NCBI GenBank assembly: GCA_905181705.1
Contig: CAJIYP010000002.1
Coordinates: 124,001-188,000, forward strand
DNA from: Cryomorphaceae bacterium BACL29 MAG-121220-bin8
GTDB lineage: Bacteria; Bacteroidota; Bacteroidia; Flavobacteriales; Flavobacteriaceae
Reading direction: 5' to 3'
Length of the DNA: 64,000 bases
Positions 1 through 64,000 of this stretch are shown here, one piece after another. The notes beneath the pieces are model-generated. The model made no database searches. It was given only the letters and a program-made list of their open reading frames with translations, and was not told where the DNA came from. How positions within the stretch are numbered: position 1 is the first letter of the stretch; each line of letters starts with the position of its first letter. Both the position numbers and the translations under genes were made by a program.

Positions 1-5
1 ATTAT

Positions 6-398
6 ATGAGAGAGAACACAAGAAAATATATGTGTTTTGCTCTCATTTTTTCTATAAAATCAATAACTAATAATAGTTATAAAAGCCTAAATCATAAAGA
101 CTATTATGAAATTCCTGAGAATTCTTCTTTCTTAACTGATGTTTTTTTGAGAAATGTGAAAGTTAAACTGGCTGACAAGATTATTAGAACTAATGTTTCT
201 ATAATGTATGAGGAAATATTAGATGTTGATTTAAAAAAAATAATTTTAAAACCTTTCATAGAAAACCACGGTTTATTGTTTAATACGTTTGGTCATACGG
301 ATCTAAATTTTAATAAAATAGAAAAACCTTTTGTTCTGAATGAGAATTCTATAAGTGAATTAATGTTTTATGTTGATAAATTGCGAATAGTTCAATGA
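6..398 (+). CDS. Unidentified protein, possibly 5'-truncated by the window edge
   Basis: This reading frame is open to the left edge of the window, so the ATG at position 6 may be internal and the protein may be only the C-terminal part of a longer one. The visible 130 residues have no signal peptide or membrane segment and no motif I recognise. The sequence is a soluble-looking mix of Lys/Asn/Ile-rich stretches. It ends 59 bases before the lrp-like gene. Codon use resembles its neighbours. I cannot assign a function. Confidence 0.5.
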   Translation: MRENTRKYMCFALIFSIKSITNNSYKSLNHKDYYEIPENSSFLTDVFLRNVKVKLADKIIRTNVSIMYEEILDVDLKKIILKPFIENHGLLFNTFGHTDLNFNKIEKPFVLNENSISELMFYVDKLRIVQ

Positions 399-426
399 TA
401 TTTAATTTTATCTAAAAATAATTCAA

Positions 427-434
427 TATATTTG
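427..434 (+). promoter_or_regulatory. Putative -7 box of the lrp-like gene
   Basis: The sequence TATATTTG matches the Bacteroidota sigma-A -7 consensus TAnnTTTG and lies 23 bases upstream of the ATG. No convincing -33 TTG element is visible at the usual spacing, so this is a match to one element only. Confidence 0.4.
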
Positions 435-457
435 CTTTTTCAATAAAAAATAATAAA

Positions 458-937
458 ATGAGCAAAATTAAGTTGGATGAAATAGATCATCAAATTTTAG
501 ATCTTCTTATTGATAATACAAGGACTGCTTTTACTGATATAGCAAAAAAACTATTAATTTCAGCGGGTACTGTTCATGTTAGGGTAAAAAAAATGGAAGA
601 TGCAGGTATTATTAAAGGTTCATCATTAACTTTAGATTATAAAAAACTAGGTTATACTTTTATTGCATATATCGGAATTTTTTTAGAAAAAACCTCTTTA
701 ACAAAATTAGTATTAGATGAACTTGAAACTGTTCCATTTGTTACAGTAGCTCATATCACCACAGGAAAATTTAATATATTCTGTAAAGTAAGAGCTAAAA
801 GCACTGATCATGCAAAAGAAATTATTTTTAATATTGATGATATTCAAGGGGTTTCTAGGACTGAAACAATGATTTCTTTAGAAGAAAGTATAAATGATAA
901 AAAACGCTTAATGCATAGAATATTTAACGAGCTATAA
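458..937 (+). CDS. Lrp/AsnC family transcriptional regulator
   Basis: The 159-residue length is typical for the family. Residues 5-50 form the winged helix-turn-helix (LDEIDHQILDLL, then an AKKLLISAGTVHVRVKKME recognition region). The remainder is an AsnC_trans_reg/RAM ligand-binding ferredoxin-like domain. Lrp-family proteins bind amino acids and control their metabolism as dimers or octamers. The closest downstream gene is PEP carboxylase, 16 bases away on the same strand, so the two may be co-transcribed. The effector amino acid and regulon cannot be read from the sequence. Confidence 0.92.
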   Translation: MSKIKLDEIDHQILDLLIDNTRTAFTDIAKKLLISAGTVHVRVKKMEDAGIIKGSSLTLDYKKLGYTFIAYIGIFLEKTSLTKLVLDELETVPFVTVAHITTGKFNIFCKVRAKSTDHAKEIIFNIDDIQGVSRTETMISLEESINDKKRLMHRIFNEL

Positions 938-953
938 AATAATGTTTCATTAA

Positions 954-3539
954 GTGAGAAAATTAACCAAAAAAGAAAGATTTAACGATAAAGTTTTATC
1001 TAATTTCCAAGTATATAATAGTATATTTTCAACTCTTCCCTATGAGAGTATTTCCAATACTGGAGTACTGTTACCTTTATTTGAAAAAATTTGTATTGAA
1101 GGATACGAATCTAATAACAATCCAAGTCAAATAGTTGAAGAGTTTTTCAATACATACTTAAGTAAATGTAATGATGAAGATAAATTAGCTTTACTTTTTC
1201 GTTTCATTCAATATATTGAAAGACAAGTGGTTTTATTTGATGCAGTAGAAGATGCTGCATTTTCAAAGATTAATAACTTAGATGGAAGAGGGACTTTAAG
1301 AAACCTAAAAGAAGAGGTAGAGTCAAAAAATAAAAAAAAGGAGTTCAAAAAATACTTATCCAGATTTCAAGTAAGAACAGTATTAACTGCTCATCCTACT
1401 CAATTTTACCCTGGATCTGTTCTTGGAATTATAACTGACTTAACTAATGCAGTTAAGGAAAATGATTTAGTCAAAATTAAATCGCTTTTGTCTCAGTTAG
1501 GAAAGACCCCTTTTTTTAAAAATGACAAACCTTCCCCCTATGATGAGGCGGTGAGTTTAACTTGGTATTTAGAGAATGTTTTTTATGATTCTATTAGTAA
1601 CATTTATAAGTACTTAAGATCTAATGTTTTTGATGGAAAGGAATTCAACACTGATATAGTAAATTTAGGATTTTGGCCCGGAGGAGATAGAGATGGTAAT
1701 CCTTTTGTTACCACTGAAATTACAATCAAAACAGCTAGTAAACTTAAAAGTGACATTATAAAAAATTATTATCGAGATATTAGAAAATTAAGAAGAAGAC
1801 TTACTTTTAAAAACGTTGAGGATATAATAATTGATTTGGAAAGAAGGTTGTACTCGAGTATTAATGAATTTTCAGAGGGACCAAAAATTAGTTTAATCGA
1901 TCTGAAGAAAAAACTTTACAAAGTAAGAGATATTTTAATCTCTGAACATAAATCTTTGTTTTTGGATCAATTAGAAGACGTTATCAATAAAGTTAATATT
2001 TTTGGATATCATTTTGCGAGTTTAGATATAAGACAAGATTCACGAATCCATACTAAGGCATTTGAAAAAGTTTTTAAAATAGCTCAACAGAAAAATCTTA
2101 CTAGTTCTAAAATAGATTACAACTCATTAAATGATGAGGATAAATCAAAATCTCTTTCAGATCTTAAAGGAGATATTTCTCCAAACTCTTTTGAGGATGA
2201 TTTAGTTGTATCGACGCTTAGTTCAATACGAGCTATGAAATCAATACAAAAATTAAATGGCGAAAAAGGTTCTAATAGGTATATTATAAGCAATAATCAG
2301 TCCTCTTTAAATATATTAGAAGTTTTTTCAATGTTTAGACTTAGCGATTGGTCAAACCCGTCAGTAGATATTGTTCCGCTTTTTGAAACAGTTTCTGATT
2401 TAACTGTATCCTCTAAGGTTATGGAGTCTGTATATCTGAATCCTATTTACAGAAAACATCTTATAAATAGAGGCAATCAACAAACTATTATGTTAGGTTT
2501 TTCTGATGGAACTAAGGATGGAGGTTATTTAATGGCTAATTGGAGCATTTTAAAGGCAAAAGAAGCTCTAACTAGCATTTCTAGAAAACATGGCGTTAAA
2601 GTAGTCTTTTTTGATGGTAGAGGAGGTCCCCCAGCTAGAGGAGGAGGTAATACTCACCAATTTTATTCTTCTATGGGAACTTTTGTAGAATCAGATGAAA
2701 TTCAGCTTACAGTTCAAGGTCAAACAATAAGTTCTAACTTTGGAACAGTAGATTCATGTCAATACAATCTTGAGCAGTTGTTAAGTGCTGGAATTCAAAA
2801 CAGGGTACTTAATTTTGATTCAAATGAGTCTAAAAAAGAAGATAAAATTATCCTAGATAAATTAGCGAATATAAGTTATAAATCATATTGTGATTTTAAA
2901 AATCATCCAAAATTTGTACCGTATTTAGAGCATATGAGTACTATTAGATATTATGCAAAAACAAACATAGGAAGCAGGCCATCTAAAAGAGGTAAATCCA
3001 ATGATAATTTTGATTTTGAATCTTTGAGAGCCATTCCATTTGTTGGAAGTTGGAGTCAATTAAAACAAAATGTTCCAGGATTTTATGGAGTTGGTACTGC
3101 TCTAAAATATTATCATGACAATAATAGTTTTTCAGATTTAAAAAAACTTTACAAAAGATCGTTATTTTTTAGAACTCTAATTTCAAATAGTATGATGAGT
3201 TTAACAAAATCATTTTTCAAATTAACATCGTACATGAAAGAAGATCCCGAATTTGGTGAGTTTTGGTCATTAATTTATGAAGAATACAAATTATCTAAAT
3301 TATTAATTTTAAAGTTATCTGATTTTAAAGAATTAATGGAAAATGAACCTGCAAATAAGGCTTCAATTGAAACCAGAGAAAAAATAGTTTTACCATTAAT
3401 AACTATTCAGCAATATGCTTTAAGAAAAATCAAAGATATTGAGAAAGGAAATTTGGGAAAAGAAACATTAAAAATTTATGAAAAAATGGTAACAAGATCT
3501 CTTTTTGGAAATATTAATGCTAGTAGGAACTCTGCTTAA
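954..3539 (+). CDS. ppc: Phosphoenolpyruvate carboxylase
   Basis: Catalyses PEP + bicarbonate to oxaloacetate, the anaplerotic entry to the TCA cycle. The 861-residue protein shows the family signatures: TAHPTQ with the catalytic His near residue 147, GFWPGGDRDGNP around 240, the glycine-rich loop FDGRGGPPARGGG around 552-565, and QGQTISSNFGT just after it. The loop differs from the enterobacterial form, as in divergent Bacteroidota enzymes. The start is GTG at 954, 16 bases after the lrp-like gene. The 3' end overlaps the convergent aroB by four bases. Confidence 0.95.
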   Translation: MRKLTKKERFNDKVLSNFQVYNSIFSTLPYESISNTGVLLPLFEKICIEGYESNNNPSQIVEEFFNTYLSKCNDEDKLALLFRFIQYIERQVVLFDAVEDAAFSKINNLDGRGTLRNLKEEVESKNKKKEFKKYLSRFQVRTVLTAHPTQFYPGSVLGIITDLTNAVKENDLVKIKSLLSQLGKTPFFKNDKPSPYDEAVSLTWYLENVFYDSISNIYKYLRSNVFDGKEFNTDIVNLGFWPGGDRDGNPFVTTEITIKTASKLKSDIIKNYYRDIRKLRRRLTFKNVEDIIIDLERRLYSSINEFSEGPKISLIDLKKKLYKVRDILISEHKSLFLDQLEDVINKVNIFGYHFASLDIRQDSRIHTKAFEKVFKIAQQKNLTSSKIDYNSLNDEDKSKSLSDLKGDISPNSFEDDLVVSTLSSIRAMKSIQKLNGEKGSNRYIISNNQSSLNILEVFSMFRLSDWSNPSVDIVPLFETVSDLTVSSKVMESVYLNPIYRKHLINRGNQQTIMLGFSDGTKDGGYLMANWSILKAKEALTSISRKHGVKVVFFDGRGGPPARGGGNTHQFYSSMGTFVESDEIQLTVQGQTISSNFGTVDSCQYNLEQLLSAGIQNRVLNFDSNESKKEDKIILDKLANISYKSYCDFKNHPKFVPYLEHMSTIRYYAKTNIGSRPSKRGKSNDNFDFESLRAIPFVGSWSQLKQNVPGFYGVGTALKYYHDNNSFSDLKKLYKRSLFFRTLISNSMMSLTKSFFKLTSYMKEDPEFGEFWSLIYEEYKLSKLLILKLSDFKELMENEPANKASIETREKIVLPLITIQQYALRKIKDIEKGNLGKETLKIYEKMVTRSLFGNINASRNSA

Positions 3540-4594
3540 TATGAATAATAATTAAAAGCATCAATAATCGTTTCGTTCCTAACTTCAATATCATACACTG
3601 GTTTTCCGATTTTTTTAATAAGTACAAAGTTTATTTTACCATGACTATTTTTTTTGTCATGAACAAGAAGATTAATAATGTCTTGAACGTTATTGTTTGT
3701 AAATGATATTTTTTTATAAATTTTCAAAATATGTTGTTTAATCTTTTCAACATCTTTAATTGAAAAACCTAATGATTTATGAGAAATATAGGATGCTAGT
3801 ATCATTCCAATAGCTATTGCTTCTCCATGTAAAAGTCTGTTTTTTGATTTTAAAAAAAATGACTCAATTGAGTGACCTAAAGTATGTCCAAAATTAAGAG
3901 CTTTTCTTTCATTCTCTTCTTTTGGGTCAAGTAAAACAATTCTATTTTTTATTTCAATTGAAGCCTTAATTAAATCAATATTTTTAAAATCTAAATTTTC
4001 ATTGTAAGAGTTTAATTTATCAAAAAATATTAAATCAGAAATTATTGAATGTTTAAAAATTTCAGCGTAACCACTCAATATTTCAGAATACTCTAACGTA
4101 TTAAGGTAAAGAGGATCTATTATGACCATTTTTGGATCATAAAATGTTCCAACTTGATTTTTCAGTACACCTAAATCAACCCCTGTTTTACCTCCAACTG
4201 AAGCATCAACCATGGACAGTAAAGTTGTAGGTATGTTAACGTAATCAATCCCTCTTTTAAAAGTGCTTGCAATGAAGCCTCCCATGTCTCCGACAACTCC
4301 TCCTCCTAAATTTATAATAAGACTTTTTCTGTCTCCACTACGCTCAGAAAGATTATTCCACAGCAATAGACACGACTCAATATTTTTATTTTCTTCACCT
4401 GGTCTAGATACTAATTTTTCAAAATCAATTTCTTTAAATTGTTTCAAAAATACATTTAAACAAAGTTTATTAGTATTTGAATCTAGATGAATAAATATTT
4501 TAGAATAGTTGTTGACTTTAATGTATTCTAATAACTTGTCATATCCGTTGATACCAAAAAAAATAGAATAATTTTTTGCTTTAATTTCTTTCAT
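3536..4594 (-). CDS. aroB: 3-dehydroquinate synthase
   Basis: Second step of the shikimate pathway: cyclises DAHP to 3-dehydroquinate using NAD and a divalent metal. The 352-residue protein has the NAD-binding LGGGVVGDMGGF near residue 100, the substrate-binding region IPTTLLSMVDASVGGKTGVD, and metal-ligand motifs YAEIFKH, NFGHTLGHSIE and LLHGEAIAIGM. The N-terminal region is somewhat short compared with E. coli AroB, as usual in this phylum. It converges with ppc, with a four-base overlap, and is divergent from the proline dehydrogenase gene. The aromatic pathway enzyme aroC lies elsewhere in the window at 35.1-36.1 kb. Confidence 0.96.
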   Translation of the reverse strand: MKEIKAKNYSIFFGINGYDKLLEYIKVNNYSKIFIHLDSNTNKLCLNVFLKQFKEIDFEKLVSRPGEENKNIESCLLLWNNLSERSGDRKSLIINLGGGVVGDMGGFIASTFKRGIDYVNIPTTLLSMVDASVGGKTGVDLGVLKNQVGTFYDPKMVIIDPLYLNTLEYSEILSGYAEIFKHSIISDLIFFDKLNSYNENLDFKNIDLIKASIEIKNRIVLLDPKEENERKALNFGHTLGHSIESFFLKSKNRLLHGEAIAIGMILASYISHKSLGFSIKDVEKIKQHILKIYKKISFTNNNVQDIINLLVHDKKNSHGKINFVLIKKIGKPVYDIEVRNETIIDAFNYYSY

Positions 4595-4674
4595 TTAATT
4601 CATCATATTTTACAAAATAACATCTTTTTTTATTAAAAAACCATGTAAATTAGCAATATAAATAATTAACTTAA

Positions 4675-5838
4675 TTGGAAACTATATTTAGTAATACTAA
4701 GGATGCTTTTTCTTTAAAAACAAACTTTGAGCTTCTAAGAGCAATGTTTCTTTTTAAAATTATTCAAAATAAATTATTAGTAAAAATTGGGGCTTCTTTA
4801 ACAAACTTCTTTTTTAAATTTTATATTCCAGTAACTCCAATAATAAAATTTACTGTTTTTAATCATTTTTGTGGAGGGGTTTCTGAACTTGATTGCAATT
4901 CGGTTATCAAAAAGATGTTTAATAAAAACGTAAGCTCAGTTCTTGATTTTTCAACTGAAGCATTTAAAACTGAAAAGGAATTTGATAAATGTTTTAATAA
5001 AAAATTATCAATAATTGAATTTATTAAAAATAGATCAGAAATTCCTTTTGCTGTTTTTAAACCAACGTGTTTAGGTAGTATTGACCTTTTTACAAAAGTT
5101 TCCAATGCAGATAAATTAAATACAGAGGAAGAAAATCAATGGCAAAGAGTTTTACAAAGGTTTGAAGGGGTTTGTCAAAAAGCCCATGATTATGATATAA
5201 AAATATTAATTGATGCAGAAGAAGTATTTGTTCAAAAAGCAATTGACGATTTAGCTTTAAAAATGATGTTGAAATTCAATAAAAATAAGGCTATTGTTTA
5301 CAATACCGTTCAAATGTACAGATGGGATCGTTTAGATTACATGAATAATTTATTAGATAATAACAATGGAATTATTTTTGGATTTAAGCTGGTAAGAGGT
5401 GCTTATATGGAAAAAGAAAGAGAAATAGCTAAAAAATCCAATACTAAATCTCCAATTTGTGCTGATAAGGCAGAAACTGATTTAAACTTCAATAATGGAT
5501 TGGATTTAGTTTTTAATAATCTTCACAAGATAAATCTTGTATGCGGATCTCACAACGAGAATTCTGTTTTAAAAATAATGAAAATGATGAGTGATAATGA
5601 TATTTCAAATAAAGACGATAAGATCTGGTTTGGTCAACTTTACGGAATGAGTGATAATATTTCATTTAATTTAGCTATACATGGTTATAATGTATTTAAA
5701 ATATTACCATTTGGTCCTGTAAGGAATTTAGTACCTTATCTTATTAGAAGAGCTGAAGAAAATTCATCTGTAAAAGGACAAACAGGAAGGGAATTACAGT
5801 TAATTGTCAATGAAAGAAATAGAAGAAGATTATTATAA
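4675..5838 (+). CDS. Proline dehydrogenase
   Basis: FAD-dependent oxidation of proline to pyrroline-5-carboxylate, the first step of proline catabolism. The protein is a stand-alone ProDH of 387 residues; no P5C dehydrogenase domain follows. The barrel carries ILIDAEE, NTVQMYRWDRLD, LVRGAYMEKER near residue 239, a SHNENS strand, and a C-terminal LIRRAEENSS motif that carries the substrate-binding arginines. The assigned start is TTG; no in-frame ATG lies nearby upstream, and the first residues align with family N-termini. It is divergent from aroB across an 80-base gap. Confidence 0.93.
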   Translation: METIFSNTKDAFSLKTNFELLRAMFLFKIIQNKLLVKIGASLTNFFFKFYIPVTPIIKFTVFNHFCGGVSELDCNSVIKKMFNKNVSSVLDFSTEAFKTEKEFDKCFNKKLSIIEFIKNRSEIPFAVFKPTCLGSIDLFTKVSNADKLNTEEENQWQRVLQRFEGVCQKAHDYDIKILIDAEEVFVQKAIDDLALKMMLKFNKNKAIVYNTVQMYRWDRLDYMNNLLDNNNGIIFGFKLVRGAYMEKEREIAKKSNTKSPICADKAETDLNFNNGLDLVFNNLHKINLVCGSHNENSVLKIMKMMSDNDISNKDDKIWFGQLYGMSDNISFNLAIHGYNVFKILPFGPVRNLVPYLIRRAEENSSVKGQTGRELQLIVNERNRRRLL

Positions 5839-5840
5839 AT

Positions 5841-6188
5841 TCAGTAATAGAGTTTTTTAAATTTTGCTGTATTGGAACAATTCTCTACACTGTAATACGT
5901 CTTTTCATTTTTAGATTTGTTTTTCAATACATATGTTTTACAAGAATCTAGATCTACATTGCTTTGCGAAAAATCTACTTTAAATTTATTTCCTAAATTA
6001 TTTTTTTCAAGAAATGTTGTGTCTGGTTTTCCCTTAAATATCCATTGTTTTTTTTCGATATCTGCCAAAACTCTTTTATTTGGTGAATAGTTGAATGTAG
6101 CTTCTTTTTTCCCCATAAAATAAAACAGAAAAACTAAGCCTATGGAAAAGCCAACTAAATAATAAAGTAACCTTTTTACAAAGTTCAT
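5841..6188 (-). CDS. Small membrane-anchored protein, DUF4258-like
   Basis: A 115-residue protein with one N-terminal transmembrane helix (about residues 8-25, LYYLVGFSIGLVFLFYF) and a soluble tail. Length, context and the tail pattern resemble DUF4258 proteins found beside tsaE in Flavobacteriia; this family call is from memory of the pattern. The start codon overlaps the tsaE stop by four bases (ATGA), indicating translational coupling. Function is unknown. Confidence 0.75.
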   Translation of the reverse strand: MNFVKRLLYYLVGFSIGLVFLFYFMGKKEATFNYSPNKRVLADIEKKQWIFKGKPDTTFLEKNNLGNKFKVDFSQSNVDLDSCKTYVLKNKSKNEKTYYSVENCSNTAKFKKLYY

Positions 6189-6616
6189 GTTATAATATTG
6201 GATATTGTTATCTTTCTTTCTTCATCACCGATATAATCTATTTCTATTAGGGAATGATTAATATGGTGACTTTTTAACAGCAATTCTGGCCATTCAATAA
6301 TCACAAAGTTTTTATTATCTAAATATTCTGTTATTCCTAAATCATTTATTTCATTTTTATTTTCTAATCTAAATAAATCCATATGAAATATAACCTTATT
6401 TTCTCTTGTTTTGTATTCGTTGATTATACTAAAAGTTGGGCTGTTAACAATGTCTAACACATTGAGATCTTTACAGATTTCTTTAACTAGTGTAGTTTTT
6501 CCAGCACCAACTATTCCTTTTAAAAAAAAATGTTTTGATTCACAGTTTTCAATTACAAATTTACTTGCTTTATTAATACTCTCTTTTGAATAAATCATGT
6601 TCATTTTATTTGGCAT
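6185..6616 (-). CDS. tsaE: tRNA threonylcarbamoyladenosine biosynthesis ATPase TsaE
   Basis: ATPase partner of the TsaB-TsaD complex that makes t6A at position 37 of ANN-decoding tRNAs. Visible motifs are the P-loop GIVGAGKTT (Lys about 40), the SPTFSI switch, the HMDLFRLE Walker B-like segment and IEWPELL. The ORF starts 11 bases inside porX; in-frame ATG codons at 6604 and 6598 are equally plausible starts, and the shorter forms fit the usual N-terminus better. It overlaps the downstream small membrane protein by four bases, so porX, tsaE and that gene probably form one transcript. Confidence 0.94.
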   Translation of the reverse strand: MPNKMNMIYSKESINKASKFVIENCESKHFFLKGIVGAGKTTLVKEICKDLNVLDIVNSPTFSIINEYKTRENKVIFHMDLFRLENKNEINDLGITEYLDNKNFVIIEWPELLLKSHHINHSLIEIDYIGDEERKITISNIIT

Positions 6617-8144
6617 TCATCACAATAAAAGGAACTAACATTTCTTCAAGAGAAACCCCCCCGTGTTGGTATGTATTTTTAAACATATTTGCATAGTTGT
6701 TATAATTATTTGAGTAAACAAAAAAAACATTTTCTTTTGCAAAAATATAACAACTACTTAAATGATTAGATGGTAACAAATATTTTTTTGGTTCATCTAA
6801 GTTTATAACTTCTTTTTTTATTGAATGAATTTGTTTGGATGTTTTATACCTTAAATTATTTGAAATTTCTTTATCTCCAGAAACAAGTGCTGCTTTATCA
6901 ACATTAATAGTACCGTGGTCAGAAGTGATAATTATTTTAAATTTTAATTCCTTTGCTTTTTTTATTATTTCATGGAGTTTTGAATTTTTATACCAACTTT
7001 TAGTTATATCTCTATATGCCTTGTCACTTGAAGCTAATTCTTTAATGAATTTCACATCTTTTTTAGCATGTGAAATTATGTCTACAAAGTTATATACTAG
7101 AACGGTCAAGTCATTTTCTTTTTCATTAACTAAACGATTGTAAAAGGATTCTCCATCTTTTGGATTTAAAATTTTATGGTATTTATATTTTATTTTTTTA
7201 CCTAGTCTAGAAAATTGTTCATTAAGTAATTCATTTTCAAACTTATTTTTCCCATCTATATCCAATTCACTAACCCAATAATTAGGATGTATTTTTTTTA
7301 TGTTTATTGGACTTAAGCCTGAAAATATAGAGTTCCTAGCATACTGAGTGGTGGTCGGTAAAATACTAGAATATAAAATATCTAATTCTACATTGTAACC
7401 TTCACTCACAAGCGGTTCAATGATCTTCCACTGATCGTATCTGAGGTTATCTATTAACACAAAAAGGATGGGTGAGTTTGATGATATTTCTGGAATAACT
7501 CTATTTTTAAATAAATTTATTGAGGAAGTGAACTCTTTATTAGAAAGTAATTTTTCGTAATTTTTTTCAATAAAATCAGCATATAGCTTATTTGCTTGTT
7601 TTTTTTGAGAAAATAAAATCTCATATACTTCTTTTTCGTCTACTTCACTTAATTCTAATTCCCAATATGATAAAACTTTATAGACCTCCATCCATTCTTC
7701 AATTGTATCACAAAAATTTATTTTATCATTAATATCTTGAAAGGAGTTTTGATAGTTAGAAATAGTTTTATTACTCATAATCTCCTTATTTCTAAATATT
7801 TTAGTCAAGGACAATAATATCTGATTAGGATTTAATGGTTTAATTAAATAATCTTTAACTTTTAAACCAATTGCGTCTTCTATTGTATCATCCTCTGAAC
7901 TCTGTGTTATCATAATAATTGGAATAGAAGAATATTCCTTGTTTATTAATTTTATTGATTCTGTTCCACTAAGACCAGGCATATTCTGATCAATTAATAT
8001 GACATCATGAGAATTTTTTTTGATAATATTAATTGCTTCAGGACCACTATTGCATGTTTCTACTTCATATCCTTTTTTATTCAAAAAAAGTATATGAGAT
8101 TTAAAATATTCTATTTCATCATCAATCCATAAAATTTTAATCAT
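6606..8144 (-). CDS. porX: PorX-type response regulator with PglZ domain
   Basis: The N-terminal receiver domain (residues 1-120) has the acidic pair D8/D9, phosphoacceptor D52 in VILIDQNMPG, and K102 in DYLIKPLNP. A helical linker precedes a C-terminal PglZ/alkaline-phosphatase-like domain (from about residue 220) with LFVLIDNLRYDQW and IITSDHGTINVD metal-site segments. In Bacteroidota PorX works with the histidine kinase PorY to control type IX secretion genes, and the PglZ domain of PorX hydrolyses nucleotide phosphodiesters. No porY or other T9SS gene is in the window. The 512-residue length is typical. Confidence 0.93.
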   Translation of the reverse strand: MIKILWIDDEIEYFKSHILFLNKKGYEVETCNSGPEAINIIKKNSHDVILIDQNMPGLSGTESIKLINKEYSSIPIIMITQSSEDDTIEDAIGLKVKDYLIKPLNPNQILLSLTKIFRNKEIMSNKTISNYQNSFQDINDKINFCDTIEEWMEVYKVLSYWELELSEVDEKEVYEILFSQKKQANKLYADFIEKNYEKLLSNKEFTSSINLFKNRVIPEISSNSPILFVLIDNLRYDQWKIIEPLVSEGYNVELDILYSSILPTTTQYARNSIFSGLSPINIKKIHPNYWVSELDIDGKNKFENELLNEQFSRLGKKIKYKYHKILNPKDGESFYNRLVNEKENDLTVLVYNFVDIISHAKKDVKFIKELASSDKAYRDITKSWYKNSKLHEIIKKAKELKFKIIITSDHGTINVDKAALVSGDKEISNNLRYKTSKQIHSIKKEVINLDEPKKYLLPSNHLSSCYIFAKENVFFVYSNNYNNYANMFKNTYQHGGVSLEEMLVPFIVMNAK

Positions 8145-8163
8145 CTACATGTTTTTATATATT

Positions 8164-8171
8164 CAAATTTA
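8164..8171 (-). promoter_or_regulatory. Putative -7 box of porX
   Basis: On the minus strand the sequence reads TAAATTTG, a match to TAnnTTTG, about 20 bases upstream of the porX ATG. No clear -33 TTG is present. Confidence 0.4.
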
Positions 8172-8240
8172 GTTAATTATAAATACTGTTTATTATAATT
8201 ATATTTTCATATAACTAAAATGTAATTAATTCATTTTTCA

Positions 8241-8248
8241 TACTTTTG
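8241..8248 (+). promoter_or_regulatory. Putative -7 box of lpxD
   Basis: TACTTTTG matches TAnnTTTG and ends only five bases before the lpxD ATG at 8254, so transcription from it would start at or almost at the start codon. Confidence 0.4.
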
Positions 8249-8253
8249 CGACG

Positions 8254-9279
8254 ATGAAATTATATGCTAATAAAATAGCTGAGATGGTTGGAGGCCTTGT
8301 CGAGGGGAATCATTTAGTATATATAAATAAGCTTTCAAAGATTGAAAATGGAGAACACGAATCATTGTCTTTTTTAGGAAATCCTAAATACAATCAATAT
8401 TTATACACATCTAAATGTTCAATAATTTTAGTTGAAAAAGATATAAAGTTGGACAAACCCGTAGACCCAACTCTTATAAGGGTGGATGATCCTAATGAAT
8501 CTTTCTCCATATTACTAAATTACTTTAGTTCCAACAAAACTCAATTAATTGGTATTGACAAGAATTCAATTATTGAGAAAAATGTAAAATACGCAGAAGA
8601 TTTATACTTAGGGTCGTATTCAATATGTAAAATAGATTCTAAGATCGGTAATAATGTTAAAATACATTCTCAAGTTTTTATTGGAGAGAATGTATTGATT
8701 GGCGACAATACAATTATTTACCCGGGTGTGAAAATTTATAATAATTCCCAAGTAGGAAGTAATTGTATAATTCATAGTGGAACTGTAATTGGATCTGATG
8801 GTTTTGGTTTTAATTTAGATAAAAATGGTAATCAAATCAAAGTTGTTCATAATGGAAACGTAGTTATTGAAGATGATGTTGAGATTGGTTCTAATTGTAC
8901 AATAGATAGAGCAACTCTAGGATCTACAATAATAAAAAAAGGAGTCAAAATGGATAACTTAATTCAAGTAGCTCATAATGTTATAATTGGAGAAAACACT
9001 GTCATAGCTGCTTTAGTTGGTATAGCTGGTTCTACAACAATTGGAAAGAATTGTATGTTGGGTGGGCAGGCTGGTGTGAGTGGCCATTTAACAATTGGAG
9101 ACAGAGTTTTGATTCAGGCTCAATCAGGTGTTTTCAAAAACATTAAGTCGGATACTTCAGTGATGGGTTCTCCTGCAATTCAATTAATGGATTACAATAA
9201 ATCATATGTTCATTTTAAAAACCTTCCTTCAATAATTAAATCTTTAGAAAAGATTTTTAAAAACAATAAAGATGTCTAA
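8254..9279 (+). CDS. lpxD: UDP-3-O-(3-hydroxyacyl)glucosamine N-acyltransferase
   Basis: Third step of lipid A synthesis: N-acylation of UDP-3-O-acylglucosamine from acyl-ACP. The N-terminal uridine-binding domain spans about residues 1-100. It is followed by a left-handed beta-helix of isoleucine-patch hexapeptide repeats, with the family signatures SDGFGF and QVAHNVIIG carrying the catalytic His. The 341-residue length is typical. The last bases overlap the start of lpxC-fabZ by eight bases, so it leads a coupled lpx gene series. Confidence 0.96.
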   Translation: MKLYANKIAEMVGGLVEGNHLVYINKLSKIENGEHESLSFLGNPKYNQYLYTSKCSIILVEKDIKLDKPVDPTLIRVDDPNESFSILLNYFSSNKTQLIGIDKNSIIEKNVKYAEDLYLGSYSICKIDSKIGNNVKIHSQVFIGENVLIGDNTIIYPGVKIYNNSQVGSNCIIHSGTVIGSDGFGFNLDKNGNQIKVVHNGNVVIEDDVEIGSNCTIDRATLGSTIIKKGVKMDNLIQVAHNVIIGENTVIAALVGIAGSTTIGKNCMLGGQAGVSGHLTIGDRVLIQAQSGVFKNIKSDTSVMGSPAIQLMDYNKSYVHFKNLPSIIKSLEKIFKNNKDV

Positions 9280-10666
9280 ACAGCAAACTATTTTAAAATC
9301 TGTTTCTTTAAAAGGCGTTGGTATTCATACAGGCAAAGAGGTTAATTTAACTTTTAAACCAGCAGATGATAACTTTGGTTATGCTTTTTGTAGAGTTGAT
9401 TTACCTGAAAAACCAATAATTGAAGCTCATATTAGTTTAGTTGTCAACACTGACAGAGGAACTAATCTTGAAAAAAATGGAATAAAGGTTAAGACTTCAG
9501 AACATGTGTTAGCTGCTCTTGTTGGAATGGAAATAGACAATGTTCTTATTGAGATTGATGCTTCTGAACCTCCAATAATGGATGGTTCTTCAAAATACTT
9601 TGTAGAGGCTTTACAAAAGGCTGGTTTGAAAGAACAAAAAGCTTTCAGGAAAGAATATGTAGTGAAGGAGGTTGTTTCATATTATGATGAAAAAACTGGG
9701 AGTGATATAACTGTTATTCCGTCAAACTCATACGAAGTTACAGCTATGGTAGATTTTGGAACCAAAATTCTAGGGACTCAGAATGCTACAATGAAAAATA
9801 TATCTCAATTTAATGAAGAATTTGCTAATGCAAGAACCTTTAGTTTTTTACATGAAATTGAAATGCTCTTAGATAATGGGTTAATAAAAGGTGGAGACTT
9901 AAACAATGCCATTGTTTATGTGGATAAAGAATTATCAAAAGAAACAATGTTCAAGCTTAAAAAGGCCTTTAATACTGATAAAATTTCAGTTCAAAGCAAC
10001 GGAATACTAGATAATCTTAATCTACATTATCCAAACGAAGCAGCCAGACATAAGCTGCTGGACGTTATAGGCGATTTAGCTCTTTTAGGTACTAGAATCA
10101 AAGGGAAGGTTATTGCTAACAAACCTGGTCATTTTGTTAACACCATGTTTGCTAAGCATTTATCGACTGTTATTAAAAATGAAAAAAGAAATATTGCTCC
10201 TCAAGTAGATTTGTCTAAACCCCCAGTTATGGACGTTAATCAGATTATGAAGACTCTTCCACATCGTCCTCCTTTTTTACTAGTTGATAAAATTTTAGAA
10301 AGTTCCAAAAACCATGTAATCGGTCTTAAAAATGTTACAATAAATGAGTATTTTTTTGAGGGACATTTTCCTGGAAAACCAATAATGCCGGGAGTATTGC
10401 AGATTGAGGCTATGGCACAAGCTGGCGGGGTTCTTATAATGAACACAGTTCCTGATCCAGAAAATTATTTAACTTTTTTTGCTAAAATTGACAATGCTAA
10501 ATTTAAATATCCTGTAGTGCCTGGTGACACATTGATATTTAAATTAGAATTATTATCTCCCATAAGAAGAGGTATTTGTCACATGAAAGGACAAGCCTTT
10601 GTTGATGGTAAATTAACTAGTGAAGCAGAGTTATTAGCGAAAATAATTAGAAAAACAGAAGCATAA
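9272..10666 (+). CDS. lpxC-fabZ: Fused UDP-3-O-acyl-GlcNAc deacetylase / 3-hydroxyacyl-ACP dehydratase
   Basis: Residues 1-300 are LpxC, the zinc-dependent committed deacetylase of lipid A synthesis, with KTSEHVLAAL, the EPPIMDGSS motif, the FLHEIEML region and HKLLDVIGDLALLG. Residues 315-464 are FabZ, with LPHRPPFLLVDKI and GHFPGKPIMPGVLQIEAMAQ, which carries the catalytic His and acid. The fusion is common in Bacteroidota. It links lipid A commitment and fatty acid dehydration, two competitors for the 3-hydroxyacyl-ACP pool. It overlaps lpxD by eight bases and abuts lpxA with no gap. Confidence 0.97.
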   Translation: MSKQQTILKSVSLKGVGIHTGKEVNLTFKPADDNFGYAFCRVDLPEKPIIEAHISLVVNTDRGTNLEKNGIKVKTSEHVLAALVGMEIDNVLIEIDASEPPIMDGSSKYFVEALQKAGLKEQKAFRKEYVVKEVVSYYDEKTGSDITVIPSNSYEVTAMVDFGTKILGTQNATMKNISQFNEEFANARTFSFLHEIEMLLDNGLIKGGDLNNAIVYVDKELSKETMFKLKKAFNTDKISVQSNGILDNLNLHYPNEAARHKLLDVIGDLALLGTRIKGKVIANKPGHFVNTMFAKHLSTVIKNEKRNIAPQVDLSKPPVMDVNQIMKTLPHRPPFLLVDKILESSKNHVIGLKNVTINEYFFEGHFPGKPIMPGVLQIEAMAQAGGVLIMNTVPDPENYLTFFAKIDNAKFKYPVVPGDTLIFKLELLSPIRRGICHMKGQAFVDGKLTSEAELLAKIIRKTEA

Positions 10667-11449
10667 ATGTATCAACCATTATCACATATTCATCCCGGTG
10701 CTAGAATAGCTAAAAATGTTGTAATTGAACCTTTTTCATCTATTGAAAGTAATGTTGTGATTGGAAAAGGAACCTGGATTGGTTCTAATGTTACAATAAT
10801 GAGTGGTGCAAGAATTGGAAAAAATTGTTCTATTTTTCCTGGGTCTGTTATTTCAGCAGTTCCTCAGGACTTAAAATTTGATGGAGAAGACACAACTGCT
10901 GTAATAGGGGATAACACTACAGTCAGAGAGTGTGTAACTATTAACAGAGGCACAGAAGATAGAAATAAAACTGTTATTGGTAAGGATTGTTTAATAATGG
11001 CCTATTCACATATTGCTCATGATTGCCTTGTTGGAAATAATTGTATTTTTTCTAATAATTCAACTTTAGCTGGTCATGTAACTGTTGGAAATCATGTGAT
11101 TTTAGCAGGAATGGTCGCTGTTCATCAGTTCTGTGCTATTGGAAATCATGCTTTTGTAGCTGGAGGTTCTTTAGTAAGAAAGGATATTCCTCCGTTTGTA
11201 AAAGCAGCTAGAGAGCCGCTTTCTTATGTAGGGATTAATTCAGTAGGATTAAGAAGAAGAGGTTTTGACAGTAAGGTTATTACTGATATTCAATCTGTTT
11301 ACAGAACATTATTTCAAAAGAAATATAACAATACTCAAGCGGTGAAAATTATTGAGGGAGAAATGAAAGCTACCAAAGAAAGAGACGAAATAATACAGTT
11401 CATACAAAATTCGCAAAGAGGAATAATGAAAGGATATTTTCAAAATTAA
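10667..11449 (+). CDS. lpxA: UDP-N-acetylglucosamine O-acyltransferase
   Basis: First step of lipid A synthesis, transferring a 3-hydroxyacyl chain from ACP to UDP-GlcNAc. The 260-residue protein is a left-handed beta-helix of hexapeptide repeats. It contains the AYSHIAHDC segment with the catalytic His, an AGMVAVHQF motif and a short C-terminal helical domain with the GLRRRGF signature. The ATG follows the lpxC-fabZ stop directly, and efp starts three bases after its stop. Confidence 0.97.
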   Translation: MYQPLSHIHPGARIAKNVVIEPFSSIESNVVIGKGTWIGSNVTIMSGARIGKNCSIFPGSVISAVPQDLKFDGEDTTAVIGDNTTVRECVTINRGTEDRNKTVIGKDCLIMAYSHIAHDCLVGNNCIFSNNSTLAGHVTVGNHVILAGMVAVHQFCAIGNHAFVAGGSLVRKDIPPFVKAAREPLSYVGINSVGLRRRGFDSKVITDIQSVYRTLFQKKYNNTQAVKIIEGEMKATKERDEIIQFIQNSQRGIMKGYFQN

Positions 11450-11452
11450 ATT

Positions 11453-12019
11453 ATGGCATCATCTTCAGATATTAGAAAAGGTTTATGTATCAATTACAAT
11501 AACGATATTTATAAAGTAATAGAGTTTTTACATGTAAAGCCAGGAAAAGGTCCCGCTTTTGTAAGAACTAAACTTAAAAGTGTCACCAACGGAAAAGTAA
11601 TAGACAATACCTTTTCTGCTGGACACAAAATAGATGAAGTTAGAGTAGAAACTAAAAGATTTCAATTTTTATATAAAGATGGTTCAACACATCATTTTAT
11701 GAACATTGATGACTATAATCAGATCACTATTGAAGCAAATTTATTAGACTCTTCACAGTTTTTGAAAGAAGGAGAGATTGTAACCGTTTTAACAAATACT
11801 GAGGATGGAAACAGTCTCTCTGTTGAAATGCCACAAAGTGTAACACTCGAAGTGACTGCAACAGAACCTGGATTGAAAGGAAATACAGCAACTAACGCAA
11901 CTAAACCAGCCACTCTTGAGACAGGTGCCAATATCAATGTCCCTTTATTTATAAATGAGGGAGATAAAATTAAAATCGACCCTGAAAAAGGATCGTATTT
12001 AGAAAGAGTTAAAAATTAA
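11453..12019 (+). CDS. efp: Translation elongation factor P
   Basis: EF-P relieves ribosome stalling at polyproline. The 188 residues fit three beta-barrel domains. The domain I loop HVKPGKGPAF carries Lys32, the position that is post-translationally modified in many bacteria, and the C-terminal domain ends with a GDKIKIDPEKGSYLERV signature. No EpmA/EpmB or EarP gene is in the window, so the modification state is unknown. It lies between lpxA and sucD in the same series. Confidence 0.96.
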   Translation: MASSSDIRKGLCINYNNDIYKVIEFLHVKPGKGPAFVRTKLKSVTNGKVIDNTFSAGHKIDEVRVETKRFQFLYKDGSTHHFMNIDDYNQITIEANLLDSSQFLKEGEIVTVLTNTEDGNSLSVEMPQSVTLEVTATEPGLKGNTATNATKPATLETGANINVPLFINEGDKIKIDPEKGSYLERVKN

Positions 12020-12027
12020 AAATATTT

Positions 12028-12900
12028 ATGAGCATATTAGTAAACAAGGATTCTAAAATTATTGTTCAAGGATTCACAGGTGGAGAAGGTACTTTTCATT
12101 CGGAACAGATGATTTCCTACGGAAGTAATATTGTTGGTGGAGTTACGCCTGGAAAAGGAGGGTCAGAGCATTTAGGAAGACCTGTTTTCAATACAGTAGC
12201 CGAAGCCGTTTTAATGGTTAATGCCAATACTTCCATAATTTTTGTTCCCGCAGGTTTTGCTGCTGATGCTATAATGGAATCGGCTGATTCTGGAATAAAA
12301 ACCATTATTGCAATTACTGAAGGAATTCCTATTACAGACATGACAAAGGTGAATCAATACATTAAAAACAAAGATTGTACCCTTATAGGTCCCAATTGTC
12401 CAGGTATTATCACACCTGAAGAAGCTAAGGTGGGTATTATGCCTGGTTTTGTATTTAAAAAAGGTAAAGTTGGTGTTGTTTCTAAATCAGGAACCCTTAC
12501 TTATGAAGCCGCTGATCAGGTAGTTAAACAAGGATTAGGAATTTCTACGGCAATTGGAATAGGGGGGGATCCAATAATTGGAACCACTACAAAAGATGCT
12601 ATTAAACTGTTTATGGAAGATTCAGAAACTGAATGTATTGTTATGATTGGGGAAATTGGAGGACAGCTTGAAACAAAAGCTGCGCTTTGGGTTAAGGAAA
12701 ACGGCAATAAAAAGCCAATTGTTGGGTTCATAGCAGGAGAAACAGCTCCCAAAGGAAGAACTATGGGTCATGCTGGTGCAATTGTCGGTGGATCAGAGGA
12801 CACTGCAGAGGCTAAGAAGAAAATTATGAGGGAATGTGGAATTCATGTTGTAGACTCACCAGCAGAAATTGGAAAGAAAGTAGCTGAAGTTATGCAATAA
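12028..12900 (+). CDS. sucD: Succinyl-CoA synthetase alpha subunit
   Basis: TCA-cycle enzyme forming succinate and a nucleoside triphosphate from succinyl-CoA. The 290-residue protein has the CoA-binding Rossmann fold (IVQGFTGGEGTFHS, GVTPGKGG), LIGPNCPGIITP, KSGTLTYE and the phosphohistidine motif MGHAGAIV. The start of the glycine motif reads GEGTFH where GKxGTFH is more usual, which is probably lineage variation. The beta subunit sucC is not in this window. It sits between efp and fabG. Confidence 0.95.
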   Translation: MSILVNKDSKIIVQGFTGGEGTFHSEQMISYGSNIVGGVTPGKGGSEHLGRPVFNTVAEAVLMVNANTSIIFVPAGFAADAIMESADSGIKTIIAITEGIPITDMTKVNQYIKNKDCTLIGPNCPGIITPEEAKVGIMPGFVFKKGKVGVVSKSGTLTYEAADQVVKQGLGISTAIGIGGDPIIGTTTKDAIKLFMEDSETECIVMIGEIGGQLETKAALWVKENGNKKPIVGFIAGETAPKGRTMGHAGAIVGGSEDTAEAKKKIMRECGIHVVDSPAEIGKKVAEVMQ

Positions 12901-12923
12901 TTAGTAATTTTAAATATTAACTA

Positions 12924-13670
12924 ATGGGTTTGTTAAAAGGAAAAACGATAATAGTAACAGGGGCCAGTAGAGGAATTGGAAAAGGTATAGCTTTGACTCT
13001 AGCTGAAAATGGAGCGAATATTGCTTTTACCTACAGTCAATCAATTGATTCTGCAAATAAACTGGTTGAAGAGATACAATCCTTAGGGGTTTTATGTAAA
13101 GCTTACCAAAGTAATGCAGCTAATTTTAATGAATCTCAATTATTGATTAAAAATATTTTAAAAGATTTTAATTCTTTTGATGTTCTTATCAATAACGTAG
13201 GTATTACTAAAGACAACTTATTAATGAGAATGAGTGAGGAGGACTTCGACAAGGTTATTGAAGTTAACTTAAAGTCAGTTTTTAACATGGTTAAGGCTTG
13301 TCAGAGAGTTTTTCTTAAAAAGAGATCTGGTAGTATTATTAATATAAGTTCAATTGTTGGAGTTAAAGGTAATGCTGGACAATCTAATTATGCTGCTTCT
13401 AAAGCTGGTATTATTGGATTTTCTAAATCAATAGCTCTAGAATTAGGTTCTAGAAACATAAGATCAAACGTAGTTGCTCCTGGTTTTATAGAAACTGAAA
13501 TGACAAACGAATTAAGTGATGAAATCGTTCAAAAGTGGATTGAAGGAATTCCTTTAAAAAGAGGAGGAAAACCGGAAGATGTTGCAAATCTTTGCTTATT
13601 TTTGTCTTCTGACCTTTCAACTTTTATAACTGGTCAAGTAATTAATGTCGATGGCGGCATGTTAACATAA
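12924..13670 (+). CDS. fabG: 3-oxoacyl-ACP reductase (SDR family)
   Basis: NADPH-dependent reduction of 3-ketoacyl-ACP in fatty acid elongation. The 248-residue classical SDR has TGASRGIGKG for cofactor binding, NNVGIT (NNVG rather than the more usual NNAG), a catalytic Ser in INISSIVG, the YAASK Tyr/Lys pair and a C-terminal ITGQVINVDGGM. Proximity to lpxC-fabZ and lpxA supports the fatty acid role over other SDR functions. Confidence 0.93.
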   Translation: MGLLKGKTIIVTGASRGIGKGIALTLAENGANIAFTYSQSIDSANKLVEEIQSLGVLCKAYQSNAANFNESQLLIKNILKDFNSFDVLINNVGITKDNLLMRMSEEDFDKVIEVNLKSVFNMVKACQRVFLKKRSGSIINISSIVGVKGNAGQSNYAASKAGIIGFSKSIALELGSRNIRSNVVAPGFIETEMTNELSDEIVQKWIEGIPLKRGGKPEDVANLCLFLSSDLSTFITGQVINVDGGMLT

Positions 13671-13690
13671 ATAATTAAAAAAAAAGAAAA

Positions 13691-14509
13691 ATGGATAGAA
13701 TTAACAAAATTGGATTACCTATTGTATTGGCTGTAATGGTTTCTTTCATTATATTAATGAAATCAGCTGTAAATATTGGCTATGGAGAAGCTGGAGTATT
13801 GTTTAAAACTTTTGGTGGTGGTGTGGTTACAGATGAAGCTCCATTAGGAGAAGGTTTTCATATTATAGCTCCTTGGAATACGGTTTATTTATACAACGTA
13901 AAACAACAAGAAGTTTTTGAAAGTCAGATGCAAGTACTTTCTTCAAATGGTTTGGAAATTTCTTTAGATGTATCAGTACTTTATCAACCAAAAGCAGATG
14001 AATTAGGTAAATTACATCAAACTAAAGGATCAAATTACCTAGATATAGTTATTGTTCCTAATATAAGAGCAGTTGCTAGAAGTGTTGTAGGTAGATATAC
14101 TCCAGAGCAACTTTACTCTACTAAAAGAGACGCTATTGAAAGTGAAATTTATGATGAATTAAAAAAAGGTGTTGAACAACAACATGTTCAGATTAATGAT
14201 GTTTTAGTTAGAGACGTTACATTACCTAACACTATTAAGCAAGCAATCGAAAGAAAACTTAGTCAAGAACAAATGTCTCTTGAATATGAGTTTAAACTTG
14301 AATCAGCTAGAAAAGAAGCTGAAAAAGTCAGAATTGATGCTCAAGGTAAGGCAGATGCTAACAGAATATTAAATTCTTCTTTAACCACTAATATTTTAAG
14401 AGATAAAGGAATTGAGGCAACAACTAAGCTTGCTGAATCTCCTAATTCAAAAGTTGTTATTATTGGAAGTGGAAAGGATGGATTGCCAATAATTTTGGGT
14501 AATCAATAA
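13691..14509 (+). CDS. Prohibitin/SPFH (band 7) family membrane protein
   Basis: A 272-residue protein with an N-terminal transmembrane anchor (about residues 9-27) followed by an SPFH/band 7 domain (about 28-190) and a charged coiled-coil region (about 190-225, KLESARKEAEKVRIDAQGKA). These proteins assemble into ring-like membrane scaffolds, often associated with FtsH-type proteases; the partner here is unknown. It is the last gene of the lpxD-to-prohibitin series. Its stop is only 16 bases from the leader peptide of the orphan attenuator. Confidence 0.92.
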   Translation: MDRINKIGLPIVLAVMVSFIILMKSAVNIGYGEAGVLFKTFGGGVVTDEAPLGEGFHIIAPWNTVYLYNVKQQEVFESQMQVLSSNGLEISLDVSVLYQPKADELGKLHQTKGSNYLDIVIVPNIRAVARSVVGRYTPEQLYSTKRDAIESEIYDELKKGVEQQHVQINDVLVRDVTLPNTIKQAIERKLSQEQMSLEYEFKLESARKEAEKVRIDAQGKADANRILNSSLTTNILRDKGIEATTKLAESPNSKVVIIGSGKDGLPIILGNQ

Positions 14510-14525
14510 TATTTTATTAAAAAAA

Positions 14526-14582
14526 ATGAAATTGACACATAATACACATCGTTATATTTACGTTCTCAAACAAGTGATGTGA
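14526..14582 (+). CDS. Orphan leader peptide, 18 aa, paralogous to the his leader
   Basis: A short ORF encoding MKLTHNTHRYIYVLKQVM, the same length as the histidine leader at 17182 and sharing its C-terminal VLK-VM-stop and the following sequence. It contains two His, two Thr, two Tyr and two Ile codons, but no run of one amino acid. It lies 16 bases after the prohibitin stop with no room for a promoter between, so it is probably on the same transcript. No plus-strand gene follows its terminator. Translation is inferred only from similarity to the his leader. Confidence 0.6.
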   Translation: MKLTHNTHRYIYVLKQVM

Positions 14583-14605
14583 TGATATTGTTATATTTAT
14601 TATAT

Positions 14606-14637
14606 AAGCCTGTTTGTTAATTCAAACGGGCTTTTTT
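14606..14637 (+). terminator. Intrinsic terminator of the orphan attenuator
   Basis: Stem AAGCCTGTTTG with CAAACGGGCTT around a TTAATT loop, followed by a T-run, with one G-T wobble. An upstream CAAACA (14567-14572) can pair with TGTTTG (14611-14616) as an antiterminator. It would also end transcripts from the prohibitin gene. Confidence 0.85.
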
Positions 14638-14638
14638 A

Positions 14639-14858
14639 ATATAAATTCAATACGAACTCATTTATAATTAATTAAGAAATCAAAGGATTTAGAATGTGTG
14701 ATATTGTTTATTTTGTTTTATTGCAAAATAAATAAACCAAAAAAATCAATTCAAAAGACTTGTAAAGATGTTAAAAAGAGTAGGGGGGTTAAAGTGAAAA
14801 GTTACTAATTTTCAAACTTAAAATCAATTGGGTAATGTAATTGTTCCTCTTTAGATTA
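14639..14858. other. Intergenic, no gene seen
   Basis: About 220 AT-rich bases between the orphan attenuator and the 3' end of the ion-channel gene. Only very short ORFs (under 15 codons) are present on the plus strand. I see no hairpin terminator, tRNA or promoter I can support. Any gene formerly controlled by the attenuator is not recognisable here. Confidence 0.6.
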
Positions 14859-16130
14859 TTACCAAAGAAAAATTGCAGTCAATATCACAAAGAAGCTGAA
14901 AATAGAATAGAAGAAAGCAAATTTACTGTCTTGAAAACTTTTGAAATGAGGAGATTCAACCGTTTGATAAAAGTATTTACCATCAATATTAATTCTTTTA
15001 AATGTACTTTGTTGTAATAGTAACACAAGGATATTAAAAACAACCATTCCGATTATCAAATTATTTATAGCATCTGCTTTATTAAATACATTTACTACGG
15101 GAAGAACTTCGTATACAAATGCACTACTACCAATTGCTCCAAATATTCCACCAACACCAAGGTTGATTCTAGATTCTAATTCTTTTAGTGGAATAAGAAA
15201 TACCATACAGGATATAAAAAAAGATAAAATTCCACCTGTAAAAATTTTAAAGAACAAAACAAGTCCTCTTCTTTCAACGTTCAATTCTACTATAAAAGCC
15301 TGAGTTACTTGTGGTCTAACAATATCTGGTGAGATTTTTATTACATCTGACGGAATGGATTTGTATTCGGATCTATATGACACGTCTTTTATTATATATC
15401 CAGCAGTAAGGTTTCTCATGTTTTTTTCAAAATTACTTGCGAATTTTAGACTTGGATTTATTTTAACAAGAGAAGTGTCGGTTGTAGTTTGAAATTCAAA
15501 CAATAATTTTTGTGTATCAAATGGATAGTCACTTAAATCCCAGTTATGATCAAACTCACTTTCTACACCTATAGAAGATTTTGAAAATTTATTATCATAA
15601 AATGAAATAGCATCATTTTCTAAAAAGTCTGGGCTGATTCTTCCTTCTTCAATTAAACCGTTCAACATAGCTCGAGATAACTCTGATGGTGTTTTTCTAA
15701 AGCTATAGTATGGCCCATCTACAGTTGTCTCTCCTTCAAGTCGAGCTTGAATCCACTCTGGATGATGGAAGTACTCTAAGGGTTCTCCATTAACTGTAGT
15801 ATACTCTAAGTCATAATCAGAATAGACGTCAAAAGTAAAGTTTGCTTTAAAACTATTGTTTTTAACATCTAAGTCTTTAATATCCTGAAAGAATAATGAA
15901 ATATCGAATTCTAGTGGCCATTCTAATGAATCTTCGTCCGTAAGTTTTATATCAGGATTATAGGGTGGGCCAAATCTTTGGTAATATCTCAAGGGTTTAT
16001 TCTCTAAAGAAGAAATAGAATCTAACTGATCTGTGTTCTGATTGTCTTGGGACATGACATTATTAATTGCTAATAAAAAACAAAATATTGTCCCTATAAT
16101 TCTTTTCAAATATTTTTTACCTCTATTCAT
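14859..16130 (-). CDS. Predicted pentameric ligand-gated ion channel (Cys-loop receptor family)
   Basis: A 423-residue protein with a signal peptide (about 1-28, ending in ...NNVMSQ), a beta-rich extracellular region to about residue 285 and four C-terminal hydrophobic segments at about 288-313, 319-343, 356-373 and 403-422. The segment DLSDYPFDTQKLLFEF (199-213) matches the conserved W-x-L-x-D-[FY]-P-F-D-x-Q loop of this family. Like other prokaryotic members it lacks the loop cysteines. The second segment (ESRINLGVGGIFGAIGSS) and the following LP turn fit M2 and the M2-M3 loop; M2 is unusually glycine-rich. The ligand, ion selectivity and physiological role are unknown. It lies between the two attenuator repeats, divergent from the secreted protein. 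Confidence 0.82.
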   Translation of the reverse strand: MNRGKKYLKRIIGTIFCFLLAINNVMSQDNQNTDQLDSISSLENKPLRYYQRFGPPYNPDIKLTDEDSLEWPLEFDISLFFQDIKDLDVKNNSFKANFTFDVYSDYDLEYTTVNGEPLEYFHHPEWIQARLEGETTVDGPYYSFRKTPSELSRAMLNGLIEEGRISPDFLENDAISFYDNKFSKSSIGVESEFDHNWDLSDYPFDTQKLLFEFQTTTDTSLVKINPSLKFASNFEKNMRNLTAGYIIKDVSYRSEYKSIPSDVIKISPDIVRPQVTQAFIVELNVERRGLVLFFKIFTGGILSFFISCMVFLIPLKELESRINLGVGGIFGAIGSSAFVYEVLPVVNVFNKADAINNLIIGMVVFNILVLLLQQSTFKRINIDGKYFYQTVESPHFKSFQDSKFAFFYSIFSFFVILTAIFLW

Positions 16131-16277
16131 ATTAGATATGCAAACATATTAATAATATTGTAACTAATGACTTTTCTGTTTTTGTAATAAATATTTAATT
16201 AAAAATAATTTAATAAAAAATTAAGTTCAATTAAGAATGTTTTATTATTTTTATAACTTAATTAATTAATATATCAT

Positions 16278-16991
16278 ATGAAAAATTTACTATTTATTTT
16301 ATTATTATTCTTTAGTATTTCTTTAAATGCTCAGGATAAATCCTATTGGACATGTTTAAATTTTGCTGTTGAAAACCAAGCAGATGGAGAGGAACTAATC
16401 AACGCTGTTGATCTTCTATTTAATTCGGAAGAAATGTCACAAATGCCATTTACGGTCTTTATGTTTGAAATGGAATTTGTTAATTCAACAACTAATTATA
16501 CTCATCAAATATGTTTTCTTGCACCTAACGCTGATTACTTTAAAGGATGGGGTAATGGTCCTGGTGAATTCGCTGAAAGCATGTTAGTGAATAAGATTTT
16601 TGAATCAGTTGCTAAACCAGTTTCTAATATTTTGGCATCACCATTAATTTTCGATCCATCTAAAGCAGGTGGATATGATTACTCTAATATATGGAGTTTT
16701 AATGTAAAGGATGTTGCAAAGTTTGCTGCTTTATCCTCAGAATTCATTGAAGCAAATTCAAACAATTTTGATGGTGTTATTGAACTTCATGAAACAATTA
16801 GTGGTGCAGAAGATGGAGTAACACATATTATGGTTGCAAGATCAAACAATTTAGGTGACTGGCTTAGAGGAAGAGAGGCAGTATTAGCTAATCCAAAATC
16901 TAGAAATTGGTTTGAAAACGCATCAAAATACAGTACTCTTATTAATTCATCTGCTGGAAAAACTTTAAAAGTATACCCAGGATCCAATTAA
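16278..16991 (+). CDS. Secreted protein of unknown function with two similar halves
   Basis: A 237-residue protein with a clear signal peptide (MKNLLFILLLFFSISLNAQ, cleavage near residue 19-20). The mature part appears to hold two related units. One starts near residue 23 (YWTCLNFAVENQADG) with EMEF, TTNYTHQICF and NADYFKGW; the other starts near 137 (IWSFNVKDVAKFA) with IELHETI, GVTHIMVARSNNLGDWLRG. This pattern resembles a tandem alpha/beta (dimeric ferredoxin-like) fold, but that is inference. It is divergent from the ion channel (147-base gap) and is followed by a strong terminator. Confidence 0.8.
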   Translation: MKNLLFILLLFFSISLNAQDKSYWTCLNFAVENQADGEELINAVDLLFNSEEMSQMPFTVFMFEMEFVNSTTNYTHQICFLAPNADYFKGWGNGPGEFAESMLVNKIFESVAKPVSNILASPLIFDPSKAGGYDYSNIWSFNVKDVAKFAALSSEFIEANSNNFDGVIELHETISGAEDGVTHIMVARSNNLGDWLRGREAVLANPKSRNWFENASKYSTLINSSAGKTLKVYPGSN

Positions 16992-17030
16992 TATGTCAGA
17001 AAATTAAACTGATAAATATATTAAAACAAA

Positions 17031-17058
17031 AAACCCTCTAATATCAGAGGGTTTTTTA
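17031..17058 (+). terminator. Intrinsic terminator of the secreted-protein gene
   Basis: Stem AACCCTCT with AGAGGGTT around a six-base loop, followed by a run of six T, about 40 bases after the stop codon of the 237-residue protein. Confidence 0.88.
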
Positions 17059-17156
17059 TTTTCTTGAATACTTTCAAGACACAAAACTATTTTGTGATTT
17101 TAACTGGAAATAAATGAATAAAAACATTTACTCTAGGAAATCAATAAAATTTTTAT

Positions 17157-17164
17157 AATATTTG
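17157..17164 (+). promoter_or_regulatory. Possible -7 box of the his operon leader
   Basis: AATATTTG differs by one base from TAnnTTTG and lies 18 bases before the leader peptide ATG, downstream of the preceding terminator. The placement is sensible, but the match is imperfect. Confidence 0.3.
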
Positions 17165-17181
17165 AAGTATATTTTTTATTA

Positions 17182-17238
17182 ATGAAATTTAACCGTAATA
17201 ACCATCATCATTTCAATGTCCTCAAACGAGTGATGTGA
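17182..17238 (+). CDS. hisL: Histidine operon leader peptide
   Basis: Encodes MKFNRNNHHHFNVLKRVM, with three consecutive CAT His codons at 17203-17211. It ends 22 bases before the terminator hairpin that precedes hisG. Stalling at the His codons would leave CAAACG (17223-17228) free to pair with CGTTTG (17266-17271) in the terminator 5' arm. A ribosome reaching the TGA at 17236-17238 would cover CAAACG and let the terminator form. This is the classic logic of translation-coupled attenuation. The gene symbol is by function, not by homology to the enterobacterial hisL. Confidence 0.85.
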   Translation: MKFNRNNHHHFNVLKRVM

Positions 17239-17260
17239 TGATATTGTTATATTATTATAT

Positions 17261-17294
17261 AAGCCCGTTTGTTAATTCAAACGGGTTTTTTTTT
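17261..17294 (+). terminator. his operon attenuator terminator
   Basis: Stem AAGCCCGTTTG with CAAACGGGTTT around a TTAATT loop, followed by a nine-base T-run, ending 17 bases before the hisG ATG. The 5' arm CGTTTG can instead pair with the upstream CAAACG inside the leader peptide gene. Confidence 0.9.
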
Positions 17295-17311
17295 ATAAAA
17301 AAAATCAATAA

Positions 17312-18169
17312 ATGAAAAAACTAAAAATAGCAATTCAGAAATCAGGAAGACTCAATGCGGATTCTTTAAACCTTTTGAACAAATGTGGAATTAAAATTGA
17401 TAACTATAAGGATCAATTAATGGCCTCGGCTAGAAATTTTCCTATTGAGGTTTATTTTTTAAGAAACAGTGATATTCCAAAATATATTAACGATGGTGTA
17501 GTTGATTTAGCAATAATTGGCGAAAATTTATTAATTGAAAAAGATTTTGAAATTGATGTTATAGAAAATTTAGGATTTTCTAAATGTAAGGTATCAATTG
17601 CAGTTCCAAAAGAAGTTAAATTTAATTCTATTTCTTATCTAAATAATCTTAAAATTGCTACATCCTATCCAAATACGCTTAAAAAATTTTTAAATAAAAA
17701 CAATATTATTGCGGATATCCATGTTATTAACGGATCAGTTGAGATAGCTCCAAACATTGGATTATCAGATGCTATATGTGATATAGTTTCAAGTGGGAGT
17801 ACACTTTATAAAAATAACTTAAAAGAAGTATTTGTAATTCATGAATCACAAGCTGTATTGGCTGGAAACAAACATATGTTAGAATCTAATAAATATTTGC
17901 TAGACAAATTTTTGTTTAGAGTTAGAGCTGTTTTAAAAGCCAAAGAGTCTAAGTACATTCTTTTAAACGCTCCAAATGATAAAATAAATGCTATTTCAGA
18001 AATACTTCCTGTTTTAAAGAGTCCAACTGTTCTTCCTTTAAATAAAGAGGGTTGGAGCTCTTTACACTCAGTTATCAATGAAGATACTTTTTGGGAAGTG
18101 ATCGATAAAATTAAAGATGCTGGAGCTGAAGATATATTAGTGTGTCCAATTGAAAAAATGGTTTTATAA
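17312..18169 (+). CDS. hisG: ATP phosphoribosyltransferase (long form)
   Basis: First committed step of histidine synthesis: ATP + PRPP to phosphoribosyl-ATP. The 285-residue length and C-terminal extension indicate the long HisG with its own regulatory domain for histidine feedback, so no HisZ is needed. Visible segments include IAIQKSGRL, VDLAIIGENLL, KIATSYPN, the PRPP-binding GSVEIAPNIGLSDAICDIVSSGSTL and the C-terminal GAEDILVCPIEKM. The stop overlaps the hisD start by one base (TAATG). It is the first structural gene after the attenuator. Confidence 0.96.
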   Translation: MKKLKIAIQKSGRLNADSLNLLNKCGIKIDNYKDQLMASARNFPIEVYFLRNSDIPKYINDGVVDLAIIGENLLIEKDFEIDVIENLGFSKCKVSIAVPKEVKFNSISYLNNLKIATSYPNTLKKFLNKNNIIADIHVINGSVEIAPNIGLSDAICDIVSSGSTLYKNNLKEVFVIHESQAVLAGNKHMLESNKYLLDKFLFRVRAVLKAKESKYILLNAPNDKINAISEILPVLKSPTVLPLNKEGWSSLHSVINEDTFWEVIDKIKDAGAEDILVCPIEKMVL

Positions 18170-19455
18170 TGAATAAAATATTTAATCCAGATAAAAGCTT
18201 ATGGACCTCAATGGTTAAACGACCAGTGTATAGTCTTGATTCTGTAAAAGACGTTGTAGATGAAATTTTTACAAATATTGAATTATATGGAGACAAATCC
18301 TTAATACAATACACGAAAAAATTCGACAACGTTGACTTGAATAATTTAAAGGTTAGCTCTGAAAAAATTAATAATTCAGAAAATGATATTGATAAGGATT
18401 TAAAAGAGTCTATCAATGTAGCTTTTAATAACATTTATAAATTTCACAAGAATCAGGTTGTTGATTTTAATAAAATTGAAACTACACCTGGAGTTTTATG
18501 TTGGCAAGAAAAAAGGGCTATTGAAAATGTTGGCTTGTATATTCCAGGTGGAACAGCTCCTTTGTTTTCATCAGTTTTAATGTTAGCTATTCCTGCTATG
18601 ATAGCTAAATGTAAAAACATTGTTCTTTGTTCTCCTCCTGATAAAAGTGGTGAACTTCATCCTGCTATCCTGTATTGTGCTAAACTTTGTAAAGTGGATA
18701 CGGTTATTTGTGTTGGTGGAGCTCAATCAATAGCGGCTATGAGTATTGGTACAGAGACTGTTCCTAAAGTAAACAAGATATTTGGACCAGGAAATCAGTT
18801 TGTTACCTATGCAAAATTAAAATCGATCAATTTTAATACAGCAATCGATATGCCTGCAGGTCCAAGTGAATTACTAGTGTTAGCAGACAAGTATGCTAAC
18901 CCTAGTTATATAGCATCAGATTTACTCTCTCAAGCAGAGCACGGACCTGATAGTCAGGTTATATTTGTAAGTCTTTCAAAATCCTTAATAAATGAAGTTG
19001 AAAAATGTATAAATGATCAAGTTAAAAGCCTAGATAGAATAGATTTTATTAATAAATCAATTTCAAATTCTAAACTTGTGTTTTTTGATGATAAAACAAA
19101 GGCAATTGATTTCATTAATTTATATGCACCAGAGCATTATATAATTAATGTTCAAGACGAATCTTTCTTTATTGATAATATAGTAAGTGCTGGATCTGTA
19201 TTTATTGGTAATTACACACCTGAAAGCGCTGGTGATTACGCTTCAGGAACAAATCACACTCTGCCAACAAATGGAAATGCTAAACAGTACAGTGGTGTTA
19301 ATTTAGATAGTTTTCAAAAGACAATCACTTTTCAGAAAATATCAAAAACAGGTTTATTGAATATTTCAAAAACAGTTGAAACCATGGCTCAAGCAGAAGG
19401 TTTACAGGCTCATAAAAATGCAGTATCAATAAGGGTTAGTGATTTAAAAAGTTAA
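18169..19455 (+). CDS. hisD: Histidinol dehydrogenase
   Basis: Zinc- and NAD-dependent oxidation of histidinol to histidine in two steps, the last reaction of the pathway. The 428 residues are typical. Signatures are NVGLYIPGGTAPLFSSV, the GPGNQFVTYAK loop, DMPAGPSE, QAEHGPDSQ with zinc ligands Gln and His, YAPEHYII and ESAGDYASGTNHTLPT. It is coupled to hisG by a one-base overlap, and hisC follows after a single base. Confidence 0.97.
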   Translation: MNKIFNPDKSLWTSMVKRPVYSLDSVKDVVDEIFTNIELYGDKSLIQYTKKFDNVDLNNLKVSSEKINNSENDIDKDLKESINVAFNNIYKFHKNQVVDFNKIETTPGVLCWQEKRAIENVGLYIPGGTAPLFSSVLMLAIPAMIAKCKNIVLCSPPDKSGELHPAILYCAKLCKVDTVICVGGAQSIAAMSIGTETVPKVNKIFGPGNQFVTYAKLKSINFNTAIDMPAGPSELLVLADKYANPSYIASDLLSQAEHGPDSQVIFVSLSKSLINEVEKCINDQVKSLDRIDFINKSISNSKLVFFDDKTKAIDFINLYAPEHYIINVQDESFFIDNIVSAGSVFIGNYTPESAGDYASGTNHTLPTNGNAKQYSGVNLDSFQKTITFQKISKTGLLNISKTVETMAQAEGLQAHKNAVSIRVSDLKS

Positions 19456-19456
19456 T

Positions 19457-20494
19457 ATGAAAATAGATGCTCTAGTAAGAGATAATGTTAAAAATATGTC
19501 TTCGTATTCATCTGCTAGAGATGAGCACAAGAATGGATATGATGAAAACTTAATTTATTTAGACGCAAATGAATCTCCTTTTGATAATGGAATTAATAGA
19601 TACCCAGATAATAAACATAATGATTTAAAGACAGTTGTTTCTAAAATTAAAAATGTAGGTGTAAATCAAGTTGTTTTTGGTAACGGGACAGATGAAATTC
19701 TTGACTTAATTGTTAGAGTTTTTTGTGATCCAAACCAAGATAAGATAATTACTCTACCTCCAACTTATGGAATGTACGATGTGATAGCCAAAACTAATAG
19801 TGTTGAGAATATTGAAATTCCATTAAAAAGTGATTTTTCAATTGATAGAGATAAAATACTAAGTTTAAAAGAATATAACACTAAGGTTTTATTCTTGTGC
19901 TCACCAAATAATCCCACAGGAAATTCATTTGATATTAATGTTTTAAGTGGTTTAATTAAAGACTTTAAGGGTGTTGTTGTTATTGATGAGGCTTATATAG
20001 ATTTTTCATCTCAAAAGTCTTTAATTAACCTTATTGATAAGTATGAAAATTTAATAATTACTCAAACTATGTCTAAGGCTTATGGAATGGCAGGTATTAG
20101 ATTGGGGATGGGATTTTCAAACGAAAAAACAATCAGTTACATAAATAAAATCAAACCTCCATATAATGTAAATATACTTACTAAAAATAAAGCTTTAGAG
20201 GAGCTGAAAAAAGTTAATGCAATTAAAAGTAATGTCAATTCTGTTTTAAATCAGAGAAAGAAATTGATTTCTTCTTTAGAAAAATTTGATTTTGTTGAAA
20301 AAACATACCAATCTGATGCGAATTTCATTCTAGTTAAAGTGGATAATGCTGATTTAAGATACAATCAGTTATTAAAAAAGGGTATTGTAGTTCGAAACAG
20401 AACGAATCAATATTTGTGTCAAAACTGTTTAAGAATTACACTTGGAACGAAGGATGAAAATAAAATATTAATAAAAACATTAAATGAATTATGA
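19457..20494 (+). CDS. hisC: Histidinol-phosphate aminotransferase
   Basis: PLP-dependent transamination of imidazole acetol-phosphate to histidinol phosphate. The 345-residue fold-type I enzyme has YLDANESPF at the N-terminus, CSPNNPTGN, VIDEAYIDF and the PLP-lysine motif MSKAYGMAGIRLG. The arginine motif near the C-terminus is LRITLGT. The start overlaps nothing upstream (one base gap). The 3' end overlaps hisB by four bases (ATGA). Confidence 0.96.
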   Translation: MKIDALVRDNVKNMSSYSSARDEHKNGYDENLIYLDANESPFDNGINRYPDNKHNDLKTVVSKIKNVGVNQVVFGNGTDEILDLIVRVFCDPNQDKIITLPPTYGMYDVIAKTNSVENIEIPLKSDFSIDRDKILSLKEYNTKVLFLCSPNNPTGNSFDINVLSGLIKDFKGVVVIDEAYIDFSSQKSLINLIDKYENLIITQTMSKAYGMAGIRLGMGFSNEKTISYINKIKPPYNVNILTKNKALEELKKVNAIKSNVNSVLNQRKKLISSLEKFDFVEKTYQSDANFILVKVDNADLRYNQLLKKGIVVRNRTNQYLCQNCLRITLGTKDENKILIKTLNEL

Positions 20495-21603
20495 AAAAGA
20501 TTCTTTTTATAGATAGAGATGGAACTTTGGTTGAAGAACCTAAACTGGATAAGCAATTAGATAGTTTTGAGAAATTATCTTTTTTTCCAGGTGTATTTAA
20601 GTATTTAAATAAAATTAGTGAAGAGTTGGATTTTAAACTGGTTATGGTTACTAATCAAGACGGTTTAGGAACAGACTCTTTTCCTGAGGAAACCTTTTGG
20701 CCTGTTCAAAATTTTATTATTAATTCATTTAAAAATGAAGAGGTTAGATTTTTTAAAACACACATTGATAAAAGTTTTGAAAACGAGAACTCTAATTATA
20801 GAAAACCAAGAACTGGAATGTTAACAGAATACATTGAAGATGCTAATATTGATATAAAGAATTCTTTTATCATTGGAGACAGGCAATCTGATATGCAACT
20901 GGCAAAGAACTTGAATTGTTCAGGGATTCTTTACAATGGCACAGAACTTAATGATTCATTAAATGATGTTGTTAAACTTAAAACAGATTCTTGGAAATCT
21001 GTTTACGAGTATTTGAGCGGATTAAACAGGTATTCTTTTTTTAAAAGAAAAACTAACGAAACAAATATTGAGATTGAACTTGATTTAGATGGTACTGGTA
21101 AAAGTAATATAGATACTGGTCTTTCTTTTTTTGATCATATGCTTGATCAGCTTTCTAAACATTCACTTGTAGATTTAAATATCAAAGTTGATGGTGATTT
21201 AAATGTTGATGAGCATCACACTATAGAGGATACTGCTATTGCTCTTGGAGAATCGTTTTCCGCGATGCTAGGAAAGAAAATAGGAATCGAAAGATATGCC
21301 TTTTTACTTCCTATGGACGACTGTTTAACTCAAGTGGCAATAGATTTTGGTGGAAGAAGTTGGCTGGTTTGGGACGCTGAATTTAAAAGAGAGAAAATAG
21401 GGGATGTGCCAACTGAAATGTTTTATCACTTTTTTAAATCGTTCTGTGACGGAGCTAAACTAAATGCTAATATTAAAGTTGAAGGAACTAATGAGCACCA
21501 TAAAATAGAATCTATTTTCAAGGCTTTCGCTAAGTGTATTAAAAGTGCAGTAAGTAAAAATCAAGATAAATTAATATTGCCTTCCACTAAAGGAGTTTTA
21601 TAA
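20491..21603 (+). CDS. hisB: Bifunctional histidinol-phosphatase / imidazoleglycerol-phosphate dehydratase
   Basis: Two pathway steps in one 370-residue protein. Residues 1-170 are a HAD phosphatase with the nucleophile motif DRDGTL (D8, D10) and IGDRQSDMQLA. Residues 185-370 are the dehydratase with FFDHMLDQLSKH, DEHHTIEDTAIALGE and EGTNEHHKIESIFKAFA metal-binding motifs. The phosphatase domain lacks the cysteines of the structural zinc loop of E. coli HisB (THIDKSFENENSNYRKP has no Cys). From memory this is normal in Bacteroidota, so it is not a defect. It overlaps hisC by four bases and hisH by one. Confidence 0.96.
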   Translation: MKKILFIDRDGTLVEEPKLDKQLDSFEKLSFFPGVFKYLNKISEELDFKLVMVTNQDGLGTDSFPEETFWPVQNFIINSFKNEEVRFFKTHIDKSFENENSNYRKPRTGMLTEYIEDANIDIKNSFIIGDRQSDMQLAKNLNCSGILYNGTELNDSLNDVVKLKTDSWKSVYEYLSGLNRYSFFKRKTNETNIEIELDLDGTGKSNIDTGLSFFDHMLDQLSKHSLVDLNIKVDGDLNVDEHHTIEDTAIALGESFSAMLGKKIGIERYAFLLPMDDCLTQVAIDFGGRSWLVWDAEFKREKIGDVPTEMFYHFFKSFCDGAKLNANIKVEGTNEHHKIESIFKAFAKCIKSAVSKNQDKLILPSTKGVL

Positions 21604-22187
21604 TGAGAATAGCAATAATTGATTATGGCGCTGGAAACATTCAAAGTGTGAAATATGCTTTGAAAAGACTTGGTTGTAAAGGAATTTTAACTTCAGATAA
21701 AGAAGTGATTTCAGGTTCAGATAAAGTTATTTTTCCAGGTGTAGGGCAGGCTAGTAGTGCAATGAAAAAACTTAAATCTGAAAGTTTGAATGTGCTTATT
21801 CCTAATTTAAAACAACCAGTTTTAGGTATATGTTTAGGCATGCAATTAATGTGTGATTTTTCTGATGAAGGAAACACCGAGTGTCTAAAAATATTTAACT
21901 CTAAAGTCAAAAAGTTTGACAACTCTTTAAAGGTTCCTCAAATTGGATGGAATACTGTTTTTGATTTAAAAACCAGTCTGTTTGATTCAATCAGTGAAAA
22001 GGAATACATGTATTTAGTACACAGTTATTTTGTCCCCGTTTCCCCTGAAACTATTGCAACTTCTAAATACGGAATTGATTACAGTACAGCAATTAAAAAA
22101 AATAATTTTACAGGAGTTCAGTTTCACCCAGAAAAGAGTGGAGGCAAAGGGGAAATTATACTTAAAAATTTTATAACTAATCCATAA
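21603..22187 (+). CDS. hisH: Imidazole glycerol phosphate synthase, glutaminase subunit
   Basis: Class I glutamine amidotransferase that supplies ammonia to HisF. The 194-residue protein has the nucleophile motif GICLGMQLM (C77), [11 protein letters not shown] at the N-terminus, YLVHSYFV and the catalytic His/Glu in QFHPEKS. It starts on the last base of hisB (one-base overlap) and hisA starts on its last base. The partner hisF is two genes downstream. Confidence 0.97.
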
Positions 22188-22909
22188 TGAGAATAATTCC
22201 AGCCATTGATATTATTGAAGGAAAGTGTGTAAGACTATCACAAGGTGATTATAGTAAAAAAACTATATATAGCTCTAGTCCATTTGAAATAGCTCAGAGA
22301 TTTGAAGATCATGGGATTAATTATCTTCATTTAGTTGATCTAGACGGCGCTAAGTCAAGTAAGATTATAAATCATAAGATTTTAGAGCAAATAGCTTTAA
22401 AAACTGCCTTAAATGTTGATTTTGGTGGTGGATTAAAATCAATTGAAGATGTGAGAGTGGCATTTGAATCAGGCGCATGTCAGGTTACTCTAGGTAGTAT
22501 TGCTGTTTCAAGCCCTGAAACGTTTGTTGAGTTGTTTGATAAATATGGAGCAGATAAGATTATTTTAGGTGCTGATTTTTTAGATAATAAGATTAAAACC
22601 AATGGATGGCTTAATGATTCGGGAAATGATCTTATGGATTTTTTAAATTATCACATCTTAAAAGGGTTAAAGTATATTATTCCAACTGATATTTCTAAAG
22701 ACGGAATGCTTAAAGGTCCTTCAATAGAAACTTATAAAAATATCTTGAAATCATATAAAGATATTTGTTTAATTGCTTCAGGTGGAATCTCAAATATTAA
22801 AGATTTAGAAGATTTAAAAGATGCGGGTTGTGAGGGTGCTATTCTTGGAAAAGCGATTTATGAAAACAAGATAGAATTGAAAAGTTTATTGAATTTTATA
22901 GAAAAGTAA
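22187..22909 (+). CDS. hisA: ProFAR isomerase
   Basis: Isomerises ProFAR to PRFAR through an Amadori rearrangement. The 240-residue TIM barrel has [18 protein letters not shown] (catalytic Asp8), [14 protein letters not shown] and ILGADF around residue 127 with the second catalytic Asp, and phosphate-binding ASGGISN and [10 protein letters not shown]. It is related to HisF by ancient duplication. The stop and start codons overlap hisH and hisF by one base each. Confidence 0.97.
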
Positions 22910-23664
22910 TGCTAGCAAAAAGAATAATACCATGTCTTGACATTAAGGATTCTAGAACCGTAAAGGGGGTTAATTTTGTTGACCTTATAGATGCAGGAGA
23001 TCCGATTGAGCTTGCTAGATATTACTCTGAAAATGGAGCAGATGAGCTTGTGTTTTTAGATATAACAGCTACTAAAGAAGATAGAAAAACATTTGCTAAG
23101 CTTGCTGACCAGATTTCAGAGAATATTAATATTCCGTTCACTGTTGGTGGTGGAATTAAAACAGTAGAAGATGTAGATATCCTTCTTAAAAGTGGAGCAG
23201 ACAAGGTTTCTATCAACAGTTATGCTGTAAAAAATCCTGATTTTATTAATGAGTTAGCGACAAATTTCGGAACTCAATGTGTTGTAGTTGCTATAGATGC
23301 TAAGTATGTTAATGATGATTGGTTTGTATACTTGGTCGGAGGAAGGGTTAAAACAGATGTCAGATTATTTGACTGGGCTAAAGAAGTGGAGGATAGAGGA
23401 GCAGGTGAAATTCTTTTTACTTCGATGGATCATGACGGAACTAAAAACGGATTTGCTTGTCAGGCACTTGAAAAGTTATCGCAAATAGTCAATATTCCTA
23501 TAATTGCATCTGGTGGAGCAGGTAAGATTGAACATTTCAGTGAAGTTTTTAAATCAGGGAATATTGATGCCGCACTTGCTGCAAGTGTGTTTCATTTTAA
23601 TGAAATTGGATTACAAGAACTCAAGATAGAATTAAAAAACAGTAATATACCCATACGATTATGA
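22909..23664 (+). CDS. hisF: Imidazole glycerol phosphate synthase, cyclase subunit
   Basis: Uses HisH-derived ammonia to convert PRFAR into imidazole glycerol phosphate and AICAR. The 251-residue TIM barrel has [19 protein letters not shown] with catalytic Asp11, [26 protein letters not shown] with the second Asp near 130, [11 protein letters not shown] and [11 protein letters not shown]. The four-base overlap with hisIE (ATGA-type) continues the tight coupling of the operon. Confidence 0.97.
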
Positions 23665-24254
23665 ATTTAGATTTTAATAAAAATAAAGACGGATTAGTGC
23701 CCGCAATTATTCAGGATTATAATACCCATAAAGTGTTGATGCTAGGTTATTTAAACAAAGAGTCCTTAAGTTTAACTTTAAGTACAGATGTGGTTCATTT
23801 TTATAGTAGAACTAAACAAAGAATTTGGAAAAAAGGTGAAGAAAGTGGTAACGAACTTAAGTTGGTTTCTTTAAAGGAGGACTGTGATAATGATACTGTT
23901 TTAATTAAAGTAAATCCGGTTGGACCAGTATGTCATAAAGGAGATGATACTTGTTTTAAGGATTTAAATGTAAAAGATGATTTTATTAATAAACTTGAGG
24001 ATATAATTGAAGACAGAAAGATTAATCCCTCTGATTCTAGTTATGTATCATGTCTTTTTGAAAAAGGAATTAATAAGATTGCTCAAAAGCTTGGTGAAGA
24101 AGCTATTGAGCTTGTTATTGAGGCTAAAGATAATAATGAGGACTTGTTTTTAAACGAGTCAGCTGATTTATTATTTCATTTCTTAATTCTTCTTCAAGAA
24201 AAAGGTTATAAAATAAAGGATGTCGTTAAAGTGCTAAATAGTAGATCAGTGTAG
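23661..24254 (+). CDS. hisIE: Bifunctional phosphoribosyl-AMP cyclohydrolase / phosphoribosyl-ATP pyrophosphatase
   Basis: Steps two and three of the pathway in one 197-residue protein. The N-terminal HisI domain (1-105) has [35 protein letters not shown] and the zinc-site sequence [10 protein letters not shown]...[12 protein letters not shown]. The C-terminal HisE domain (110-197) has a [21 protein letters not shown] helix and the [13 protein letters not shown] motif. It is the last gene of the his operon. The 170 bases after it are AT-rich with no obvious terminator hairpin. Confidence 0.97.
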
Positions 24255-24425
24255 TATTTAAATCTGGTAAAAAATATTATGGGAGGATATTTTTATATTT
24301 AAATAAAAAAAAAGTTAAGTTTTAAAATATTAATAATTTATAAGATAAAGTAAAAAAAAAGAATCATTCTCAGATAATTTTAATATAAACTATAAAATCT
24401 CTATTTTTACACTTTAAAACTATAT

Positions 24426-24872
24426 ATGGCTAAATCACAACAAACCTTTAACAAATTAGAAAAAGAAAAGAAACGTAAAAAGAAGAAAGAGGATAAGAGA
24501 AAGAAGATGTTGCATCGTAAAGAAGCAAGAGAAAGTGGAGATTTAGTAACTAATGAGTTTGTTTATGTTGATTACAACGGAAACTTCACTGATACACCTC
24601 CAGATCCGTCAGAAAAGAAGAAAATAAACGCTAAAAGTATTGTTATTGGTGTTCCTAAGCGTGAAGCTGTGAAAACAAATGGATTTATTGGAAAAGTTAA
24701 TTTCTTTGATCATTCTAAAGGATTCGGGTTTATTATTGATCCAGAATCACAAGAAAAATATTTTGTTCATATTAGTGAATGTATTGATGAAATTACCGAG
24801 GGTGACAAAGTTGAATTCGATACTATCAAAGGCGCTAAGGGAATGAACGCTATAAAGGTAAAGAAGGTTTAA
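24426..24872 (+). CDS. Cold-shock-domain protein with lysine-rich N-terminus
   Basis: A 148-residue protein. Residues 10-35 are a highly basic stretch (KLEKEKKRKKKKEDKRKKM). Residues about 83-148 are a cold-shock domain with RNP1 KGFGFI and RNP2 YFVHIS. The domain binds single-stranded nucleic acid, and the basic tail probably adds RNA or ribosome affinity. The extended architecture is common in Bacteroidota. It appears to be a single-gene transcript between the his operon and the DUF2911 gene. Confidence 0.93.
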   Translation: MAKSQQTFNKLEKEKKRKKKKEDKRKKMLHRKEARESGDLVTNEFVYVDYNGNFTDTPPDPSEKKKINAKSIVIGVPKREAVKTNGFIGKVNFFDHSKGFGFIIDPESQEKYFVHISECIDEITEGDKVEFDTIKGAKGMNAIKVKKV

Positions 24873-24938
24873 TACTATATTGAACTATAATTTATATTAT
24901 GTTAAATCGTTTATGTTTCAATCTATAATCAAATTATT

Positions 24939-25490
24939 ATGAAAAAAAAGATATTATATACCCTGCTAGTTTTACTTATTGCTTTTATTCTATTTGCCGT
25001 GTATACAGTCAACAATCCTAAAAGCCCCCTTCAAACAGCTGTTTATTCAGAAAATGGTAAAGAAATTACAATTACCTATAGCAGTCCTTTTAAAAATGGT
25101 AGACTTATTTTTGGATCAGAAGCTGATTCTGCATTAGTTCTTTATGATAAATATTGGAGAACTGGAGCAAATAGACATACTATGCTTAAAACTAATTCTG
25201 ATCTAATTTTTGGAAACAATACGCTTCCTAAAGGTGAATATTCGTTGTATAGTGTCCCTGGAAATCATACCTGGGATATCACTTTTAATTCTACTAATGC
25301 TTATTTTGGTATTTCTCAACCTGATTCTGAAATGGATTTATTTACTATTTCTGTCCCTTCAAGTACCATTGAAGAGTCTGTAGAACAGTTAACATTTGAT
25401 TTTATTTCATCAAATTCTGAATCTTCTAATTTAAGTACATCAATAAGATTAAGATGGGATTTAACTGAAATATTAATTCCATTTAATTAA
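24939..25490 (+). CDS. DUF2911 family membrane-anchored protein
   Basis: A 183-residue protein with one N-terminal hydrophobic helix (about residues 5-24), either a signal anchor or an uncleaved signal peptide. The rest is an envelope-side domain with YSSPFKNGRLIFG, YWRTGANRHT and LPKGEYSLYSVPG, which are the marks of the DUF2911 family abundant in Bacteroidota. Its function is unknown. The amidohydrolase gene starts three bases after its stop, so the two are likely co-expressed. Confidence 0.88.
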   Translation: MKKKILYTLLVLLIAFILFAVYTVNNPKSPLQTAVYSENGKEITITYSSPFKNGRLIFGSEADSALVLYDKYWRTGANRHTMLKTNSDLIFGNNTLPKGEYSLYSVPGNHTWDITFNSTNAYFGISQPDSEMDLFTISVPSSTIEESVEQLTFDFISSNSESSNLSTSIRLRWDLTEILIPFN

Positions 25491-25492
25491 TA

Positions 25493-26665
25493 ATGTTTTC
25501 TTTTAAAAATTTTTTAAAAGTTCTACTCTTTTTTTTCTCTGTCCTAATAGTAATTCTAATTGTTAGTGGGATTTCTTATTTAGTTATTAATAAAGTTCAA
25601 ATCAAAAATAATTTAATGGATATTGAGGAATATTCTCCTATTTCTACTTTAGTTGTTTCTGAAAATCCTCTTAAAAAATCCAAATTTCCTTTTATTGATG
25701 TACATAGCCACCATTGGGATATGGCTGTTAAAGATTTGTCAGGTATTGTTAGTGAAATGGATGATTTAAACATGAAATACATGATTAACCTCAGTGGATC
25801 TGGTTTTGCTACATTTTCTGGAAATCAATCCTTGATGGATCTTAACCTTTCAAAATCTTTAACAAACGTTAAAGAAAATTTCCCTAAAAGATTTGGGGTT
25901 TTTGTGAATTTAGATTTAAATAAAATTGATGACAAAGATTTCGCTAAATCTTCTGTTGAAATACTTGAAAATGCTGTTGTTCAAGGAGCTATAGGTTTGA
26001 AAATTTATAAAAATCTCGGTCTTAATTTAAAAGATTCAAAAGGAATAAGAGTAAAAGTTGACGACAAAAGATTGTCCCCAATATGGGAAGCTTGTGCAAA
26101 ATTAAATATTCCAGTCTTAATTCATTCTGGTGAGCCCTCCCCTTTCTTCGACCCTATCGATAAATATAACGAGAGATGGTTACATGCCAGACAAAAACCA
26201 AATAGTTTTAGACCATCAGACAAATATCCCACATTTGATACCGTGATGAAAGAACAGTACAATATGTTTAAAAATCATCCAAGTACTACTTTTATTAATG
26301 CTCACATGGGTTGGATGGCAAATGACTTAGATAAGTTAGGAAAACATTTAGATGATCTTCCTAATGTACATACGGAAATTGGTGCTGTAATAGGTGAATT
26401 AGGTAGACAACCTAGAAAAGCAAGACAGTTTTTTATAAATTACCAAGATAGAATCATGTTTGGTAAGGATACTTATAAGAAATCTGAATTTGATGTATAC
26501 TTTAGAGTACTTGAAACTGACGATGAATATTTTGACTATTACAGAAAAAGACATGGCCTATGGAAGATGTATGGTCTTAATCTTCCTGATGAAGTGCTTA
26601 AGAAGCTGTATTATAAAAATGCTTTAAACCTATTCCCCTCAATTGACGATAATTTATTTAATTAA
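25493..26665 (+). CDS. Membrane-anchored amidohydrolase family protein
   Basis: A 390-residue protein with an N-terminal transmembrane helix (about 8-32) and an amidohydrolase (TIM-barrel metallohydrolase, amidohydro_2-like) domain. Likely metal ligands are in FIDVHSHHWD, VLIHSGEPSPFFDP and INAHMGW, and the catalytic Asp is in MFGKDTYK. The substrate is not evident. The anchor suggests action on the periplasmic side, perhaps together with the DUF2911 protein three bases upstream. Confidence 0.85.
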   Translation: MFSFKNFLKVLLFFFSVLIVILIVSGISYLVINKVQIKNNLMDIEEYSPISTLVVSENPLKKSKFPFIDVHSHHWDMAVKDLSGIVSEMDDLNMKYMINLSGSGFATFSGNQSLMDLNLSKSLTNVKENFPKRFGVFVNLDLNKIDDKDFAKSSVEILENAVVQGAIGLKIYKNLGLNLKDSKGIRVKVDDKRLSPIWEACAKLNIPVLIHSGEPSPFFDPIDKYNERWLHARQKPNSFRPSDKYPTFDTVMKEQYNMFKNHPSTTFINAHMGWMANDLDKLGKHLDDLPNVHTEIGAVIGELGRQPRKARQFFINYQDRIMFGKDTYKKSEFDVYFRVLETDDEYFDYYRKRHGLWKMYGLNLPDEVLKKLYYKNALNLFPSIDDNLFN

Positions 26666-26742
26666 TTTTTTCTACTAATCATAAACAGTTTTGTAGTTTG
26701 ATTATTTGTGATTAACTATGCATTAATATTTAATTTGATGTT

Positions 26743-27855
26743 ATGATAATTGGTATACCAAAAGAAATAAAAAACAATGAATTTAGGGTTGGTATGACAC
26801 CATCTGGTGTGAATTCTTTTATTAAAAATGGCCACAATGTATATGTACAAAAAGGAGCTGGTTTAGGAAGTGGATTTTTAGATGAAGCATATTCTAGTGT
26901 GGGTGCTGAAATATTGAATTCTATTGAAGAAGTCTATTCTAAATCTGAAATGATTATTAAGGTTAAGGAACCTTTAAAACAAGAATATAGTCTTATTAAA
27001 AATGATCAAATTATATATACTTTTTTTCATTTTGCATCTTCAAAAGAATTAACTCAAGCTATGATTGATAGTGGTTCAATTTGTATAGCATATGAAACAG
27101 TTCAAAATAAAGATAGGACACTCCCTCTTTTGACTCCTATGTCTGAAGTTGCTGGAAGAATGGCGACTCAACAAGGAGCTAAATTTTTGGAAAAACCTCA
27201 ATCTGGTTATGGTATACTTCTTGGAGGAGTCCCAGGAGTAAAACCTGCTAATGTAATTGTTTTAGGTGGTGGTGTTGTGGGTACTCAAGCCGCTAAGATG
27301 GCAGCTGGATTAGGAGCTAATGTTACAATTTTTGATATAAGTCTTGACAGACTTAGGAAATTAGAGGATATTATGCCTAAAAATGTTAATACTCAATTCT
27401 CTAACACTTATAATATTTCAGAAGCTATTAAAAGTGCTCATCTTATTATTGGAGCTGTGTTAATTCCTGGAGCTAAAGCTCCAAATTTAATTACTAAAGA
27501 AATGCTAAAGGATCTTAGGACAGGTACTGTTCTTGTAGATGTTGCTGTTGATCAGGGAGGATGTTTTGAAACAACCCACCCAACAACACACAAAGATCCA
27601 ACATATATTATTGACGATGTTCTTCACTACAGTGTAGCTAACATGCCTGGAGCAGTTCCAGTAACATCAACAGAAGCGTTAACCAATGCAACTATTAGTA
27701 GAGGACTAGCAATAGCTAATAAAGGATGGAGAAACGCTTGTAATGAAGACCTGTCCCTGCGATTGGGTTTGAGTATTATTAATGGAAAAATTGTTTACAA
27801 AGCTGTAGCTGAAGCTTTTGACTTTGATTATACTGATCTTAATAATATTATATAA
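26743..27855 (+). CDS. ald: Alanine dehydrogenase
   Basis: NAD-dependent interconversion of alanine with pyruvate and ammonia. The 370-residue protein has the N-terminal IGIPKEIKNNEFRVGMTP signature, a KVKEPL substrate-site motif, YETVQ, the Rossmann motif VLGGGVVGTQAAKMAAGLGA and the C-terminal MPGAVPVTSTEALTNAT. The start ATG follows a 77-base gap. The 2OG-oxygenase gene begins two bases after its stop. Confidence 0.96.
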   Translation: MIIGIPKEIKNNEFRVGMTPSGVNSFIKNGHNVYVQKGAGLGSGFLDEAYSSVGAEILNSIEEVYSKSEMIIKVKEPLKQEYSLIKNDQIIYTFFHFASSKELTQAMIDSGSICIAYETVQNKDRTLPLLTPMSEVAGRMATQQGAKFLEKPQSGYGILLGGVPGVKPANVIVLGGGVVGTQAAKMAAGLGANVTIFDISLDRLRKLEDIMPKNVNTQFSNTYNISEAIKSAHLIIGAVLIPGAKAPNLITKEMLKDLRTGTVLVDVAVDQGGCFETTHPTTHKDPTYIIDDVLHYSVANMPGAVPVTSTEALTNATISRGLAIANKGWRNACNEDLSLRLGLSIINGKIVYKAVAEAFDFDYTDLNNII

Positions 27856-27857
27856 TT

Positions 27858-28808
27858 ATGTCTAATATACCCTCTGTAAACTTATCCGATTTTTTATCTG
27901 AAGATGAGTCTGTAAAGAAGGGTTTTGTAGACAGAATTGGCAAGGCTTACCAAGAAATAGGTTTTGTTTCTCTTAAAGGTCATTTTCTTACTGAAAATAA
28001 CATAGATGATTTGTATGCCCAAATAAAAAAATTCTTTGATCTTTCCAAAGAAATTAAAAACAAATATGAATTTGATGGATTTAAAGGTCAAAGAGGATAT
28101 ACTTCTTTTGGAAAGGAACATGCAAAGGGAAAAAAGGAAGGGGATTTAAAAGAATTTTGGCATTTTGGTCAATATATTAATAAAGGAAATAATTCCTTTA
28201 ATTATCCTGAAAACATTACAGTTGAAGAATTTCCTGAATTTAACAAAGCTGGATATAATACCTATAGGGCTTTAGAAAAAACAGGTATTTATGTATTACG
28301 CGCTATAGCATTATTTCTAAACCTTAAAGAAGATCACTTTGATCAATATGTAATAAACGGAAACAGTATTTTAAGACCTATTCACTACCCCCCTATTAAA
28401 AAAGAACCGAACAAAGCTGTCAGAGCAGCTGCACATGGAGATATTAACCTTATAACTTTGCTTATGGGTGCTCATGGAAAAGGTTTGCAGGTAAAGAATA
28501 ATAAAGGGGAATGGATAGATGCCATTGCTGAAAAAGATGAAATTGTTATAAATGTTGGTGACATGCTTTCTAGGTATACCAATAATAAGTTGAAGTCTAC
28601 TATCCATAGAGTTGTAAATCCTCCAAAAGAATACTGGAGTAAATCAAGATATTCAATTCCATTTTTTCTTCACCCTGTTGGAACTATGAAATTAAATGTT
28701 TTAGATAATTGTATAGATGAATCCAATCCTAAAATGTACAAGGACGTAACTGCTCATGATTTTTTAATAAATAGATTGATTGATATTGGGGTAATGAAAA
28801 AAGAATGA
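27858..28808 (+). CDS. 2-oxoglutarate/Fe(II)-dependent oxygenase, isopenicillin N synthase-like
   Basis: A 316-residue protein of the plant and bacterial 2OG-oxygenase family. It has an N-terminal DIOX_N region (SVNLSDF, RIGKAYQEIGFVSLKGH) and a double-stranded beta-helix core. The iron ligands are HGD (in AAHGDINLITLL) and the distal His in KSTIHRVVNP; the 2OG-binding Arg/Ser motif is SRYSIPFF. The substrate is unknown. It lies directly between ald and a SUI1-type factor, with a four-base overlap with the latter. That may reflect compact packing rather than function. Confidence 0.88.
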   Translation: MSNIPSVNLSDFLSEDESVKKGFVDRIGKAYQEIGFVSLKGHFLTENNIDDLYAQIKKFFDLSKEIKNKYEFDGFKGQRGYTSFGKEHAKGKKEGDLKEFWHFGQYINKGNNSFNYPENITVEEFPEFNKAGYNTYRALEKTGIYVLRAIALFLNLKEDHFDQYVINGNSILRPIHYPPIKKEPNKAVRAAAHGDINLITLLMGAHGKGLQVKNNKGEWIDAIAEKDEIVINVGDMLSRYTNNKLKSTIHRVVNPPKEYWSKSRYSIPFFLHPVGTMKLNVLDNCIDESNPKMYKDVTAHDFLINRLIDIGVMKKE

Positions 28809-29140
28809 AAAAATTATCCTCCCTTTCTGATTTAAAATCAATGATAAATCCATCAGATTTATCTACTAATAACTCCATTCCAGAAAAAAAATCGTTTAGA
28901 AAACAGAATTTAGAAGCTCATTACAGTAAAAAAGGAAGAGCTGGTAAACCTGTCACTGTTATAAAATGCTTTAAAGGAAATAGAGACGAAATGAAAGAAT
29001 TGGCAAAGATTCTTAAGAACAAATGTGGCGTAGGAGGATCAGTAAAAGATGGCGAAATTATAATCCAAGGGGAATACAGAGATAAAATCACTATTATATT
29101 AGAAGGTATGGGTCATTCGGTTAAAAGAATAGGTGGCTAA
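28805..29140 (+). CDS. SUI1/eIF1-type translation initiation factor homologue
   Basis: A 111-residue protein of the YciH/SUI1 family. The C-terminal half has the family pattern GKPVTVIKCFKGNRDEMKELAKILKNKCGVGGSVKDG with a later IIQGEYRDKI. Family members are related to eukaryotic eIF1; the bacterial role is not well defined. The start overlaps the oxygenase stop by four bases. Its 3' end overlaps the convergent membrane protein gene by four bases. Confidence 0.93.
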   Translation: MKKLSSLSDLKSMINPSDLSTNNSIPEKKSFRKQNLEAHYSKKGRAGKPVTVIKCFKGNRDEMKELAKILKNKCGVGGSVKDGEIIIQGEYRDKITIILEGMGHSVKRIGG

Positions 29141-29655
29141 CCCTCGTGGTCATCTTTATCGATATCTGAATTCTTAAATACCATAAATAGAAATATCAAA
29201 AAAGATATAATTGAGAATGGTGTTTCCATAAAACTTAGTACACTTAAAACACCAAGACTTGTGGCGTTACTTATTAATTCGAATCCAATTAAAACAGCAA
29301 ATATGTTTTTTCTGTTTTCGAAAAATAAAGCAGAAACTCTTTTGTAATAGGAAGCTAAACTAAACCACAAAGCAGGAATAAAAGACAATACCAAGCTAAA
29401 GATCCACCCAGCAGTAAGGGCTCCATATATATTTGAAAAAAATTCCTTAGGATTCTCTTCAATTTTTTCTTGAAAAGCTAACTGATCAAAACTCTCTGGA
29501 TTTGACATGTCAATCAAACCTTCTGAAATTAAATAGGTTGAAAAAAATGAAATAATAATTATTATTCCAGGAAGTGAAAGTAAAATTGTAAAGAGGGTCC
29601 TTAAAAAGTAAGTTGTCCCATTAATTGTTTCTGAAAATTGAAAGAATTTTAACAT
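29137..29655 (-). CDS. Small multi-pass membrane protein, weakly DUF805-like
   Basis: A 172-residue protein with about four hydrophobic helices (roughly 15-45, 80-105, 117-130 and 135-160). The pattern ALWFSLASYYKRVSALF and the overall layout faintly resemble DUF805, but this is a weak call. It is convergent with the SUI1 homologue and lies downstream of the small-ORF region on the same strand. Function unknown. Confidence 0.7.
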   Translation of the reverse strand: MLKFFQFSETINGTTYFLRTLFTILLSLPGIIIIISFFSTYLISEGLIDMSNPESFDQLAFQEKIEENPKEFFSNIYGALTAGWIFSLVLSFIPALWFSLASYYKRVSALFFENRKNIFAVLIGFELISNATSLGVLSVLSFMETPFSIISFLIFLFMVFKNSDIDKDDHEG

Positions 29656-29718
29656 TGAGTTGATTTTAATTATAAAGCAATATAGTGAGAATTATTAACA
29701 CATACTTTTATGAATGTA

Positions 29719-29814
29719 TTAATTATCTCTGTTATCAAAGTTTTCCTTTTTTGAAAACCTATTGATTAAAGCGGCTACAATTAGAATTACACAAATTCCT
29801 AAGTAAATATACAT
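29719..29814 (-). CDS. Possible 31-residue single-helix membrane protein
   Basis: On the minus strand an ATG opens a 31-codon frame. It encodes a hydrophobic helix (YIYLGICVILIVAALI) followed by a charged tail (NRFSKKENFDNRDN). It starts 10 bases after the YbjQ-family stop on the same strand. The amphiphilic design and placement suggest a real small membrane protein, but a frame this short could be chance in AT-rich DNA. Confidence 0.4.
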   Translation of the reverse strand: MYIYLGICVILIVAALINRFSKKENFDNRDN

Positions 29815-29824
29815 ATGTGTTTAT

Positions 29825-30139
29825 TTAGTTTGTTTTTACAGCGGTTCCATAAGCTAGAACCTCAGCAGCACCTTGAGAAATTACAGAAGTCATAAATCTA
29901 ACATTAACTATCGCATTAGCACCTAATCTCTCTCCGTCGGCAATCATTCTAGACAATGCTTGTTCTCTAGAATCCGCTTGAAGCTTAGTGTACTCTTCAA
30001 TTTCCCCTCCGATAAGGTTTTTGAAAGCAGCAAAAATATCTTTACCAACATTCCTTGCTCTAACGGTAGATCCTCTGGCTATACCTAAAGATTCTGAAAT
30101 GTTTTTCCCTGGTATTGTCTCTATTGTAGTAATTAACAT
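29825..30139 (-). CDS. YbjQ/UPF0145 family protein
   Basis: A 104-residue protein with the family pattern TIETIPGKNISESLGIARGSTV near the N-terminus, DIFAAFKNLIGGEIEEYTKL in the middle and ADGERLGANAIVNVRF toward the end. The family is described as a putative heavy-metal-binding pentamer, but its role is not established. No signal peptide is present. It is transcribed in the same direction as ung and the small ORF. Confidence 0.92.
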   Translation of the reverse strand: MLITTIETIPGKNISESLGIARGSTVRARNVGKDIFAAFKNLIGGEIEEYTKLQADSREQALSRMIADGERLGANAIVNVRFMTSVISQGAAEVLAYGTAVKTN

Positions 30140-30181
30140 GATTTTTTTATTTAAAGATACAAAGTTTAAAAATACAATTAA

Positions 30182-30853
30182 TTATTGTGTCCATTGGATA
30201 GGTTCTTCTCCTTTGTTAATAAGGTAGTTATTACATTTACTAAAATGTCGATTACCATACCAATACCCTCTGTTTGCGCTCAGAGGCGAAGGATGACCTG
30301 ATTTAAGAATTAAATGATGGTTTGATTTTATAATAGACTCCTTCTTTTTTGCATATCCACCCCACAACATAAATACTAAACCTTTTTTCTTCTGTGAAAT
30401 TAATTCAATTGCATTGTCAGTAAATTTTTCCCAACCTTTTTTTGAATGACTTCCAGGGAAACCGTCCTCAACGGTTAAAACAGAATTTAATAACAATACT
30501 CCCTGTTTTGACCAATCTAATAAATCACCATTTTGTCTTACTTTACAATTCAAATCAACTGATATTTCCTTAAATATATTGTTTAAGGAAGGTGGGTTAA
30601 CTACGCTTGAATCAACTGAAAAGCATAGTCCATTTGCTTGATTTGGTCCATGATATGGGTCTTGACCTATTATCACAACTTTGAGATTATCTAGACTACA
30701 ATTATTAAATGCAGAAAAGATTAAATTTTCACTTGGATAACAAACTTTGTTATTGTATTGATTTTGAACATAATAGACAAGGTCTTTAAAGTATTCTTTA
30801 TCAATCTCTTCAGCGAGTTGATTTTGCCAGTTTTTTTCGATATTTAACTTCAA
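30182..30853 (-). CDS. ung: Uracil-DNA glycosylase
   Basis: Removes uracil from DNA by hydrolysing the N-glycosidic bond, which starts base excision repair. The 223-residue family 1 enzyme has the water-activating loop VVIIGQDPYHGPNQANGLCFSV with the catalytic Asp, FMLWGGYA, and the minor-groove-reading HPSPLSANRGYWYGNRHF. It is divergent from mutS2, another DNA maintenance gene, across a 42-base gap. Confidence 0.97.
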   Translation of the reverse strand: MKLNIEKNWQNQLAEEIDKEYFKDLVYYVQNQYNNKVCYPSENLIFSAFNNCSLDNLKVVIIGQDPYHGPNQANGLCFSVDSSVVNPPSLNNIFKEISVDLNCKVRQNGDLLDWSKQGVLLLNSVLTVEDGFPGSHSKKGWEKFTDNAIELISQKKKGLVFMLWGGYAKKKESIIKSNHHLILKSGHPSPLSANRGYWYGNRHFSKCNNYLINKGEEPIQWTQ

Positions 30854-30895
30854 AGAAAATGTTTAATTTTACATTTTAAAATATATATAAATAGT

Positions 30896-33043
30896 TTGTC
30901 AATTCCCAAGAAAACATTAGAGGATTTAGAGTTTAATATAGTAATTGATCAAATATCAAATTATTGTATCACCTCTATGGGTAGAGAGAATTTGTTAACT
31001 ATTGAGCCTGAATCAGAGTTTGATAAAATAAACTTTAATTTAGATTTAGTTTCAGAGTATTTGTCTTCTTTAGAGAATGATAATAATTTTCCTAATCATG
31101 GTTTTGAAAGTATTTCTAGAGAACTAAAAATCATTGAAATTGAAAATAGTCAACTCGAAATAGAATCTTTTAGAAAAATAAAAATAGTAGTAGAACTAGC
31201 TATTTTACACATAAAATTCCTTAAAAAATTTAAAACATATTACAAGAATATTTACCTTTTAACTGAGTCTTTAGACTTGGAAAAGGAAATTATTAATCAA
31301 ATAAATTCTGTTATCGACAAATATGGATTTATTAAAGACAATGCTTCTTCAGATTTATTAGAAATTAGAAAAGGCATTAACACTGCCAAATCAAAAATTA
31401 GACAAACTTTTTCTTCTGCTTTATCCTCATATAATAACTCAGGTTACTTGGACGAAATTAAAGAATCTACTATAGACAACAGACGTGTTCTTGCTGTAAA
31501 AGCTATGTATAGAAGAAAGGTTAAAGGACAAATGATGGGAAGCTCTAAAACAGGTAGTATTGTCTATATTGAACCTCAAGAAACCTTAGTTCAAAGCAGA
31601 AAACTTCAAGATCTTTTATATGATCAAGATCAAGAAGTGAAAAGAATATTAAAGGAACTGACCGCATACTTAAATCCATTTAAAAATACACTTTCTGGTT
31701 ATCAAAATTATTTAGCTCATATTGATGTTGTTTATTCAAAAGCAAAATATGCAGATCAGATAAATGCTATTAAACCTAATTTTTTAAAAGAAAAAACGAT
31801 AAAGCTTAAAAATGCTTTTCATCCCCTACTCTACAGTTCTAATAAAAAACAAAAAATTAAAACATATCCTCAATCAATTGAATTGGACAAGAACAATAGA
31901 ATAATTGTTATATCAGGTCCTAATGCAGGAGGAAAAAGTATAACACTTAAAACTATTGGACTTCTTCAATTGATGATACAATCAGGTATCTTAATTCCAG
32001 TTCATCAAAGTAGTGAAATCTCCATTTTTAAAAATATTGTTTCTGATATAGGTGACAATCAATCAATTGAAAATCAATTAAGCACTTATAGTTACAGGTT
32101 AAAGAACATGAATAGTTTTTTAAGGAAATGTAATTCCGAGACTCTTTTTTTAATAGATGAGTTTGGAACAGGTTCTGATCCTGAACTTGGAGGAGCTTTA
32201 GCTGAAATTTTTCTTGAAGTTTTTTATGAAAGAGAGAGTTTTGGAGTAATCACTACTCATTATTCTAATTTAAAATTATTAGCAAATGAACTTCCTTTTA
32301 TGAGTAATGCTAATATGCAGTTTAATGATAAAACATTGGAACCTACCTTTAACTTAGTAGTAGGCCAAGCTGGTAGTTCTTTTACTTTTGAAGTTGCTCA
32401 AAAAAATGGAATTCCCTACAGTATAATTAACAGAGCTAAAAAGAAAATTGAAAGAGGAAAAGTTAGATTTGATGCTACTATAGCAAAATTACAAAAGCAA
32501 AGAATGGAGCTTGACAGGACAGCCAGTTCCTTAAAAGAGGAAGAATCTAAGTTTAAAAGAGAAAACGATAAACTCAATGTCACCAATGACAAGATTAAAT
32601 CTAAACTGATTAACTACCAAGAATTGTTTGATAGTAACCAGAGAATGATAGTGGTTGGAAATAAGTTAAATGAGATTTCTCAACGTTATTTTAACGACAA
32701 CAAAAAAAGGAATCTTGTTTCCGAAGTGATTAAACTAGTAGACACCTTAAATTCCAAAAGAAAGAAAATAAATTTTTCTAAAAACAAATTAGATAAAAAG
32801 AGAAATAAAAGAACTGCTCAAATCTTGGAGACTGAATTAATAGGAATTAGAAAAGAAAAAAAGAAAAACAAAAACAAGATTGTAGTTAATAATGATAAAG
32901 TTGAATTAAAGGTTGGTGATAAAGTTAGATTGGAAGACAGTAGATCTATTGGAACAATCGATAAAATAGAGAAAAATAAAGCAACTGTTAATTATGATAC
33001 ATTTACAACCAAAGTAGATTTAATCCGCTTACATATAGTTTGA
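30896..33043 (+). CDS. mutS2: Endonuclease MutS2-type ATPase lacking the Smr domain
   Basis: A 715-residue MutS-family protein with a core and lever region, the Walker A motif SGPNAGGKSITLKTIG near residue 340, Walker B LIDEFGTGSDPELGG and the TTHYSNLK switch. A long basic coiled coil (about 540-660) follows. A KOW-like segment (KVELKVGDKVRLEDSRSIG) lies near the C-terminus. It ends without the Smr nuclease domain usual in MutS2. MutS2 proteins are linked to recombination control and to rescue of collided ribosomes. The start is TTG at 30896. A frameshifted DCC-family gene begins one base after its stop. Confidence 0.9.
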   Translation: MSIPKKTLEDLEFNIVIDQISNYCITSMGRENLLTIEPESEFDKINFNLDLVSEYLSSLENDNNFPNHGFESISRELKIIEIENSQLEIESFRKIKIVVELAILHIKFLKKFKTYYKNIYLLTESLDLEKEIINQINSVIDKYGFIKDNASSDLLEIRKGINTAKSKIRQTFSSALSSYNNSGYLDEIKESTIDNRRVLAVKAMYRRKVKGQMMGSSKTGSIVYIEPQETLVQSRKLQDLLYDQDQEVKRILKELTAYLNPFKNTLSGYQNYLAHIDVVYSKAKYADQINAIKPNFLKEKTIKLKNAFHPLLYSSNKKQKIKTYPQSIELDKNNRIIVISGPNAGGKSITLKTIGLLQLMIQSGILIPVHQSSEISIFKNIVSDIGDNQSIENQLSTYSYRLKNMNSFLRKCNSETLFLIDEFGTGSDPELGGALAEIFLEVFYERESFGVITTHYSNLKLLANELPFMSNANMQFNDKTLEPTFNLVVGQAGSSFTFEVAQKNGIPYSIINRAKKKIERGKVRFDATIAKLQKQRMELDRTASSLKEEESKFKRENDKLNVTNDKIKSKLINYQELFDSNQRMIVVGNKLNEISQRYFNDNKKRNLVSEVIKLVDTLNSKRKKINFSKNKLDKKRNKRTAQILETELIGIRKEKKKNKNKIVVNNDKVELKVGDKVRLEDSRSIGTIDKIEKNKATVNYDTFTTKVDLIRLHIV

Positions 33044-33044
33044 T

Positions 33045-33439
33045 ATGAATAATAAACATATAATATATTTTGATGGAATATGTGGACTGTGTAATTCCTT
33101 TGTAAAACTTTTATTAAAAGTAGATAGTGATTTAAAATTCGCTACTCTTCAGGGGTAAGCGGACAAAAATTATTAAATAAAATGAATTTTAGTAATTCAG
33201 ATTTTGATACAGTTATTTTTCAAAAAAACGATCAAATATATACTAGGTCTACTGCAGTCTTTGAGATATTCAAAACAATTGGTGGTTTTTGGAAAATATT
33301 ACTGATTTTTAGTTTTTTACCCATTTCTATTACAGACCAGCTTTACAGATATATAGCTTTAAAAAGATTTAAAGTCTTTGGTAAATTAGATCAATGTGAT
33401 ATTTCTATTTTTAATAAGCCTGGTCAGTTCATAGACTAA
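33045..33439 (+). pseudogene. DCC-family thiol-disulfide oxidoreductase, interrupted by a -1 frameshift
   Basis: The first frame (33045-33158) encodes a DCC-family N-terminus with the YFDGICGLCNSF motif and stops after FATLQG. A second frame picks up at once with VSGQKLLNKM and runs to 33439, giving the rest of the family (STAVFEIFKTIGG and DQLYRYIALKRF). Restoring one G in GGGG at 33152-33155 yields one 131-codon frame, the usual family length. The cause is either a real mutation or a sequencing error. It lies one base after mutS2. Confidence 0.85.
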
Positions 33440-33441
33440 AC

Positions 33442-33819
33442 CTATTCTGTTTTAAATGAATAAACAATGGAGTAACTATTGTTGGTTCCATCCGATGTCT
33501 TCACTCTCCAGTAATACGTAGTAGCAGCGTCTAATGCTACAGCTAGTGTTTTTACTGTTAAATCTGTCTGCGCTGTGGGTGGTGTTTGTTTCCCGTCTGT
33601 TGCATCTACATACAGTGTGTAGTTAAGTGAGTCTCCATCGGGATCAGAGCCGTCCCACGTAAAGGTCACCTTGCCATCCCCATCTCTTGTAACTGTGGAT
33701 CCCGATGCAGGAGTTTTTAAATCTGCAGGGAAAGGAGCGTAGTTAACAATTCCTGGTCCAAGTAAATAAAACTTCCATGTATCGCTAGCATTAGTTGTCG
33801 TGCTAGCTGTACTTACGGT
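33442..33819 (-). pseudogene. Headless C-terminal remnant of an FN3-like surface protein
   Basis: On the minus strand an open frame of 125 codons with no start codon at its head begins directly after the dctA-like TAA and in the same frame. It encodes TVSTASTTNASDTWKF, then a fibronectin-III-like unit (TFTWDGSDPDGDSLNYTLY, ATTYYWRVKTSDG) and a natural C-terminus. The DNA is clearly more GC-rich than its neighbours. The first possible internal start is GTG at 33669. This looks like the 3' end of a larger extracellular protein gene cut at 33819. Confidence 0.7.
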
Positions 33820-35076
33820 TTATTTTTTTCTGAATTTATTTACAAGCATCGATACTGTTGCATCTCCAGTAACATTCACAACGGTTCTACACATATCTAG
33901 TGGTCTATCGATAGCAAAAATTAAAGCTAGACCCGCTTCAGGAATTCCAGCTTGAGCTAAAACAATAACAAGCATCACCATTCCAGCTCCAGGAACGGCT
34001 GCTGAGCCGATAGATGCTAAAGTAGCAGTAGTAACGATTCCTAGTTGTGCGTAAAGACTTAAGTCCATTCCAAAAGCCTGGGCTATAAAAACAGCAGCAA
34101 CAGCTTGATATAGGCTTGTTCCGTCCATATTAATTGTTGCTCCAATAGGAAGAACAAAGCTACTCACCTCTTCATCTACTTCTAAGTGATCTTGAACTCT
34201 TTCCATGGTAACGGGAAGAGTAGCAGCACTTGAACTAGTGGAGAAAGCTAGTAACTGAGCTGGTGAAATTCCTTTAAGAAAAAAAGAAGGACTTTTTCCA
34301 GTCAATACTTTTACAAGGAAAACATAAACACAAATCATCATAAAAAGACCAAACAAGACCGTTAATCCGTACAATCCTAATGCTTTAAATAAATCTAAAC
34401 TTGGTGCTTCAACTACTAATGCAGCCAAAAGAGCAAAGACTCCATAGGGTGCAGCAAGCATTATTAGATCAATAATTTTTAAAATAACCTCATTGAAAGA
34501 ATCAAAGAATTTTTTTACTGGTTTTGATTTTTTTCTAGGAATTAGAATCATGGCTATTCCAAAAAGAATAGCAAAAAATATTACCTGTAACATATTTCTA
34601 TTATTGCTAGTAGCACTAACTATGTTGGAAGGAACCAAATCAACAAGAGGTTGTAAAGGGCCAGCGTTTTTTTGGTTATTTGCAGCTGAGATTTTATCCT
34701 CTGCATTGTCAGAGTAAGCTAAAAGTAGTTCTTCCCTAGTTTGATCAGAAATAGAATTACCAGGATTTACAATGTTTACACTAACTAGCCCAATTATAAC
34801 TGCCATTAAGGTAGTACACAAGTAGATAAAAATGGTTCTTCCACCCATTGACGAAAGTTTAGATAAGTCCTTCAAGTCAGAAACTCCTTTGATTAAGGAT
34901 GCTAGTATTAAAGGAACAGCAATTAATTTTAATGAATTAATGAATATAGTTCCAAAGGGTTTGATCCAATTTGAAATAAATAATTTTCCTCCATCAATAT
35001 TTGTTAATATTAGAGCAAAAATTACTCCTAATACCATTCCTAGAATAATTTGCCAATGAAGGGCTAATTTTTTCAT
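33820..35076 (-). CDS. Dicarboxylate/amino acid:cation symporter (DAACS family)
   Basis: Sodium- or proton-coupled transporter of the GltP/DctA family. The 418-residue protein has about eight transmembrane helices plus two re-entrant loops. It carries a serine-rich re-entrant signature (AFSTSSSAATLPVTMERV) and the unwound-helix motif ATINMDGTSLYQ, with a cation-site NVTGDATVS near the C-terminus. It could carry glutamate, aspartate or C4-dicarboxylates; substrate is not decidable here. Its start overlaps the aroC stop by one base. An FN3-like remnant follows its stop in the same frame. Confidence 0.93.
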   Translation of the reverse strand: MKKLALHWQIILGMVLGVIFALILTNIDGGKLFISNWIKPFGTIFINSLKLIAVPLILASLIKGVSDLKDLSKLSSMGGRTIFIYLCTTLMAVIIGLVSVNIVNPGNSISDQTREELLLAYSDNAEDKISAANNQKNAGPLQPLVDLVPSNIVSATSNNRNMLQVIFFAILFGIAMILIPRKKSKPVKKFFDSFNEVILKIIDLIMLAAPYGVFALLAALVVEAPSLDLFKALGLYGLTVLFGLFMMICVYVFLVKVLTGKSPSFFLKGISPAQLLAFSTSSSAATLPVTMERVQDHLEVDEEVSSFVLPIGATINMDGTSLYQAVAAVFIAQAFGMDLSLYAQLGIVTTATLASIGSAAVPGAGMVMLVIVLAQAGIPEAGLALIFAIDRPLDMCRTVVNVTGDATVSMLVNKFRKK

Positions 35077-36140
35077 TAAAGTTTGATTGTTCTGTTAATT
35101 AAATAAAAATCTACTAGAACCAAGGCTGCCATCGCCTCAACAATAGGAACAGCTCTAGGAACAACACAAGGGTCGTGCCTACCTTTTCCTTTCATTTCAA
35201 CCACATTGTTCTCAGCATCAATAGTTTCTTGTACCTTCATTATAGTAGCAACAGGTTTAAAAGCAACGTTAAAGTAAATGTCCATTCCATTACTTATTCC
35301 TCCTTGAATTCCACCTGAGTTGTTTGTTTTAGTCTTACCATCTGCATTAAAGGAGTCGTTGTGCTGACTTCCTTTTAGTTCAGTTCCTTCAAATCCACTT
35401 CCAAATTCAAAACCTTTAACAGCATTGATTGAAAGCATTGCTTTTCCAAGATCAGCATGTAATTTATCAAAAACAGGTTCTCCCAGTCCAATTGGAGTGT
35501 TTTCAATAACACAACTTACTATTCCTCCAACTGTATCTCCTTCTTTTCTTATCTCTCTAATATGTTCTTCCATTAAAGAGGCTGTAGTTGAATCAGCACA
35601 TCTAACTGGGTTCTTTTCTATTTCTGAAAAATCTAAATCACGGTAATGTTTATCTATTTTAATTTTTCCAACTGAGGAAACATAGGCAGTTATTTTAATA
35701 TCTGATAATATTTGTTTGGCAATTGCACCAGCCACTACCCTACAAGCTGTTTCTCTTGCTGAACTTCTTCCTCCTCCTCTATAATCTCTATTTCCATATT
35801 TTTTATCATAAACGTAATCTGCGTGAGAGGGTCTATAAGTATCTTTTATATGAGAATAATCCTTAGATTTTTGATCCTTATTGTGAATTAAAAAACCAAT
35901 TGGTGTTCCAGTGGTTATGCCTTCAAAAATTCCAGAGTAGAAAGTAACTGCATCTGGTTCTTTTCTTTGAGTAACAATTGCTGATTGACCTGGTTTTCTC
36001 CTATCCATTTCTAATTGAATAGCATCAAAATCCAATTTCAATCCAGAGGGGCATCCATCTATAACCCCACCAAGTGCAGGTCCGTGAGATTCCCCAAAAG
36101 TGGTTAGTTTAAAAATGTTTCCAAAAGTATTGCCTGCCAT
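35076..36140 (-). CDS. aroC: Chorismate synthase
   Basis: Last shikimate-pathway step: EPSP to chorismate, using reduced FMN. The 354-residue protein shows the N-terminal [19 protein letters not shown] motif, the GRSSARETA segment and the C-terminal [17 protein letters not shown] signature. The stop shares one base with the start of the DAACS transporter downstream. aroB lies at 3.5-4.6 kb, so the pathway genes are dispersed. Confidence 0.97.
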
Positions 36141-36244
36141 TTGTAAAGTTTATACAAAAATAGTTTTAATATTTCTTTTAAAAAAAACTTGATAAATTAT
36201 TATTCAAAATTAGAGTTTGATTAAATAAAGTCTGCAAACAAATC

Positions 36245-37936
36245 TTATTTCCAATCCTTACGCTTACTTGTTTTTCCGATTCCAGGATTAAAAAAATTAG
36301 TTGGATCTAATTTTTTATAAAACTCAATCAAGGAAGGTTTTGCGAAATATTCATGTCCAACATTATGCTCAGCAGGATATTCAGCTCCTCTAATATCATA
36401 TGTTTTTAGTAATTTTCTCTTAAGTTCTTCAACATCTACCCCTTTTTTAACAATGTAATTGAGATGTAAGACATGACAGAACAAATGACCATAGTAAAAT
36501 TTTGTATCTAATAAATCGTTTATTTCTGAGGGTAGTTTTTCAAACCAGTCTTTTTCATTTCTTGGAAAAGCAATATCCATTGATAACATTCCCCCTGTTT
36601 TATTTTCATTTAATGCATGATAACGACCTATCGCACTTGCTGCAACATAACGGTGCAATATCGATTTTTCAGCCTCTTTTTTAGTGCATTCAAAAAAATC
36701 TCCCTCTTTGTTTTTAAAAAATTCATTAAAATACTCTCTAGCCTCCTCTATTCCATCATCGGACATTTCAATCACCCAATGGTGTTCGTATTTATTTCTA
36801 AACTGTTCCATTCTTTTAGGTAAATGATTGGGCCATAACTTACTTAAAAATTGCATTATTTTATCTGATAATTTATCAGGAAGGAATTTTATTTTTTTTG
36901 ATAATAAATCTACTTTTCTTTTTAATTCAAAAAGGGTTGGAAGAAAATTGGTGCCTAACTTTTCTATTACAACAAAAGTGTCTTTACTGTATTTTTTAGC
37001 AGCATCATAACAATCTCTGTGTAGGTAATCTCCTGAAGTGGGAAGGGTTTTAAATTTAGAAAGTATATCTCTTCTTATTTCCCAAAAGACATCTGAATTA
37101 TTTGATCCAACATAGAAAACTTGGTTCTTTTTTGGGATACTGTAGGTGTCTAATCTTACTGCAAAAACAGCGACTTTTCCTGCACTTCCTGATACCCCAT
37201 GTAATAACCTTTTATCGGCATTGTACCTTGCTGGCACATTAGAATCAATTTGTCTGACAATATTTGAGTATTCATTGTCAGATGCTAGTTTATTTGATTG
37301 TTTGACATCTGATTTATTATAATTTCTGTTTTGTAAGTTGTTTAAAATTTCTTCTTCATTAGAGCCTAAATTAATTCCTAGTTCATTAACTAATTCTAAC
37401 TCCCCGTTTTGATTCACCTTAGCATATAGTGCTAGTTCTGTATACGCAGGACCTCTTTTAACCAAAGAACCTCCTGAATTATTACAAACTCCTCCAACTA
37501 TAGAAGCTCCTATTGAGGTGGAACCTATGACAGAATGGGGTTCTCTTTCAAATGGTTCTAATTTTTTTTCTAAATCATATAAAGTGCTGCCTGCTAATCC
37601 TACTATTTGTTTTCCAGAATTTATAATGTGAATATTATCAATTCGCATAGTGTTAATAATAATAATAGGACGATCATAATCACTTCCATATGGCGTTGAG
37701 CCGCCAGTTAAGCCTGTGTTGGCACCTTGCATAATAACAATAACATCTGCTTTCACACAAATTTTTAAAATCTTCCAAATTTCAAGTAATGTACCAGACT
37801 TAACAACAGCTAAAGCTTCCCCTTCTCCATACCTCCAACCTTTACTGAACTGCTGCTTGTTCCATTTAGCTGTAAGAATATATTTATCTCCAACAATACT
37901 TTTCAAATCTTGAACCAGTTTGTTCTTAAAGTTCAT
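36245..37936 (-). CDS. dld: Quinone-dependent D-lactate dehydrogenase
   Basis: Peripheral inner-membrane flavoprotein that oxidises D-lactate to pyruvate and passes electrons to quinone. The 563-residue length is near that of E. coli Dld. The FAD-binding PCMH domain has VIMQGANTGLTGGSTPYG and IGSTSIGASIVGGVCNNSGGS. The C-terminal cap and membrane-binding region is Lys-rich with the terminal LDPTNFFNPGIGK. It is convergent with nothing and divergent from the DUF4369-thioredoxin gene across 67 bases. Confidence 0.93.
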   Translation of the reverse strand: MNFKNKLVQDLKSIVGDKYILTAKWNKQQFSKGWRYGEGEALAVVKSGTLLEIWKILKICVKADVIVIMQGANTGLTGGSTPYGSDYDRPIIIINTMRIDNIHIINSGKQIVGLAGSTLYDLEKKLEPFEREPHSVIGSTSIGASIVGGVCNNSGGSLVKRGPAYTELALYAKVNQNGELELVNELGINLGSNEEEILNNLQNRNYNKSDVKQSNKLASDNEYSNIVRQIDSNVPARYNADKRLLHGVSGSAGKVAVFAVRLDTYSIPKKNQVFYVGSNNSDVFWEIRRDILSKFKTLPTSGDYLHRDCYDAAKKYSKDTFVVIEKLGTNFLPTLFELKRKVDLLSKKIKFLPDKLSDKIMQFLSKLWPNHLPKRMEQFRNKYEHHWVIEMSDDGIEEAREYFNEFFKNKEGDFFECTKKEAEKSILHRYVAASAIGRYHALNENKTGGMLSMDIAFPRNEKDWFEKLPSEINDLLDTKFYYGHLFCHVLHLNYIVKKGVDVEELKRKLLKTYDIRGAEYPAEHNVGHEYFAKPSLIEFYKKLDPTNFFNPGIGKTSKRKDWK

Positions 37937-37966
37937 TTTAATAGTTAATTAAGGGGTAAATTATTA

Positions 37967-37974
37967 TATATTTG
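37967..37974 (+). promoter_or_regulatory. Putative -7 box of the thioredoxin-lipoprotein gene
   Basis: TATATTTG matches TAnnTTTG and ends 29 bases before the ATG at 38004. No -33 TTG is seen at the expected distance. Confidence 0.4.
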
Positions 37975-38003
37975 CTCATAAATATTTATAAATATACTTC
38001 ATT

Positions 38004-39125
38004 ATGAAAAGAATTTTTATTTTACTTATTGTTTTTTTGATGGCTCAGGGATGTACAAATAATTCTACTTATTCGATTGAAGCTTCTACAGATCATGAAG
38101 ATGGTAAAAAGGTATATCTAATTGAGGTTGGTATGGACAATAGACCTTCTGCTATTGATTCTACCGAAGTAATTGAAGGTAAATTTTCTTTTACAGATTC
38201 TATTTCAGTTCCTGAAATGCATTATGTCTATTTTGAAAATGAAAGAGAAAATATTCCTGTAGTCCTTGAACCAGGGGTTATTAAGATTAAAGTCTACAAA
38301 GACAGTATGAGAACCTCAAAAATCTCAGGTACAAAATCTAATGAAGGCTTTGAGAAATACATGAAAGAAACTAATGTGTTTTATATAGAGTTAAATAAAA
38401 TTCAGATGGAAATTAGAACTTCATCTATAAATCAAGATTCACTAATTACAAATGATTTAAAAGATCAATTTGAAAACATGAGATCTAAATTAACAGATTA
38501 TGAATTAGCTTTTATGAAAACTAATAACGACTCTTATGTCTCTTCGTTAATTCTTCAAAGAATGCTAATGCAGCAAGAAATAGAATTTGAACAAGCAGAA
38601 GAGTTGTTTAATAATTTCTCTGAACTAATTAAATTAACTACTTCTTCAATTAATATTAAAGAGACGTTAGATTACATAAAAGAAAGTAAAAAAGAATCCC
38701 CTACAATAGGTTCTCTAGCTCCTAAATTTAGTGGACCTGGTTTAAATGGAGATGTTATTGAGTTCGAAAACGTAAATTCTAAAGTTATAATGATTGATTT
38801 TTGGGCATCTTGGTGTGGTCCTTGTAGGGATGAAAATCCACATCTAATTTCATTGAACTCAAAATATACAACAGATCAATTTCAGATTGTGGGAGTTTCT
38901 TTAGATAGAGATAAGGAGTCTTGGGAAAACGCTATTAATAATGATCAGCTTAATAATTGGATTCATATTTCACATATAAAATTTTGGAATGAGCCTATTG
39001 CAAAACTTTATAATGTAACTAGAATGCCTACGACTTTTATCTTGAACTCGGAGAAAAGAATTATTGCAATGGATGCAAAAGGTTCAGATTTAGAAAAGAT
39101 AATTATAAAACAATTATCTCTTTAA
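38004..39125 (+). CDS. TlpA-like thioredoxin lipoprotein with DUF4369 domain
   Basis: A 373-residue lipoprotein with a signal peptide ending at a lipobox (LMAQGC, Cys17). Residues about 25-110 match the DUF4369 pattern seen at the N-terminus of many Bacteroidota thioredoxin-like proteins. A helical linker follows. The C-terminal thioredoxin/TlpA domain (about 240-373) has the active-site WASWCGPCRDE and the cis-Pro RMPTTFIL. It is likely a periplasm-facing disulfide reductase; the partner protein is unknown. Confidence 0.92.
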   Translation: MKRIFILLIVFLMAQGCTNNSTYSIEASTDHEDGKKVYLIEVGMDNRPSAIDSTEVIEGKFSFTDSISVPEMHYVYFENERENIPVVLEPGVIKIKVYKDSMRTSKISGTKSNEGFEKYMKETNVFYIELNKIQMEIRTSSINQDSLITNDLKDQFENMRSKLTDYELAFMKTNNDSYVSSLILQRMLMQQEIEFEQAEELFNNFSELIKLTTSSINIKETLDYIKESKKESPTIGSLAPKFSGPGLNGDVIEFENVNSKVIMIDFWASWCGPCRDENPHLISLNSKYTTDQFQIVGVSLDRDKESWENAINNDQLNNWIHISHIKFWNEPIAKLYNVTRMPTTFILNSEKRIIAMDAKGSDLEKIIIKQLSL

Positions 39126-39127
39126 AT

Positions 39128-39721
39128 TCAAAATATTTTCTTTTTTGAATTCACCACGTACAATATTATTGGAGAAATCATTAATAAGATAATCCATAGA
39201 TTCTCGTCTATAATTTCAGGTTTAATTAATATAGTACTAAACAGTCCTGCAATTGCTCCACCAAAATGTGCAGTATGTCCAATAGTTCCTGTATTTTTTT
39301 TCATTCCATAAATACTATATAATAAGTAAACAATTCCAAAAACATAAGCTGGTAGAGGAATAGGTAAAAACAGCATAATGAGTTTCATTTCGGGATATAG
39401 AATAATGGATGAATACACTATTCCTGTTACTGCCCCACTAGCTCCAACTGCTGAATAATAAGGTTCTTTGTTGTGAAATTTAAGTGCAACATAATTTCCA
39501 ATGTAAAGACTGATTACATAAATAATTAAATAATTAACTGATCCAATTCTTCCGATTACTTGTCCTGAGAATATCCATAAAGTAAAAAGGTTTAGAAAAA
39601 GATGGTTGTAATCAACATGTAAAAAACCTGAAGAAAACATTCTAATTTTTTCTCCTCTTAGAATTGGATTAATTTCAAATTTGTATTTATTAAAAAAGTT
39701 TTGATCTTTAAAACCCTTCAA
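39128..39721 (-). CDS. Rhomboid family intramembrane serine protease (start region unclear)
   Basis: The called frame begins at TTG and encodes 197 residues with several transmembrane helices. The catalytic Ser lies in SAVGASGAVTG and the catalytic His in GHTAHFGGAIAG; FLHVDYNHLFLNLF holds the conserved H-x-x-x-N. In the same frame, 20 codons upstream of the TTG encode a good first helix (IIYTFLIIIATVLISL) preceded by a stop, but no ATG, GTG or TTG. The true protein may begin there from a non-standard or mutated codon. It is convergent with the thioredoxin gene. Confidence 0.8.
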   Translation of the reverse strand: MKGFKDQNFFNKYKFEINPILRGEKIRMFSSGFLHVDYNHLFLNLFTLWIFSGQVIGRIGSVNYLIIYVISLYIGNYVALKFHNKEPYYSAVGASGAVTGIVYSSIILYPEMKLIMLFLPIPLPAYVFGIVYLLYSIYGMKKNTGTIGHTAHFGGAIAGLFSTILIKPEIIDENLWIILLMISPIILYVVNSKKKIF

Positions 39722-39804
39722 AGAAATAAGAACAGTTGCAATTATTATTAGAAATGTATAGATGATTTTTTTATTTAGAAATTAATTGCTTAAAAATAAA
39801 TAAA

Positions 39805-39829
39805 AAAACCCAGCTATAAGCTGGGTTTT
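39805..39829 (-). terminator. Intrinsic terminator between divergent genes
   Basis: Stem AAAACCCAGCT with AGCTGGGTTTT around an ATA loop. The longer T-run (seven) is on the minus strand, so it acts best in that direction, ahead of the rhomboid gene rather than behind a gene. On the plus strand only four T follow. There is no gene on either strand that ends here. Confidence 0.75.
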
Positions 39830-39874
39830 AGTTCGTAATTAATATAATTATATATATGTTACCATTTATTATAA

Positions 39875-39882
39875 TAAATTTG
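39875..39882 (+). promoter_or_regulatory. Putative -7 box of the acyltransferase gene
   Basis: TAAATTTG matches TAnnTTTG and ends five bases before the ATG at 39888. Like the lpxD box, it implies a very short or absent 5' leader. Confidence 0.35.
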
Positions 39883-39887
39883 CATTA

Positions 39888-40772
39888 ATGAATATCATAA
39901 CCAAGTTAGTTGTATACCCAATACTTCTATTTATATCCTATTTGCCATTTAAAGTGTTATACTTTATTTCAGATATACTTTTTTATTTTTTATACTATGT
40001 TTTCAGATTTAGAAGAAAAATTGTAAGACAAAACCTAGAGCTATCAAAAGTTTCTAAATCAGAAAAAGATTTAGTTCGAATAGAAAAAGAGTTTTATAGA
40101 CATTTTACAGATGTATTTTTTGAGATGATAAAGTTTTATAATATGTCACCTGACCAAATGAAGAAAAGATTTTATATAGAAAATCCTAAAATTTTTTATG
40201 ATTTTGAAAAGAAAAATAAAAGTGTAATGTTTATGACTTCTCATTATGGGGGATTTGAATGGTTTTTATCAATTACTTACCATGTTCCTCAATTACCATT
40301 TGCTGTATATACTCCCCTGTCAAATAAAAGTTTAGAAATTTTAATTAAAAAATTTAGATTAAGACATGGATCTAAATTAATATCTAGATATGAAGCAGGG
40401 CATTACATTAAAAAACAACTCAAAGAAAACAAACTATTTTTATATGGAATGGCAGCTGATCAATCAGCACAAATTAGATCAATAACCTATTGGAAAGAGT
40501 TTTTAGGTATAAAGGTGCCTGTTTTTACTGGGTCTGAAAGAATAGCTAAGCAACATGATATTCCCGTTGTTTTTGGAAAAGTTGTAAAAATAAAAAGAGG
40601 TTACTATAAAGTAGTTGTAGATTTAATTTCTGAATTTCCAAATGAGTATGAAGATTATCAAATAACAGATATTTATCTTAAAAAACTAGAAGAACAAATT
40701 AGAGAAATCCCAGAGTATTACTATTGGACTCATAATAGATTTAAACATAAAGATAAAGCACCAAAAGACTAG
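39888..40772 (+). CDS. LpxL/HtrB-family lipid A acyltransferase
   Basis: A 294-residue late acyltransferase-like protein with an N-terminal membrane anchor (about 5-40). The family catalytic H-x4-E is seen in TSHYGGFEW, followed by AADQSAQ and GIKVPVFTGSERIA segments. The C-terminal YYWTHNRFK is characteristic. It adds a secondary acyl chain to lipid A, or a related acyl transfer to another lipid; the position cannot be told from sequence. It converges with glmM with a four-base overlap. Confidence 0.9.
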   Translation: MNIITKLVVYPILLFISYLPFKVLYFISDILFYFLYYVFRFRRKIVRQNLELSKVSKSEKDLVRIEKEFYRHFTDVFFEMIKFYNMSPDQMKKRFYIENPKIFYDFEKKNKSVMFMTSHYGGFEWFLSITYHVPQLPFAVYTPLSNKSLEILIKKFRLRHGSKLISRYEAGHYIKKQLKENKLFLYGMAADQSAQIRSITYWKEFLGIKVPVFTGSERIAKQHDIPVVFGKVVKIKRGYYKVVVDLISEFPNEYEDYQITDIYLKKLEEQIREIPEYYYWTHNRFKHKDKAPKD

Positions 40773-42154
40773 TTAATTATTTTTTTTATCAAGGTTTCAA
40801 TCTCTTTTATAAGATTTGTAGCCGTATCCTTAGTTTTGGCTTCACTGTATATTCTTATTATTGGCTCTGTGTTAGATTTTCTTAATTGTACCCAGCTCTC
40901 ACTAAAATCAATTCTGACTCCATCGATTAAATCAACTTTTTCATTCTTATATTTTTCAGCAATTTGATCTAAAATTTTGTCGACATTTATTCCAGAGGAT
41001 AAATTAATTTTTTCCTTTAACATGAAGTATTTTGGATAGCCATCAAGTAGCTGACTTGCTTTTAATCCACGCTCTGCAAATAAAGATAAAAACAAACCTA
41101 TTCCTACAATTGCATCTCTTCCATAATGACTTTCAGGATAAATAACACCTCCATTGCCCTCACCACCAATTACTGCATTGCATTCCTTCATCTTTGACAC
41201 CACATTTACTTCACCAACTGCACTATAAAAATGGAGTTGATTGTGTTTTTGTGTCACATCGCCTAAAGCTCTAGAGGAAGATAAGTTAGATACGGTTGAA
41301 CCAGGTGTTTTGCTTAATACATAATCTGAACAAGCAACTAAAGTGTTTTCTTCCCCAAATATTTCGCCATTTTCACACACAAAAACAAGTCTATCTACGT
41401 CTGGATCTACAGCTATACCTAAATCAGCTTTTTCCTCCACTACTTTTTTACATAAAGCAGTAAGATTCTTTTTAAGAGGCTCAGGATTGTGAGGAAAATC
41501 ACCATTGGGTTCGCAATAAAGCTTAACAACTTCAATGTTTAAAGCTTTTAAAAAATCTGGAACTATAATTCCACCTGTTGAGTTGACTGCATCTACCACT
41601 ATTTTAAGCTTTTTAGATTTAATTTTCTCGACATTAACTAATTCTAAATTTAAAACAGATTCGATATGAGATTTCATAGCACCTTCTTTTTTGATTATGG
41701 TACCTAAATCAAAAACTTCAGAAAAAATAAAGTCATCTGCTTCAGAGATAGAAATAATTTCTTTTCCTGAACTATTATCTAAAAATTCTCCGTTTTTATC
41801 TAATAATTTTAGTGCATTCCATTCAGTTGGGTTATGACTTGCTGTAATAATAATTCCACCATCAGCCATTAATTCAGTAACCATTAATTCAACTGTTGGT
41901 GTAGTTGATAATCCAATGTCAATAACATTAATACCTATTGAAATTAAAGAGTTTTGAACAAAGTTTTGAATCATTTCACCAGAAATTCTAGCATCTCGAC
42001 CTATTACAACTGATAATTTTTCTTTACTAATGTTTTTCTTCAACCAACATCCGTAGGCACATCCAAATTTTATAGCTTCAATTGGTGTAAGGTTGTTTCC
42101 TGATTCACCTCCAATTGTTCCTCTGATTCCAGAAATGGATTTAATAAGTGTCAT
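40769..42154 (-). CDS. glmM: Phosphoglucosamine mutase
   Basis: Interconverts glucosamine-6- and glucosamine-1-phosphate on the route to UDP-GlcNAc, feeding peptidoglycan and lipid A. The protein shows the KSISGIRGTIGG N-terminus, the phosphoserine loop ITASHNPTEWNA, the metal loop DPDVDRLVFV, the GEGNGGVIYP substrate loop and a C-terminal phosphate-binding RKSNTEPIIRIYSEA. The frame could start at 42169, but that lies upstream of a -7-like box at 42159-42166. I therefore prefer the ATG at 42154, which gives the usual N-terminus. Confidence 0.93.
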   Translation of the reverse strand: MTLIKSISGIRGTIGGESGNNLTPIEAIKFGCAYGCWLKKNISKEKLSVVIGRDARISGEMIQNFVQNSLISIGINVIDIGLSTTPTVELMVTELMADGGIIITASHNPTEWNALKLLDKNGEFLDNSSGKEIISISEADDFIFSEVFDLGTIIKKEGAMKSHIESVLNLELVNVEKIKSKKLKIVVDAVNSTGGIIVPDFLKALNIEVVKLYCEPNGDFPHNPEPLKKNLTALCKKVVEEKADLGIAVDPDVDRLVFVCENGEIFGEENTLVACSDYVLSKTPGSTVSNLSSSRALGDVTQKHNQLHFYSAVGEVNVVSKMKECNAVIGGEGNGGVIYPESHYGRDAIVGIGLFLSLFAERGLKASQLLDGYPKYFMLKEKINLSSGINVDKILDQIAEKYKNEKVDLIDGVRIDFSESWVQLRKSNTEPIIRIYSEAKTKDTATNLIKEIETLIKKIIN

Positions 42155-42158
42155 GTGA

Positions 42159-42166
42159 CAAATATA
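42159..42166 (-). promoter_or_regulatory. Putative -7 box of glmM
   Basis: On the minus strand the sequence reads TATATTTG. It ends four bases before the preferred glmM ATG at 42154, so initiation would be nearly leaderless. Confidence 0.35.
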
Positions 42167-42210
42167 CAATTTGATTAACTTTTACATTACTTTTATATTA
42201 AAATATAGCC

Positions 42211-43886
42211 ATGAGTTTTAAATTGAAATTTCTTTTATCCTTCTGCATATTTTTAATTATGTCCTGTGTTTCTGAAAAACCATCTGGATATAAAAACGGA
42301 ATGGTAGTCTCTGCTAAAATAGAAGCTTCTAAAGCTGGAATTGATATTTTAAAACAAGGAGGAAATGCATTTGACGCAATGATTGCTACAGATTTGGCTC
42401 TTTCTGTTGTCTACCCTAACGCAGGAAATCTAGGTGGAGGTGGATTTTTAGTTTACAGGTTAAATGATTCTTCTCATGGATCTTTAGATTATAGAGAAAA
42501 ATCACCTGGTAAATCGACAAGTTCAATGTATTTAGATGTAGATGGAAACGAAATTGAAGGGTTAAGTACAAGTGGTGCTCTTCTGTTGGTGTTCCAGGCA
42601 CTATTGCTGGTCTTTTTAAAGTTTATGACAGGTTTGCTACCCTCCCCTTAGAAAAGCTATTTGAGCCAGCAATCAAACTTGCTGAAAGGGGTTATCGTCT
42701 TACGGTCAATCAAGCGAATTCTTTAAACAGTTATAGAAATGAAATAAATAAATTAAATGACTCTCCCTTATTATTTAAAAACGATTTCAAAGAAGGAGAT
42801 TTATTTATAAATAAATCTTTAGCAAATACTCTTAAATTAATTTTAAAAAACGGAAGAAAAGAGTTTTATAATGGATCAATAAGTAAGGAAATTATAAATT
42901 ATATTGATAAGAGGAATGGTATTTTAAATCAACAGGATTTTGATAATTATGAAGCTGTTTGGAGAGAACCTATTGTTATAAAATATAGAGATTTAGATAT
43001 TATAACCATGGGACCGCCCTCAAGTGGAGGTGTGGTTCTGGGCCAAATATTAAAAATGATTCAACCTTATGATATTTCTAAACTTAATCACAATAGTTTA
43101 GAATACATACAGTTGTTAGTTGAAGCAGAAAGAAGAGCTTTTGCTGACAGAGGAAAATACCTTGGAGATCCCGATTTTAATTATATCCCAGTAAATGAAT
43201 TATTGTCTCAAGAATATTTAGATAACAGAATGAAGAATTTTTCATTTAAAAAATCTACTCCCTCCAATTCAATTTCTTATGGAAATTTCAATTTTAGTGA
43301 AAGTAATGAAACTACACATTATTCTATAGTAGACAAGTTTGGAAATGCTGTATCGGTAACTACAACATTAAATGGGAATTATGGTTCTAAATTATTTCCA
43401 CCCGATTTAGGTTTTTTTTTAAATAATGAAATGGATGACTTTTCAATTAAACCAGGTATTCCCAATATGTATGGATTAATAGGCGGAAAAATTAACTCCA
43501 TCGAACCTAACAAACGAATGTTGAGTTCAATGACCCCAACGATTATTGAAAAGAACGGTAAGCTATATAGTGTTCTTGGAAGTCCTGGTGGACCTACTAT
43601 TATTACATCAGTATTGCAAACAATATTGAATTTAGAAGAGTTTAATTTTAATATTAATAAATCCGTTAATTCCCCACGTTTTCATCATCTTTTTCTTCCT
43701 GATTTAATCTATCATGAAAATAACGTTATTGACATAGAAAAAAGAAATTTATTAAAATCAAAAGGATATTACATCAATAACAAAAAAAGTGTTATCGGAA
43801 GAGTTGATGCAATTCATGTAAACCCAGAGGGTTTTTTATTTGGAGGAGCAGATAAAAGAGGCGATGATAAATCGCTAGGATTTTAA
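42211..43886 (+). pseudogene. Gamma-glutamyltransferase lipoprotein, interrupted by a frameshift
   Basis: The first frame (from 42211) has a lipoprotein signal (MSFKLKFLLSFCIFLIMSC) and the GGT start (AKIEASKAGIDILKQGGNAFDAMIA). It goes wrong after STSGAL near 42580 and stops at 42651. The correct continuation (SVGVPGTIAGLFKVYDRF) is in another frame and runs to 43886. It includes the nucleophile Thr in ETTHYSIVD, MGPPSSGGVV and GSPGGPTII. Adding one T at 42581-42582 gives a 558-codon frame. The residues beyond the break look functional, so sequencing error or recent inactivation are both possible. Confidence 0.88.
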
Positions 43887-43945
43887 TTCAATATAATATT
43901 ATAATCACTTTAAAAAACGTAATTTGCATGCTTGATTTTTTTTAA

Positions 43946-46774
43946 ATGAAAGATGTAATTTCAGTCAATGGAGCAAGAGCTCACAATCTAAAAAACATTG
44001 ATATAGATATACCCAGAAATAAATTAGTTGTAATTACCGGTATTTCAGGAAGTGGTAAATCTTCATTAGCATTTGATACTATTTATGCAGAAGGACAACG
44101 AAGATATATTGAAACATTTTCCGCGTATGCAAGACAATTTATTGGTGGACTCGAAAGACCTGATGTAGATAAAATTGATGGATTGTCTCCAGTTATTGCA
44201 ATTGAACAAAAGACCACTTCAAAAAACCCAAGGTCTACAGTTGGAACTATTACTGAAATATATGATTATTTAAGACTGTTATATTCAAGAGTTGCTGATG
44301 CATATAGCTATGTTTCTAAAGAGAAGATGGTTAGTTATAGTGAGGAGGAGGTCATTAAATTAATATTAGAGAATTATGTAGACAAGAAAATTACCATCCT
44401 ATCACCTGTTGTTAAAGCAAGAAAAGGACATTATAGAGAGCTTTTTTTAACAATTAGAAAACAAGGTTTTTTAAAAGTTAGAATTGATGGCGAAATCAAA
44501 GAGTTGGTTCCAAATCTTAAATTAGATAGATATAAAATTCACGATATAGAAATTGTTGTAGATAGGTTGCTTGTTAAGGACAATGAATCTTCTTTAAAGA
44601 GAATGAAAGAAAGTATGGTTACAGCAATGTATCACGGAAATGATTCTCTAGTCGTGATAGACGAAGAGAGCAATAAAACAAGATACTTTAGTAAAAACTT
44701 AGTTTGTCCATCATCAGGAATTTCTTATTCAAAACCTGAACCAAATTCTTTTTCTTTTAATTCTCCAAAAGGAATGTGTCTTAAGTGTAATGGACTTGGT
44801 ACAGTGAATAAAATTAATTTAAAAAGTGTAATCCCTGACGATAAAATCTCAATTCACTCAGGTGGAATCATTCCAATAGGAACTTATACTAGTAACTGGA
44901 TATTTAAACAATTAGAAACTATATCAAATAGATATGGTTTTGACTTAAAGGACCCGGTAAAAAAAATTCCTAAAGCAGCTATTGATATTATATTAAACGG
45001 AGGGAATGAAACATATTCTGTTGAATCAAAAACCTTAGGATTGACAAGGAAATACCAAATTGATTTTGAAGGAATTATTCCATTTATTCAAAGTCAGTAT
45101 AATGAAAACCATTCATCAAGAATAAAGAGATGGGCTAAGGGTTTTATGGAAAAAGAAAACTGTTCTGCTTGTTCTGGTTCAAGATTAAATAAAGAATCTA
45201 TGCACTTTTATTTAAACTCCAAAAGTATAACTGATTTATGCTCCATGGATATTATTGTTTTAAAAGATTGGTTTTCTAACTTAGAATCAAAGCTTAGTGA
45301 TAGAAAAAAAATAATAGCATCTGAAATAATTAAAGAATTAAACAAGAGATTAGATTTTTTGCTAAATGTTGGTTTAGATTATTTATCACTTAATAGACCT
45401 TCCAAATCTCTTTCTGGTGGAGAATCACAAAGAATTAGATTAGCTACTCAAATTGGTTCTCAACTTGTTGGAGTTTTATATATACTAGATGAACCTAGTA
45501 TCGGACTCCATCAAAGAGATAATTCAAAACTAATTGATTCCTTGAAGCGTTTAAGAGATATTGGAAATTCTATAATTGTTGTAGAACATGACAAAGAGAT
45601 AATGGAAAAAGCAGACTATATTATCGATATAGGTCCAAAAGCTGGTAAAAATGGAGGAGAAATAATCTTTCAAGGTACCTATCCAGAAATGATTAAAAAA
45701 GATACTCTAACAGCTAAATTTTTAAATGGTACTAAACGAATAGAAATTCCAAAAAAAAGACGTAAAAAAAATAAAAAAACTATAAAACTTATTGGTTGTA
45801 CAGGAAATAATTTAAAAAATATTGATATTGAATTTCCTTTGGGAATTATTATTGGAATAACAGGAGTATCTGGCAGTGGAAAATCTACATTAATTAATGA
45901 AACTTTATACCCAATTTTAAATAATTATTTTTTTAACGGAGTCAAAGAACCAATGCCTTATAAAAAGCTTACGGGAATTGATAATGTTGATAAAGTGATA
46001 GAGATCAATCAATCACCTATTGGAAGAACACCAAGAAGTAATCCTGCTACTTACACTGGTGTTTATAGCGATATAAGATCTCTATTCACAATGACACCAG
46101 AAGCTTTAATTCGGGGTTATAAGCCTGGAAGATTTAGTTTTAATGTAGTCGGGGGAAGATGTGAAACATGTCAAGGTGCAGGTTTAAGAAAAATTGAAAT
46201 GAATTTCCTTCCTGATGTTTATATTAATTGTGATAATTGTAATGGAAAAAGATTTAACAGAGAAACACTAGAAATCAGATATAAAGGAAAATCAATTTCT
46301 GATATTCTTAATATGACAATAAATGAGGGATGTGATTTTTTTGTGAACTTTCCTAAAATTTCAAGAAAGTTAAACACTATTAAAGATGTAGGATTGGGTT
46401 ATATAACACTTGGCCAGCAATCCACTACTCTATCAGGTGGAGAAGCTCAAAGAATTAAACTAGCAACTGAATTGTCAAAAAAAGACACAGGTAACACCTT
46501 GTATATTTTAGATGAACCTACAACAGGTCTACATTTTGATGACATAAAAGTTTTGTTAGAAATGATAAATAAACTAGCTGATAAAGGAAATACAATTATT
46601 ATTATTGAGCATAACATGGATGTGATTAAGACAGTTGATCATATAATTGAAATAGGACCAAATGGTGGTAAATATGGTGGTCAAATTATTTATAGTGGTT
46701 CTCCTGAAGATTTAATTAATCAAAGAAATAGTCCTACGGCAAAATATTTAAAAAAAGAGCTAACTTTAAAGTAG
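43946..46774 (+). CDS. uvrA: UvrABC excinuclease subunit A
   Basis: Damage-recognition ATPase of nucleotide excision repair. The 942-residue protein has two ABC modules: Walker A VITGISGSGKSSLAFDT near the N-terminus and ITGVSGSGKSTLINET near 645, signature motifs SLSGGESQRIRLA and TLSGGEAQRIKLA, and Walker B YILDEPSIGLHQ and YILDEPTTGLHF. Zinc fingers CxxC are seen in CLKCNGLG/CSACSGS and CETCQGAG/CDNCNGK. The gene is followed after two bases by a LOG-family gene. Confidence 0.97.
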   Translation: MKDVISVNGARAHNLKNIDIDIPRNKLVVITGISGSGKSSLAFDTIYAEGQRRYIETFSAYARQFIGGLERPDVDKIDGLSPVIAIEQKTTSKNPRSTVGTITEIYDYLRLLYSRVADAYSYVSKEKMVSYSEEEVIKLILENYVDKKITILSPVVKARKGHYRELFLTIRKQGFLKVRIDGEIKELVPNLKLDRYKIHDIEIVVDRLLVKDNESSLKRMKESMVTAMYHGNDSLVVIDEESNKTRYFSKNLVCPSSGISYSKPEPNSFSFNSPKGMCLKCNGLGTVNKINLKSVIPDDKISIHSGGIIPIGTYTSNWIFKQLETISNRYGFDLKDPVKKIPKAAIDIILNGGNETYSVESKTLGLTRKYQIDFEGIIPFIQSQYNENHSSRIKRWAKGFMEKENCSACSGSRLNKESMHFYLNSKSITDLCSMDIIVLKDWFSNLESKLSDRKKIIASEIIKELNKRLDFLLNVGLDYLSLNRPSKSLSGGESQRIRLATQIGSQLVGVLYILDEPSIGLHQRDNSKLIDSLKRLRDIGNSIIVVEHDKEIMEKADYIIDIGPKAGKNGGEIIFQGTYPEMIKKDTLTAKFLNGTKRIEIPKKRRKKNKKTIKLIGCTGNNLKNIDIEFPLGIIIGITGVSGSGKSTLINETLYPILNNYFFNGVKEPMPYKKLTGIDNVDKVIEINQSPIGRTPRSNPATYTGVYSDIRSLFTMTPEALIRGYKPGRFSFNVVGGRCETCQGAGLRKIEMNFLPDVYINCDNCNGKRFNRETLEIRYKGKSISDILNMTINEGCDFFVNFPKISRKLNTIKDVGLGYITLGQQSTTLSGGEAQRIKLATELSKKDTGNTLYILDEPTTGLHFDDIKVLLEMINKLADKGNTIIIIEHNMDVIKTVDHIIEIGPNGGKYGGQIIYSGSPEDLINQRNSPTAKYLKKELTLK

Positions 46775-46776
46775 TA

Positions 46777-47463
46777 ATGAATAGATCAAGTTTAAAAAAT
46801 TGGAATGAAGTAAAAACAAACGATTCCTGGTCGGTATTCAAAATAATGGGTGAGTTTGTCGATGGATATGAAAAGATGAGTAAAATCGGTCCTTGTGTTT
46901 CTATTTTTGGATCTGCTAGAACAAATGTTGATGATAAATATTATGACCTAGCTACTGAAATAGCTAAAAATATTGTAAATCTTGGATTTGGTATTATAAC
47001 TGGTGGAGGTCCAGGAATTATGGAAGCTGCTAACAAGGGCGCAAAATTAGCTTTAGGATCTTCTGTTGGATTGAATATTGAGTTGCCTTTTGAACAACAT
47101 GACAATCCTTACATTGATGAAGACAAATCACTTGATTTTGATTATTTCTTTGTTAGAAAAGTTATGTTTATGAAATATTCTCAGGGCTTTGTTGTTATGC
47201 CAGGTGGATTTGGAACTTTAGATGAACTATTTGAGGCGGTAACATTAATTCAAACAAAAAAAGCTGAAAAGTTTCCAATTATTTTAGTAGGATCCTCATT
47301 TTGGGAAAAATGTTATTCTTGGATAAAAGAGGAACTAGTTTTGAAAAACAAATATATTTCTAATGATGAATTAAAACTTATTTCAATTGTAGATTCCTCT
47401 GAAGAGGTTATTGAAATACTTTCTAATTTTTACAACAAAAAATCATTAAGACCCAATTTTTGA
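46777..47463 (+). CDS. LOG family protein
   Basis: A 228-residue Rossmann-like protein of the Lysine decarboxylase-like/LOG family. It has SIFGSARTN, the family motif GGGPGIMEAANKGA and the PGGFGTLDELFE phosphoribohydrolase motif. Bacterial members cleave the ribose 5-phosphate from cytokinin-like or purine nucleotide monophosphates. The substrate here is unknown. It starts two bases after uvrA and ends 19 bases before the M1-like gene. Confidence 0.92.
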   Translation: MNRSSLKNWNEVKTNDSWSVFKIMGEFVDGYEKMSKIGPCVSIFGSARTNVDDKYYDLATEIAKNIVNLGFGIITGGGPGIMEAANKGAKLALGSSVGLNIELPFEQHDNPYIDEDKSLDFDYFFVRKVMFMKYSQGFVVMPGGFGTLDELFEAVTLIQTKKAEKFPIILVGSSFWEKCYSWIKEELVLKNKYISNDELKLISIVDSSEEVIEILSNFYNKKSLRPNF

Positions 47464-47482
47464 TTATTATAAGTATCTTCTC

Positions 47483-50371
47483 ATGAGATTCCTCATTTCA
47501 CTTTTAATTGTGTGTTTTTTTACTAAAATAAATTCACAAGTGAACCATTATGATATTAGTGCTTATTTTGATATCGAAAATAAAAAAATAAATATAAAAC
47601 AGACATTAAAGTTTGTTAATTCAACCAAAAAAAAATTAGACTATTTAATCTTAAATGATTGGGCTAATTCATACTCTTCCTCTAAATCACCACTTGGAAA
47701 AAGACTTTCTGAAGAGTATTCATTAAGCTTCCAAAGATCTACCAAAAATCAAAGAGGTTATACTTTTATAAAAAAAATTCATGATAACAATGGTTTTAAA
47801 TTTGATCATCACAGATTAAAGAATAACATAGATATTATTAAAGTTTTACTTCCTTATGAATTGAAAAGTGGAGATTCCATTTCATTATATATTGATTATG
47901 AAATAATAATTCCTGATATAAGTTTTACTGGATATGGAATAAATAAATTTAATAATTTAAACATTAGGGACTGGTATTTTACATTTTCAAAATTAAAAAT
48001 GGATAACTGGGTAATAGAAAGTAATTTAGATTTAAATGATTTATCTCATGACTTGGCTTCTTTCAAATTTGATATAACCTACCCTATTTTTCATACCCTA
48101 GTAAGTGATCTTAAAATAAAGGAATCTCATATTGAGGGTGATTATAATAAAATTAGTTCAGTTAAAGAAATAAGGAATAACTCAGAAATAATAATATCTA
48201 AAAACTCAAGGTTTGAAGATTTTAAAATAAAAAATAAAACTATAGTTACAGATATTGATAATTATATAAAATATGACGATTCAATTGTAAATAAATTATT
48301 TCGTTATGTAGATAACAAAACAGGAAACAATATAAATCTTAACACAACAAATATTAATAGAATAAATAAAGATTCTATTATGAAAAAAATATTAAAATTT
48401 TCTATAGATAGGTTGGGTGTTTATCCTTTTGAAAAGATAGTTGTTTCAAGAAAAAATCAATCTAGAAGACCAATTTATGGACTAAATAACATACCCAAAA
48501 TAGTAAGTCCATTTGATCAATCATTTTTATTTGAATTTAATTTTTTAAAAGAATTCTTACACACATATTTAAATCATTCCATTTCTGTTCATAATAGAAA
48601 TGATTACTGGGAAAAAGAAGGTGTTATTATTTACTTGCTGATGGATTATATAAATATTTTTTATCCTGAATTGAAATTAATAGGAAAGTATAGTGAATTA
48701 AAAATTTTAAAAAATAGAAATTTTTCAAATTATAATTTTAATGAACAATATAGGTTGTTTGAGAATATTATATCAAGTAGAAACATAAATCAACCTATAG
48801 CTACGAGTTTAGATTCTTTAACACGAGTTAATCAAAAAATTATAAATCCTTATAAAACTGGCATAGGGTTTAAGATGTTATCTGAATATCTAGATAAAGA
48901 TATAATTGATGAATCCATAAAAGAATATTTCATAACAAATAACTTAAACTACAATAATCCTAGATCCTTGAAATCTATAATCTTAAATAGATCAAATAAC
49001 CAATCAGAATGGTTTTTTAAATACTATTTAAATAGAAAATCATTTAAAGATTTTTCGATAAAAAAAATTAATCAAAATAATATTTATACGGACTTTAAAA
49101 TATCTAACTTAAATAGTTCGAAAATTCCACTTAAAATATCCTTAATTAAGGATTCTGAAATAGTTAAAGAAAAATGGATTGAATTAAAATCAAGAGACAC
49201 TATAGTTTCAATAAAATCAAATCAATTTGATTTTATTGAAATAAATAAAAATAAGTTTTTAACAGAGAAAAACTATAATAATAATTTAGCATCATTTAAT
49301 AATTATAAAAAACCTTTTAAGCTTATTTTATTTAATGATTTCGAGAATGTATATAATAAACAGTTGTATTACATGCCTCTATTTAGTTATAATTTATACG
49401 ACGGTGTAATGCCTGGATTAAATTTGTCTAATGTCACTCTTATAAAAAAACCTTTTACATTTAAAATAAACCCATTTTATTCTTCAAAACAAAAAAAAAT
49501 ATTAGGAAAAATTAACCTAAAATATGTGAAATATCATGAAAATAAGAATTTATTTAGCACTCAGTATTTTATAGGAGCTTCTACATTTCACTATAAAGAA
49601 AATCTTTCTTACACAACTTTTTACCCATCAATACTATTTACATTTAGAAATTCTGATTTAAGATCTAATTATAGGCAGTTTGTTAATTTGAGGTATGTAA
49701 GTATATACAAAGAAAATAATGAAAATTTAGAAAAGTATCCAAATTATAATATTTTAAATATTAAATATATTTTATCTAATTCTAGTGGGGGAAAAGGGTT
49801 TAGTTTTAATACAAATTTGCAATTAAATAAATCTTTTATAAAGAATTCTTTTACTTTAAAATATAGAAACTTTTATAAAGATAATAGACAATATAATTTT
49901 AGAATTTTTGCTGGAAAATTTTTAAAAAATTCTACAATTGATGATTATTTTAGTTTTTCTACTTATCGGGCAAGAGATTATATGTTTAGTTACCATTTAC
50001 TGGGAAGATCTGAAAATAGTGGTTTTTATAGTCAACAATTTGTTAATTCCGAGGGAGCTTTAAAATCTAAAGTTTTGCCAGCATATTCAAACGATTGGTT
50101 GTTGTCTTTTAATACTGGAATTACTTTATGGCAATGGGTTGAAGGTTATTATGATTTTGCATTAATAAAAAATAAAAACAGTAAAACAAAAACTGTATTT
50201 GATTCGGGAATAAGACTTAATATTTTGACTGATTATTTTGAGTTATACTTTCCATTTCAATCTTCATTAGGAAATGAATTAAAACATTCTAATTACTTAG
50301 ATAAAGTAAGATTTAAAATAGCTTTTGACATTGAAACTTTTTCCGGATTAATTACCAGACGTTGGTTTTGA
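47483..50371 (+). CDS. Secreted M1-like protein with degenerate zinc site and C-terminal barrel-like region
   Basis: A 962-residue protein with a signal peptide (about 1-18, ending KINSQ). The first 500 residues follow an M1/gluzincin aminopeptidase layout. Where HEXXH-X18-E is expected, the sequence is KEFLH at 356-360, then E379 in WEKEG. The spacing is exact but the first zinc ligand is Lys, so zinc peptidase activity is doubtful. From about residue 600 on, alternating aromatic strands ending in a terminal Phe look like an outer-membrane beta-barrel. Function unknown; probably outer-membrane-bound. Confidence 0.75.
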   Translation: MRFLISLLIVCFFTKINSQVNHYDISAYFDIENKKINIKQTLKFVNSTKKKLDYLILNDWANSYSSSKSPLGKRLSEEYSLSFQRSTKNQRGYTFIKKIHDNNGFKFDHHRLKNNIDIIKVLLPYELKSGDSISLYIDYEIIIPDISFTGYGINKFNNLNIRDWYFTFSKLKMDNWVIESNLDLNDLSHDLASFKFDITYPIFHTLVSDLKIKESHIEGDYNKISSVKEIRNNSEIIISKNSRFEDFKIKNKTIVTDIDNYIKYDDSIVNKLFRYVDNKTGNNINLNTTNINRINKDSIMKKILKFSIDRLGVYPFEKIVVSRKNQSRRPIYGLNNIPKIVSPFDQSFLFEFNFLKEFLHTYLNHSISVHNRNDYWEKEGVIIYLLMDYINIFYPELKLIGKYSELKILKNRNFSNYNFNEQYRLFENIISSRNINQPIATSLDSLTRVNQKIINPYKTGIGFKMLSEYLDKDIIDESIKEYFITNNLNYNNPRSLKSIILNRSNNQSEWFFKYYLNRKSFKDFSIKKINQNNIYTDFKISNLNSSKIPLKISLIKDSEIVKEKWIELKSRDTIVSIKSNQFDFIEINKNKFLTEKNYNNNLASFNNYKKPFKLILFNDFENVYNKQLYYMPLFSYNLYDGVMPGLNLSNVTLIKKPFTFKINPFYSSKQKKILGKINLKYVKYHENKNLFSTQYFIGASTFHYKENLSYTTFYPSILFTFRNSDLRSNYRQFVNLRYVSIYKENNENLEKYPNYNILNIKYILSNSSGGKGFSFNTNLQLNKSFIKNSFTLKYRNFYKDNRQYNFRIFAGKFLKNSTIDDYFSFSTYRARDYMFSYHLLGRSENSGFYSQQFVNSEGALKSKVLPAYSNDWLLSFNTGITLWQWVEGYYDFALIKNKNSKTKTVFDSGIRLNILTDYFELYFPFQSSLGNELKHSNYLDKVRFKIAFDIETFSGLITRRWF

Positions 50372-50402
50372 ATTTTTAATAGGAAAAAAACTCTATTTTT
50401 CT

Positions 50403-50410
50403 TAAATTTG
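50403..50410 (+). promoter_or_regulatory. Putative -7 box of the E1 dehydrogenase gene
   Basis: TAAATTTG matches TAnnTTTG and ends 16 bases before the ATG at 50427. No -33 TTG is seen at the expected spacing. Confidence 0.4.
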
Positions 50411-50426
50411 ATATCCTTTATTTTTT

Positions 50427-52832
50427 ATGCAAAGCAATCTTAATCTTAACAAAGAAATATCCTTTGAATCTTTCAAAGAACAAGTATTAAATGACTACAA
50501 ATTAATTACACTAAGTAGAGAAGCAAGCTTATTAGGAAGAAGAGAGGTTTTAAGCGGAAAAGCAAAGTTTGGAATCTTTGGGGACGGAAAAGAACTTCCA
50601 CAAATTGCTCTAGCTAAAGTTTTTCAAAATGGAGACTTTAGATCTGGGTATTATAGAGATCAAACATTTATGATGGCTATAAACGAATTATCTCCAAAAC
50701 AATTGTTTTCAGGTTTATATGCTAACACAGATATAAATGAAGAGCCTATGTCAGCCGGAAGACAAATGGGTGCTCATTTTAACACAGCAAGTTTAAATGA
50801 TGATGGATCTTGGAAAGATTTGATTAATCAAAAAAATTCTAGTTCTGACGTTTCTTGTACTGGTTCACAAATGCCAAGACTCTTAGGTTTAGCTCAAGCT
50901 TCGAAATTATATAGAAAATTAAAAACTGAAAACTCTAAAAAGTTTTCTATAAATGGAAATGAAATTGCCTGGGGAACTATTGGAAATGCTAGTACTAGTG
51001 AAGGAGTTTTTTTTGAAGTATTGAATGCAGCAGGTGTTCACCAAGTTCCAATGGTTATTAGCGTTTGGGATGATGATTATGGAATTTCTGTAGAAAATAA
51101 AGACCAAACTATCAAACAAAGTATTTCTGAAGCATTATCTGGCTTTCAAAGAAATGAATATAAAAAAGGTTTTGAAATTCTTACTGTGAACGGTTGGGAT
51201 TATCCTAGCTTGATAAATATTTATCAAAAAGCAAATGATATTGCACGTGAAAAGCATATTCCTGTATTAATTCACGTAAAAGAGTTAACTCAACCAATAG
51301 GACATTCAACTTCCGGTTCTCATGAAAGATATAAATCTAAAGACAGATTAGATTGGGAGAAAAAATTTGATTGTAATTTAAAAATGCGTGAATGGATTTT
51401 AAATAATGATATTGCAACTGAAATAGAATTAAAAAACATAGAACTATTATCTAAACAAGAAGTAAAATCGGCTAAAAATGATGCTTGGAAAACTTATTCA
51501 AATCCTATACTAAACTCTAGAAATAGTTTAATGACAATTTTATCTGTTTTAAATGATGATTTTAAAACCCTTAACTTCTCAAGATATATAAATGAATTAG
51601 AAACAATTAAAGAACCTCATAATAAAGATTTATTATCCATTTCTAGAAAATTTTTAAGGTCTCTAAAAGGAAATAATAGTAAAAACATTAATGCACTAAA
51701 AGAATGGGTAAAAGAATTCTCATCTTTAAATCAGTCAAGGTATAGTTCAAAGTTATATAATGAATTTTCAACCAATTCATCAAATGTTGAAGAGTTAAAT
51801 CCAACTTATGATAGTTCAACAAAAGTTGATGGTCGAATAATATTGAGAAACAATTTCAATAAGCTCTTAAACAAATATGATAACCTTTTAATATTTGGTG
51901 AAGATTCAGGTAAAATTGGTGATGTAAATCAAGGTTTAGAAGGTCTTCAAGATATTTATGGCGAAGACAGAGTTGGTGATAGAGGAATTAGGGAAGCTTC
52001 TATAATTGGGGAAGGTATTGGTCTAGCTCTCAGAGGTTTTAGACCAATAGCGGAAATACAGTACTTAGATTATGTTTTATATGGTCTTCAAATTCTAAGT
52101 GATGATTTAGCAACCTTACATTACAGAACTTTTGGAAGACAAATTGCACCACTTATAATTCGTACAAGAGGACACCGACTAGAGGGTATTTGGCATTCAG
52201 GATCTCCTATGAGTGCTCTATTATCTACGCTTAGAGGAATTAATATTTTAGTCCCAAGGAATATGGTTCAGGCAAGTGGAATGTATAATACTTTATTAAA
52301 ATGCGAAGAACCAGCAATTCTTATTGAATCATTAAATGGTTATAGATTAAAAGAAAATGAACCTACTAATTTATCGGAGTTCACTGTATTATTAGGAAAA
52401 ACAGAAACTTTAAGGCGTGGAAATGACATTACTATAGTTTCTTATGGATCTACACTTAGACTTGTTGAGAGAGCATCTTTAGAGCTAGAATCCTTAAATA
52501 TTGATGTAGAAATAATTGATGTTCAAACATTAATTCCTTTTGATTTAACAAACAGCATTAAAGAAAGTTTGAAAAAAACTAATAAATTACTAATTGTTGA
52601 TGAGGATCTTCCTGGAGGTGCTTCTGCATATATATTACAAAAGATTATTGAAGATCAAGATGCTTTTAAACTTTTAGATAGTAAACCAATTACATTAACA
52701 GCCAAAGCACACAGGCCAGCATATGGATCAGACGGTGATTATTTTTCGAAACCATCTACTGACGATATTATCGAAAAAGCTTATGAAATCATGAATGAGT
52801 ACGATCCAAATAAATATACAGATATCTATTAG
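50427..52832 (+). CDS. Fused E1 alpha/beta subunit of a 2-oxoacid dehydrogenase complex
   Basis: An 801-residue thiamine-diphosphate enzyme with both E1 halves in one chain. The alpha part (about 1-400) has the SGYYRDQTFMM segment and the thiamine-binding GTIGNAST...VSVWDDDYGIS-type motif. The beta part (about 470-801) has FGEDSG, RGIREASIIGEGIGLALRG and the C-terminal LLIVDEDLPGG. The substrate is probably a branched-chain 2-oxoacid (2-oxoisovalerate type). The fusion is common in Bacteroidota. The E2 and E3 partners are not in the window. Confidence 0.9.
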   Translation: MQSNLNLNKEISFESFKEQVLNDYKLITLSREASLLGRREVLSGKAKFGIFGDGKELPQIALAKVFQNGDFRSGYYRDQTFMMAINELSPKQLFSGLYANTDINEEPMSAGRQMGAHFNTASLNDDGSWKDLINQKNSSSDVSCTGSQMPRLLGLAQASKLYRKLKTENSKKFSINGNEIAWGTIGNASTSEGVFFEVLNAAGVHQVPMVISVWDDDYGISVENKDQTIKQSISEALSGFQRNEYKKGFEILTVNGWDYPSLINIYQKANDIAREKHIPVLIHVKELTQPIGHSTSGSHERYKSKDRLDWEKKFDCNLKMREWILNNDIATEIELKNIELLSKQEVKSAKNDAWKTYSNPILNSRNSLMTILSVLNDDFKTLNFSRYINELETIKEPHNKDLLSISRKFLRSLKGNNSKNINALKEWVKEFSSLNQSRYSSKLYNEFSTNSSNVEELNPTYDSSTKVDGRIILRNNFNKLLNKYDNLLIFGEDSGKIGDVNQGLEGLQDIYGEDRVGDRGIREASIIGEGIGLALRGFRPIAEIQYLDYVLYGLQILSDDLATLHYRTFGRQIAPLIIRTRGHRLEGIWHSGSPMSALLSTLRGINILVPRNMVQASGMYNTLLKCEEPAILIESLNGYRLKENEPTNLSEFTVLLGKTETLRRGNDITIVSYGSTLRLVERASLELESLNIDVEIIDVQTLIPFDLTNSIKESLKKTNKLLIVDEDLPGGASAYILQKIIEDQDAFKLLDSKPITLTAKAHRPAYGSDGDYFSKPSTDDIIEKAYEIMNEYDPNKYTDIY

Positions 52833-53839
52833 TTAAGTATTTGAATAATCAACTGTCTTAGCAGGTCCTTATCACTTGTATTGACAACCCCTAATCCTTT
52901 ACTTTTTAAATCAGAATCTTTAATTAAACTAATTATATTACTGATTTTTTTCATTGAGAAATACTTTGAAGCCTGTACATAATCTTTAACAAAATATGGA
53001 TTTATTCCTAAAACTGATGCTACATTGTTTTGGGATTTATTTGATATGCTGTGGTATTGAAAAATTTGAATAAAAAAATTAAACAAAGAAGATAATGTCA
53101 TTTGAATAGGATGTTTATTAATATTAGAAGACAAGTAATTGCATATTTTTAAGGCTTTGGAAAGATCATTAACTCCTAAGGCATTTCTTAATTCAAAAAC
53201 ATTATAATCTTTACTTATTCCTATGTGTTCCTCAATTAAATTAGGATTTATTTGTTTTGTTTCGGTACATATTATTTTCAATTTACTTAACTGATTATCG
53301 ATCTTTTTAAGATCGTTTCCTAAATAATCTATTAACATAGAGCAGGATTTCATGTCAATGGAATAATTCTCTTTATTTAAATTATTTACAATCCATTGAG
53401 GAACTTTATTTTCATATATTTTTTTACATTCTATTATTGTTCCGAATTTTTGAATGTTTTTGTAAAGTTTTTTTCTTTTATCTAAAGATTTGTATTTGTA
53501 ATTAACAACCAAAATGGTGCTTAATAATGGGTTTAATGCATAATTGGATAAGTTTTCTATATTTCTTGATAAATCTTGGCCTTCTTTTAAAATTACTAAT
53601 TGATATTCACTCATCATGGGATATCTCTTGCAACATGAAATTAAATCATCTATTGATGTGTCTTTAGCATAAAGAACAGTTTTATTGAAATTTTTTTCGT
53701 TTTCATTTAAAACATTTTGATTTAATAAATCTGTTATATAATCAATATAGTATGTTTCTTCTCCCATTAGAAAATATATTGGAGAATAAACTTTATTTTT
53801 AATTTTTGAAATTATACTATTAATTTCTTGTAAATTCAT
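52829..53839 (-). CDS. holA: DNA polymerase III delta subunit
   Basis: Clamp-loader subunit that opens the beta clamp. The protein has the clamp-loader delta layout: IYFLMGEETYYIDYIT at the N-terminus, a degenerate AAA+ region without a P-loop, and a C-terminal helical collar. The frame can be extended to 53890, but those extra codons overlap the divergent gene at 53856. The N-terminus MNLQEINSIISKIK from 53839 is typical, so I chose that start. It converges with the E1 gene with a four-base overlap. Confidence 0.9.
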   Translation of the reverse strand: MNLQEINSIISKIKNKVYSPIYFLMGEETYYIDYITDLLNQNVLNENEKNFNKTVLYAKDTSIDDLISCCKRYPMMSEYQLVILKEGQDLSRNIENLSNYALNPLLSTILVVNYKYKSLDKRKKLYKNIQKFGTIIECKKIYENKVPQWIVNNLNKENYSIDMKSCSMLIDYLGNDLKKIDNQLSKLKIICTETKQINPNLIEEHIGISKDYNVFELRNALGVNDLSKALKICNYLSSNINKHPIQMTLSSLFNFFIQIFQYHSISNKSQNNVASVLGINPYFVKDYVQASKYFSMKKISNIISLIKDSDLKSKGLGVVNTSDKDLLRQLIIQILN

Positions 53840-53855
53840 TTTTCTGTTTTTAAGT

Positions 53856-54290
53856 ATGCTAAAATTAAATTTTCCAAATTTTGAATTCAAATTTAAAAAT
53901 AGAGATAATAAAACTTATATTTTTGATAATATTAGAAAAAAATTAATTTTACTTACAGATGAAGAATGGGTTAGACAACATGTGGTTAGATATTTAATAT
54001 TCCGTGGAGTTTCAAAAACACATATTGCAGTAGAGAAAAAAATAATTATAAATAAATTAACAAAACGATTTGATGTAGTTGTTTTTAATAAAGAAGGAGT
54101 CGTTAAACTTTTAGTTGAATGTAAAGCTCCAAAAATTAAAATTAATCAAAAGGTTTTCGATCAAACTTCTATTTACAATAAAAAATTAAATTCTGAGTTT
54201 TTAATGATTACAAATGGTTTGAGTCATTTTTTTTTTAAGATAGATAATTTGACAAATTCTTATAACTTTATGAAAGAATTTCCGCTTTAA
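53856..54290 (+). CDS. HSDR_N-type PD-(D/E)XK nuclease-like protein
   Basis: A 144-residue stand-alone protein with the pattern of the type I restriction R-subunit N-terminal domain (HSDR_N_2). A helix carries DEEWVRQHVVRYL; the catalytic-type core is KRFDVVVFN followed by LLVECKAP (Asp, then Glu-x-Lys). No methylase or specificity gene is nearby, so it is not a restriction system here. From memory, Flavobacteriia often carry such an orphan next to holA. It overlaps the next gene by one base and is divergent from holA by 16 bases. Confidence 0.85.
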   Translation: MLKLNFPNFEFKFKNRDNKTYIFDNIRKKLILLTDEEWVRQHVVRYLIFRGVSKTHIAVEKKIIINKLTKRFDVVVFNKEGVVKLLVECKAPKIKINQKVFDQTSIYNKKLNSEFLMITNGLSHFFFKIDNLTNSYNFMKEFPL

Positions 54291-55303
54291 TGAAAATTGC
54301 TGTAGTTATCCTTAACTGGAATGGACTTAAACTTTTAAAAGAGTTTTTACCAAGTGTAGTAAATTATTCTGATGACAATCCAATTTATATAATTGATAAT
54401 CACTCTGATGATTTATCTCTAGATTACATTAAAGCAAATTATCCCAATATAAATATCATTTTAAATGCTGAAAACTTCGGCTATGCTAAAGGATATAATG
54501 AAGGATTAAAGGAGGTTAATGAAGAGGTTTATTGTTTATTAAACAACGATGTTGAGGTTACTAAAGGATGGCTTGATCCAGTTATAAAAGAGTTTAGTTC
54601 TAACAAATTAATATCAGTAATACAACCAAAAATATTAGATTACAAAAATAAGAATAAGTTTGAACACGCTGGTGCTGCTGGTGGGTTTATAGATTATTAT
54701 GGATATCCATATTGTAGAGGAAGAGTCTTTGATGAAGTTGAACATGATAATGGTCAATACGATCAAGACATTGATATTTTCTGGGCATCAGGTGCTTGTT
54801 TTTTTATTAAAAAAGAAGTTTTTAATAATTTAGAAGGATTCGATGAGAATTTTTATTGTCATATGGAAGAAATTGATCTATGTTGGAGAATTACAAATCA
54901 TAATCCTGATTTAAAAAAAAAATTTGTTTATAAAAGTATTGTCTATCACTTAGGGGGCGGATCTCTTAGTTATAATGATCCTAAAAAACTTTATTATAAT
55001 ATAAGAAATCATTCCTATATGTTAATTAAAAACACCAATATTTCTCAATTTTACTCACTTAGATTATGGGTAATTGGAAGGATTAATTTGTTATTACTAT
55101 TGTATTATATTTCTTCTACAAAATTTTTATTTGTAAAAAAATATTTTAAACTGTGGAGTTCTTTAAACTTTGCCCAACAACAACATAAATATTTTTTATT
55201 AAGAAAAAACAATAATACACCTAAATATTACGTTATTAAATCAATTATATACAATTATTTAATTTTAAAAAAAAGAAAATATTCTGAATTAAATAAGAGT
55301 TAA
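54290..55303 (+). CDS. Family 2 glycosyltransferase
   Basis: A 337-residue GT2 (GT-A fold) enzyme. The nucleotide-binding start is VVILNWNGLKLL, followed by YIIDNHSDD, LNAENFGYAKGYNEGL and the DxD-like metal motif LLNNDVEV, then a catalytic region FYCHMEEIDLCWRI. The C-terminal part has hydrophobic stretches. It probably builds a surface polysaccharide or glycan; the sugar and acceptor are unknown. It begins on the last base of the HSDR_N-like gene. Confidence 0.9.
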   Translation: MKIAVVILNWNGLKLLKEFLPSVVNYSDDNPIYIIDNHSDDLSLDYIKANYPNINIILNAENFGYAKGYNEGLKEVNEEVYCLLNNDVEVTKGWLDPVIKEFSSNKLISVIQPKILDYKNKNKFEHAGAAGGFIDYYGYPYCRGRVFDEVEHDNGQYDQDIDIFWASGACFFIKKEVFNNLEGFDENFYCHMEEIDLCWRITNHNPDLKKKFVYKSIVYHLGGGSLSYNDPKKLYYNIRNHSYMLIKNTNISQFYSLRLWVIGRINLLLLLYYISSTKFLFVKKYFKLWSSLNFAQQQHKYFLLRKNNNTPKYYVIKSIIYNYLILKKRKYSELNKS

Positions 55304-55330
55304 ATTAATGAATTAGTACAGATATTTTAC

Positions 55331-55338
55331 TAAATTTG
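55331..55338 (+). promoter_or_regulatory. Putative -7 box of the OmpA-family gene
   Basis: TAAATTTG matches TAnnTTTG and ends 28 bases before the ATG at 55367. The -33 element is not evident. Confidence 0.4.
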
Positions 55339-55366
55339 AAAACTTAAACAAATTAAAATAATAAAC

Positions 55367-56224
55367 ATGAAAAAAATATTTTTAACACTTTTTACACTGT
55401 CGATTTTATTTCCTTCTTGTATTTCTCAAAAGAAATATGCTGCACTTGAAGCTATGAACCAGCAAAGTAAAGATTTACTAAATTCAGCTACTGTAAAACT
55501 TAATAGTTGTATTGATGAAAAGGCTGGTGCTGAAGCTGAATTAAAAACATTAAAAGAACAGGTTACTTTTTTATCTAATAACAATCAAGATTTAATTAAT
55601 ACTATGGGTAATCTTACTACCCTATCTCAAAAAGGAGCAGATAATCTTGAAAAATCTCTTGAAAGTATGAAAGAGAAAGATTTAACTATTAATACTATGC
55701 GCGATGCTGTAACAAGAAGAGACTCTGTAACTTTAGCGTTAGTAACAAGTCTTAAAGGTACTTTTATAGATATTAATGACAAAGATATTGAGATTAATGT
55801 TGAGAAAGGTGTTGTATTTATTTCAATTTCTGATAAATTACTTTTTAACAGCGGAAGTTATGTTGTTTCTGAAAGAGCAAAAGAGGTTTTGGGTAAAGTT
55901 GCTAAAGTAGTTTTAGACAAACCTGAGATAGAGTTTTTAGTTGAAGGTCACACTGACGACCAATCAATTCAAAATGAAGTTCTTTTAGACAACTGGGATT
56001 TAAGTGTTAAAAGAGCAACTTCTGTAGTAAGAGTTTTACAAAATGACTTTGGTGTTCAGCCTGAAAGAATGACTGCTGCTGGAAGAAGTTATTATGTGCC
56101 TGTTGTAGATAATGATACTCCTGAAAATAGATCTAAAAATAGAAGAACTAGAATTGTTGTTCTTCCAAAATTAGATCAATTTTATGATCTTATTGAACAA
56201 GGTATGAAAGCGGCAAGCAACTAG
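55367..56224 (+). CDS. OmpA-family lipoprotein
   Basis: A 285-residue protein with a lipoprotein signal (lipobox LFPSC, Cys18), a coiled-coil spacer (about 25-125) and a C-terminal OmpA/MotB peptidoglycan-binding domain (about 150-275). The domain has LLFNSGSYVVSERAKEVL, VEGHTDDQSI, NWDLSVKRATSVVRVL and NRRTRIVVLP. It probably tethers the outer membrane to peptidoglycan. It is followed by a strong terminator and is a single-gene unit. Confidence 0.93.
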   Translation: MKKIFLTLFTLSILFPSCISQKKYAALEAMNQQSKDLLNSATVKLNSCIDEKAGAEAELKTLKEQVTFLSNNNQDLINTMGNLTTLSQKGADNLEKSLESMKEKDLTINTMRDAVTRRDSVTLALVTSLKGTFIDINDKDIEINVEKGVVFISISDKLLFNSGSYVVSERAKEVLGKVAKVVLDKPEIEFLVEGHTDDQSIQNEVLLDNWDLSVKRATSVVRVLQNDFGVQPERMTAAGRSYYVPVVDNDTPENRSKNRRTRIVVLPKLDQFYDLIEQGMKAASN

Positions 56225-56242
56225 TATTTATTTGATATTTTA

Positions 56243-56274
56243 AAAAACACATCTTTGAGATGTGTTTTTTTTTG
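56243..56274 (+). terminator. Intrinsic terminator of the OmpA-family gene
   Basis: Stem AAAAACACATCT with AGATGTGTTTTT around a short loop, with a T-run of nine, starting about 20 bases after the stop codon. Confidence 0.9.
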
Positions 56275-56359
56275 CTTAACTAACTCATATTAAAAAACTT
56301 TATAAAGATTTATTTAATACCCAATTAAATAGTCGACATTTGCACCCTTAATTAAGAAA

Positions 56360-58105
56360 ATGGGTAATTTTAAAGATTTAGGTATTAATAAAGGACTTTT
56401 AAAGTCAATTGAAGAATTAGGTTTTGAATCCCCTACTCCAGTTCAAGAACAGGCAATCCCAATATTATTAAAAGACAAAACTGATTTAATAGCCTTGGCG
56501 CAAACTGGAACTGGAAAGACTGCAGCCTTTGGACTTCCAAGTATCCAACAAATTGATCCTAAAATTAAAAATGTTCAAACAATTATATTGTGTCCTACTA
56601 GAGAACTTTGTATTCAAATTTCTAAAGATCTTTTAACCTACTCTAAATATTTAGATTATGTTAAAATTGTTGCAGTTTATGGTGGAACTAGTATTGAAAA
56701 TCAAATAAAATCTATTAAAAAAGGTGTTCAAATTGTAGTTGGCACACCTGGAAGAACAAAAGACTTAATCAAAAGAAGAGTTTTGAAATTAGATATTGTT
56801 AATAGAGTAGTTTTAGATGAAGCTGATGAAATGCTTAGTATGGGTTTTAAAGAAGATTTAAACTATATTTTAGATACTACTTCAGAGAATAGACAAACTA
56901 TGCTTTTTTCTGCTACTATGTCTAGGGAAGTTAGGTCCATTTCTAAAAAGTTCATGAAAGACTCTAAAGAAATAACTGTTGAAAAATTAAATTCTGGAGC
57001 AAAAAATGTAGAACATCATGTCTACAACGTAAATTCTCGAGACAAATACGATACTTTAAAAAGAATAGCGGATTTCAACCCCAGTATTTATGGAATAGTA
57101 TTTTGTAGGACTAGAAGAGAAACTCAAGATATAGCTAATAAATTTATGAATGATGGCTATAATGCTGATGCAATTCATGGGGAATTATCTCAAAGTCAAA
57201 GAGATGAGGTAATGTCCAGGTTTAGAGACAAATCATTACAAATATTAATTGCAACTGACGTTGCAGCGAGAGGTTTAGATGTTGATAGTTTAACTCATGT
57301 TATCAATTATTCTCTTCCTGATGATCCTGAAGTTTACACACATAGAAGTGGACGTACCGGAAGGGCAGGTAAAAATGGAATTTCAATTGCTATTTCAAAT
57401 TCAAGAGAAGGAAGAAAATTAAAGTCTATAGAAAATAAATCTCAAATTAATTTTATTAGAAAAGATGTTCCATCAGGAAAAGAAATATGCTCAAAACAAC
57501 TTTTTAAATTAATTGAGAAAATTGAAAAAGTTAAAGTTGATGAAAAACAAATTGAACCATTTCTCCCTGATATTTATTCAAAACTTGAATGGCTATCCAG
57601 AGAAGATTTAATAAAGCATTTTGTTTCTGCAGAATTTAATAAATTTTTAGATTATTATAATAAATCTAAAGATATTAAGAGTGAAAGTAAAAAGGCAGAT
57701 AAATCCTTTGGAGAAAGATTAAGAAGAAGAACAGATTTCTCCAACTTATCAATTAATATTGGAAGAAAGAATGGAGTTACTCCTATTGAACTTATTTCTT
57801 TAGTTAATAGAGTAGTAAAATCAAATGAGATGGAGATTGGTGCTATCGATATAAGAGAATCATATACTATTTTTGAAATTGATAATCAAGTTGAGAAAGA
57901 TTTAATGAAAAAGATTTCAAAAGTGGATTTTGATGGTGTAGATTTAATTATAAAAGAATCAAAAGAAAAGGCTGAACGAAAATTTCAAAGAGATAAAAAC
58001 AACAAATCTAGTTTTAATAAAGGAAAAAAAAGAAGAGGTGATTTTGATAAAGGCTTTAAAGGAAATTCTGGAAGAAAAAATAAAAAAGGTAGATATAATA
58101 ATTAA
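56360..58105 (+). CDS. DEAD-box RNA helicase with DbpA-like RNA-binding domain
   Basis: A 581-residue helicase. Motifs in order are the Q motif PTPVQEQAIP, Walker A AQTGTGKT, PTRELC, GTPGR, LDEADEM, SAT, the second RecA domain with ATDVAARGLD, and HRSGRTGRAGK. Residues about 460-545 fit a DbpA-type RNA-recognition domain (SINIGRKNGVTPIEL), followed by a basic tail (KGKKRRGDFDKGFKG). It likely acts in ribosome assembly or cold adaptation. It is convergent with the UvrD-family gene by a four-base overlap. Confidence 0.94.
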   Translation: MGNFKDLGINKGLLKSIEELGFESPTPVQEQAIPILLKDKTDLIALAQTGTGKTAAFGLPSIQQIDPKIKNVQTIILCPTRELCIQISKDLLTYSKYLDYVKIVAVYGGTSIENQIKSIKKGVQIVVGTPGRTKDLIKRRVLKLDIVNRVVLDEADEMLSMGFKEDLNYILDTTSENRQTMLFSATMSREVRSISKKFMKDSKEITVEKLNSGAKNVEHHVYNVNSRDKYDTLKRIADFNPSIYGIVFCRTRRETQDIANKFMNDGYNADAIHGELSQSQRDEVMSRFRDKSLQILIATDVAARGLDVDSLTHVINYSLPDDPEVYTHRSGRTGRAGKNGISIAISNSREGRKLKSIENKSQINFIRKDVPSGKEICSKQLFKLIEKIEKVKVDEKQIEPFLPDIYSKLEWLSREDLIKHFVSAEFNKFLDYYNKSKDIKSESKKADKSFGERLRRRTDFSNLSINIGRKNGVTPIELISLVNRVVKSNEMEIGAIDIRESYTIFEIDNQVEKDLMKKISKVDFDGVDLIIKESKEKAERKFQRDKNNKSSFNKGKKRRGDFDKGFKGNSGRKNKKGRYNN

Positions 58106-60360
58106 TTATAAATATCATATTTAGCAAATTTCAATAGTATTCTTTTAACTCCACTAGTTTTAAATTCTACTTCCGCTTTTTTATCAGGTCCTGTCCCTTC
58201 TGTTTCGAGTACTTTACCCTTACCAAATCTATTATGAATAATTAAGTCTCCTTTATTAATATCTATATAATTGGTACTTTGTATACTTATTGGGGAAGTT
58301 TTTTTTAATTCTTTTAATTTAATTTTATTCTTAGGTTTTTTAAACCTTATAAAATTGTCATCAATAGCTTTTTCAGAACTAATTATATTGGTATAGGAAT
58401 TAAAATTTGTAAATCTCTTGTCAATTTCGTCTATAAATCTACTTGGTTCACAATCGTTTAATTTTCCCCATCTATATCTAGTTTTAGCGTATGTCAAAAT
58501 AACTTTTTTCTTTGCTCTAGTTATAGCTACATAAAAAAGTCTTCTTTCTTCTTCTAAATCAGACCTCGTTGTAGAGCTTAATGCTGAAGGAAATAAATCT
58601 TCTTCTAATCCTACAACATAAACATGATTAAACTCTAGTCCTTTTGCTAAGTGAATTGTCATAAGAGAAACTTTCTTTTCAGTCTCATTAATATCTTTAT
58701 CGAGTTCAGATGCTAATGCAACATCTTCTAAAAATTCATTTAAGCTACCATTTGAACCTACTACTTCTTCTTGTCCTTCTATAAAGTCTTTCATACCATT
58801 TAACAATTCCTCAATATTATCTATTCTAGCGATTGATTCTGGCGTACCCTCAGTTTTTAAAATGTTAATTATTCCTATTCTTTTTAAAACTTCATCAACA
58901 ATTTCAAATGCATTTAATTTAATATTTAATAATTGTAAGCTTTTAATTAACAAAAAGAATTCGTTTAATTTATTTTTTGTTCCTGAATTAATGTTTATTT
59001 CAATATTATTTAAACTTCCCAAGACATTAAATAAACTAATGTTATTTTCATTAGCATATACCAATAATTTATCTAAAGTTGTCTGTCCTATTCCTCTAGT
59101 TGGAAAGTTTATTATTCTTTTAATACTTTCCTCATCATTAGGATTAACAATAACTCTTAAGTATCCTAAAACATCTTTAATTTCCTTTCTTTGATAAAAA
59201 GACAGTCCACCATAAACTTGGTATGAAATATTTTTTCTTCTTAATGCATCTTCAATGGATCTAGATTGAGCATTAGTTCGATACAATACTGCAAATGCAT
59301 CATTATCTAATTGAAAATTATTTATATTTTCATAAATAGATGTTGAGACAAATCTACCCTCTTCGGAATCTGTTATGGATTGATTTATTTCAATTTTCTC
59401 ACCACTTTCATTTTCTGTCCATACTTCTTTATCTAATTTATTTATGTTATTATTTATTACAGAATTAGCAGCGTTAACTATATTTTTAGTAGATCTGTAG
59501 TTTTGCTCCAGTCTGTAAACAGTAGCATTAGAGTAGTCTTTTTGAAAACTTAAAATATTTTCAATATTTGCTCCTCTAAATCCATAAATACTTTGAGCAT
59601 CATCTCCAACAACGCATAAATTTTCATATCTATCAGCTAATGCTTTTACTATTAAGTATTGTGAGTGATTCGTATCTTGATATTCATCTACATGAATATA
59701 TTTGAATCTTTCTTGATATTTTGCTAAAACTTCTGGAAATCTGTTAAGTAATTCATTTGTTTTTAATAATAAATCATCAAAATCCATCGCAGAAGCTTTA
59801 AAGCATCTGTTGACATATGTTTGATAAATTTTTCCAAACAAAGGTCTTCTAGACTCATTATCTTGTTGAATAAGCTCCTGGTTAGACAAATATGCTTTGA
59901 TTGTGACAAGATTATTTTTTAATGATGAAATTCTATTTCTTATGTTTTTATATTTGTATAAATCTTTATCAAGTTTTAATTCTTTTATTATTGTAGCAAT
60001 AAGCCTATCAGAATCTTGAGTATCATAAATAGTGAAATTAGATGAATATCCCAATAAATCTGACTCCGATCTTAATATTCTAGCGAAAATAGAATGAAAG
60101 GTACCCATCCATAGACTTTTTGATTTACTTTCACCTACAATGTTAGAAATTCTTGATTTCATTTCTCTAGCAGCTTTATTAGTAAAAGTTAAGGATAATA
60201 TTGAAAAAGGATCTACTCCCATTTCCATTAAATAGGCTATTCTGTAAGTTAGAACTCTAGTTTTTCCAGATCCAGCTCCAGCAATAACCATGATAGGCCC
60301 ATTCTTGTGTATTGTTGGTAATTTTTGAGAGTCGTTTAATTGACTTAGATAGTCTTCCAA
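58102..60360 (-). CDS. UvrD/PcrA-type superfamily 1 DNA helicase
   Basis: A 752-residue 3'-5' DNA helicase. Motifs include GAGSGKTRVLTYRIAYL (Walker A, about 27-45), SLTFTNKAAREM, VDEYQDTNHSQY (Walker B), VGDDAQSIYGFRGA, EQNYRST and the C-terminal LMTIHLAKGLEF and YVAITRAK. The C-terminus has a Tudor-like segment (DLIIHNRFGKGKVL) typical of PcrA/UvrD. Acts in excision repair and replication restart. It is divergent from recG across about 70 bases. Confidence 0.95.
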   Translation of the reverse strand: MEDYLSQLNDSQKLPTIHKNGPIMVIAGAGSGKTRVLTYRIAYLMEMGVDPFSILSLTFTNKAAREMKSRISNIVGESKSKSLWMGTFHSIFARILRSESDLLGYSSNFTIYDTQDSDRLIATIIKELKLDKDLYKYKNIRNRISSLKNNLVTIKAYLSNQELIQQDNESRRPLFGKIYQTYVNRCFKASAMDFDDLLLKTNELLNRFPEVLAKYQERFKYIHVDEYQDTNHSQYLIVKALADRYENLCVVGDDAQSIYGFRGANIENILSFQKDYSNATVYRLEQNYRSTKNIVNAANSVINNNINKLDKEVWTENESGEKIEINQSITDSEEGRFVSTSIYENINNFQLDNDAFAVLYRTNAQSRSIEDALRRKNISYQVYGGLSFYQRKEIKDVLGYLRVIVNPNDEESIKRIINFPTRGIGQTTLDKLLVYANENNISLFNVLGSLNNIEININSGTKNKLNEFFLLIKSLQLLNIKLNAFEIVDEVLKRIGIINILKTEGTPESIARIDNIEELLNGMKDFIEGQEEVVGSNGSLNEFLEDVALASELDKDINETEKKVSLMTIHLAKGLEFNHVYVVGLEEDLFPSALSSTTRSDLEEERRLFYVAITRAKKKVILTYAKTRYRWGKLNDCEPSRFIDEIDKRFTNFNSYTNIISSEKAIDDNFIRFKKPKNKIKLKELKKTSPISIQSTNYIDINKGDLIIHNRFGKGKVLETEGTGPDKKAEVEFKTSGVKRILLKFAKYDIYN

Positions 60361-60430
60361 TTAAAATAATTATTTAAAGAATTTTTTAGGTATTTATAAC
60401 CTTATAAAGTTAATAAATTATATTAGTGTT

Positions 60431-62536
60431 GTGAAAGAAAATTATTTAAATACACCAATAGATTATTTAAAGGGAGTTGGTCCAAATAGAGCTGATTTAT
60501 TAAAATCAGAATTAAAAATTTTCACATATAATGATTTGTTATATTTTTTTCCATTTAGATATATTGATAAGACTAAGTATCATAATATATCTGAATTAGA
60601 GGATACAAATTCATATGTTCAGATAATTGGAAAATTTACTAATCTAAGACACTCCGATAATTCTAAAGTTAAAAGATTGATTGGTGTATTTTCAGATGAA
60701 AATGGAGAAATTGAAGTGGTTTGGTTCAGAGGAATCAAATGGATAGAAAAATCTATAAAACTTAATCAAAAGTATGTTTTATATGGAAAAATAAACTTGT
60801 TTAATAAAAAGTTTTCAATAGTTCATCCAGATACTGAATTATTAGAAAAACATACTCAGACATTGAAAAATGCTTTACTTCCTATTTATAGCTCCTCCGA
60901 ATCATTGTCCGCTAGAGGGATTAACAATAAGTTGTTTAGAGATCTTGTATTGAATGTTTTTAAAAACTCTAATAATTCATTTAATGAAAATCTAAACCGA
61001 AATATTAACGAAAAATATAAACTTATTTCTAAATACGAGGCGTTACTCAATATACATTTCCCAAAAAGCCAATTATTACTAAGTAAATCTCAATTTAGAT
61101 TAAAATATGAGGAATTTTTTTTTATTCAATTACAGTTTGTTTTTAAAAATCTAATAAATAAAAATAAATTTAAAGGTTTCAATTTTTCAAAAGTTGGTAG
61201 TTTCTTTAATGATTTTTATAATAATCATCTAGAATTTAATCTTACAAATGCTCAAAAAAATGTTGTTAGAGAAATAAGAAAAGATTTTTCTAGTAATGCT
61301 CAAATGAATAGACTTTTGCAGGGAGATGTTGGATCAGGAAAAACAATAGTAGCACTACTCTCTTGCTTAATAGCAATTGACAATAATTATCAAACAACTA
61401 TAATTGCCCCCACTGAGATTTTAGCTCAGCAACATTACTATAGTATTAGTAATTCAGTTCAAGCATTGGAATTAAATGTTAGAATTTTAACAGGCTCAAC
61501 TTCTAAAAAAGAAAGAATTGAATTATTTGATGAATTAAAAAATGGTCTTATTGATATTTTGATTGGTACTCATGCTATAATTGAAGACAAGGTAATTTTT
61601 AAAAATTTAGGTTTAGCAATTATTGACGAACAACATCGTTTTGGTGTAGCTCAAAGATCTAAACTTTGGAAAAAGAATTGCACTCCTCCTCACATACTTG
61701 TAATGACTGCAACACCAATACCAAGAACACTTGCTATGAGTGTTTATGGAGATTTAGACATTTCAATAATTGATGAATTACCCCCTGGAAGAAAGGTTGT
61801 TAAAACCGTACATAGAACTGACAAAAATCGTTTACAGGTTTTTAAATTTTTAAAAGATGAAATTAAAAAAGGTAGACAAATATATGTTGTTTATCCTTTG
61901 ATAGAAGAGTCAAAGAAAATGGATTATAAGGATTTAATGGATGGTTATGAGAGTATTGAAAGAGAGTTTCCTAAAGAACATTATCAAATTAGTATTCTTC
62001 ACGGAAGAATGAAAACTGAAGATAAGAGTTATGAAATGGATAGATTTAAAAATAAAGAAACTCAAATAATGGTGTCTACAACAGTAATTGAGGTTGGTGT
62101 TAATATACCTAATGCTTCAGTAATGGTTATTGAAAGTTCAGAAAGGTTTGGTCTGTCTCAACTTCATCAATTAAGAGGAAGAGTTGGAAGAGGTTCAGAA
62201 GATAGTTACTGTATTTTAATGTCAAAAGAAAAACTAAGTAATGATGCTAGAACAAGAATTAAAACTATGACAGTCACAAATGATGGTTTTAAAATTGCAG
62301 AAGTTGACATGAATTTGAGAGGACCTGGTAATATATTAGGTACTCAACAAAGTGGTCTTTTGAATTTTAAAATCGCTGATATAATTAGAGATAAAGATAT
62401 TTTAAATTTAGCTAGAGAAGATGCTAAAAAGTTAATAGAAAATGATTCTCAGTTAAAACATGCTGAAAATAAAGAAATAAGAGAAGAATACTCTAAGTTA
62501 AATAAGAATAGTATTCTTTGGAAACATATAAGTTAA
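60431..62536 (+). CDS. recG: ATP-dependent DNA helicase RecG
   Basis: Branch-migration helicase acting on stalled forks and Holliday junctions. The 701-residue protein has the wedge/OB region at the N-terminus (LIGVFSDENGEIEVVWF), Walker A LQGDVGSGKTIVA, IIDEQHRFGV, MTATPIPRTLAMS and the C-terminal VIEVGVNIPNA and QLRGRVGRG. The start is GTG at 60431. pheT follows after a 63-base gap. Confidence 0.97.
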   Translation: MKENYLNTPIDYLKGVGPNRADLLKSELKIFTYNDLLYFFPFRYIDKTKYHNISELEDTNSYVQIIGKFTNLRHSDNSKVKRLIGVFSDENGEIEVVWFRGIKWIEKSIKLNQKYVLYGKINLFNKKFSIVHPDTELLEKHTQTLKNALLPIYSSSESLSARGINNKLFRDLVLNVFKNSNNSFNENLNRNINEKYKLISKYEALLNIHFPKSQLLLSKSQFRLKYEEFFFIQLQFVFKNLINKNKFKGFNFSKVGSFFNDFYNNHLEFNLTNAQKNVVREIRKDFSSNAQMNRLLQGDVGSGKTIVALLSCLIAIDNNYQTTIIAPTEILAQQHYYSISNSVQALELNVRILTGSTSKKERIELFDELKNGLIDILIGTHAIIEDKVIFKNLGLAIIDEQHRFGVAQRSKLWKKNCTPPHILVMTATPIPRTLAMSVYGDLDISIIDELPPGRKVVKTVHRTDKNRLQVFKFLKDEIKKGRQIYVVYPLIEESKKMDYKDLMDGYESIEREFPKEHYQISILHGRMKTEDKSYEMDRFKNKETQIMVSTTVIEVGVNIPNASVMVIESSERFGLSQLHQLRGRVGRGSEDSYCILMSKEKLSNDARTRIKTMTVTNDGFKIAEVDMNLRGPGNILGTQQSGLLNFKIADIIRDKDILNLAREDAKKLIENDSQLKHAENKEIREEYSKLNKNSILWKHIS

Positions 62537-62599
62537 TAATTAAAAAAATATTTAAAATTAAATTTTCATAATTGTATCTTTACGTATAATAATTAAAGA

Positions 62600-64000
62600 A
62601 TGAACATTTCATATAATTGGCTTAAACAGTTTTTGAAAATTGATTTGGAAATTGATCAAATTTCTGAAATTTTGACAGATATTGGTTTAGAGGTTGAAGG
62701 TGTAAGTAAATATCAAAAATTTAATGGAAGTTTAGATGGTTTGGTGGTAGGTAAAGTTCTTACTTGTATTAAACACCCTAATGCAGATAGACTTAAATTA
62801 ACTACTGTTAACATTGGGGATGATGATCTTTTGCAGGTTGTATGTGGGGCTCCTAATATTAAAAAAAATCAAACTGTAATTGTAGCTACTGTTGGCACTA
62901 CTTTATACCCTGTTAATGGAGAAGAATTCAAAATCAATAAAAGTAAGATTAGGGGAGAGTTGAGTCAAGGAATGATTTGTGCTGAAGATGAAATTGGTAT
63001 TGGCGATTCTCATGACGGAATCATTGTTTTAGACAATGAACATGAAGCAGGTAAAAAAGTTTCAGAAATATTTGATTGTTACGAAGATTATGTTTTTGAT
63101 ATAGGATTGACTCCAAATCGTTCGGATGCAATGAGTCATTTTGGTGTAGCCAGAGATATTAGGGCTGCACTAATGCATAAGGGCCATAAACTTGAACTTA
63201 TAACCCCTTCGGTATCTTCCTTTCATATTAATACAAGATCAAAAAAAATAAACGTTAAAGTAAAGGACACTAAATTAAGTCCAAGGTTTACTGGATTATG
63301 CATTGAGAATATTAAAATTGAAAAATCTCCAGAATGGATTCAAAATAGATTAAAAAGCATAGGACTCAGTCCTATTAATAATGTTGTTGATATTACTAAT
63401 TATGTTATGCATGAATTAGGTCAACCTTTACATGCTTATGATTTAGATAAAATTAAATCTAATTCCATAGAAATAAAAAACTTGAAAGAAAACACAAAAT
63501 TTATTACCCTTGACGGAGTTGAAAGACAACTAAATGGTAATGATTTAATGATTTGTGATAAAGATATTCCAATGTGCATTGCTGGAGTTTTTGGTGGAGA
63601 TTTACATGGTGTAAATAACAATACACATTCTATTTTTTTAGAAAGCGCTTGTTTCAATTCTGTATCAATAAGAAAAACAGCAAAACATCATTCAATCAAT
63701 AGTGATTCATCGTTCAGATTTGAAAGAGGAATTGACATAGAGTTGGTTAAGTATTCACTAAAAAGAGCTGCATTATTGATTTGTGAAATTTGTGATGGAA
63801 AAATATGTAGCGACATTATTGATGAGTTTTCTAATAAAATAGAATCTAAATCAATTTTACTTAACTACGAAAAAACTAATAATTTAATTGGACAAGTTAT
63901 TCCTCCGGAGGAAATAAAATCAATTTTAACTTCATTAGATTTTAAAATTAATAATATCACTGAAACTGGTATTGGCTTAACAGTTCCCTCATACAGACAC
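62600..64000 (+). CDS. pheT: Phenylalanyl-tRNA synthetase beta subunit, cut by the window end
   Basis: An open frame of 467 codons from ATG 62600 to the edge; the family is about 800 residues, so the C-terminal part is missing. The start MNISYNWLKQFL is typical. Residues 40-150 are the EMAP-like tRNA-binding domain (VVGKVLTCIKHPNADRLKLT, VVCGAPNI). B3/B4 segments include SPRFTGL and NNVVDITNYVMHELGQPLHAYD, and a further region has SSFRFERGIDI. It charges tRNA-Phe together with PheS, which is not in the window. Confidence 0.95.
   Translation, partial: MNISYNWLKQFLKIDLEIDQISEILTDIGLEVEGVSKYQKFNGSLDGLVVGKVLTCIKHPNADRLKLTTVNIGDDDLLQVVCGAPNIKKNQTVIVATVGTTLYPVNGEEFKINKSKIRGELSQGMICAEDEIGIGDSHDGIIVLDNEHEAGKKVSEIFDCYEDYVFDIGLTPNRSDAMSHFGVARDIRAALMHKGHKLELITPSVSSFHINTRSKKINVKVKDTKLSPRFTGLCIENIKIEKSPEWIQNRLKSIGLSPINNVVDITNYVMHELGQPLHAYDLDKIKSNSIEIKNLKENTKFITLDGVERQLNGNDLMICDKDIPMCIAGVFGGDLHGVNNNTHSIFLESACFNSVSIRKTAKHHSINSDSSFRFERGIDIELVKYSLKRAALLICEICDGKICSDIIDEFSNKIESKSILLNYEKTNNLIGQVIPPEEIKSILTSLDFKINNITETGIGLTVPSYRH

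Follow-up and report, generated by a model that had tools for sequence, protein, structure and literature searches.

Why should an attenuator of the histidine type stand behind a prohibitin gene, with no gene of its own to switch? In the window, by which the whole analysed stretch of 64,000 nucleotides is meant, the last gene before this orphan element is a plus-strand ORF for a prohibitin/SPFH protein (13691-14509, Pfam Band_7, E 9.3e-34). By its protein, the closest named records are uncultured marine Flavobacteriaceae/Cryomorphaceae MAGs, e.g. MED-G65, BACL29/FRAM18_bin143 and AG-319-A09. A spacer of 16 bases (14510-14525) without the promoter-like motif TATTTG/TATTCG separates the prohibitin stop codon from a plus-strand leader ORF of 18 codons, MKLTHNTHRYIYVLKQVM plus stop (14526-14582). 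The antiterminator arm CAAACA (14567-14572) can pair with TGTTTG at 14611-14616, and on the 3' side of the leader ORF come a GTGATGTGATGATATTG stretch and then an intrinsic terminator (14606-14633) with 11 pairs, a 6-nt loop and a T tail. The leader encodes two His, two Thr and two Tyr, as originally predicted, and one Ile where two had been counted. Its two His codons are separated, versus three His codons in the similar his-linked leader of the related genome G019, MKFTHNIHRHLYFLKRVM.

The 24-mer AGTGATGTGATGATATTGTTATAT was found at exactly two sites of the window when up to 3 mismatches were allowed, both sites having none, and at no site in 100 shuffles. At up to 2 mismatches, GTGATGTGATGATATTG occurred in the same two places only throughout the genome (incomplete, 1.84 Mb in 4 contigs). 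A covariance model was built from 11 attenuators of the genus, 10 of which precede hisG while one (G009) ends its contig, both known orphans being excluded. It gave 102.3 bits to the orphan (14526-14640) and 134.7 bits to the copy in front of the present his operon (17182-17295), so that the 24-mer search and the model scores agree with the predicted places of the two copies. The orphan fold was better than those of 200 out of 200 shuffles (z -3.55), and all six of its six antiterminator pairs are possible. At the gathering score, Rfam (15) yielded no match in the window, RF00514 His_leader included; a permissive Rfam scan of 14400-17400 yielded 36 hits, none of which reached the gathering score of its own family, and none of the sub-threshold hits over 14526-14640 was His_leader. 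A weak match to the his attenuator model is also present on the minus strand at 52525-52638 (20.5 bits).

Downstream of the orphan, about 220 nt lead to a convergent gene, and no his gene follows directly. No plus-strand ORF of at least 80 aa begins before 16278, which bears out the claim that no plus-strand gene follows. The convergent gene (14859-16130, minus strand) is an ORF of 423 aa not assigned to a family, with no Pfam match and no PDB match (phmmer); it may encode a pLGIC. It is followed by gene X (16278-16991, plus strand), an ORF without Pfam match which, by eye, resembles the gene that follows prohibitin in L126. After gene X lies a terminator-like palindrome (17023-17062) that is readable in both directions. 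The slot from prohibitin to the cold-shock gene (13691-24872 and the same slot of the relatives) is variable in this genus, with the his operon present or absent. The convergent gene, gene X and sulfatase-like genes come and go in it, the names other than his and cold-shock being tentative.

The prohibitin 3' side was compared among 22 genomes of the genus, where most relatives are fragmented MAGs. The same element lies there with hisG next in eight of them (G004, G005, G006, G010, G011, G013, G017 and G019), and G009 has the attenuator behind prohibitin right at a contig end, with hisG at the end of another contig. Two genomes, the window's own and G020, have prohibitin followed by an orphan; five have prohibitin without an attenuator behind it (G003, G007, G008, G016 and G018); the contigs of three (G001, G012 and G015) break off in or close to prohibitin; and three (G002, G014 and G021) gave no prohibitin match. 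The genus model produced 13 hits above 100 bits, namely 10 before hisG, one at a contig end and the two orphans. Weaker hits of this model (R1) in the genus, below 40 bits, were taken for ordinary terminators, except for a 37-bit partial hit at the beginning of contig C66 of G020, and a hisG match in G001, 34% identical, was rejected as a his operon. The order prohibitin-attenuator-hisG is also found outside the genus, e.g. in L127, L128, L130, L133 and L134. Since the relatives have this order here, the orphan occupies the place where their his operon starts.

The second orphan occupies the same place. In G020, prohibitin and the orphan attenuator are followed by about 500 bases of wreckage and then by the convergent gene. 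In this wreckage nhmmer recognized the remains of two his genes, the start of a broken hisG (E 2.1e-16) and the end of a broken hisIE (E 1.9e-18). The intact hisG of G020 is on another contig (C66), which begins inside an attenuator and may be a contamination of the bin. A similar case is G315 (L209), a more distant member of the same family, in which the attenuator precedes a hisG start of 34 aligned residues that runs into a hisA piece, and a broken hisF. In the corresponding gap of the window (14638-14858), nhmmer reported no his remnant, and the matches from blastn were short and weak, with E 0.007 for the top two. The best fitting of these, 31 A-rich bases at 14726-14756 against a hisG start (E 0.007), was not counted. 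As the window gap is without a significant his remnant, we infer the loss there from the relatives and from the cases of G020 and G315. The relic option of the original prediction is upheld by the position of the site at the relatives' his operon start and by the second orphan with its hisG and hisIE wreckage.

From the family, 299 genomes were scanned with a family model (R2, built from 9 sequences), and 155 of the 299 gave a match with an E value of 1e-8 or lower. Among the 150 matches listed, 148 have hisG behind them, either as a located hisG directly after the attenuator (84) or as a hisG found by tblastn within 1.1-1.4 kb behind it (64). The two exceptions among the 150 are G315 and G181. 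The latter bears, on contig C126 (L207), a second attenuator that across some 210 columns, upstream sequence included, is almost the same as the his-linked one of that genome, and no hisG was found in the 405 bases from there to the contig end.

The window also contains a present-day set of his genes, which has had a separate history. The plus-strand operon hisGDCBHAF-IE (17312-24254) was assigned from its ORFs and from Pfam (HisG, Histidinol_dh, IGPD, His_biosynth in two genes, and PRA-CH/PRA-PH); Pfam names hisG, hisD, hisB, hisA, hisF and hisIE, and gives only the general Aminotran_1_2 and GATase at the places of hisC and hisH. It is preceded by its own attenuator (17182-17295, plus strand), with leader MKFNRNNHHHFNVLKRVM and the same architecture as the orphan. 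Upstream of this attenuator, 17132-17164 (plus strand) comprises the 3' tail of a foreign prohibitin gene, TCTAGGAAATCAATAA (16 bases, 17132-17147), and a spacer with the promoter-like TATAATATTTG. The segment matches G006 and G004 at 97% over 33 nt and G010 at 100% over 31 nt (E 1.6e-10 to 5.5e-10). It has no match in positions 1-16900 of the window at E 0.01, and the window's own prohibitin ends differently. The prohibitin tail at 17132-17147 appears to mark a recombination joint.

Comparison with G006 pointed in the same direction. Proteins of the window and G006 are 98% (hisG) and 96% (hisD) identical; at the DNA level hisGD is 94.6% identical, versus 83.3% for prohibitin. The hisGD tree joins the window and G006 at 100/100, while the prohibitin data (20 rows, the partial G012 being left out) reject this pairing with p-AU 0.0085. 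For a gene 12 kb away (36245-37936), G006 is 72% identical and other matches in the genus are 67-77%; for 30896-33043 the nearest genome is G019 (88%), and G006 has no close match. Given the different histories of hisGD and prohibitin together with the foreign prohibitin tail, the slot looks like a hybrid of two alleles. In G003 (L101, upstream of 2467) a more degraded prohibitin-like tail precedes the attenuator, and his is there also located after the convergent gene. The best match of this tail had E 9e-5, and 0 and 1 of 500 block shuffles were as good in two comparisons; it did not match G003's own prohibitin tail.

On this evidence, the orphan is very probably the leftover attenuator of a his operon that once started after prohibitin and was lost, in a slot that now looks hybrid. 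The his operon would formerly have begun right behind the prohibitin gene, and upon its loss the leader and terminator would have remained at the old address. The left part of the slot, from prohibitin and the relic attenuator to the convergent gene and gene X, would derive from an allele whose his site is dead, and the right part, with the prohibitin tail, the other attenuator and the his operon, from a lineage like that of G006. The relic shows no promoter of its own and has no gene left to control. In other words, loss of the his genes at this spot most likely explains why the switch is found by itself after a gene unrelated to it, and another set with its own switch is now nearby. The relic reading is supported, and the element is real; in all likelihood it is a remnant of gene loss and regain, not a regulator of a new type. 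Counting against this reading are the lack of a significant his remnant in the window gap, the weak attenuator tree, the slight decay of the orphan, the imperfect pattern of the promoter-like motif (in the G020 orphan and in G003) and the fragmentation of most of the relatives' MAGs.

The alternative that survives best is that the attenuator alone was duplicated within the genome, which would make the orphan a true paralogue, as the original prediction called it. Such a copy seems to exist in G181, where the second, nearly identical attenuator has no hisG before the contig end. The attenuator tree is weak and groups the orphans with G019 and G011 (support 80/74), and sisterhood of the orphan and the window's own his copy is not rejected (p-AU 0.22). 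However, the orphan lies exactly at the place of the relatives' his attenuator, its difference from G019 is 0.127 per site as against 0.155 from the his copy of the window, and G020 displays the relic route complete with wreckage. The word paralogue is probably wrong, because the orphan's grouping, though weak, is with leaders of another type, and the copy next to hisG came with a his operon of different history. We regard a duplication within the genome as unlikely.

Far less probable is that the orphan still responds to histidine, with stalling at its two His codons lifting termination and allowing antisense readthrough over 14859-16130. The leader frame, the antiterminator pairing and the terminator are all still possible, and one antiterminator pair has been kept by a double change. 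As predicted, A14572/T14611 replace G17228/C17266, which leaves a T-G wobble at this point of the terminator. This coordinated change had been read as a sign of selection on the alternative pairing, an argument that fails because the pair is broken in the second orphan and because the changes are G to A and C to T in a window of 29% GC. Among the 13 genus attenuators the 11 his-linked copies all have G-C at the pair 14572/14611; the window orphan has A-U and the G020 orphan U.C, which does not pair. The other five antiterminator pairs are invariant. One double change in one sequence is not covariation, and the observed covariation score was reached by 32 of 500 shuffles. Moreover, random AT-biased substitution was simulated from four possible ancestors, counting pairs that were double-changed and still Watson-Crick. 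The antiterminator double change arose by chance in 4.9-12.2% of runs when the whole element was considered and in 0.6-5.1% for the core; in any of the four helices, such a change arose in 22-50% and 2-16% of runs, respectively. AT-rich DNA favours changes from G to A and from C to T, which by themselves turn a G-C pair into A-T, so the A/T pair is weak evidence for selection at best.

A live switch is also opposed by the missing promoter-like motif, by the two His codons as against three in the G019 leader, and by the five genus genomes that have no attenuator after prohibitin. The motif search found TATTTG/TATTCG, a putative promoter element by comparison with Bacteroidetes promoters, in 10 of the 11 his-linked copies (G003 being the exception) and in neither of the two orphans; the G020 orphan has a near miss, TAAACTTG. 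We consequently give very little probability to a histidine-sensitive terminator of the lipid A/prohibitin transcript that would control antisense readthrough and whose antiterminator would have been kept by compensatory change. A trans-acting RNA or peptide, a role reported for a Sinorhizobium trp leader (PMC7298713), is favoured only by the sequence shared with the his-linked copy and is extremely improbable, as a promoter-like motif is missing and orphans above 100 bits occur in just 2 of 22 genus genomes. For neither the regulatory nor the trans-acting role proposed earlier was positive evidence found.

Under the preferred reading, that of a leftover his attenuator, the terminator deserves separate attention. 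It is fully paired in 13 of 13 genus sequences, both orphans included, with predicted energies of -15.0 kcal/mol in the window orphan, -14.8 in the window's his copy and -13.0 in the G020 orphan. No second terminator-like site was found from 14509 up to the convergent gene. As the terminator is intact and the only such site there, its simplest present role would be to end the upstream transcript, and the relic may now terminate the transcript that runs from lpx to prohibitin. The orphan as a whole has decayed modestly. Of the 78 columns that are constant in ten his-linked copies, five are broken in the window orphan and six in the G020 orphan, compared with 0-4 in the his-linked copies when left out singly and 13 in the outlier G003; the 18-codon frame is still open. 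This modest decay fits either a recent loss or a kept terminator.

His attenuators of the E. coli type act by leader-peptide transcription attenuation. The element described here resembles them in that it has a short leader ORF containing His codons, an antiterminator, an intrinsic terminator and a possible pause hairpin, and relatives of the window carry it before hisG. The window orphan differs in that no gene stands behind it, its His codons are only two and lie apart, and a promoter-like motif is missing; it is also unmatched by the Rfam His_leader. A literature search found no paper on his or other leader-peptide attenuators in Bacteroidetes/Flavobacteria and none on regained his operons, which does not establish the absence of either. 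The survey points to a family-wide his attenuator that has no match in Rfam 15 at the gathering score in the window. With the prohibitin-hisG attenuator of the Flavobacteriaceae, the window element shares position and architecture, but it is orphaned. The decayed operons of G020 in the genus and G315 in the family are like it in that an attenuator stands before broken his genes, whereas the window keeps no significant his wreckage after its orphan. The lasting interest of the locus lies in this record of operon loss and replacement. It would offer a readable account of how marine Flavobacteriaceae with small genomes can lose a biosynthetic operon and acquire it again: the attenuator would mark the old address, another species of the genus shows the wreckage, and the 16-base foreign tail would mark the joint of the new operon.
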